DNA of 33,250 nt from Myxococcales bacterium (GTDB taxonomy: Bacteria > Myxococcota_A > Polyangia > Fen-1088): positions 1-33,250 of the forward strand of contig PMKP01000355.1 in assembly GCA_003157775.1 (NCBI GenBank), given 5' to 3'. Of this stretch, positions 1 to 33,250 are shown in pieces. Made by a program: the position numbers and the translations under genes. How positions within the stretch are numbered: the first letter of the stretch is position 1; the number at the start of each line of letters is the position of its first letter. Under the pieces are notes generated by a model. It had not been told where the DNA came from, made no database searches, and saw only the letters and a list, made by a program, of their open reading frames with translations.

Positions 1-1
1 G

Positions 2-271
2 ATCCAGAACTTCCACGATGTGAGTGGCGGTTCGAACACGCCCCAAGTCACGCTCGACGGCTATGATTCGTCGCACATGAACAGCATCACGCTCGACAAC
101 GTGATTATCGACGGGATCTCGTCTGCGAACGTGACCGCCTCGTACACAAACGTGACGCTAGGCCCGGGCAACGTGAACTTCCTGCCGTCAGGCGCGAACG
201 TGAACCTGACCAACACCATCTCAGGATCAAGCGCGCCAAATCCGTGCACGAACAAGTGGGTGACGTTCTGA
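2..271 (+). CDS. GH28 family polygalacturonase-like protein, C-terminal fragment (5' end outside window)
   Basis: The frame is open from base 2 to the TGA at 269-271, so only the last 89 or so residues are visible. They contain the pattern IQNFHDVSGGSNTPQVTLDG followed by DSSH and LDNVIIDG, which resembles the last beta-helix rungs of GH28 pectinases, where a T-P-x-x-L-x-G-Y/F-D stretch precedes the C-terminal cap. Two short Asn/Thr-rich strands and an N-P-C-T-x-W-V ending follow. GH28 enzymes hydrolyse alpha-1,4-galacturonan or rhamnogalacturonan outside the cytoplasm. The GTG at 20 is internal and not a start. Assignment to GH28 rests on the rung pattern alone because the catalytic Asp/His residues lie upstream of the window. 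A different pectinase-fold beta-helix protein is the main alternative. The location just upstream of GH43 lipoproteins fits a plant cell-wall degradation locus. Confidence 0.72.
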   Translation: MQNFHDVSGGSNTPQVTLDGYDSSHMNSITLDNVIIDGISSANVTASYTNVTLGPGNVNFLPSGANVNLTNTISGSSAPNPCTNKWVTF

Positions 272-310
272 CTTGGGAAAGACCGTCTTCTTGCGCTAGA
301 ATGTCCGGCC

Positions 311-1465
311 ATGGCGCCAAGTGATCGCTGGCCTGTCCCCAATGAGCTCCCGCCGGCCCTCGGCAGCCCCGTGTTCATGGGGCCGCTCACCCTGCCCGAC
401 GTCCGGCGCAAGCGGCGGTGGGTCTGGCTGCTCTTGTGGACGCTGCTGGTGTTCGCGGGCGGTGTCGCCGCCGGTCCCACGCTGACAAACCAGGCGCTGG
501 CGCTCGTCGCACGCGCGTACTCGATGCTCGGGATGTCCCCTCCGCGGTTCGTGGACAAGCTCAGGCCGGCCGCGCCCACGCTCACGCCGGTTGCGCCTTC
601 GATCGTGCCCCTGCCTGCGCCCCCGCCCAGCGTCGAGGAGCGAGCCGAGGCGCCAGCGGCGGCCGCAGAGCCCGTCGCACCTAGGCCCGCAAAACCCGCC
701 GAGCCCGCAAAACCAGCAGGAGTCGCAGCGCCACAGCCTGCGGCGCGCGCTGAGGCCGTTGCAACAGGCCGCACGGAAACCGCGTTGACGAAAATACCGG
801 TTGCGCGCCCACCTCACGGGAGGAGCGAGACAAGGACCCCGTCGGCCAAGGCCGCGCCTGCCGGAACAGCCGCCAACCCAACCGCCCCGGCCCCAGCAGC
901 CGCCGCCTTCCACGATCCTTTCGCCGAGGGCGCTGAAGGCGCGAACCAGCCCAAGTCCGCCGTCCCCAGCCGCAAGTCCAGACCGTCATTCGACGAGCCC
1001 TCGCCCACGGCGAAGAGTGAGCCAGCGCCGAGGCCCGCGGCTTCCGGGTCGCAGGATTCGCTCGACAACCTGATGGCGGATGTGGTCACGACCAAGAAGG
1101 CCAAGGACAAACCGCGCGAGGGCAAGAGCCTGGACGCCCTGCTGAACGATGTACAAAAGGGCAGTCCCGAGCCGGCGCCGAAGCGCGAAGCTCCAGCGCC
1201 GCCTGCCCCGCTGTCGCAGGCCGATATCTCCAGGGTCATGGCAGGCGTAAAGACGCGCGCCAAAGAATGCGCGCGGCAGCTCGGTCAGAAGGGTATCGCG
1301 GAGCTAAGTCTGGTCGTGGGCAAGGACGGCAACGTCACCGGGGTCAGCGTCGACGGAAAACTGGCGAACACGCCGGTCGCTGCTTGCATTGAAAAGGCTG
1401 CGCGCGCGGCGTCGTTTCCACGCTCCGCCGGCCTGCGCTTCGACTACGCCATCGACGCTCGTTAG
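311..1465 (+). CDS. One-TM envelope protein with Pro/Ala-rich region and TonB/AgmX-like C-terminal domain
   Basis: This 384-residue protein has a short cytoplasmic N-terminus with a basic VRRKRR stretch, one membrane segment at about residues 37-55 (WVWLLLWTLLVFAGGVAAG), then some 240 residues rich in Pro, Ala and Lys. The last 80 residues form a compact domain with the pattern IAELSLVVGKDGNVTGVSVD, then a Cys-containing helix (VAACIEKAARAASFP) and a final strand. That layout is seen in TonB-type and AgmX/PglI C-terminal domains of myxobacteria, which span the periplasm and contact outer-membrane or motility complexes. The ATG at 311 is used because it gives a normal N-in topology; the ribosome-binding site is weak. 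No ExbB/ExbD genes are adjacent, so the partner is unknown. The gene could serve uptake of oligosaccharides released by the neighbouring hydrolases, but this is only positional inference. Confidence 0.62.
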   Translation: MAPSDRWPVPNELPPALGSPVFMGPLTLPDVRRKRRWVWLLLWTLLVFAGGVAAGPTLTNQALALVARAYSMLGMSPPRFVDKLRPAAPTLTPVAPSIVPLPAPPPSVEERAEAPAAAAEPVAPRPAKPAEPAKPAGVAAPQPAARAEAVATGRTETALTKIPVARPPHGRSETRTPSAKAAPAGTAANPTAPAPAAAAFHDPFAEGAEGANQPKSAVPSRKSRPSFDEPSPTAKSEPAPRPAASGSQDSLDNLMADVVTTKKAKDKPREGKSLDALLNDVQKGSPEPAPKREAPAPPAPLSQADISRVMAGVKTRAKECARQLGQKGIAELSLVVGKDGNVTGVSVDGKLANTPVAACIEKAARAASFPRSAGLRFDYAIDAR

Positions 1466-1472
1466 CAAGCGA

Positions 1473-1709
1473 ATGACCTATGTGCGCAAGGACGTTCCCC
1501 CGCTCATCGTGGTCCAAGGAGCGAACGACACAACGGCACCGGTAGCTGACAGCCTCCGTTTGGTTGCTAACCTGACCGCTGCTGGCGCCGATGCCACCAT
1601 GCATGAGGTAGCCGGCGCAGGTCACGGATTCACCACCCCCGCCGCCGCCTGGCCAGATGCGGAAGCGGCCATGTTCGACTGGCTCACCCTGAAGGGCCTT
1701 GCCGAGTAG
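1473..1709 (+). pseudogene. Remnant of an alpha/beta-hydrolase (esterase/peptidase S9-like), C-terminal piece only
   Basis: Directly after the stop of the TonB-like gene a 78-codon frame encodes only the end of an alpha/beta hydrolase. It shows a beta-strand plus catalytic-Asp loop (PPLIVVQGANDTTAPV), a helix, and the catalytic-His loop (VAGAGHGF), followed by a terminal helix with W-x-D-A and F-D-W-L. The nucleophile Ser, the oxyanion loop and roughly the first two thirds of a normal hydrolase are absent from this window in any frame. ATG 1473 opens the frame but lacks a clear ribosome-binding site, so translation is doubtful. The fragment probably marks a deletion or rearrangement junction near 1465-1473. 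In context the lost gene may have been a carbohydrate or pectin esterase, which is inference. Confidence 0.7.
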
Positions 1710-1936
1710 CCCCCCGGGGCCTTGCCTTGGGACTTTCCTAGCAAATTTAACCACTTGGAACGCTAGACCGTGGTGCGCCAGGTCCGCGGGCAGTGTGGCC
1801 ACGGCACCTGGCAGGCACGTCGGCGCTTCGCCCATCTCCTGTCCTGGCTTGGCCCGCTCGGCCATTCGATTCGGCTGAGCCGCATGGCCGCGGACGCGGC
1901 ACCTTTGTTCTAGCGTTTTGCCATTTTGGGGGAACC

Positions 1937-3850
1937 ATGCACACTACTCGCAAGACCCATCTTCTTGTCCTCGTACTGCTGGCCGGCGCGTCCATGGCTG
2001 CTGGCTGCAGTGGGAACGGCGCATCGCCCACCAACAGTGCGACGGGCGGTCAAACCGGTGGAGCCACCGCTACCGGCGGTACGACTAGCACGGGTGGCAC
2101 GACCAGCGCCGGTGGACAGCCCGCCACCGGCGGTACCTCCATCAGCACTGGTGGCCCTGCCACCGGAGGGGTGGTTGCTAGCGGAGGGGGCGGCGGTCAG
2201 GGTGCTGGCCCAGCCGGCGGGAACACCAAAACCGGTGGAACCACAGGCACGGGCGGCACCACGAGAACAGGCGGCGCCACTGGAACCAGCGGGACCACCG
2301 CCACCGGCGGCATCATCATCGATGGCGGCATCACCGCCGCGGGCGGGATAACCGTTACGGGTGGAAAAGCCCCGACTGGCGGGAGCAATATCGACGGCGG
2401 CATCACCGCCACGGGCGGAAAGACCGGCGGCATCATCGATGGCGGCATCACCGCCGCGGGCGGGAAAACCACCACGGGCGGCATCGGCGCCACGGGCGGG
2501 ACCACCACCACAGGTGGAACAACCGGTGATGCGGGCGCGGCCACGACCGGTTGGGCGACAATCCACAACGACTTCTTCTGGTATGACACAGACGGCAACT
2601 TGATCAATGTGCGCAGTGGAGCGCTTCGCAAGTTCGGTGACCTTTACTACTGGTATGGCGGCGCCCCGAACGATCACAACCAAACCTGCTATTCGTCGCC
2701 CGATCTAGTCCATTGGACCTACAAGGGCTACGTCCTCACAACCACCGGCGATGCCAACCGAATGGACATCCTGTACAATGCGACGACACAACAATACGTC
2801 ATATTCCTGAAGTACATTGGGAACGGTGCCTATTTTGGCATAGCCACCGGTTCGACTCCCGACGGACAATTTACGTTTAAGAGCCAGACACTCGTAGATG
2901 GCTTCGTGATTGGGGACATGTCGATGTATCAGGACGACGACGGGACAGCGTATCTGGCCTATGTTTGGTGGGAGACCGGTGCCAATAAGGAGCATGGCAT
3001 ATATCGAATGTCGGCGGATTATTTGACCCTAGATACGCGAATGTATCTGTGGAACGAGGGCAGTCGCGAAGCTCCCCACATGTTCAAACGCAACGGCGTT
3101 TACTACTATGGGGTTTCCGAAACCAACGGGATTGATCCGTCAGCCACCCGGTACTACACCGCAACCAACTTGACTGGCCCTTGGTCCGCCGCAACCATGC
3201 TAACCACGCCCGGCTCGACCGTTTCGTACGAAACCCAGTGTGATTTCGTCTTCCCCTTCGCGGGCGCGCAAGGGACCGTCTACATGTACGATGGCGACCG
3301 TTGGGAACCCTCGGGAGGGACCCAGGGCAACTACCTGTGGCTGCCGTTCGAATTCGGCACCGGTCTTATCCCAGAGATGGATTACTACCAAGATTGGGAT
3401 TTGAACGCGGCCGCCGGAACCTGGAGGGCCTTTGATCGTACTACACGCGACCTGGCACTCGGCAAGACCGCCACCGCCTCCTCGGCAGCCGCCGGGAACC
3501 CGGCCTCGGCCGTAACCACGGCCACGACCTACCAAAATTACACAGCTACGCGATGGGAGAGCACGGCGAGCGACCCACAAACGATCACGGTGGACCTTGG
3601 CTCTGCCATGGAAGTCAACAGGGCTATTCTCAAGTGGTACACAGACTATGGCAAAGCATTCAAGATCCAGGTATCGACCGATTCCACAACCTGGACGGAC
3701 GTCTACAGCACGACCACCGGGGCATCGTATTCTGTGACCGACGTTACCTTTGCCAAGACCACAGCGCGCTATGTGCGAATGAACGGTACGCAGAGAGGCA
3801 ATAGCAACGGGTACTCGTTGTTTGCGTTCATGGTTCTGAATGACCCTTAG
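1937..3850 (+). CDS. Secreted GH43 lipoprotein with F5/8 type C domain, tandem copy 1
   Basis: The 637-residue product starts at ATG 1937, which has a GGGGGAA ribosome-binding site and gives a lipoprotein signal (MHTTRKTHLLVLVLLAGASM) with lipobox AAGC and Cys24. Residues 25-205 are a low-complexity linker of Gly-Gly-Thr type repeats. Residues 206-504 are a five-bladed GH43 propeller: N-D-F-F-W-Y-D strand, a Y-Y-W-Y-G strand, Asp327 in GDMSMYQDDDG (likely pKa-modulating Asp), and Glu378 in REAPHMFKRNG (likely general acid). Residues 505-637 are an F5/8 type C (discoidin/CBM32-like) domain with DLALGKTATASS at its start. The blade pattern resembles the exo-beta-1,3-galactanase-like GH43 branch more than arabinanases, but that is by eye. 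It is probably tethered to the envelope and cleaves plant side-chain glycans. It is the first of three paralogues, and its linker is the longest. Confidence 0.85.
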   Translation: MHTTRKTHLLVLVLLAGASMAAGCSGNGASPTNSATGGQTGGATATGGTTSTGGTTSAGGQPATGGTSISTGGPATGGVVASGGGGGQGAGPAGGNTKTGGTTGTGGTTRTGGATGTSGTTATGGIIIDGGITAAGGITVTGGKAPTGGSNIDGGITATGGKTGGIIDGGITAAGGKTTTGGIGATGGTTTTGGTTGDAGAATTGWATIHNDFFWYDTDGNLINVRSGALRKFGDLYYWYGGAPNDHNQTCYSSPDLVHWTYKGYVLTTTGDANRMDILYNATTQQYVIFLKYIGNGAYFGIATGSTPDGQFTFKSQTLVDGFVIGDMSMYQDDDGTAYLAYVWWETGANKEHGIYRMSADYLTLDTRMYLWNEGSREAPHMFKRNGVYYYGVSETNGIDPSATRYYTATNLTGPWSAATMLTTPGSTVSYETQCDFVFPFAGAQGTVYMYDGDRWEPSGGTQGNYLWLPFEFGTGLIPEMDYYQDWDLNAAAGTWRAFDRTTRDLALGKTATASSAAAGNPASAVTTATTYQNYTATRWESTASDPQTITVDLGSAMEVNRAILKWYTDYGKAFKIQVSTDSTTWTDVYSTTTGASYSVTDVTFAKTTARYVRMNGTQRGNSNGYSLFAFMVLNDP

Positions 3851-4022
3851 CACACCAGCACGGCAGGCTCTCTCTTCGAGGGCGCTGCGCATTGTCTTAT
3901 AGTTTCTAGCCAATTCACTTGCTTGAACCAAACCGTATCCTCACTTGCGCCGCGGGCCGCTCCGAATCCGCTGGGGACAAGCGCGATCGTCATTCAAGGT
4001 GTTTGCCACACTCGGGGAAACC

Positions 4023-5873
4023 ATGAAAACAACTCCGAAAACACATCTTCTCATCCTTCTGCTCCTGGTCAGCACTCCGATAGCGGCTGGCTGCAGCGGT
4101 AGCAACGCAACATCCACTGCCGCTGGCGGGACCACCAGCAGCACCGGCGGTGCCACCGGCGCTGGTGGACAACTCGCCACCGGCGGCAGCACCGGCGGTT
4201 CTCTGGCCGGAGGCACCAGCGGCGGCTCGCTGGGCACTGGCGGGGTTGCTACGGGAGGCGCCGGTGCCACCGTCACCGGCGGGGCCACCGCTACCGGCGG
4301 CACCACCAGCAATGGCGGAACCACCCCTGCCGGCGGCACCACCCGAACTGGTGGCAGGACCCCCACTGGTGGCGCAACCGGAGATGGCGGGACAACCGCT
4401 ACCGGGGGGACCACCCGAACTGGCGGCATCGCGGCTACTGGTGGCGCCACCGTTACGGGCGGCACCATCAGAACCGGCGGCACCACCCTTGCTGGAGGGA
4501 CCACCGCCACAGGCGGGAGCTCCGCTTCAGGCGGCACCACCGGTGATGGCGGCGTAGCTCCCACAGGCTGGGTCACAATACATAACGACTTCTTTTGGTA
4601 TGACAGCACCGGATTGTTGATCCAGGTCCGCAGCGGAGCCCTACGCCAATTCAATGGCATCTACTACTGGTTTGGCAGCCAGCCAGGCGGGATCGACCAG
4701 ACTTGCTACGCTTCTACCGACTTGCTCCATTGGACCTACAAGGGCGTTCCGCTGGTCACGGCAAAATTGTGCGACAGAATGGACGTGCTGTACAATGACA
4801 CAACCCAACAATACGTCATGTTCTTGAAATACGATGGAGACAAGGCGTCTTTTGGAACAGCCACTGCTTCAGCCCCCGAAGGACCATACACGTTCTTAGG
4901 CGATGTTCTCGTAGACAACAACTACATCGGCGACATGTCGATGTGGAAGGATGACGACGGGACAGCGTATCTGGCCTACGTTTGGGACCAAGCCGGCCCC
5001 AATCGACAGCATGCCATATACAAAATGTCGGCCGACTATTTGACTCTGGACACGCGAATACACCTATTCGATGTACCTAGTCGTGAGGCCCCGCACATGT
5101 TCAAACGCAACGGCACCTACTACTACGGGGTTTCCGAAACCAATGGGATAAAGCCATCACCAACGCGGTACTACACAGCAACCGCCCTGACTGTGACTGC
5201 CGTTTGGTCTGATGCAACGATGCTAGTCACACCCGGCTCGAGCACCACGTACGAAACGCAGTGCGATTTCGTATTCCCGTTTACGGGTCCGCAAGGGACC
5301 GTCTACATGTTGGACGCCGATCGTTGGATACCAACGGGAGGGTTTCAGGGCGACTACCTGTGGCTGCCCTATACTTTCGACACTGCTGGCAACCCGACGG
5401 CGGATTACTACCAGGATTGGGATTTGAACGTGGCCGCCGGCACCTGGAGGACCTTCGATCGGTCGACGCGCGACCTGGCTCTCGGCAAGACGGCCACCGC
5501 CTCGTCGGCAAACGCCGCGAACCCGGCTTCGTCCGTGACGACGGATACGACCTATCAGAACTACACGTCCACGCGCTGGGAGAGTTCGGCGAGCGACCCG
5601 CAGTGGATCATGGTGGATTTGGGCTCGGCCATGGCAATCGACCGGGTCATTCTCAAGTGGTACACAGATTATGCCAAGGCATTCAAGATCCAGGTATCGA
5701 CCGATTCCACAACCTGGACTGACGTGTTCAGCTCGACCGTCGGGGCATCGTATTCTGTCACTGACGAGAGGTTTGCCTCGACCACGGCGCGGTACGTGCG
5801 AATGAATGGCACGCAAAGGGGCAATGCAAACGGATACTCATTGTTTGCTTTCATGGTTCTGAATGACCCGTAG
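4023..5873 (+). CDS. Secreted GH43 lipoprotein with F5/8 type C domain, tandem copy 2
   Basis: ATG 4023, preceded by GGGGAAA, gives a 616-residue lipoprotein with signal peptide and lipobox IAAGC (Cys24). The linker (residues 25-182) consists of GGT/TGG repeats rich in Thr and Ala. The GH43 propeller spans about 183-483, with Asp304 in GDMSMWKDDDG and Glu355 in REAPHMFKRNG. The F5/8 type C domain spans 484-616. The leader just upstream (GTTTGCCACACTCGGGGAAA) resembles that of copy 1 (GTTTTGCCATTTTGGGGGAA), so the promoter-proximal region may have been duplicated with the gene. Compared with copy 1, the strand after the first catalytic blade reads YYWFGSQPGGIDQTCY instead of YYWYGGAPNDHNQTCY, a position likely near the substrate pocket, so specificity may differ slightly. 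Same envelope location and role are inferred. Confidence 0.85.
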   Translation: MKTTPKTHLLILLLLVSTPIAAGCSGSNATSTAAGGTTSSTGGATGAGGQLATGGSTGGSLAGGTSGGSLGTGGVATGGAGATVTGGATATGGTTSNGGTTPAGGTTRTGGRTPTGGATGDGGTTATGGTTRTGGIAATGGATVTGGTIRTGGTTLAGGTTATGGSSASGGTTGDGGVAPTGWVTIHNDFFWYDSTGLLIQVRSGALRQFNGIYYWFGSQPGGIDQTCYASTDLLHWTYKGVPLVTAKLCDRMDVLYNDTTQQYVMFLKYDGDKASFGTATASAPEGPYTFLGDVLVDNNYIGDMSMWKDDDGTAYLAYVWDQAGPNRQHAIYKMSADYLTLDTRIHLFDVPSREAPHMFKRNGTYYYGVSETNGIKPSPTRYYTATALTVTAVWSDATMLVTPGSSTTYETQCDFVFPFTGPQGTVYMLDADRWIPTGGFQGDYLWLPYTFDTAGNPTADYYQDWDLNVAAGTWRTFDRSTRDLALGKTATASSANAANPASSVTTDTTYQNYTSTRWESSASDPQWIMVDLGSAMAIDRVILKWYTDYAKAFKIQVSTDSTTWTDVFSSTVGASYSVTDERFASTTARYVRMNGTQRGNANGYSLFAFMVLNDP

Positions 5874-5919
5874 GCGACACAACCCGCGGGCAGACGCATT
5901 CTCTTCGAAAGGCGAAGCC

Positions 5920-7818
5920 ATGAGTACAACTCCGCGAGTGCGTCTTTTTGCCCTTGTGCTTTTAGTCAGCCCGCCGATTGCGGTTGGCTGCTCTAGCAGC
6001 AATACGCCGGCCGCCCTCAGTGCCGGAGGCGTCCAAACCGGCGGCGCTGGCGGGGCGGGCACGACGGGTGCGGGTGGACAAACGGCCGCCGGCGGAGGCA
6101 CCGGCGGCGCGCCCGCAGGCGGAGCCGGAGGCAGCTCCGCAAACTCTGGCGGCCTTGCCAGCGGGGGAACCAGTGCCAGCGGAGGGAGCGTTGGTCGCAG
6201 TGGCGGTGCATCTGGTGGGAACACCCAGACCGGCGGAAGCATAGTCACGGGTGGCATTATCAGGTCGGGCGGCACCCCTGCCACTGGAGGGACTGCTGTT
6301 TCCGGCGGAACCATCGCTTCCGGCGGAACCACCCTTGTTGGCGGCACCACCCCTGCCGGCGGAACCACCCCTGCCGGCGGCACTGCCGCGGGCGGAGGTT
6401 CGACTGCTGCTGGTGGCACCACAGCGCGTGGCGGCTCGACCGCTGCCGGTGGCACTACCGCCACCGGCGGCAGCATTGCGGATGGCGGCGTCGCAGCCTC
6501 CGGGTGGGTGACCATACACAACGACTTCTTCTGGTATGACGATACTGGGGCGGCGATCGAGACCCGCGCTGGCTGCCTTCGCAAGTTCGGTGATACCTAC
6601 TACTGGTACGGCCTTTTCGCCTGGCAGGACCCCAAGGCATGGAACGATCAGACCTGCTATGCGTCTTCCGATCTGGTCCATTGGACCTACAAGGGAGTTG
6701 TGCTTCACGTGGATGCGGGTGCCAACAGAATGGACGTACTCTACAACGACACTACTAAGCAATACGTGATGTTTCTCAAGTACGGTGGAGACGCCGCTTC
6801 TCTGGGCATAGCCACGTCTTCGAATCCCGACGGCCAGTTCACCTTCCTCAGCCAGACGCAAGTGGACGGTGCCAACATAGGCGACATGTCGATGTACAAA
6901 GACGACGACGGGAAAGCGTATCTGGCATATGTTTGGGACAAAACTGGCCCGAATCGACAACACGGCATCTACCGAATGTCGGCTGACTATTTGACCCTGG
7001 ACACGCAAATGTACCTGTTTAGTGTGGCTAGTCGCGAGGCCCCGCACATTTTCAAGCGCAACGGTACCTACTACTATGGGGTTTCCGAAACCAACGGGGT
7101 TAATCCATCACCCACCCGTTACTACACAGCAACCAACCTGACCGGCCCCTGGTCTGCCGCAACGATGCTAGTTACGCCCGGCTCGTCCACTACCTACGAC
7201 ACGCAGTGCGATTTCGTCTACCCGTTCACGGGTACGCAAGGGACTGTCTACATGTTGGACGCCGATCGTTGGATACCGACGGGAGGATTTCAGGGTGGCT
7301 ACCTGTGGCTGCCCTATGATTTCGACACCGCTGGCAATCCAACCGCTAATTACTACCAGGATTGGGATTTGAACACCGCCGCCGGCACCTGGAGGGCCTT
7401 CGATCGTACTGCGCGCGACCTGGCACTCGGCAAGATCGCCACCGCCTCCTCGGCAACCACCGCGAACCCGGCCTCGGCCGTAACCACGGCCACGACCTAT
7501 CAGAACTACACAGCCACGCGATGGGAGAGCACGGCGAGTGACCCGCAATCGATCATGGTCGATCTGGGCTCTGCCATGGAGATCGACAGGGCTATTCTCA
7601 AGTGGTACACAGACTATGGCAAGGCGTTCAAGATCCAGGTATCGACCGATTCAACGACCTGGACCGACGTCTACAGCACGACGGTTGGGGCTTCGTATTC
7701 CGTCACGGATGTGACCTTTGCCAAGACCACGGCGCGCTACGTGCGAATGAATGGCACGCAAAGGGGCAATGCAAACGGATACTCATTGTTTGCCTTCATG
7801 GTTCTGAACGACACCTGA
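5920..7818 (+). CDS. Secreted GH43 lipoprotein with F5/8 type C domain, tandem copy 3
   Basis: This copy starts at ATG 5920, only 46 bp after copy 2, with a GAAAGGCGAAG ribosome-binding region. The 632-residue product has lipobox IAVGC (Cys24), a linker at 25-195 richer in Ala and Ser than in the other copies, a GH43 propeller at about 196-499 and an F5/8 type C domain at 500-632. Glu373 in REAPHIFKRNG and the Asp of GDMSMYKDDDG are conserved. It has a few extra residues after the Y-Y-W-Y-G strand (LFAWQDPKAWNDQTCY), a loop extension not seen in copies 1 and 2 that could alter the active-site rim. The short upstream gap suggests co-transcription with copy 2. As in the other copies, I do not see the canonical early A-D-P motif with the usual GH43 catalytic base, consistent with a galactanase-like branch that uses another residue. 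Confidence 0.85.
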   Translation: MSTTPRVRLFALVLLVSPPIAVGCSSSNTPAALSAGGVQTGGAGGAGTTGAGGQTAAGGGTGGAPAGGAGGSSANSGGLASGGTSASGGSVGRSGGASGGNTQTGGSIVTGGIIRSGGTPATGGTAVSGGTIASGGTTLVGGTTPAGGTTPAGGTAAGGGSTAAGGTTARGGSTAAGGTTATGGSIADGGVAASGWVTIHNDFFWYDDTGAAIETRAGCLRKFGDTYYWYGLFAWQDPKAWNDQTCYASSDLVHWTYKGVVLHVDAGANRMDVLYNDTTKQYVMFLKYGGDAASLGIATSSNPDGQFTFLSQTQVDGANIGDMSMYKDDDGKAYLAYVWDKTGPNRQHGIYRMSADYLTLDTQMYLFSVASREAPHIFKRNGTYYYGVSETNGVNPSPTRYYTATNLTGPWSAATMLVTPGSSTTYDTQCDFVYPFTGTQGTVYMLDADRWIPTGGFQGGYLWLPYDFDTAGNPTANYYQDWDLNTAAGTWRAFDRTARDLALGKIATASSATTANPASAVTTATTYQNYTATRWESTASDPQSIMVDLGSAMEIDRAILKWYTDYGKAFKIQVSTDSTTWTDVYSTTVGASYSVTDVTFAKTTARYVRMNGTQRGNANGYSLFAFMVLNDT

Positions 7819-7856
7819 ACCTTCTTGCCAGGAGGGGGGCGCGGGGTGAGCATGTG

Positions 7857-9590
7857 ATGATGCGCTCTTTCGTGAAGCATTCTGGTAACGCGGTTTTGGC
7901 GTGCGCGCTCGCGTCGTTCGCGAGCGCCGCGCGTGGCGCCACCATCGAAGTCACGCCCGCTGATTCCTTCGCCAAGATCGAAGGGGCCAAGCCGGGCGAT
8001 GAGGTGATCATCGATCCGGGGACCTACAAGTTTCGTGTCTACCTGCAAACCAAGGCCACGGCCACCCAGCCGATCGTCATTCACGCCAAGGATCCAGCAA
8101 ACCCTCCGGTCTGGGACCTCAACGGCAGCAACGTCGAGGCCGCTCCGGGTAGCTACACCGCGGGCGATCGCGGCCGTGGCTGCTGGCAATTCAGTGGCGC
8201 CGAGAACATTCAGGTTTCGGACATCGTGGTCACCGGTTGCCACAATGCTGGTTTCAATTCGGCCGGGGTTCGCTATTACGAGGCCTCCAAGGGCATCAAG
8301 CTGAGCAACGTAGTTTTTCGCGACAACGACAACGGCCTCACCGGCGGCAGTCAAGACAGCGAGATCACAGTCGAGTTCTGCGAGTTCGACGGGAACGGCA
8401 ACTTGAACGCGTCGACGAGCTCGCCCTCGCACAACATCTACATCTATGGAGGCACGTTCACCCTTCGTTACTCGTATGCGCACGATCCCATTCAGGGGCA
8501 GAATTTTCACATTCGAGCGCACGATGCCGTGATCGAATACAACTGGTTCTCGCGCGCCAAGTCGTATGCCGGTGACCTGATGACCGACGACGACAACGAC
8601 GGCACCACGGCCGCAACGCAGAACATGACCCTGCGCGGGAACGTGATCGTGCAAGGAAGCACGCAGTCGAACACGTCGCAGATCGTCGCGGTGTACAACG
8701 ATGCCGGCGCCGCCAACCTTACGTTGAACGTCAAGTTGCTCTACAATACGTTCGTCGGCACCACCGGGGGCCGCGCGGCGCTGGTGCACCTGTCCAATGC
8801 TGATGCGACCGTGATGAGCGCTGAGCTCGACAACGACATCATCTACGGCACAAGCCGGCCCACCCTGGTCGAGGACACCGCGCACGGAAAGGTTGCCGGT
8901 CAAAACAACTGGATCATGACTGGCGCAGACGCCACCGGGCTCGGCGGCTCGGTCGCGGGCACCGACCCAGAGTTCAGCAACGCCGCGCAGAACGATTTTA
9001 CGCTCGCGCCTGGCAGCACCGCGATCGGGGCCGCCCTTACCTCGATCGCAGGCCTGCCGGATCACGAATACTACAAGGACGAAACCGTCACGCGCGAATA
9101 TCGGGTGCGTGCAAGCGCGAAGGACATCGGCGCGTTCGAGGCGACCACCCAAGGGCCTGGCGTTGGTCCGGGAGGCGGATCCGCCACGGGTGGAGCCGGA
9201 GGCGCCGGTGGGACGAGTACTCCGACGGGAGGTGTGACCACGACGGGAGGCGCGACAGGCGGTATTGCAGCGACGACCGGTGGCAGCGCGACGAGCGCGG
9301 GTGGAGCGGGCGGCATTGTGATGAGCACGGGGGGAGCGGGCGGCACGGTGACGAGCGCCACGTCGGCATCGGGAGGCTCGGCCACGACAGGTGGAACCAG
9401 CGCTGAGACGACCGCAGCTGGCGGCAGCACTGGAACGACGGATACCACGAGCGCCACCAACGGGAAATCAGGGTGCGGCTGTCGTCTGGCTGGGGGCAAC
9501 CGCAGCCCCACTTCCTGGGGCGAGATGCTGGCGCTCGGCGCGGCGGTGGCCGCGATGTTTCGGCGGCGTGAGGTGCGCCGGCCGGCGTGA
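7857..9590 (+). CDS. Exported parallel beta-helix protein with MYXO-CTERM-like C-terminal anchor
   Basis: A 577-residue product is read from ATG 7857, where GGTGAG lies about 7 bp upstream; GTG 7854 and ATG 7860 are alternatives. An N-terminal signal peptide (VLACALASFASAARGA) is followed by a right-handed parallel beta-helix (about residues 30-430) with IEVTPADSFAKIEGAKPGDEV, typical of the start of such helices, and repeated rungs such as IYIYGGTFTLRYSYA and AVIEYNWF. Residues about 434-538 are a Gly/Thr linker like those of the GH43 proteins. The tail has C540-G-C542, then a hydrophobic stretch and FRRREVRR, matching the cysteine-hydrophobic-arginine plan of MYXO-CTERM signals processed by a myxosortase. 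Polysaccharide lyase or hydrolase activity is plausible from the fold and neighbours, but no catalytic set was identified. The protein probably sits on the cell surface. Confidence 0.8.
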   Translation: MMRSFVKHSGNAVLACALASFASAARGATIEVTPADSFAKIEGAKPGDEVIIDPGTYKFRVYLQTKATATQPIVIHAKDPANPPVWDLNGSNVEAAPGSYTAGDRGRGCWQFSGAENIQVSDIVVTGCHNAGFNSAGVRYYEASKGIKLSNVVFRDNDNGLTGGSQDSEITVEFCEFDGNGNLNASTSSPSHNIYIYGGTFTLRYSYAHDPIQGQNFHIRAHDAVIEYNWFSRAKSYAGDLMTDDDNDGTTAATQNMTLRGNVIVQGSTQSNTSQIVAVYNDAGAANLTLNVKLLYNTFVGTTGGRAALVHLSNADATVMSAELDNDIIYGTSRPTLVEDTAHGKVAGQNNWIMTGADATGLGGSVAGTDPEFSNAAQNDFTLAPGSTAIGAALTSIAGLPDHEYYKDETVTREYRVRASAKDIGAFEATTQGPGVGPGGGSATGGAGGAGGTSTPTGGVTTTGGATGGIAATTGGSATSAGGAGGIVMSTGGAGGTVTSATSASGGSATTGGTSAETTAAGGSTGTTDTTSATNGKSGCGCRLAGGNRSPTSWGEMLALGAAVAAMFRRREVRRPA

Positions 9591-9643
9591 TGACCCGCAT
9601 CGCCTGAGTCGCACCCATTCTGCCGTATGCCACCAACCCCTCT

Positions 9644-10168
9644 CTATGTCGTACGCACCATCGCGAGAAGTTTTGCGATGGTATTGAGATTTCGCCAGGT
9701 GCCGGTCTTCGCGAAGGGGATCCTCAGTTTCGAGCGCCCCATGCCGCTCGGAAAATGCACAAAGACCTCGCGTCGGTCAAGCCACACCCTTTCTCCTCCC
9801 GGAATGGGCAAGTCCGCGAGGGCGCCGCGGCCAGGCGCCTGGGCGAGGAATAGTACCAGCACCTGACTGGGCTCTGCCTTCTTGAATGGGTTGCGCTGCA
9901 AGATCGCCGCAAGCTCTGCTCCGCTGCGCAGAAAAACAGCACAAGGCTTGCCCAACTTCGTGCAGAGCGCCTGTGCGAGCTTGCTCTTGACCTTGGCCTG
10001 GGAAAGGGCGCTCGAAAACACGACATTTCCGCTCTGAATGTAGGTTCTCACGCTCCGGAATCCCGCGGCCTCGCACAGCCCACGAAGATCGCTCATGGCG
10101 AGTTTTCCGGTACCACCGACGTTGACTGCGCGAAGGACTGCGACAAAGACCGCCATCGTTGAAGTCAC
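9644..10168 (-). CDS. DUF1697 family protein
   Basis: The 174-residue protein shows the DUF1697 hallmarks: an opening strand AVLRAVNVGGTGKLAMSDL, then RTYIQSGNVVFSS, then a helix and R-x-x-A-E-L-A-A-I-L-Q-R-N-P-F, and near the end R-S-K-L-R-I-P with G-T-W-R-N-L-N-T. The family is widespread, cytoplasmic and of unknown biochemical function. GTG 10168 is chosen because AGGAG lies 9 bp upstream of it; ATG 10156 is four codons further in. It converges on the beta-helix gene with 53 bp between them. Length is normal for the family, and nothing suggests decay. Confidence 0.85.
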   Translation of the reverse strand: MTSTMAVFVAVLRAVNVGGTGKLAMSDLRGLCEAAGFRSVRTYIQSGNVVFSSALSQAKVKSKLAQALCTKLGKPCAVFLRSGAELAAILQRNPFKKAEPSQVLVLFLAQAPGRGALADLPIPGGERVWLDRREVFVHFPSGMGRSKLRIPFAKTGTWRNLNTIAKLLAMVRTT

Positions 10169-10329
10169 CTACCGTAGCTCCTGTTGGATGTCACGAGTGG
10201 CCCGGTGGTGGCAGCTACGGCAATGGCTGCGGGATGTCGCTGTTTTCGCCCTGGAAAACGGTTGGAGCGTGTGGCATAGAAGAGGATCCGGAGGGGCCGG
10301 CGGGTCGTGCCGGCTGGGAGGCACATGAA

Positions 10330-11277
10330 ATGAGAGCCCTGTACATCAAGGCATACGGTGGTCCTGATGTCATGCAGATTGGCGAGCTGCCTGACCCCGA
10401 GCCCAAGCGGGGCGAGGTGCTGGTTGCCATCAAGGCCGCCTCGATCAACCCCGTGGATTGGAAGGTGCGTTCGGGCGAGTTGAAGCTCATCACGGGCCGT
10501 ACCTTCCCCAAGACCCTTGGCTCGGACTTTGCTGGCGTGGTGGAGCGGGTCGGCACCGGCGTGGCCGTTCCGTCGGTGGGAGAGCGTGTCTATGGAATCA
10601 CAGCCCTGATGCTGCGCAAACCGGGTGCCCATGCCGAGCGGCTGGTTGCGCCGCCAAAACGTCTGCGACGCATGCCCGACAGCATGTCGTTCGAGCTTGC
10701 GGCGGCGCTGCCGGTCGCGGGACTCACCGCACTCAATGGGCTTCGCCAATGCGGTGATCTGCACGGCAAGAGCGTGCTCATCAACGGCGCTACCGGCGGG
10801 GTGGGGCACTTCGCTGTGCAGATCGCCAAGGCCCGTGGCGCGACCGTGACCGCGGTGTGCAGCGAACGCAACGCCGAGCGGGCGCGCTCGCTGGGCGCTG
10901 ATGTGGTCATCGACTACCGCAAGCAGGATTTCGCCCGGGGCAACGTCCGCTACGATGTGGTGTTCGACGTATTCGGCCACCTGAAGTTCCCGGCCGTCGC
11001 GCCTGTGCTCAAAGATCACGGAACCATGGTGACCACGCTGCCCGGGCCATCCCTCATCGCACGAATGGTCTGGCGGCGGTTCGTCGGCGGCAAACACATC
11101 GTGCTCGGCAGCATGCGCGACCGTCCCGGGGACTACGCCGAATTGGAGCGCCTGCTTGCCGACGGGTCGATCAAGCCGGTGATCGACAGGGTCGTCCCCC
11201 TGACAGAGGCCGCGCAAGCCTACGCAGCCCTGGAAGTCGGCGGCACCGTCGGCAAGGTGGTCATCCGCACCGGCTGA
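10330..11277 (+). CDS. Zinc-independent MDR oxidoreductase (NADPH:quinone reductase / alcohol dehydrogenase-like)
   Basis: The 315-residue protein is a medium-chain dehydrogenase/reductase. It has an N-terminal GroES-like domain (MRALYIKAYGGPDVMQIGEL, then SINPVDWKVRSG and LGSDFAGVVERVG) and a Rossmann domain with the nucleotide motif NGATGGVGHFAVQIAKARGA near residue 148, followed by LGADVVIDYRKQDF. The Cys cluster and catalytic zinc ligands of classical alcohol dehydrogenases are missing, as in quinone oxidoreductases and related enone reductases. ATG 10330 is preceded by GGGAGG at 8 bp and matches the family start; the longer upstream frame is not expected to be translated. It stands alone between divergent and convergent neighbours. 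The substrate cannot be predicted; NADPH-dependent reduction of quinones or enals is typical of the family. Confidence 0.85.
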   Translation: MRALYIKAYGGPDVMQIGELPDPEPKRGEVLVAIKAASINPVDWKVRSGELKLITGRTFPKTLGSDFAGVVERVGTGVAVPSVGERVYGITALMLRKPGAHAERLVAPPKRLRRMPDSMSFELAAALPVAGLTALNGLRQCGDLHGKSVLINGATGGVGHFAVQIAKARGATVTAVCSERNAERARSLGADVVIDYRKQDFARGNVRYDVVFDVFGHLKFPAVAPVLKDHGTMVTTLPGPSLIARMVWRRFVGGKHIVLGSMRDRPGDYAELERLLADGSIKPVIDRVVPLTEAAQAYAALEVGGTVGKVVIRTG

Positions 11278-11292
11278 ATCGCCGACGGCGGA

Positions 11293-11662
11293 CTACGAGC
11301 GAGGCTTGTGCACGCGACGGCGCAGTGCCGTTCGTCGTGGCCGGGGCGAAGGCGAAGACAGGGCTTGCAACATGGCCACGTCGCGCAGGTCCTTCTCGCG
11401 GCCGCTGGCGCGCTTGTTTGCCATGAGTTCCCGGCGCCCGATGATGAACAGCGGCCGGAGCATGAAACTCAAAGGCCAGCAAGGCTTCACGAAGGCGACC
11501 GGCGTTTTCCTGCGCGGGATCCACGAAGACGTCGAGGTCCTCGGTCAGCCTGGGCTCGCCGTGGGCCGCCACGGCGTGGCCCCCCACGAGCAGGAAGCGA
11601 ACGCGCTTCGAGATCAGAAGCGACAAGAACTCGTTCCAGTCGGGACTTAGTTGGATCTTCAC
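11293..11662 (-). pseudogene. Nucleotidyltransferase-fold protein disrupted by an internal deletion/frameshift
   Basis: From GTG 11662 the frame encodes a good N-terminal half of a small nucleotidyltransferase: SPDWNEFLSLLISKRVRFLL, then VGGHAVAAHG and the metal-binding LTEDLDVFVDP. After LLAFEF the frame becomes nonsense. The family's C-terminal part (PLFIIGRRELMANKRASGR, then EKDLRDVAMLQAL) continues at once in another frame down to 11293. The middle of the fold, normally several tens of residues containing the third acidic strand, seems to be missing, so this is probably a deletion that also shifted frame. Such proteins are toxin- or modification-like nucleotidyltransferases paired with a small upstream partner, here 11487-11792. 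A sequencing error alone would not restore the missing middle. Confidence 0.7.
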
Positions 11663-11792
11663 CGAACCAGACCCTCCTCAGCTTCTCTACCACGGAGATG
11701 CGCTCTTCAAGACTCAAACGCATGAGATCGTCTCGGTCGCAGTCTTCGACCTCACGAAAATTCGCTGCCGTGCGCAGGATTCGCTCGATCAC
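11487..11792 (-). CDS. Small partner protein of the nucleotidyltransferase (antitoxin-like companion)
   Basis: The frame starts with MIERILRTAANFREVEDCDR, then DDLMRLSLEERISVVEKLRR and S-R-L-E-R-V-L. This resembles short helical proteins usually encoded just before 'SPDWNEFL'-type nucleotidyltransferases. The first 60 or so residues look real. The rest is Arg/Gly/Pro-rich and coincides with the other reading frame of the nucleotidyltransferase start, so the true C-terminus may have been lost or replaced. The two genes overlap out of phase from 11662 downward. A role as antitoxin or partner is inferred from position and size; I cannot name the family with certainty. Confidence 0.5.
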   Translation of the reverse strand: MIERILRTAANFREVEDCDRDDLMRLSLEERISVVEKLRRVWFGEDPTKSRLERVLVASDLEARSLPARGGPRRGGPRRAQADRGPRRLRGSRAGKRRSPS

Positions 11793-11846
11793 GGCTCAAT
11801 TGTCCCACCTGTTCTGCAGCGAGGCAAGGCGGCTGCTCGTCAGTGG

Positions 11847-14315
11847 TCAACCCCCGACCTCCTCCTCCAGCAGCGCCAACGCCCTTGGCAGATCCGGGCG
11901 CAATTGCAGGACCGGCGCTAGGGGATCTTCGCGCAGTCGCTTCATGCGGCCGGGCGCGGTTTTGATGGTGAAGGCCGCGGGATTCAGGCGGGCGTTCACT
12001 TCGGACCAGCGCACGGGCATGGACACGCGGGCGCCGGGGACTGCACGTGCGCTGAAGGGGCCGGCAATGGTCTTGCCGTGGCCGTTTTGTAGGCAGTCCA
12101 GGTACACGCGGCCGGCCCGCTGGGCGACGGCACGGGTCACAGTGGCAAGATCAGGATGATCGCGAACCATGACTTGGCCGAGCAGTTGGGCCAGGGTGCG
12201 CGACTCGGCGTGGATGAGTTGGCCAGCCAGAGGAATGAGAACATGCAGCCCGCTGCCGCCGCTGGTCTTGGCAAAGCAAGGCAAATCGATGCGCTCGCAC
12301 AGTTGGTGAATGGCGCGGGCCAATTGCACCACATGGGCAAAGGGCGCGTCCTTGGGATCGAGATCCAGGATGCACCAGTCCGGCCGCTCCAGCGAGCCAG
12401 CTCGACTTGCCCACACATGCAGCGGAATGCTGCCCAGGTTGGCCAGGTACAGGATCGATTCCACATCGTCGCACAGGAAATACTCCAGCTCGGCCTTGCG
12501 CTCGTCGCTCCAGATGCGCACCCGACGCACCCACTCGGGCGACCAGGTGGGCGCGTCCTTCTGGAAGAACGACGGCCCGGCAATGCCCTCGGGATAGCGG
12601 GTCAGCACCAGGGGCCGGTCGCGCAGGTAGGAGAGCAGCCAGGGTGCGATCGCGCGATAGTAGTCAATCAGATCGCCTTTGGTGAATCCCTCGGCGGGCC
12701 AGAAGATTTTCTTCAGGTTGGTGAAGGCAATCCGCTTCTCGACGTCCGGCTTGGCAAGCGGCGGCTCGGTCTTCGCCAGTGGACGGGCACATTCCTCCGG
12801 CCACTTGTCTGTGCGCCAGCGCAAGAAACTCGGCTGGCGCAGAAGTCCGTCGCTGGTGATCTCCTTGTAGCGCACCTCGCACACCAGGCGGGGCTTCACC
12901 CAAGTGTGTTCACGACCGCTCGGCACTGCTCCCGAGCACGGGGGCTCGGCCTGCACGTCGTCGTGCAGTTCTTGCGGCAGGCTGGCCAGATCCTTCTCGG
13001 ACAGGCCGCTGCCCACCCGTCCCGCATACACCAACGCCCCGGATTCCTGGGCTGCCAGGTGCAGGGCGCCCAGTCCGCTGCGCAGACCGCGGGGCGCGGT
13101 GTAGCCTACCACCACGAAATCCGCGCTGTGGTCGCGCCGGATCTTCAGCCAGTCGGGCGAACGACCGGCGCGATAGGGTGATTCGGCCCGCTTGGCCATC
13201 ACGCCCTCCAGCCCCAGCCTCGAGATCTCCTCGAACATCTCTTGCCCGCGGGTTTCAATATGGTCCACGTAGTGCAGGGGTCCCAGTGCCGGCAGCAATC
13301 GGCTGAGCAGTGCCTTGCGTGTGGCAAGAGGCAGCGAGCGCAGATCGCGAGCCTCGAAACCGAGCAAATCGAAGACGAACAGGCTGGCGGGCAGGCTCAA
13401 GGCCGCGTGCTCGATGTCAGGCTGCCGGGTCAGCAACGCCCGTTGCTGCAGGCGCTCGAAGCTGGGCCGGCCCTGCTCGTCGCACACCGTGATCTCGCCG
13501 TCCAGAACAATATCAGCCGGCAGAGCGCCCAGTGCCGCCGCCAAATCAGGGTAGAGCGCGGTGGCGTCGCTTCCATGTCGGTAGAGCAGCTTGCCCCGTC
13601 CGCCTTCATGCGCGGCCAGAGCGCGGAAGCCGTCGTACTTGATCTCGAACAGCCAGCCTGGCTCGGAGAAGGACTGCGGCCGGTTTTCCGCCAGCATCAA
13701 CTGAACTTGCTCGGCCCGCAGCGGGGAGATCGGCAGCTTGGCGACCTGGGCGCGCACCTCGGCCCAGCGGGGCGAGCCGTCGCGCAGTTCCTCGATGGTC
13801 AAGCCAGACAGCACCGAAGCTTCAGCCAAGCTGCTTTCGCCGCCGCGGACAACGTAGGCATCGCGTTCTTTGATAAGCAGCCAGTCCCTTTCGCTCTTCG
13901 CCAGACGCACCAGTGACCAGGCCCCGCGCAGCTTGTAGCCGGCGAAGGTGAAACGCAGCTTGCCCTTGGCCAGACCCTGCTCGACGTCGTCGAGCGGGTT
14001 CCAGGTGCCGCGATCCCATACGATGGTGGGGCCAGCGCCGTAGTTGCCGGCAGGAATCACGCCTTCGAACGATCCGTATTCGATGGGGTGGTCTTCCACC
14101 TGCACCGCCAGGCGCTTTTCCGCTGGGTCGAAACTGGGCACCCGGGGCACAGCCCACGAACGCAGCACGCCCTCCATCTCCAGGCGAAGATCGTAGTGCA
14201 GGCGCCGCGCGGCGTGTTTGTGCATCACGAACAACCTCCTCGGACCAAAACCGCCGCCAAACGGCTCATTGGTCCGGCTCGGCGAGCGCTTGGCGCGATA
14301 ATCCTGCAGGGGCAA
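11847..14315 (-). CDS. ligD: Multifunctional NHEJ DNA ligase LigD (phosphoesterase-ligase-polymerase)
   Basis: This ATP-dependent ligase repairs double-strand breaks with Ku. Taking TTG 14315 as start (AAAAGG lies 5 bp upstream), the product has 822 residues in the order PE-LIG-POL. The 3'-phosphoesterase domain carries H34 and H40 in HKHAARRLHYDLRLE and the conserved VIPAGNYGAG. The ligase domain has the nucleotidylated Lys226 in FEIKYDGFR and downstream DGEITVCDE and EGVMAKRAESPYRAGRSPDW. The C-terminal primase-polymerase domain has F-x-K-D-A-P, the metal-binding DLDP near residue 651 and SGGSGLHVLIPL near 685. A longer open frame upstream to 14669 would run through the ku start and lacks family similarity. 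Domain order matches Pseudomonas-type LigD rather than the mycobacterial order. It is divergent from ku with 66 bp between start codons. Confidence 0.93.
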   Translation of the reverse strand: MPLQDYRAKRSPSRTNEPFGGGFGPRRLFVMHKHAARRLHYDLRLEMEGVLRSWAVPRVPSFDPAEKRLAVQVEDHPIEYGSFEGVIPAGNYGAGPTIVWDRGTWNPLDDVEQGLAKGKLRFTFAGYKLRGAWSLVRLAKSERDWLLIKERDAYVVRGGESSLAEASVLSGLTIEELRDGSPRWAEVRAQVAKLPISPLRAEQVQLMLAENRPQSFSEPGWLFEIKYDGFRALAAHEGGRGKLLYRHGSDATALYPDLAAALGALPADIVLDGEITVCDEQGRPSFERLQQRALLTRQPDIEHAALSLPASLFVFDLLGFEARDLRSLPLATRKALLSRLLPALGPLHYVDHIETRGQEMFEEISRLGLEGVMAKRAESPYRAGRSPDWLKIRRDHSADFVVVGYTAPRGLRSGLGALHLAAQESGALVYAGRVGSGLSEKDLASLPQELHDDVQAEPPCSGAVPSGREHTWVKPRLVCEVRYKEITSDGLLRQPSFLRWRTDKWPEECARPLAKTEPPLAKPDVEKRIAFTNLKKIFWPAEGFTKGDLIDYYRAIAPWLLSYLRDRPLVLTRYPEGIAGPSFFQKDAPTWSPEWVRRVRIWSDERKAELEYFLCDDVESILYLANLGSIPLHVWASRAGSLERPDWCILDLDPKDAPFAHVVQLARAIHQLCERIDLPCFAKTSGGSGLHVLIPLAGQLIHAESRTLAQLLGQVMVRDHPDLATVTRAVAQRAGRVYLDCLQNGHGKTIAGPFSARAVPGARVSMPVRWSEVNARLNPAAFTIKTAPGRMKRLREDPLAPVLQLRPDLPRALALLEEEVGG

Positions 14316-14326
14316 AAGAACCTTTT

Positions 14327-14343
14327 CGCGCAAACATTGCGCG
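14327..14343. promoter_or_regulatory. Perfect 7-3-7 inverted repeat in the ligD-ku divergent promoter region
   Basis: CGCGCAA-ACA-TTGCGCG lies between the two start codons, 12 bp from the inferred ligD start and 38 bp from ku. Its symmetry and position suit an operator for a dimeric regulator acting on both genes. No confident -35/-10 pair could be placed around it. If ligD actually starts farther upstream, the palindrome would be coding. Confidence 0.45.
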
Positions 14344-14381
14344 GGACTCGCAGCAACTGTTTTCTGCGCTACGCTTGGATC

Positions 14382-15269
14382 ATGGCGCAGGCAATGGCGG
14401 GTGCAACAATCTCGTTTGGGTTGGTGTCGATTCCAGTGAAGCTGTACGCGGCCACGCAGCCTTCGGCTGGCATTTCGTTTCACCTGTTGCACGGCAAGGA
14501 CGGCTCGCGCCTGCGTCAGCAGTACCTTTGCGCCAAGGATGGCCAGGTGGTGCCACGCGAGGAAATGGTGAAAGGCTATGAGTTCGCCAAGGATCAGTAC
14601 GTGACCTTCACCAGCGAGGAACTCAAGGCCGTGGAGGAGAAGGCGACCCAGGCCATTGCCATTGCGCAATTCGTACCCGCGGACAAGGTCGACCCGATCT
14701 ACTTTGACCGTCCCTATTATCTGGCGCCCGACAAAGGCGGCGAGAAGGCCTACCGTCTACTGGTCGAGGTGATGCGCCAGAGCGGCCGCGCCGCCATCGC
14801 CCGCTACGCCGCGCGGGACCGGCTGTACCTGGTGATGTTGCGACCGGTTCCGGGAGCACAGCCGGGCGCCAGCGGGTTGGTCATGCAGCAACTGTTGTAT
14901 GCCGACGAGGTGCGCCCCCTGGCCGAAGTTCCGATACCCGAGGGGCAGTCGAGTGAGGCCGAACTGAAACTGGCCAGTCAAGTGGTCGAGCAGATCGCCT
15001 CCGACAGCTTCGACCCAGTGGCATATCGCAACGACGTGCGCGAGCGGATGCAGGCCGAGATCGAGCGCAAGGTGGCAGGCCAGGAGGTGGCTGTGTCAGC
15101 CGCGCCGGAGCAGCCCGCGCAGATCATCGATCTGATGGAGGCACTCAAGGCCAGCCTCGCGGCGCGCGGACAACCGGCAGTGACGGGCACGCGCGAACTC
15201 GAACGCAAGCCGGCCCGGCCCGCACCGTCGCACAGTGCGCGGCCCAAGGCGCGTTCCTCGCGGGGCTGA
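14382..15269 (+). CDS. ku: DNA end-binding protein Ku
   Basis: The 295-residue protein is a bacterial Ku homologue that binds DNA ends as a homodimer and recruits LigD. Family marks include ATISFGLVSIPVKLYAAT at the start, SFHLLHGKDGSRLRQQYLC, the VPREEMVKGYEF strand, the YYLAPDKGGEKAYRLL segment and the bridge-region IARYAARDRLYLVMLRP. After residue 250 a linker and a basic Pro/Ala/Arg/Ser tail (RPAPSHSARPKARSSRG) follow, as in many Ku proteins where such tails modulate DNA binding. ATG 14382 is preferred since it begins MAQAMAGATISFG; ATG 14394 is an alternative. The open frame further upstream overlaps ligD and has no similarity. No strong ribosome-binding site is seen, so expression may be low or conditional. 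Confidence 0.93.
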   Translation: MAQAMAGATISFGLVSIPVKLYAATQPSAGISFHLLHGKDGSRLRQQYLCAKDGQVVPREEMVKGYEFAKDQYVTFTSEELKAVEEKATQAIAIAQFVPADKVDPIYFDRPYYLAPDKGGEKAYRLLVEVMRQSGRAAIARYAARDRLYLVMLRPVPGAQPGASGLVMQQLLYADEVRPLAEVPIPEGQSSEAELKLASQVVEQIASDSFDPVAYRNDVRERMQAEIERKVAGQEVAVSAAPEQPAQIIDLMEALKASLAARGQPAVTGTRELERKPARPAPSHSARPKARSSRG

Positions 15270-15289
15270 CCGAGAGATGGAGGTGGGCG

Positions 15290-16000
15290 ATGCGGGTGTG
15301 GGTCGGAACAAGCGGGTTCAGCTACCCGCCCTGGCGTGGCTCGTTCTATCCAGAAAAACTTCCGGCCGGCGACATGCTGGCTTTCTACGCGCAGCAACTC
15401 CCGACGGTGGAGATCAACAACACCTTCTACCGCATGCCCAGCCCTGCCCTGCTCGAACGCTGGTCCGCCGCCACGCCAGCCGACTTCGTCTTCGCCCTCA
15501 AGTGCAGCCGGCGCATCACCCATGAGCTGCGGCTCCACGACGCGCAGAGCGCGGTGGAGCGCTTCGCCAAAGGGGCAGCAACCTTGGGCAGCAAGCTGGG
15601 CCCGGTGCTGTTTCAGTTGCCGCCCTGGCTGCACAAGGATCTGGAGCGCCTGCAGGCCTTCCTGACTGTACTGGCACAAGTTGGGCAAGGAATTCGTGCA
15701 GCCTTCGAGTTTCGCCATGCTTCATGGTTTTCCGAAGACGTCTACGCCACCCTGCGAACGGCAAAAGCTGCACTGTGCATTGCCGAAGCCGAGAAGCTGG
15801 AGACGCCCCTGCAGGCCACCAGCTCATGGGGCTACCTCCGCCTGCGTCGGGAAGACTACACAGAGGCCGCCCTGGACGCCTGGGCCGGCCGCATCGCCCA
15901 ACAGCCTTGGAGCGAGGCCTACGTCTTCGTCAAGCACGAGACTGCAGAGGCGCCTGCCCTGGCCGGTCGCCTGCTCGCTGCGCTCCGAGCTTCTGGCTGA
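15290..16000 (+). CDS. DUF72 (YecE-like) protein
   Basis: The 236-residue protein has the DUF72 TIM-barrel signature: V-x-x-G-T-S-G-F-S-Y at the N-terminus, PTVEINNTFYRMPSPALLER, FALKCSRRITHELRL, LGPVLFQLPPWLHKDLERL, the acidic FEFRHASWF and the late strand WGYLRLRREDY. Its biochemical role is unknown. ATG 15290 is preceded by GGAGGTGGGCG and lies 20 bp after the ku stop, so it is probably in the same transcript as ku. Length is within the normal range. Confidence 0.9.
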   Translation: MRVWVGTSGFSYPPWRGSFYPEKLPAGDMLAFYAQQLPTVEINNTFYRMPSPALLERWSAATPADFVFALKCSRRITHELRLHDAQSAVERFAKGAATLGSKLGPVLFQLPPWLHKDLERLQAFLTVLAQVGQGIRAAFEFRHASWFSEDVYATLRTAKAALCIAEAEKLETPLQATSSWGYLRLRREDYTEAALDAWAGRIAQQPWSEAYVFVKHETAEAPALAGRLLAALRASG

Positions 16001-16076
16001 TGGGCCGCGCCTTTGAAACACAACCCATCTCGCGGTCGGGCGTGACCCTCGCTGTCTGGTATGGCAACTTGCGGAC

Positions 16077-16418
16077 ATGCCAGCCCCGACCAGCCCACGC
16101 AAGCAATCGCTCATGCCTTCCTCACCCCTGCGCCGCCTGCTGCGCGCTTCTGGCCATGCCCTGCAGGCGGTGGTCCAGATTGGCAAGGGCGGAACCAACG
16201 CGGCGGTCATCGCCCAGGTCGCGCGGGCACTCTTGGACCACGAGCTCATCAAGGTCAAGTTGAGCCGCGAGTGTCCGGAAACGCGATTCGAAGTAGCCGA
16301 ACGCCTGGGCGAGAGCCCGGGCGTCAACGTGGTTCAGATCCTCGGGCGCACCATCTTGCTTTACCAGCGCCACCCCAAACAACCGCGTTTCGAGGGCGAA
16401 GCGGCGCGAACTCTCTGA
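16077..16418 (+). CDS. YhbY-type CRM-domain RNA-binding protein
   Basis: The 113-residue product is a single CRM domain of the YhbY family, which associates with pre-50S ribosomal particles. It shows LRRLLRASGHALQAVVQIGK with the GKGG loop (IGKGGTN), then LLDHELIKVKLSREC and a final strand VVQILGRTILLYQR. The start is uncertain: ATG 16077 gives a 12-residue extension before a second ATG at 16113 (MPSSPLRRLL), and either could be used. It follows the DUF72 gene by 76 bp in the same orientation. Confidence 0.88.
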   Translation: MPAPTSPRKQSLMPSSPLRRLLRASGHALQAVVQIGKGGTNAAVIAQVARALLDHELIKVKLSRECPETRFEVAERLGESPGVNVVQILGRTILLYQRHPKQPRFEGEAARTL

Positions 16419-16539
16419 GTCAGCCCTTCTCAACGAAGTCGCGCACGTCCACTCACGCGTGCATCTGCCTCCGGCCGTGCTAGATTCTGCGCGGTTGCTG
16501 CCTCGTGATTCGGCGGCGACCTGGAAGGAGCGTGTTCAC

Positions 16540-17394
16540 ATGTTCAGCGTTCGTCTTGCTTGCGCCGCAGCCTTTTGTGGTTCGGTTTCTTTGCTATCCT
16601 CTCCGGCTATGTCCCAGCCCGAGTTGCCACGTCCCAGTCCTGCGGCCAAGGTGTCGCAGGTTATCGGACTGACCGAGGTGTCGGTCGAGTACAGTAGCCC
16701 GGCGGTCAAGAACCGCAAGATCTGGGGCGGCCTGGTGCCCTATGATCAGATCTGGCGGACCGGGGCAAACCAGGCGACCAAGATCAGTTTCAGCAAGGAC
16801 GTGGTCTTTGCGGGCAAGCCTGTGCCGGCCGGGAGCTACGCCTTGTTCACCATTCCGACCAAGGGCGCGTGGACCGTAGTGCTCAACAAGAAAGCCGACC
16901 AGGCGGGCACGGGGCGTGACTACAAGGCCGACCTGGACCTGCTGCGCGTGCAAGTGCAGACCAAGGCGGCTCCCTTCCGCGAGCGCATGACGTTTCTCTT
17001 CGCCGATTTCACCGACGACGAGGTTTCGCTCAATCTGGAATGGGAACGGCTGCGCCTGTCCATCCCCATCCAGGTTCACACGGCCGAGCAAGCCCTGGCC
17101 AACATTGCCGCCAGCATCGATGGCACCTGGCGAACCTATGCCTTTGCTGCGCGCTACATGTTGGAGACCAAAAAGGACTACAACACTGGCCTCAAGTACA
17201 TCGACCAGTCGCTGGCGCTGAAAGAAGATTGGCTCAACCTGTGGATCAAGGCGTCGCTGCTCGCGGCCAAGGGCAACTACAAGGATGCCCATGCCCTGGC
17301 CGAGAAGGCCTACCAGCTCGGCCAGAAGGCAGAGTTCTTCTTCTTCGAGGCCGATGTGAAGAAGGCGCTCAGCGAGTGGAAGAAGAAGCTCTAG
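16540..17394 (+). CDS. Exported DUF2911 protein with TPR-like C-terminus
   Basis: ATG 16540 with AAGGAG upstream gives a 284-residue protein with a cleavable signal peptide (LACAAAFCGSVSLLSSPAMS). The mature part begins with the DUF2911 pattern: V-S-Q-V-I-G-L-T-E-V-S-V-E-Y-S-S-P, IWGGLVPYDQIWRTGANQAT, PAGSYALFTIPTKGAWTVVL and a C-terminal W-x-R-L-R-L strand. From about residue 185 it turns helical with two TPR-like helical pairs (DYNTGLKYIDQSLALKEDWL and NYKDAHALAEKAYQLGQKAE). DUF2911 has no assigned reaction and is common in envelope proteins of Bacteroidota and Myxococcota. Its last 26 bp overlap the 3' end of the convergent bshA gene. Confidence 0.88.
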   Translation: MFSVRLACAAAFCGSVSLLSSPAMSQPELPRPSPAAKVSQVIGLTEVSVEYSSPAVKNRKIWGGLVPYDQIWRTGANQATKISFSKDVVFAGKPVPAGSYALFTIPTKGAWTVVLNKKADQAGTGRDYKADLDLLRVQVQTKAAPFRERMTFLFADFTDDEVSLNLEWERLRLSIPIQVHTAEQALANIAASIDGTWRTYAFAARYMLETKKDYNTGLKYIDQSLALKEDWLNLWIKASLLAAKGNYKDAHALAEKAYQLGQKAEFFFFEADVKKALSEWKKKL

Positions 17395-18514
17395 TGCCGA
17401 CGACGCGGCGATAGACCGCGTGATAGCGCTCCACTGCCGGTTCAAGCTGGAAGTGCGTCTCGGCCCGACTTCGTGCTGCGCGTGACATTCGCGCGTGGAG
17501 ATTCTCGTCGGTGAGGAGACGGCGTACCTGCTTCGCCATCTCGTCCGGATTTCCCACCGGAGCCAAGAAGCCGGTCTCGCCGTCCAGCACGACCTCGGGC
17601 AGACCGCCCACGTTCGAGGCCACCACGGGTACGCCACAAGCCATTGCCTCCAGCGCACCCAGGCCGAAACTCTCGGTCTCGCTGGGCAGCAGGAACACGT
17701 CGCTCCCCTGCAAGACCTCCGCCACGTCCGCGCCCTCGCCGAAGAACTTCACAGCGCCTGCCAGCCCGAGAGAATGGACCAACCCATCGACGCGTGGGCG
17801 TTCCGGGCCATCGCCGACCAAGTGCAACTTCACTGGCATCTCGCCGCGCACGCGCGCGAAGATCCGCACGACGTCTTCGACCCGCTTGAGCGGACGAAAA
17901 TTGGAAACGTGGGTGAGAACCCGCTCGGCGGACGCGATCTCACGACGAACCACGCGAAAGCGCTGGGTGTCGACGAAGTTCGGAATCACTTCAATGCTGG
18001 TCTCGCGTGGCAGGCCGAGGTTGCAGAAGGCCTGCTCCGCCAACCAACGCGAGGGAGCGGTGATGGCATCTCCGGCCAGAACCGCAAAGCGCGTGAGCGA
18101 CGAGAATTTCGGATTCGCGCCAATGCGGGTGACGTCCGTGCCATGCAGGGTAATCAGGACTTTGGGAGCGACAGCGCCCAGAACCTGGCGGGCCAGATAG
18201 GCGCCGAGCGCATGGGGAACGGCGTAGTGAACGTGAAGAAGGTCCAGGCGTTCCGCTTGCGCCACCTCGATCATCTCGGCTGCCAAAGCCAGGGCATACG
18301 AACGCTCTGCCGGCACGGGATAGTCGAGGGCTGCGACAGCGTGAAACGAGATGTTGGGACAGGAAAGGTCGAGGCGTGCGGGTGGCTTGTCACTGAAAAA
18401 CGCAACCCGGTGGCCCCGCCGCGCCATTGACATTCCAGTCTCGGATGCGATCACGCCGCTTCCACCAAAGGTTGAAAAGCACGCCACGCCGATGCGCAAT
18501 TGGGCTGCGCTCAT
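17369..18514 (-). CDS. bshA: N-acetyl-alpha-D-glucosaminyl L-malate synthase BshA (GT4)
   Basis: BshA transfers GlcNAc from UDP-GlcNAc to L-malate, the first step of bacillithiol synthesis. The 381-residue GT4 protein begins LRIGVACFSTFGGSGVIASE, the characteristic BshA N-terminus. It continues with DLLHVHYAVPHALGAYLAR, ITLHGTDVTRIG, IEVIPNFVDTQRF, VSNFRPLKRVEDVVRIF, and the C-terminal donor-binding PSETESFGLGALEAMACG. Length is typical. ATG 18514 overlaps the bshC stop in an ATGA arrangement, so the two are translationally coupled with bshC upstream. The 3' end overlaps the convergent DUF2911 gene by 26 bp. The divergent PIG-L gene nearby may supply the deacetylase function or a related one. 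Confidence 0.93.
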   Translation of the reverse strand: MSAAQLRIGVACFSTFGGSGVIASETGMSMARRGHRVAFFSDKPPARLDLSCPNISFHAVAALDYPVPAERSYALALAAEMIEVAQAERLDLLHVHYAVPHALGAYLARQVLGAVAPKVLITLHGTDVTRIGANPKFSSLTRFAVLAGDAITAPSRWLAEQAFCNLGLPRETSIEVIPNFVDTQRFRVVRREIASAERVLTHVSNFRPLKRVEDVVRIFARVRGEMPVKLHLVGDGPERPRVDGLVHSLGLAGAVKFFGEGADVAEVLQGSDVFLLPSETESFGLGALEAMACGVPVVASNVGGLPEVVLDGETGFLAPVGNPDEMAKQVRRLLTDENLHARMSRAARSRAETHFQLEPAVERYHAVYRRVVGTRASSSTR

Positions 18515-20142
18515 GGCAGAAGCTCCAGAACGTCCGTGGCAAAGGCGCCTGCCTGCTCCAATCCTTCAATCACCAAACGCTTGCAAACCGGAACGCCCAA
18601 GCGGCCGGCCAGCCAGGGCCAACCATAGAAGCGCTCTTGCGCGACACCGCCGGGATAAAGGACCATCTCAAGCTGATGAATCCTTCGCTGTGTGGTTTCA
18701 TCGCCCTCGACCAAATCGTGTGCGTAGCGCCCAATGAGCTGTTCCAGGGCATGGGCCACACTGCCCCGCGTGCGCTGCGCGGGCCGGCGCAAATGCTCGC
18801 GAGTGGCAGAAATGGCCGATGTGATTTCGTCGACGGCCGGCAGAATCTGCCTTGCGACTCGATCGCGCAACTCTTGCGGATCAGGAGAGCCGGCGGGGCG
18901 CGCTGGATGGAGCCGGGCACGGAGCTCATGCGCAGGTTGCGCCAGATCGGAAGCTCTAAGCCCCGACTGCGCAAGCCAGCGACGCGTGCGAGCGTCCACG
19001 CAACGAAAACGCGCGCGGGAAACCAGTAGCGGCGGCACAACCCCAAAGTGATGGTAGAGCGGGCCTAGCTCGGCGAAGTAGTTGATCTCGCCCGGACCAC
19101 CAACATAGGCCGCGGTTGGCAGCAGCGCGTCCTGCACGATGGGGCGCAAGAGCGCGGAAGTGGAAAAGCGCAGCGGCTCGCGCGCAAGCAGGTCGAGCAA
19201 TTCGGCGTGGGTTACGGTTTGTGTAGTCCCAGCCAAAGCCCACTCCGTGGCACCTTCGCGTGCGCTCTTCTGCAGACGAAAGCGCGGCCCGGCCGCGCTG
19301 CCTTGGTGAAAGAACACCAGCGCGCAAGAGCGAACCGGAACCTGCGTGGCAAATCCCGCAGTGCAAAGCGCGGCCTGGCGGTCCTGCAAATGCCGTTCGA
19401 TCAATTCCGCATCTTCGATGCATGATCGGTAGATAGGCGCAGCCAGGGACGCCACGCGCGCGTCGCGCGGATCGAGAAGGATCAACCCCTCGTCGGCGAA
19501 AAGCGTGGCCAACACTCCGGAAAACGCCGCTGCGAGCGATCGCCCAGGCCGATATTGTGCCCGCAAGAGCGCCAACACCTCTTCTGCCCCTGGCTGGCCA
19601 TCGAGCAAAGAACCCAGCTTGTCGAGCACAGCATCGATCTCCGCCCCCAAGCACCGGTACGCCACCGACACGCGAGACTCGGCCTCGCTGCCCTCCGACA
19701 GCTCAAGCTGCACGGGTTGCCCATCCGATCCGGCCACGGCGCAGGTGCGGATCTCAGCGAAGTCGTGGTCCTCGGTTTGCAGCCAGAAGAGCGGCACGCA
19801 GCGGATCCCAGACTCGGCCTCGATGGCCCGCGCCACGACCACCGCCGAGGCTGCCTTGTAGAATGTGTAGAGCGGGCCGAGGAACAGTCCCACCTGTTGC
19901 CCTGTTGCCACCACCGCCACGCCGCCTTCTGCCAGGGCTTCCAGACTTGCCTGGCGGGCTGCGCTCGCGGGCAAGGCAGCTTGTTGCTCGCGCAGGACCT
20001 CCAGCAGAGCGGCTGGCACCCTGCGACCAGCCGCGAGCCGGGCCACCCTTTGCCGTTCGGCCGGGTCGCGAAAGCCTGACGCAAAAAACGCGTGTGCAGC
20101 AGGCTCACCTGCGAGGTAGGAATCAGAGAATGCGCGGCCCAC
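18511..20142 (-). CDS. bshC: Putative bacillithiol cysteine-adding enzyme BshC
   Basis: BshC is thought to couple cysteine to GlcN-malate, completing bacillithiol. Recognisable features are VVATGQQVGLFLGPLYTFYK near residue 80, VPLFWLQTEDHDFAEI shortly after, GEINYFAELGPLYHHFGV in the second half, and the C-terminal QERFYGWPWLAGRLG. The open frame continues upstream to 20415, but similarity begins at about AFSDSYLAGEP, so GTG 20142 is used, giving 543 residues, the usual length. No clear ribosome-binding site precedes it. This start overlaps by 13 bp the ATG (20130) chosen for the divergent PIG-L gene, so one of the two starts may lie further inside its gene. It is coupled to bshA by a 4-bp overlap. 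Confidence 0.9.
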   Translation of the reverse strand: MGRAFSDSYLAGEPAAHAFFASGFRDPAERQRVARLAAGRRVPAALLEVLREQQAALPASAARQASLEALAEGGVAVVATGQQVGLFLGPLYTFYKAASAVVVARAIEAESGIRCVPLFWLQTEDHDFAEIRTCAVAGSDGQPVQLELSEGSEAESRVSVAYRCLGAEIDAVLDKLGSLLDGQPGAEEVLALLRAQYRPGRSLAAAFSGVLATLFADEGLILLDPRDARVASLAAPIYRSCIEDAELIERHLQDRQAALCTAGFATQVPVRSCALVFFHQGSAAGPRFRLQKSAREGATEWALAGTTQTVTHAELLDLLAREPLRFSTSALLRPIVQDALLPTAAYVGGPGEINYFAELGPLYHHFGVVPPLLVSRARFRCVDARTRRWLAQSGLRASDLAQPAHELRARLHPARPAGSPDPQELRDRVARQILPAVDEITSAISATREHLRRPAQRTRGSVAHALEQLIGRYAHDLVEGDETTQRRIHQLEMVLYPGGVAQERFYGWPWLAGRLGVPVCKRLVIEGLEQAGAFATDVLELLP

Positions 20143-22724
20143 TTTTGCCGTTGAGTATACTCGGCGGGAATCCCTCGCGCCGGGCAGGCTTCGGCTTTTT
20201 CCTCCCCCTCCTGGTTTTGTCCATGACCACTCTTTTACCCAACGTCGCCCAGGCTGGCCCGACAGAATTGGATAGTGCGCAGATCCAACTGGCCCTGCGC
20301 AAGCTCGGCGTGGTGGGCAGCGTGCTCTACATCGGCGCGCACCCCGATGACGAGAACACCAACCTGCTCGCCTACCTTGCCAACCACGCGCTCTTGCGCA
20401 CGGCGTATCTGTCACTCACGCGCGGCGATGGGGGACAAAACCTGATCGGCGCAGAGCAGGGAGCGGAGTTGGGTGTGATCCGCACGCAGGAACTGCTCGC
20501 CGCGCGCCGAATTGATGGGGCGGAACAGTTCTTCACTCGTGCGCGCGACTTTGGCTACTCGAAGACCCCTGAAGAAACCTTGCGCATCTGGGGCAAGGAC
20601 GCTGTGCTGGCCGACGTGGTTTGGGTCATCCGGCGTTTTCGGCCTGACATCATCATCACCCGCTTTTCCCCCGAGCTGGCCGACACGCACGGGCACCACA
20701 CGGCCTCGGCGCAGCTCGCGGTTGAGGCATTTCGGGCAGCCGCGACCCCGACACGTTTCCCGGAGCAACTCGGGCAGGGAGTGCGCCCCTGGCAAGCGCA
20801 GCGACTGCTTTGGAACCGCTCTTCGTGGAGCATCAAGCCGGGGGAAGACTTGTCGAAGTTTCTCAGCCTGGATGTGGGCAAGTACAACCCGCTCTTGGGG
20901 CTTTCCTACGGCGAGATGGCGGCGGACAGCCGCAGCATGCACAAGAGCCAAGGCTTTGGCGTGGCACGCGCGCGCGGGCCCATCGTCGAGTACTTCAAGC
21001 TCCTGGACCAGGCGCCTTCCTCTCCTTCGCTCGCCGGCAGCGTGCTGGGTGGGATCGACTTCTCCTGGTCGCGCATCAAGGACAGCAGCGAGGTTGCACG
21101 CCTGGTTGAACGAGCGGCTCGCCAATTTGTGCCTGCGACGCCGCACAAGATCATCCCAATCCTTTTGCAGTTGGATAAAGCGCTGGACTTTATCCCCGAT
21201 GCGTACTGGCGCACACACAAGGAGGACCAGGTGCGCGAGTTGGTCTTGGCTTGTGCAGGACTCTTTATTGAAGCGACCGCCGCCGATTTTCGTGCCGTGC
21301 CGGGCGAGACCGTGGACGTGACGGCGACGGCCATCAATCGCTCGCCCGCCGAGTTCGCTCTGCGCGAAATTCGCCTACCAGACTCCGTCATCCCGATGAG
21401 GATAGGCTCGCTCGCTTCGTTTGAGGTGAAGCGAGCCATCCGCGTCCCAAACACCGCGGCTCTGACCACTCCCTACTGGCTGGTCGCGCCGCCGGAGCCA
21501 GGACTCTTCCGTGTCGAAGATCCCACGCTCGTCGGCATGCCTGAGGCCCCTGCGCCGCTCGCCGTCGAGTTCGTGCTGGTCTCCCCCATCTCCACGCTGA
21601 CCGTGAAACGGCCTATCACCTTCAAGTGGACCGATCCGGTTGCAGGCGAGTGCTATCGTCCCCTCGAAGTTACACCCCCGATACTAGTGCGGCCTGCAAG
21701 CACCATGTTGGTCTTGCCCAATGGAGAGCCGCGAACCTTGGGCGTCCGCCTCACCGCAGTGGCCGCACCAATCTCGGGCAGCTTGCGTCCCGAGATCCCA
21801 GCCGGCTGGTCGGTAGCGCCCACCAGCGCCCCCTTCGAACTGGCCGCCAAAGGGGACGAGAAGGAAATTCTTTTCCACATTCAGCCATCGCCGAAGATGG
21901 GCCAGCAGGTTTATGCAAGAGTTGTCTTGCATTTCGTGGCTGAGGTTGGTGGAGGCCGCTTCTCTCTCGGCCAAATTCGCATTGAACACGCCCACATTCC
22001 CATGCAGACGATTCTTGCCAACGCCGACGTGCAGTTGTCCGCCTTTCCGCTGGAACGGAAAGGAACCCGAATTGGCTACCTTCCCGGGCCTGGCGACGAG
22101 ATCCCCGCCAGCCTTCGCCAAGCCGGCTACATGGTGACGGTCATCAGCGACCCGGTACTGGCAGACGCGGCCGCGAGCCAAAGCGCTGCCGCTTTCGCCG
22201 ATTTCGACGCCGTCGTGACCGGCGTGCGCGCCTTCAACAGCAATGCGCGGGTACGTGCAGCCTACCGGGCCCTGTTGGCCTATGTTCAGTCCGGTGGAAC
22301 GTTGGTCGTCCAGTACAACACCAATAATCGCCTGAGCCCGCTCCACACACCCATTGGTCCCTTCCCTTTCGAGATCGGCCACGAGCGCGTGACTGACGAA
22401 GATGCGCCGGTCACCTTCACCTCGCCCGCCCATTCCATCCTCAACTACCCCAACAAGATTACCGAACACGATTTCCAAGGCTGGCTGCAAGAGCGCGGCC
22501 TCTACTTTGCGTCCAATTGGGATGCGCGCTATCAAACTATGGTCTCCATGAGTGACCCCGGCGAGCCTGCCCTGCCTGGTGGCATTTTGGTCGCGCGGTA
22601 TGGAAAGGGAACCTTCATCTACACCGGGTTGGCATTCTTTCGGCAATTGCCCGCGGGCGTGCCGGGCGCTTTCCGCCTGTTCGCCAATCTTCTCGCCGGC
22701 GCCACGGAGTCTCATGGCAAGTGA
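20130..22724 (+). CDS. Exported large PIG-L/LmbE family deacetylase
   Basis: This 864-residue protein carries a membrane-targeting signal (GFFLPLLVLSMTTLLPNVAQA) followed by a PIG-L/LmbE zinc-dependent N-acetylglucosaminyl hydrolase domain: VLYIGAHPDDENTNLLAYLA with H71-x-D73-D74-E, SLTRGDGGQN, and the second metal site D-T-H187-G-H-H190. Beyond about residue 300 are beta-rich segments (RAVPGETVDVTATAINRSPA) and a C-terminal alpha/beta domain (TFHSP-like ISDPVLADAA, then FNSNARVRAAYRALLAYVQ and GGTLVVQYNTNN) recalling ThuA/GATase-1 folds. Ordinary BshB enzymes are about 230 residues and cytosolic, so this is not a standard BshB. ATG 20130 has AGGA 8 bp upstream; a start at TTG 20151 is possible. 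It is divergent from bshC-bshA and overlaps the next gene by 11 bp, so action on an envelope-side bacillithiol-related substrate is a reasonable guess. Confidence 0.82.
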   Translation: MRGPLLPLSILGGNPSRRAGFGFFLPLLVLSMTTLLPNVAQAGPTELDSAQIQLALRKLGVVGSVLYIGAHPDDENTNLLAYLANHALLRTAYLSLTRGDGGQNLIGAEQGAELGVIRTQELLAARRIDGAEQFFTRARDFGYSKTPEETLRIWGKDAVLADVVWVIRRFRPDIIITRFSPELADTHGHHTASAQLAVEAFRAAATPTRFPEQLGQGVRPWQAQRLLWNRSSWSIKPGEDLSKFLSLDVGKYNPLLGLSYGEMAADSRSMHKSQGFGVARARGPIVEYFKLLDQAPSSPSLAGSVLGGIDFSWSRIKDSSEVARLVERAARQFVPATPHKIIPILLQLDKALDFIPDAYWRTHKEDQVRELVLACAGLFIEATAADFRAVPGETVDVTATAINRSPAEFALREIRLPDSVIPMRIGSLASFEVKRAIRVPNTAALTTPYWLVAPPEPGLFRVEDPTLVGMPEAPAPLAVEFVLVSPISTLTVKRPITFKWTDPVAGECYRPLEVTPPILVRPASTMLVLPNGEPRTLGVRLTAVAAPISGSLRPEIPAGWSVAPTSAPFELAAKGDEKEILFHIQPSPKMGQQVYARVVLHFVAEVGGGRFSLGQIRIEHAHIPMQTILANADVQLSAFPLERKGTRIGYLPGPGDEIPASLRQAGYMVTVISDPVLADAAASQSAAAFADFDAVVTGVRAFNSNARVRAAYRALLAYVQSGGTLVVQYNTNNRLSPLHTPIGPFPFEIGHERVTDEDAPVTFTSPAHSILNYPNKITEHDFQGWLQERGLYFASNWDARYQTMVSMSDPGEPALPGGILVARYGKGTFIYTGLAFFRQLPAGVPGAFRLFANLLAGATESHGK

Positions 22725-22857
22725 GCCCGAGCTAGCGCGCCGGGAACTTCATGCGGCGCCACCCTTTCTGACCTGGACCGGCCTCTACTGGGTTGTGGCC
22801 GGCGCACTCCTGGCCGAGATAGTGCTTTTCATAGCCCTCACCCTTGCCTACCGATGA
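22714..22857 (+). CDS. 47-residue single-TM protein coupled to PIG-L and symporter genes
   Basis: A short gene bridges its neighbours: ATG 22714 lies 11 bp inside the PIG-L gene, and its stop overlaps the symporter ATG (22854) in an ATGA arrangement. The product has a charged N-terminus (MASEPELARRELH), an aromatic interface (FLTWTGLYW) and one membrane helix at about residues 24-45 (WVVAGALLAEIVLFIALTLA). Sodium:solute symporters are sometimes encoded with a small membrane partner (YhdT with PanF, YjcH with ActP), so an accessory subunit is plausible. I do not recognise its family. The double overlap strongly suggests real translation. Confidence 0.65.
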   Translation: MASEPELARRELHAAPPFLTWTGLYWVVAGALLAEIVLFIALTLAYR

Positions 22858-24557
22858 GTTCACTCGACTGGCTGGTTCTCCTCGGCACCCTGGGCGGCAT
22901 TGTGGCGTACGGGGTGTACAGGACGCGTGGCAGGCAGGACATGGCTACCTATCTGCGAGGGGGCTACCAGGAAAAGTGGCACACCATCGGCTTGTCAGTG
23001 ATGGCAACCCAGGCCAGCGCGGTGACCTTCTTGTCAACCCCCGGCCAGGCATACCAAGACGGAATGGGCTTCGTGCAGTTCTACTTCGGCCTGCCACTGG
23101 CCATGATCGTGCTATCAGTCGCCTTCATTCCTCGCTATTTCCAGCTTCGGGTCTACACCGCCTACGAGTTTCTTGAGAGCCGCTTCGATCGCAAGACCCG
23201 CCAGTTGGCGGCGTTCCTGTTCTTGCTCCTGCGCGGACTTTCCGCTGGCATCACCATCTACGCGCCCGCCATCATCTTGTCCTCGGTTCTTGGCTGGCCG
23301 CTTCGCCTCACCTGCTTGTGCATGGGGGCCATGGTGATCCTGTACACGGTCGCGGGGGGCACGCGGGCCGTCAGTCAGACCCAGAAGCATCAGATGGTCG
23401 TAATGCTGGGCGGGATGGTGGTCGCATTCATCGTCATCGTGATGCGCTTGCCGGCAACGGTTTCCCTGCGCAACGCCTTTCACATCGCGGGCACCCTGGG
23501 CAAGTTGAACGTCATCGATTTTTCTGCCGATCCGAGCCGGCGCTACACCCTTTGGTCCGGCTTGCTGGGAGGTTTCTTCCTGGCCACGGCCTACTTCGGG
23601 ACCGACCAGTCGCAGGTACAACGCTACCTCGCGGGCCAATCCATCACTCAAAGCCGCTTGGGCCTGCTCTTCAATGGCCTGGTCAAGGTTCCCATGCAGT
23701 TTCTCGTCCTGCTGGTTGGCGTGATGGTTTTCGTTTTCTACCAATTCAATCTGCCACCGATCTTTTTCAATCAGCCGGAACTCGCCCGCGTCTATCGAAC
23801 TCCCCACGCGGCCCACGCAGCCGCGCTTGAACGCGACCACCAGGCCGCCTTCGGGCGCAAGCGCGCCGAAATCGAGCGCCTCGACGCTGCCTTGAACCGG
23901 CACGACGAAGAGTCTATCGCTGCCGCCGAGAAAGCGGTGCGCGCTAGCGAAGCGGACTCCGCATCCATCCGCGCTGAGATGAGGCAAGTCCTCGCCACTG
24001 CCCTGCCCCACCCCGCGACCAAGGATGCAGACTACGTGTTCTTGTCTTTCGTTATGCACAACCTTCCGCGTGGAATCGTGGGCTTGCTTCTTGCCGTCAT
24101 CTTCTGCGCAGCTATGTCCGCCGTTGCCAGTGAACTATCGTCGCTGGCCTCGACCACGGTCATCGATTTCTACCGACGCAGCCTGTGCAAGAACGCCAGC
24201 GATGCGCACTACGTCCGCGCCGCGCGCTGGTTCACCGCAGGCTGGGGCATCTTGGCTTTGCTTTTCGCCACCTTTGCTTCACTGCTCGACAACCTCATCC
24301 AAGCGGTCAATATTCTTGGCTCGCTTTTCTACGGCACGGTGCTGGGCATTTTCGCTGTGGCGTTCTTCCTGCGCCGGGTGCAGGGAACCGCCGTGTTCCT
24401 CGCCGCGCTCCTCTCCGAGGCGCTCGTCCTCTTCCTCTTCCTACGAACCAACGTCAGCTTTCTTTGGTACAACGTCGTCGGTTGCGCAGCCGTGATGCTT
24501 ATTTCTGCGACCGCGACCAAATTGCCAGGTCTTTGCACTCCTCGCAGTCCGGGTTGA
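22854..24557 (+). CDS. Sodium:solute symporter (SSS family) with cytosolic-type helical insert
   Basis: The 567-residue membrane protein is an SSS-family transporter, which drives solute uptake with a sodium gradient. Visible family marks are YLRGGYQEKWHTIGLSVMAT, QASAVTFLSTPGQAYQDG, the helix IPRYFQLRVYTAYEFLESRF, TVAGGTRAVSQTQKHQMVVM, YFGTDQSQVQRYLAGQS and FCAAMSAVASELSSLASTTV. About twelve or more membrane segments are apparent. At residues about 315-385 a highly charged, Ala/Glu/Arg-rich helical segment interrupts the membrane part; it looks like a coiled coil and is not in generic SSS members. The substrate is unknown. Coupling to the exported PIG-L enzyme through the 47-residue gene suggests that it imports that enzyme's product. 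The last 59 bp overlap the convergent tautomerase gene. Confidence 0.87.
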   Translation: MSSLDWLVLLGTLGGIVAYGVYRTRGRQDMATYLRGGYQEKWHTIGLSVMATQASAVTFLSTPGQAYQDGMGFVQFYFGLPLAMIVLSVAFIPRYFQLRVYTAYEFLESRFDRKTRQLAAFLFLLLRGLSAGITIYAPAIILSSVLGWPLRLTCLCMGAMVILYTVAGGTRAVSQTQKHQMVVMLGGMVVAFIVIVMRLPATVSLRNAFHIAGTLGKLNVIDFSADPSRRYTLWSGLLGGFFLATAYFGTDQSQVQRYLAGQSITQSRLGLLFNGLVKVPMQFLVLLVGVMVFVFYQFNLPPIFFNQPELARVYRTPHAAHAAALERDHQAAFGRKRAEIERLDAALNRHDEESIAAAEKAVRASEADSASIRAEMRQVLATALPHPATKDADYVFLSFVMHNLPRGIVGLLLAVIFCAAMSAVASELSSLASTTVIDFYRRSLCKNASDAHYVRAARWFTAGWGILALLFATFASLLDNLIQAVNILGSLFYGTVLGIFAVAFFLRRVQGTAVFLAALLSEALVLFLFLRTNVSFLWYNVVGCAAVMLISATATKLPGLCTPRSPG

Positions 24558-24681
24558 TCTGGTGGCGGTCTTGGTCGGGAATCTTGAAGCACTCAACCAG
24601 TGCCACGTGCACGCCGTCGAGGATGGCCCGCCGATAGGCAACCGAGTGGCCGTGCAGGACGTCGATTTGAACCAGCGGCAT
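24499..24681 (-). CDS. Short tautomerase-family protein, probably C-terminally altered
   Basis: ATG 24681 begins MPLVQIDVLHGHS, giving the catalytic Pro that becomes N-terminal after Met removal, followed by AILDGVHVALVECFKIPDQD. This is the beta-alpha unit of the tautomerase (4-oxalocrotonate tautomerase/MIF) superfamily. The frame ends after 60 residues with INPDCEECKDLAIWSRSQK, which does not look like the second beta strand of the fold and lies opposite the 3' end of the symporter gene. Most proteins with this N-terminal pattern that I recall are about twice as long. It could be a 3'-truncated gene or a small subunit of genuine 60-residue size. It starts 4 bp after the stop of the large activase gene, so it is in the same transcript. 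Confidence 0.65.
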   Translation of the reverse strand: MPLVQIDVLHGHSVAYRRAILDGVHVALVECFKIPDQDRHQINPDCEECKDLAIWSRSQK

Positions 24682-24685
24682 GTTT

Positions 24686-27600
24686 CTATGCCGGCTCGCC
24701 GGCGTTCCCACCCGTGCGCATGCGCGCAGTCAGGTTCTGCACCGGCACCAGCTTGTCGCGGGGTTGCCAGACACCGGGCTGCGCGTCGTTGCCGCCGATG
24801 CTCATGCGGCCACTTGCACGTTTGCCGCTGACAGCGTTGTTGAGGAACACCTCCAGACGCCGATTCTGTCCGCCGCTGCCGTCGTAAAACAAACTGACAA
24901 TGGGCATGTCCACCTCGGCTGACACGCGGCCAAACACTGCTGTGGCCACGGTCTCGGGCATGCAGCCAAAGGGCGCGCAGTTGACCACCATGGCAGCACC
25001 CTGTTGCGCGAACTTGATGGCACGGCCGATTGACAACTTGCCTTCGCCGCCACAGTAGAACGCCATGTAGGGGGTGGCCAGTTTCATGCATTCCTGGAAG
25101 GGCGGCTCGTGCCGGTCGTCGAGCAACGGGCTGGCCGCGCGCATGAGCTTCTGCTCCCAATGCCTCATCCAGTGGTAGGTCACAAAGGTGTCGGCCTTGT
25201 CCCACGACATGATGGTCGAGGGGAATTCCTCCATGTAGTTTTCAATTGACGACGTGTAGAGGATCCAGTCGGTAATCGGGATCATCCACGCCTCGCCGCC
25301 AAACATCTCAATGGCGCTGATCACGTCTTCATTGGCGTAGACGTTGTTGCGCACGTAGATCTCGCCCACTATGCCGACCAGGGGTTTGCGCGCTCCCGCC
25401 ACGGGAATGGCAGCGATCTTGCCAATGCCTTCGTGAATGACAGCAGGAAGATCGCCGTCTTTCTCCAGGGCCAGCGCCACCGCATCAGTCACTTCGGCCA
25501 CCACCCGGTCAGTTTCACCGGCGTTGACCTCGTAGGGCCGAACCTTGCACTGGGCCTTGAGGATGATGTCCGCGCAGGCAATCGCCTTGAACAACGAGCG
25601 GCGCATCTGGCTGTCCAGCCCCTGGTAGGCGTTGTTCGAGGCCGGCGCCAGGATGGCCACGTCTTCGAATCCCTCGCGGTCCAGGATCTGGCGGTGCAAG
25701 ACGGTGTACTGGCCGAAGCGGCACGGGCCCTTGGAACTGGGCATGAAGAATGCGTGCCGGCCGCCGGCTGGCTGCTGGCGCAGCGTCTTCAACAACGTCC
25801 CGATGGTGAGCGCGCAGGGCAAGCACTCGGATCCGCGGGTCAGCGAGCGTCCCAGGTCGAACGATTCCTTGTCCTCGTCGGGCAAGGTGCGCGCGTCGTA
25901 GCCGTGTTGCCGAAAGGCCGCCGCGAACAGGCGCGTGCCGAACTGGTGCATGGGCGGGATCCAGATGGTGCGGCCACGCAGATCCGAAGGCTCGATGTGC
26001 TCGCGCGCGCGCCCGCCGCGTTCGGGCCGCGGCCGCCGCAACACATCGAAATACGCCTCCAATCGGGTCATGTACCCGGCGTCGGCGCCGTGCTCGTCCA
26101 GCTCCAGCATGAGCAGCGGCCGGCGCCCCATGATCTCCTCGGCAAAGCTGAGCAGGAAGCTGTCCGGCCCGCAGGAGAAGTTGGTCAGGTACACCACGTC
26201 GAGCAACTCGCTCTCAGCCGCCTGTTCCAGCGCGGTCAGGATCCTCTGGCCGTAGCTCCAAAAGGCGTTCCGGTAGCGCAGACCCAGGCGCCACAGCTCG
26301 GGCCGAAGGAAATCCATGGGCAGGACCGTGCGGCCCATGTCCGCGATCTTCTGCGGCAGACCCAGGTTGGCGCCGCCGTCGTAGTTGTTGTACGGCCTTC
26401 CCACCAGCAGAATCATCTTCTCGTTCTTGGCGGTGGCCTCGGCCAGGATCTTGGCGCCCTCTTCCTGGCAGCGCTCTTCGAAGCCGGCCTGCGCCTGCAG
26501 GCCCGCGCGCCAAGCCCGCCGAATGTCGCGCGACGAGCACCCGAGTGGCCGGGCCAGCTCGTCGGCCAGCGTCTTGATGATGTCCCGCTCGCGCATACGC
26601 ATGTCCACCAAGGGCGAGAGTAAGCGCGAGGCGTCCATGTGGTTCATGGCCAGGGCGCTGCGGCTGCAGGCCGCCGTGCCTTGCACATAGGGGCACACGG
26701 CCGTTCCCGTGGTTTCTTCATTGGCCGGTGTGTTCTTCAGGTGCGGCACGAACACGAAGTCCACTCCGTCGCTGACCGCCAGCTTGGCCACATGGCCGAG
26801 CGCCAGCTTGGCCGGGAAGCAGAAGTCGGCTCCCGCCATGCGCGGGCCCAGCTCGCGGATCTCGTCCGTGGTCTGGCCGGACAGTTGCACGCGCAAGCCC
26901 AGGGTATTGAAGAAACGCTGCCACAGCGGATAGTAGGTGTAGGTCAGAAGGGCCTGCGGAAGACCCACCACCGGCGCGTTATCGGGAACCTTCACCCCGG
27001 CGCCCGCTTCGCGCCACAGACGCTGGCGCAGGCGCAGGGCTCGGTCGAATGGGCTCTTGCGTACCTTTTGCTCGTTGGGATCGCGGCCGCACATATAGCC
27101 CCACGAGGGCGAGCCCTGCACGCCCTCAATGTCGGCAAAGGTTATGGTGCAGTCATTCTGGCAGAGACTGCAGCTTTCTTTGCGCAAAGCGATCTTGCGC
27201 TTGTCGAGATCAAGCCCACGGAAGCGCGATTGGTGCAGGCCCTGCTCCGCCATGGTCTGGCGCACCAGCCGGGCCACGCCGAAGGCGCCCATCACGTGAC
27301 AGTAGGGTGAAACCACCACCTCCACGTCGAGCAGGCGCTCGAACGCGGCCACCAGCGCCTTGTTCCGCGCGGTGGCGCCCTGGAACATGATGCGCTTGCG
27401 GCTGCGGTGGCGGTTGCCCACCACCTTGTTGAGGTAGTTCTTGGCCACCGCGACCATGACCGCGGCCATGGCCTCGGGCCGGCTGGCGCCTGCCTCGATG
27501 AAGCGGCCCACGTCCTGCTCCATGAAGACAGTGCAGCGATCGGTGGCGCGCGGGGGCTTCACCCCCAGCACCGCCTGACCCACCTCCGCCACCTGGTAGC

Positions 27601-29032
27601 CCAGCTTGTTGGCCTGCTCCTCGATGAACGAGCCCGTGCCCGCGGCGCACACGTAGTTCATGTTCGCGTCGCGGATGTGACCGTCGACGATATGCATGTA
27701 CTTGGCGTCCTGGCCGCCGATTTCGAAGATGGTGTCGACGGAGGGATCGGTGAAGGTGGCGCCTGCCACATGGGCGCTGATTTCGTTGATGATGGCGTCC
27801 GCGCCGATCACCTCGCCCACAATCTTGCGGCCGCTGCCTGTGGTCCCTGCGCCCAGGACTTCGATGTGCGCGCCTTTCTTTTCCTCAAGCTCGCGCAAGG
27901 CGTGGCACAGCTTCTGCGTGGCGCCCACTGGATCGCCGCCCGTCTTGCGGTACACGTCGACCAGCAGCTCGTCCTTGTCGTTGACCAGCGCCAACTTGGT
28001 GCTGGTCGAGCCGATGTCGATGCCCAGGTACACGCGCAACGACTGGCCCGCGGGCCACGAAACCACGCGGACCTCGTTGCCTTCCTGGTCAGTGTAGGAC
28101 TCGGCCAGGCGAAAATCGGGGTACTTGGACTTCTCCAGGGTGAGCGGCCAAGGGTGGAACTCCACATCGCTGCTGGTGGCAATACGATGCAATGATTCGC
28201 GCGAGGGCAACCGCCGCGGCACCGCGCCCAGGGCGGCAGCGCCCATGGCCGCCACCAGATGGGGCGAGGCTGGCGCGCGCAGCAGGTTGGGGAAAACCGC
28301 GTCCAACCAACGCAGGACCTCGCGGTTGAGCGCCACCCCTCCGATGATCGCAGTGGGCGCATCCAGGGGCCGCGCCCGCAGAAGGGTTCCAATCAGGGTG
28401 CGGGTCATCCCCCGGCACAGGCCGGACCACATGGCGGCCTTGCTGTAGCCCTCCTGCTGGCGGTGGATAAGGTCGCTCTTGGCGAACACCGAACAACGGG
28501 TGGCGATGGAGGGCGGCTCGGCCACGCTGCCCACCAGGGCCGGATCGCTGCAGTCCAGGCCCAGACGCGCGGCTTGCTCATCGAGGAACGATCCAGTGCC
28601 AGCCGCGCACATGGAGTTGGTGGCGTAGTTTTGAAAGTGCCCCTGGGCGTCGAGCTGCACCAGGGTCACCGACCCGCCGCCGATGTCGATGATGTTGCGA
28701 ACCTCGGGGAACTGGGCGTGCACTACGCGAATCTGACAGGCCGCGATGTCTAGCCGCCTGGTTTCAAAAGCCTCGCAGAAGCGGGTCGCATTCAGCCCGC
28801 AGAAGCCGATGGCGTCCCCGGGTGCCAGATTAAGCTCGCGGAGGGCGCGCTCCAGCACGGGGGCCGGTTCACCCTTGTGTCGGGCGTAGAAGGATTGAAC
28901 GACCTTGCCGGCACTGTCGATCCGAACCGCCTTGAGCGATACGGCGCCGATGTCGACTCCTATTCTTCCCGGTTGCTCCACGGTCACACGTGTTTCGTGA
29001 GGTTGATGTAGGTGTCCGCCGGTGCGCGGCAT
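24686..29032 (-). CDS. Giant two-activase protein fused to 2-hydroxyacyl-CoA dehydratase-like domains
   Basis: The 1,448-residue cytoplasmic protein joins two BadF/BadG/BcrA/BcrD-type ATPase units to dehydratase-like parts. Unit 1 (about 20-320) has GVDIGAVSLKAVRI, DIGGGSVTLVQ, C-A-A-G-T-G-S-F and a second Cys in ATRCSVFAKSDLI. Unit 2 (about 333-600) has GIDIGSTSTKLALVN, FEIGGQDAKYM, NYVCAAGTGSFIEEQ and TDRCTVFMEQD. The paired Cys fit a [4Fe-4S] cluster at a dimer interface, here possibly formed within one chain. A CSLCQNDC motif near residue 617 follows, then a DUF2229/HgdB-like region with DFCFPAKLALGHV, CPYVQGTAACSR and ECLPCALTIGTLLKTL. Relatives are of unknown physiological role; radical dehydratase activation or double-cubane-type low-potential reduction are candidates. 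The start is uncertain (ATG 29032, GTG 28987 or 28981). Confidence 0.85.
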   Translation of the reverse strand: MPRTGGHLHQPHETRVTVEQPGRIGVDIGAVSLKAVRIDSAGKVVQSFYARHKGEPAPVLERALRELNLAPGDAIGFCGLNATRFCEAFETRRLDIAACQIRVVHAQFPEVRNIIDIGGGSVTLVQLDAQGHFQNYATNSMCAAGTGSFLDEQAARLGLDCSDPALVGSVAEPPSIATRCSVFAKSDLIHRQQEGYSKAAMWSGLCRGMTRTLIGTLLRARPLDAPTAIIGGVALNREVLRWLDAVFPNLLRAPASPHLVAAMGAAALGAVPRRLPSRESLHRIATSSDVEFHPWPLTLEKSKYPDFRLAESYTDQEGNEVRVVSWPAGQSLRVYLGIDIGSTSTKLALVNDKDELLVDVYRKTGGDPVGATQKLCHALRELEEKKGAHIEVLGAGTTGSGRKIVGEVIGADAIINEISAHVAGATFTDPSVDTIFEIGGQDAKYMHIVDGHIRDANMNYVCAAGTGSFIEEQANKLGYQVAEVGQAVLGVKPPRATDRCTVFMEQDVGRFIEAGASRPEAMAAVMVAVAKNYLNKVVGNRHRSRKRIMFQGATARNKALVAAFERLLDVEVVVSPYCHVMGAFGVARLVRQTMAEQGLHQSRFRGLDLDKRKIALRKESCSLCQNDCTITFADIEGVQGSPSWGYMCGRDPNEQKVRKSPFDRALRLRQRLWREAGAGVKVPDNAPVVGLPQALLTYTYYPLWQRFFNTLGLRVQLSGQTTDEIRELGPRMAGADFCFPAKLALGHVAKLAVSDGVDFVFVPHLKNTPANEETTGTAVCPYVQGTAACSRSALAMNHMDASRLLSPLVDMRMRERDIIKTLADELARPLGCSSRDIRRAWRAGLQAQAGFEERCQEEGAKILAEATAKNEKMILLVGRPYNNYDGGANLGLPQKIADMGRTVLPMDFLRPELWRLGLRYRNAFWSYGQRILTALEQAAESELLDVVYLTNFSCGPDSFLLSFAEEIMGRRPLLMLELDEHGADAGYMTRLEAYFDVLRRPRPERGGRAREHIEPSDLRGRTIWIPPMHQFGTRLFAAAFRQHGYDARTLPDEDKESFDLGRSLTRGSECLPCALTIGTLLKTLRQQPAGGRHAFFMPSSKGPCRFGQYTVLHRQILDREGFEDVAILAPASNNAYQGLDSQMRRSLFKAIACADIILKAQCKVRPYEVNAGETDRVVAEVTDAVALALEKDGDLPAVIHEGIGKIAAIPVAGARKPLVGIVGEIYVRNNVYANEDVISAIEMFGGEAWMIPITDWILYTSSIENYMEEFPSTIMSWDKADTFVTYHWMRHWEQKLMRAASPLLDDRHEPPFQECMKLATPYMAFYCGGEGKLSIGRAIKFAQQGAAMVVNCAPFGCMPETVATAVFGRVSAEVDMPIVSLFYDGSGGQNRRLEVFLNNAVSGKRASGRMSIGGNDAQPGVWQPRDKLVPVQNLTARMRTGGNAGEPA

Positions 29033-29090
29033 CCTTACCACAGAACAGTCGCTGAGGCTAACCCGAGTCCGGGTGCTTCAGCGCAAAGCG

Positions 29091-30200
29091 CTATTTCCCA
29101 CCGAACACGCGGCCCAGTCGCCGCCAAAGCGGCAGCCGGGCCTGGTGGGGTGGGGTAGGCTTGGCTGCCACGGCCGGCGCGGCCGCGACTGGTGCAGACG
29201 CCGTCTTGCTCGCAGCAGAAGGGACCGGCTTCGGCTTCCCCGGCGCAAAATCCTGGGTCACCGAAGCGGACAGCTTCTGCGCAGTCTCGCGCAGCTCAGC
29301 TTCCTGCTCATCGGTGAACCCCAGTACCTCACGGGCGCGCGCCAGGGTCTCAGGCGCCACCCGATCACAGCGGCCAGCCCCGATGGTGACGCCGTGGCCG
29401 AGCTTCTGGCTCAGGTCTTCGGCGATGGCAACCGTAGCGGAAAGAAGACTGGGGGGCTCACCGTCAGGAAAACTGTGGTGGTTGGCCAGCACATTCTGTA
29501 CCTCAGCCGGCAGCTTCCATAGCTGGGCGATCATGCCGGAGACTTCCTGGTGGGTCTGGCGCAAGACCTCGTCGAGTACCAGCGGGCTGATGGACGGCTC
29601 GTCCTTGGGGCGATCGGACAGCACCAGCAGCGTGGCTGCCATGCCAATATCGTGGAGCAGGCCGCACAGAAACGCGGTCTCCGTGGTCAGGGCCTTGCGC
29701 GAAGCTATCAGCCGGCAGAGGTGCGCACACATCGTGCTGTGCCTGCGGATCTGTTCCATCGCCGCAGCGTAGCGGGCCGAGCGAAACACCCGCATTCCCG
29801 CCGCGACTTCCCACACCACGCTGGCCAGGTGGCGCATGCCCAGCCGGACCACCGCGACCCGCAACGAGATGTCGTCTTCGCCCCAGCCTCCGTAGGCCGC
29901 CGAGCCGGCGACGCGCAGAACTTGTGCTGCGAGAACCGCGTCCTTCTCCAGCACCTCGACCAACTGATCCGCTCCCACGTCGGAGCGAAAGGACAGCTCA
30001 TGGACTTCCAGCGCCACCGTGGGAAGAAGCGGTGGCCGGTAGCTGGGCGCAGAGAACACACGCCGCAGTTGCGTCACAAAGGCGATCACCAGGGCCACGT
30101 CGGCCGACGGCAAAGCCGCATCCGGCGGAGCCCCGGTCTCCTGCGGCGCAGGCTGGGCGCCGGCCTGCGCATCGTGGGGGGAATTCCGCTCGCTCGTCAC
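29091..30200 (-). CDS. HDOD domain signalling protein
   Basis: The 369-residue protein has an acidic/Pro-rich N-terminus, then an HDOD domain at about 45-280: PLLPTVALEVHELSFRSD, LVEVLEKDAVLAAQVLRVAG, SAAYGGWGEDDISLRVAVVR, the degenerate HD core FLCGLLHDIGMAATLLVL, and VLANHHSFPDGE. HDOD proteins lack full phosphodiesterase function and act in signalling, here keeping some HD-like residues (H-D-I-G-M). The C-terminal 80 residues are Ala/Pro/Lys-rich and end in a basic amphipathic stretch, LPLWRRLGRVFGGK, that might contact membrane or nucleic acid. GTG 30200 is the only sensible start. It lies 58 bp upstream of the giant activase gene on the same strand and may be co-transcribed with it. Confidence 0.88.
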   Translation of the reverse strand: MTSERNSPHDAQAGAQPAPQETGAPPDAALPSADVALVIAFVTQLRRVFSAPSYRPPLLPTVALEVHELSFRSDVGADQLVEVLEKDAVLAAQVLRVAGSAAYGGWGEDDISLRVAVVRLGMRHLASVVWEVAAGMRVFRSARYAAAMEQIRRHSTMCAHLCRLIASRKALTTETAFLCGLLHDIGMAATLLVLSDRPKDEPSISPLVLDEVLRQTHQEVSGMIAQLWKLPAEVQNVLANHHSFPDGEPPSLLSATVAIAEDLSQKLGHGVTIGAGRCDRVAPETLARAREVLGFTDEQEAELRETAQKLSASVTQDFAPGKPKPVPSAASKTASAPVAAAPAVAAKPTPPHQARLPLWRRLGRVFGGK

Positions 30201-30283
30201 AGTGTGTGCCTCGGCTGATGATACACGTGCCCTGCCACGGACCGCCAGAAACCCGCGGATCTGGGATTTGGAGGAGCGGAAAA

Positions 30284-30450
30284 CGGTGGTGGGTAGCGGT
30301 AACGATGGCAGGGACGGGTGCGGCTACAGGGGCGGTGGCAGTTACCGGTGACGGATACGGTGGCGGCGGGCACAGGGCCGTCGTCCGGTAGGGGCGACCT
30401 GCGGTCGCCCAGGTGGCCCCAGGGCCGAGGCGGTGTCAGGGATGGGTCAG
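30284..30450 (-). repeat. Left copy of inverted 167-bp hairpin-bearing repeat
   Basis: This segment is the reverse complement of 31853-32019 with about nine of ten bases identical and no gaps; recognisable similarity continues outward to about 30261 with a small indel. It fills most of the 321-bp gap between the HDOD gene and the methyltransferase gene (30201-30521). The remainder of that gap holds only the GGGAGGAG ribosome-binding site of the methyltransferase. The repeat contains degenerate GGTGGCAG-type subrepeats, a CGGTAAC/GTTACCG pair and a strong stem-loop at 30392-30410. The end nearest the methyltransferase carries CTGACCCATCCCTGA (minus strand), the last codons of a four-helix-bundle gene. 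Confidence 0.85.
30392..30410. other. 8-bp stem, 3-nt loop hairpin in left repeat
   Basis: GGGCGACC-TGC-GGTCGCCC is a perfect REP-like stem-loop. No T-tract follows on either strand, so it is not a standard intrinsic terminator. The flanking GGTAG on one side is also present in the right copy. Confidence 0.7.
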
Positions 30451-30521
30451 GCGAATGGGTTCAAGAGTCTCACCCCTCATTGCCTCGCCAGAATCCCGCG
30501 ATGTATCATTGGGAGGAGCCG

Positions 30522-31322
30522 ATGCCGAACGAATTCTCCGAGATCGCCAAGCGCTACCGGGAAACCTCGCTTGTCCAGCAGAGCGCCGCGGAGACTCTCT
30601 TCCGCTTGCTTGCCATCGGGGGCTCGGAAGATGTGCTCGACGTGGGATGCGGGACCGGCAATCTGACGAAGAAGATCCGGGTGGCGACGTCGGGTAGGGT
30701 GGTCGGCATTGATCCAGCGGAAGGGATGATTGAGCGTGCGGCCCGCGAACACGGCGACGGTATCGATTTCGCGGTCTTGTCAGCCGAAGCCTTGTCTTTC
30801 CGTGAGGAATTCGACACCATCTTCTGCAATTCCACATTTCAATGGGTGCGCAACGCTGACAAGGCGGTGGCGGGGTTTGCCGGTGCGCTTCGGGCCGGCG
30901 GGCGAGTGGGCATCCAGGCGCCAGCGCGCTCCGACTACTGTCCGAATTTTCTTTCGGCCATCGAAGCCGTCGCCGCTGACCCCGCTCTTGGTCCAACCTT
31001 TACGCACTTCAAATCGCCGTGGTGTTTCTTCCAAGACGCAAGCGAATACTCGGCGTTGTTTGTCCGCCACGGGTTTCAGGTGCCGTTTGCGGAGATCCAG
31101 ACGGTCGACTCGACCTACACGCCTTCGCAAACCTTCGACATTTTCGCCTCTGGCGCGATTGCCGGGTATCTCGATCCTTCCTGCTACGGCTGCCCGATCG
31201 ACGAGCGATACATGACCGGGTTTCGGCAGACGGTACGCGAGCAGTTCGAGCGGCAGGCCGACGCGGATGGACTAGTCCGGCTTGTGTTCCGTAGGATCTT
31301 CCTGGTTGCTGTCAGAGCGTGA
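30522..31322 (+). CDS. Class I SAM-dependent methyltransferase
   Basis: ATG 30522 with GGGAGGAG upstream gives a 266-residue protein. Residues 38-46 are the SAM-binding motif I (VLDVGCGTG), followed by the acidic end of strand 2 in VVGIDPAEGM, FAVLSAEALSF, and a motif IV region FDTIFCNSTFQWVRNADKAV, then RAGGRVGIQAP. That order resembles BioC/trans-aconitate methyltransferase-type small-molecule enzymes. The C-terminal 120 residues (FKSPWCFFQDASEYSALF and later FRQTVREQFERQADADG) form a substrate cap without a recognisable signature, so the substrate is unknown. It lies between the two inverted repeat copies, transcribed toward the four-helix-bundle gene, 215 bp upstream of it. That 215-bp gap contains no feature that I can support. 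Confidence 0.85.
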   Translation: MPNEFSEIAKRYRETSLVQQSAAETLFRLLAIGGSEDVLDVGCGTGNLTKKIRVATSGRVVGIDPAEGMIERAAREHGDGIDFAVLSAEALSFREEFDTIFCNSTFQWVRNADKAVAGFAGALRAGGRVGIQAPARSDYCPNFLSAIEAVAADPALGPTFTHFKSPWCFFQDASEYSALFVRHGFQVPFAEIQTVDSTYTPSQTFDIFASGAIAGYLDPSCYGCPIDERYMTGFRQTVREQFERQADADGLVRLVFRRIFLVAVRA

Positions 31323-31537
31323 TGGCGTCCTGCCAGCGCGTGGGCTCGACCGGCGGGCCCATGCTTTCGCCTCCGGTTTCCGCAGCTCGAAGGCGGAACG
31401 AAGGCGAAGGGATCCAGCAGAAAAGACCCCCACCGGCCGGGATGGTTTCGCGCTGACCCTGTCGTTTCGTGCTTGCGCCGGGCTCGGGGACCGTCACACG
31501 CGCGCGACGGCCCGTTTGCGGCCGCACGGAGGTCCCG

Positions 31538-31867
31538 ATGAAACGCTTCGAGGTTTACGAAATGGCTCTGCAGATGATCCGCTCTCTCCGCCCGGCGGTC
31601 GAGCGCATCCGGCAACACGACCGCGATCTGGCGGCGCAGCTCAAGCGCGCAGGCTCGTCAGTGCCGGGCAACATCGCCGAAGGGGCCCGGCGTGTGGGCC
31701 AGGATCGGCTGCACCACTACCGGGTCGCCGCTGGATCCGCTGGGGGAGTCCGTTCGCACCTGGCGGTCGCCCTGGCCTGGGGTGATGTGGACCAAGCCAC
31801 GGTCACGCCAGCACTGGCTCTGCTTGATTCCATCCTCGCGATTGTTTGGCGACTGACCCATCCCTGA
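31538..31867 (+). CDS. Four-helix bundle protein (23S rRNA IVP / Avd-like)
   Basis: The 109-residue product from ATG 31538 (CGGAGG upstream) has the pattern of the four-helix-bundle family found in 23S rRNA intervening sequences and related to Avd of diversity-generating retroelements: F-E-V-Y-E-M-A-L-Q at the start, LAAQLKRAGSSVPGNIAEGA in helix 2, Y-R-V-A-A-G-S-A in helix 3 and a final helix ending VWRLTHP. Family members bind nucleic acid or partner enzymes through a basic surface, and their role outside retroelements is unknown. The sequence is slightly short compared with the usual 115-125 residues. Its last five codons and stop lie within the right inverted repeat, so gene end and repeat move or evolve as one unit. 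Confidence 0.82.
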   Translation: MKRFEVYEMALQMIRSLRPAVERIRQHDRDLAAQLKRAGSSVPGNIAEGARRVGQDRLHHYRVAAGSAGGVRSHLAVALAWGDVDQATVTPALALLDSILAIVWRLTHP

Positions 31868-32019
31868 CACCGCCCTGGCCCCGGGGCCACCTGGGCGACC
31901 GCAGGTCGCCCCTACCGGACGACGGCCCTGTGCCCACTGCCACCGTATCCGTCACCGACAACTGCCACCGCCTCTGTCACCGCACCCGCCCCTGCCACCG
32001 TCGCGGCTACGCACCACCG
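31853..32019 (+). repeat. Right copy of inverted 167-bp hairpin-bearing repeat
   Basis: This copy starts inside the four-helix-bundle gene at CTGACCCATCCCTGA and runs into the 5' flank of the glucokinase gene. It is the inverted partner of 30284-30450. It contains the same 8-bp stem-loop (31893-31911) and GGTGGCAG-type subrepeats (read on the minus strand). Similarity to the left copy can be followed to about 32034 allowing a small indel. The stretch between the four-helix-bundle stop and the glucokinase start contains nothing else apart from a GGAG site near 32074. Confidence 0.85.
31893..31911. other. 8-bp stem, 3-nt loop hairpin in right repeat
   Basis: GGGCGACC-GCA-GGTCGCCC is the inverted copy of the hairpin at 30392-30410. 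It begins 26 bp after the stop codon of the four-helix-bundle gene, so in RNA it would form a stable 3' stem-loop of that transcript. Confidence 0.7.
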
Positions 32020-32127
32020 CTCCCCGAATCCCAGCGCGAACCGACACGCGCCGCGCCAACGAAAAACTCCGGCGGAGCGATCGCCATGGACTTCGCGGCT
32101 GCCAGCGAGAGTGCTAACTTGGTGGCC

Positions 32128-33132
32128 ATGATCATTGCTGGCGACATCGGCGGAACCAAGACTGTCCTCGCGCTCTTCGAGACGGCGGGCGAGGATCTGC
32201 GCTGCGTGCGCGAGGCCACCTTTCCCAGCCTCGAATACCATGCGCTTGAGGCGGTGGTGGATGAGTTTCTCTCGGCCACCGCGCGGCCCGTGCTGACCGG
32301 CGCCTGCTTCGGTGTGGCCGGGCCGGTCGAGGGCGGCAGGGCTCGGCTGACCAATCTGCCTTGGTTGCTCGACGAGGAGCTGTTGGCCAAGTCCCTGCAC
32401 GCACCCCGTGTGCGTCTGCTCAATGATCTGGAAGCGGCCGCCTTCGGCATGTTGTTTCTTGCGTCTACCGATTTTGAGGTGCTGCAGCCTGGGAAGGCTG
32501 GCGCCCGAGGCGACATCGCGGTCATCGCGCCCGGCACCGGCCTGGGTGAGGCCCTGCTCCACTTCGACGGCAAGCAGTACCACGCCATTGCGTCGGAGGG
32601 CGGCCACGCCGACTTCGCCCCGCGCACGGACGACGAGATCGTTCTTCTGCGCCACCTGCGGGCGGCCCTGGGCGGCCATGTCAGCTACGAGCGCATCCTC
32701 TCAGGCGCCGGCATCGGCAACCTGTATCGCTGCCTGCGCAGCGAGGCCACCACCCGCGAGCCCGCCTGGCTGACTGAACAGCTTGGCAGCGGTGATCCCA
32801 ACGCGGCGATTTCGGCAGCCGCCTTGGCCAAACAGGATCCGGTGTGCGTGCAAGCCCTGCGCATGTTCTGTGCCGTGCTGGGTGCCGAGGCTGGGAACCT
32901 GGCGCTCAAGGGGATGACCACAGGAGGCGTGATCATCGGCGGCGGCATCGCCCCGAAGATCTTGCCGGCGCTCAAGGAAGGATCCTTTCTGGCAGCGCTC
33001 GCCGACAAGGGGCGCTTCTCGGGTTGGGCGAAGAACCTGCCGGTGCGGGTCGCGCTCGATCCGCGTGCGCCGCTCATCGGCGCCAGCCGCTACCTGGTCA
33101 GCAGCGCGATTCACCCGGGCGCAAGGGCGTAG
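32128..33132 (+). CDS. glk: Glucokinase, group B (E. coli Glk-like)
   Basis: Glucokinase phosphorylates glucose with ATP in the cytoplasm. Read from ATG 32128, the 334-residue protein begins MIIAGDIGGTKT, the phosphate-1 motif. It continues with GVAGPVEGGRARLTNLPW, the catalytic Asp in VRLLNDLEAAAFG, the APGTGLGEALL loop, the glucose-binding EGGHADFAPR, SYERILSGAGIGNLYR and GGVIIGGGIAPK. The absence of the ROK Cys-rich zinc motif and the presence of EGGHxDFAP place it with Glk rather than ROK kinases. An upstream ATG at 32086 has a better ribosome-binding site (GGAG 8 bp away) and would add 14 residues. It follows the right inverted repeat, whose insertion may have replaced its native promoter. 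It stands alone, with no sugar transporter in view. Confidence 0.92.
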   Translation: MIIAGDIGGTKTVLALFETAGEDLRCVREATFPSLEYHALEAVVDEFLSATARPVLTGACFGVAGPVEGGRARLTNLPWLLDEELLAKSLHAPRVRLLNDLEAAAFGMLFLASTDFEVLQPGKAGARGDIAVIAPGTGLGEALLHFDGKQYHAIASEGGHADFAPRTDDEIVLLRHLRAALGGHVSYERILSGAGIGNLYRCLRSEATTREPAWLTEQLGSGDPNAAISAAALAKQDPVCVQALRMFCAVLGAEAGNLALKGMTTGGVIIGGGIAPKILPALKEGSFLAALADKGRFSGWAKNLPVRVALDPRAPLIGASRYLVSSAIHPGARA

Positions 33133-33149
33133 AACCGCGATAGCCAAGA

Positions 33150-33250
33150 GCGTGTTCAAGAAGTCAGGACCGAGCCGGGCGGAGCGCCGCGGGGCCGAAT
33201 GCAAGGAGCAGCGAAGCGCCGAATATTGGAGGTATTCAAGCGAGCGGCGA
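33150..33250. repeat. Possible dispersed repeat after glk (continues past window end)
   Basis: After the glk stop the sequence has no coding signal and shows a repetitive texture: GGAGCGCCGCGGGGCCGAAT at 33181-33200, then GAAGCGCCGAATATTGG, and paired GTTCAAG/ATTCAAG blocks. This resembles intergenic dispersed repeats rather than a gene. Only one copy is in the window, so it cannot be confirmed here. Confidence 0.3.

Follow-up and report, generated by a model that had tools for sequence, protein, structure and literature searches.

A bacillithiol-linked unit of exported PIG-L hydrolase, tiny membrane protein and sodium:solute symporter in Myxococcota and other phyla

Here we describe a locus in which the bacillithiol genes bshC and bshA face a translationally coupled operon for an exported PIG-L hydrolase (hereafter referred to as long PIG-L), a tiny single-transmembrane (TM) protein and a symporter of the sodium:solute symporter (SSS) family (Table 1). 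The window analysed is one whole contig of 33,250 bp from a source assembly of 5.48 Mb (485 contigs, 87% complete), most likely of Myxococcota. The long PIG-L and tiny TM frames overlap by 11 bp, and the tiny TM and symporter frames by 4 bp (ATGA); this arrangement, including the protein sizes of 864 and 47 residues, is as the first-pass annotation of this DNA had described it. The bshC profile match (model position 5 at 20130) is consistent with a protein reading M-G-R-A-F from 20142. The 5′ ends of the divergent bshC (GTG) and long PIG-L (ATG) frames thereby overlap by 13 bp (window 20130-20142), and the two profile matches abut at the identical base in four genomes (G002, G003, G006 and G017). 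Because of this overlap, the promoter of each gene is expected within the gene facing it; a search there gave no sigma-70-like site. Other frames in the window, named by eye, resemble a prokaryotic Ku protein (14088-15269), adjoined by DUF72-like (15290-16000) and YhbY-like (16077-16418) frames, and a fused 2-hydroxyacyl-CoA dehydratase activase-type protein of 1,451 residues (24686-29041, minus strand).

Table 1. Genes, domains and structural features at the locus (window positions)
Feature	Position	Strand	Evidence
bshA, GlcNAc-malate synthase	17369..18514	-	TIGR03999 442.5 bits, cut-off 273.7
bshC, cysteine-adding enzyme	18511..20142, GTG start at 20142	-	TIGR03998 380 bits, cut-off 265.8
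Exported long PIG-L hydrolase, 864 aa	20130..22724	+	PF02585 60.5 bits, gathering cut-off 28.2; AlphaFold2 pLDDT 92.6
Signal-peptide-like N-terminus of long PIG-L, residues 1-43 (...NVAQA/G)	20130..20258	+	homologues alike
PIG-L (LmbE-like) catalytic domain, residues 61-312	20310..21065	+	nearest fold MshB 4ewl; H71, D73, D74, R118, D140, H187, H190
Tandem beta-sandwich region of long PIG-L, residues 374-641	21249..22052	+	structure model; Ig-like matches
ThuA-like / class I glutamine-amidotransferase-like domain, residues 644-859	22059..22706	+	2gk3 Z 15.7, 1t0b Z 13.6
47-aa single-TM protein, probable symporter accessory subunit	22714..22857	+	family in 85/87 PIG-L/SSS loci
SSS-family sodium:solute symporter, 567 aa	22854..24557	+	PF00474, TIGR00813; nearest fold SiaT 5nva
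Helical hairpin insert in symporter, residues 319-383	23808..24002	+	structure model; outer side by homology

The long PIG-L enzyme belongs to the PIG-L (LmbE-like) superfamily. Among NCBIfam models it comes closest to Mca, then to MshB and BshB1, and it stays under the cut-offs for Mca (TIGR03446; 46.1 bits, cut-off 277) and BshB1 (TIGR04001; 27.9-30.4 bits, cut-off 182.5). Its AlphaFold2 model consists of the PIG-L domain, a double beta-sandwich and the ThuA-like domain. In a structure search with this model, the PIG-L domain was most similar to MshB (4ewl; Z 21.9, 229 residues, r.m.s.d. 3.2) and also resembled BshB (6ull; Z 19.1). The zinc and catalytic residues H71, D73, D74 and H190 (HxDD plus H) are invariant in all 94 homologues, as are R118, D140 and H187, the equivalents of the GlcNAc-recognition residues Arg68, Asp95 and His144 of MshB (PMC4101496). 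In BshB, Arg109, next to the catalytic His, contacts malate (PMC4101496); the corresponding position, before H187, is G, T, N or S in 93 of the 94 long PIG-L sequences and Arg in one. Given its invariant catalytic and sugar-binding residues and the missing Arg109, the domain is expected to accommodate an N-acyl-glucosamine core and is not a BshB by sequence. An ordinary BshB1 identity was thus rejected, as the protein fails the TIGR04001 cut-off, lacks Arg109 and has 864 residues with a signal-like N-terminus versus about 230 residues in the cytosolic enzyme. Position 78, which we take to be equivalent to Mca Lys19 and MshB Ser20, was considered as a switch (R/A/N/Q) tracking the presence of bshB1 and was likewise rejected, the bshB1-less family f29 keeping Arg.

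Export of the enzyme, proposed in the first-pass annotation, is strongly supported as a prediction by the conserved N-termini. Those of the homologues are hydrophobic and signal-like with A-x-A type sites; an automatic count with chosen starts found them in 89 of 94 sequences, and the remaining five look like starts picked too far downstream. A shorter relative is found in Bacteroidota, in frames of about 640-870 residues (for example, G422:C24:145088-147343 and G546:C1:2875530-2877641); its PIG-L part and C-terminal ThuA-like part are matched, and the middle region is not.

The symporter scores above the cut-offs of both SSS models (PF00474, 127.1 bits, cut-off 22.8; TIGR00813, 224.2 bits, cut-off 184). 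Its structure model (pLDDT 88) has the LeuT-type SSS fold and is closest to SiaT (Z 42.7 over 466 residues, 26% identity). The two-helix insertion is modelled with high confidence (pLDDT about 94-97), and most members of the family have a segment of about the same length; when placed by homology, the insertion would face outward. Gene order makes the tiny TM protein a probable accessory subunit of the symporter. Judging by structure titles, human SGLT carriers have been solved together with a small protein, MAP17, which may serve as a precedent for a small partner of an SSS carrier.

The symporter gene is adjacent to that of long PIG-L in 89 loci and missing in 22 that have room for it (about one-fifth). 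A profile of the tiny protein found a family member in 85 of 87 enzyme–symporter loci, and the trio spans Bacteroidota, Ignavibacteria, Acidobacteriota, Eisenbacteria, KSB1 and Myxococcota. Such recurrence across phyla marks the three genes as a real conserved trio, so that the coupling of hydrolase and symporter as a unit, first read from this window, is seen as conserved gene order. Seven Chitinophaga loci (L127, L128, L135, L158, L160, L177 and L179) have, in addition to the tiny TM protein, an extra small glycine-rich, two-TM-like protein between PIG-L and symporter.

The usual Myxococcota order, bshA-(bshB1)-bshC facing PIG-L-TM-SSS, recurs in related genomes. An Aminicenantes metagenome-assembled genome (MAG; locus L123) has five genes running in one direction, PIGL-bshC-bshB1-bshA-SSS. 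In Bacteroidota the enzyme and symporter stay paired, and the bsh genes share the genome but rarely the neighbourhood: among about 60 loci, bshB1 lies within 10 kb only at L168. The statement in the first-pass annotation that Bacteroidota carry similar PIG-L and symporter genes near bsh genes is thus mostly wrong as to proximity, although the tested genomes do have BshC.

Co-inheritance was assessed in 284 Myxococcota genomes, each at least 85% complete. Long PIG-L occurs in 29 and BshC in 30, the latter count including two BshC-like fusions that score under the cut-off: 28 genomes have both proteins, one has PIG-L only, two have a sub-cut-off BshC-like protein only and 253 have neither (Fisher's exact P = 3 × 10^-35, relatedness ignored). 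With the two fusions set aside, 28 of 28 BshC genomes carry long PIG-L. Five families (f1, f3, f10, f11 and f33) each mix genomes with both proteins and genomes with neither, and among 59 closer genomes the counts are 18 with both, one with PIG-L only, one with a BshC-like protein only and 39 with neither. In the lone PIG-L-only genome (G162), which has no BshC, the enzyme gene lies next to a BshA-like match on a contig of 3.3 kb; in G051 and G058 both proteins are present on separate contigs. The two fusions belong to family f6 (G046:C62:200860-203003 and G307:C58:13289-15034; loci L273 and L274), in which the long enzyme is absent, a different PIG-L directly precedes the BshC-like protein and a BshA-like match is present; this cluster is perhaps for a related thiol.

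Among genomes of other phyla and named species picked by their long PIG-L, 47 of 50 have BshC, the three others being MAG records of 2.7-2.9 Mb. In Bacteroidota the full-length enzyme occurs in 75 of 247 genomes, all 75 of which have BshC; this co-occurrence says little because 242 of the 247 have BshC anyway. In this Bacteroidota sample about two-thirds of the genomes encode BshC and no full-length long PIG-L; the bacillithiol pathway there can thus do without the module.

Chance neighbourhood is ruled out by the recurrent gene order and by co-inheritance with BshC, and from these comparisons we hold with high confidence that the long PIG-L and symporter module is tied to bacillithiol. Co-occurrence with bsh genes, the absence of which the first-pass annotation had named as grounds for giving up the link, was thus found. 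The pairing of an exported hydrolase with an adjoining symporter would also suit scavenging, in which foreign bacillithiol, set free when prey or neighbouring cells lyse, is digested by the enzyme and its pieces are imported by the symporter as nutrients; Myxococcus lyses its prey. A pure scavenger, however, would be expected also in cells that do not make the thiol, whereas genomes with the module nearly always encode BshC themselves, which makes this explanation improbable. Still less probable is an unrelated GlcNAc glycan of the cell envelope as substrate, with an indirect link to bsh. PIG-L enzymes do act on many N-acetylglucosaminyl substrates (PMC4101496), and in Bacteroidota most of the loci lie away from bsh genes, but the five-gene Aminicenantes run and the almost exact inheritance of the enzyme together with BshC in families across Myxococcota argue against it.

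A further question is how GlcN-malate is made. The first-pass annotation saw no standard BshB in the window, and this holds genome-wide: no BshB1 over the TIGR04001 cut-off was found in the whole source assembly (5.48 Mb, 87% complete), the sole other PIG-L of which is a divergent HSDD-type protein beside a glycosyltransferase. Among the 59 relatives, BshB1 occurs in G026 only. By sequence, Myxococcus xanthus (locus L121) carries bshB1 in addition to the trio. In 15 genomes (G002, G003, G006, G007, G013, G014, G017, G062, G070, G074, G101, G111, G218, G233 and G244) no PIG-L other than the long exported one was found, yet bshC or part of it is present, and bshA is present wherever the contig covers its place. 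Mapped on the BshC tree, the presence of bshB1 requires five changes or more. The tree alone gives no direction, but because bshB1 lies between bshC and bshA in both Aminicenantes and Myxococcota, we read the changes as losses, of which there were apparently about five. The bshB1-less loci retain bshA, so these cells should have some enzyme for deacetylating GlcNAc-malate. No other conserved linked enzyme able to replace BshB was found among the recurrent neighbours of these loci. The exported long PIG-L is the obvious candidate, which would place one step of the pathway outside the cytoplasm; a non-PIG-L deacetylase is also possible.

Taken furthest, this candidacy would make long PIG-L an extracytoplasmic BshB in some bshB1-less Myxococcota: GlcNAc-malate made by BshA would be exported, deacetylated by long PIG-L and re-imported through the symporter as GlcN-malate for BshC. 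The 15 genomes with no other PIG-L, the apparent bshB1 losses, the retention of bshA, so that GlcNAc-malate should still be made, and the lack of another conserved linked enzyme all favour such a route. Against it, the route is energetically odd, the malate-binding Arg109 of BshB is missing, and the same could be achieved by a cytosolic deacetylase outside the PIG-L family or by a pool that is kept inside and not exported; we also know of no exporter for the route. We consider it rather unlikely.

Our preferred reading, which we hold as probable, is an envelope module: an acyl-glucosaminyl-malate would be hydrolysed outside the cytoplasm, and GlcN-malate returned for BshC. The exported zinc PIG-L would cleave the N-acyl bond, the likeliest substrate being bacillithiol, its disulfide or its S-conjugates (as with Mca and Bca, but outside the cytoplasm); in lineages without bshB1, GlcNAc-malate may also be a substrate. 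The symporter, with the tiny TM protein as its accessory subunit, is predicted to take up GlcN-malate with Na+, to which BshC would re-add cysteine. The first-pass annotation had already suggested processing outside the cytoplasm and re-import. The bacillithiol link, export and symporter coupling in that proposal are borne out by co-occurrence, N-termini and gene order; the substrate, product, transport direction and subunit role we infer. Several points weigh against the envelope module: no exporter of bacillithiol or its conjugates was identified, Arg109 is missing, about one-fifth of the loci lack an adjacent symporter, and about two-thirds of the sampled Bacteroidota have BshC without the full-length enzyme. 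Sequence comparison does not tell bacillithiol hydrolysis apart from deacetylation of GlcNAc-malate.

Of the low-molecular-weight thiols of bacteria, bacillithiol and its derivatives are thought to have the widest distribution (PMC6282198), and inside cells Mca, and presumably also Bca, has been described to recycle the glucosamine moiety (PMC4101496). A literature search found nothing on bacillithiol uptake, export or turnover outside the cytoplasm, and searches for bacillithiol with PIG-L and symporter, or with Myxococcus, found nothing on a PIG-L/TM/SSS system. If the envelope reading is true, the conserved exported hydrolase and its dedicated symporter would be to bacillithiol what the outer cycle is to glutathione. 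Which enzyme produces GlcN-malate in the bshB1-less genomes can be tested directly.

Among known systems, the thiol S-conjugate amidases Mca and Bca share the PIG-L fold and the HxDD+H zinc site with long PIG-L, for which Mca is the best NCBIfam model; they hydrolyse an N-acyl-glucosamine bond and recycle GlcN-inositol or GlcN-malate (PMC4101496). They are short, single-domain and intracellular, whereas long PIG-L is exported, three-domain and symporter-coupled, and scores far below the Mca cut-off. The GlcNAc-malate deacetylases BshB1 and BshB2 resemble it in fold, zinc and catalytic residues and pathway neighbourhood, but differ from it in export, profile score and Arg109; long PIG-L co-exists with BshB1 in many genomes. 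MshB, the closest solved fold, with equivalents of all three sugar-recognition residues, has both deacetylase and amidase activity (PMC4360819); unlike long PIG-L, it is single-domain, serves mycothiol synthesis and has no export signal. SiaT shares its fold with the module's symporter and carries a carboxylated (acidic) amino sugar, sialic acid, but the symporter here has the helical hairpin insertion, a tiny TM partner and a PIG-L partner. SGLT–MAP17 and PanF–YhdT likewise pair a small membrane protein with an SSS carrier; both small proteins differ in sequence from the tiny TM protein, the pairing of which rests on gene order. The gamma-glutamyl cycle of glutathione (GGT plus uptake) is alike in outline, in that a thiol is hydrolysed outside and parts of it are taken back up, although its enzymes are unrelated by family to those described here.
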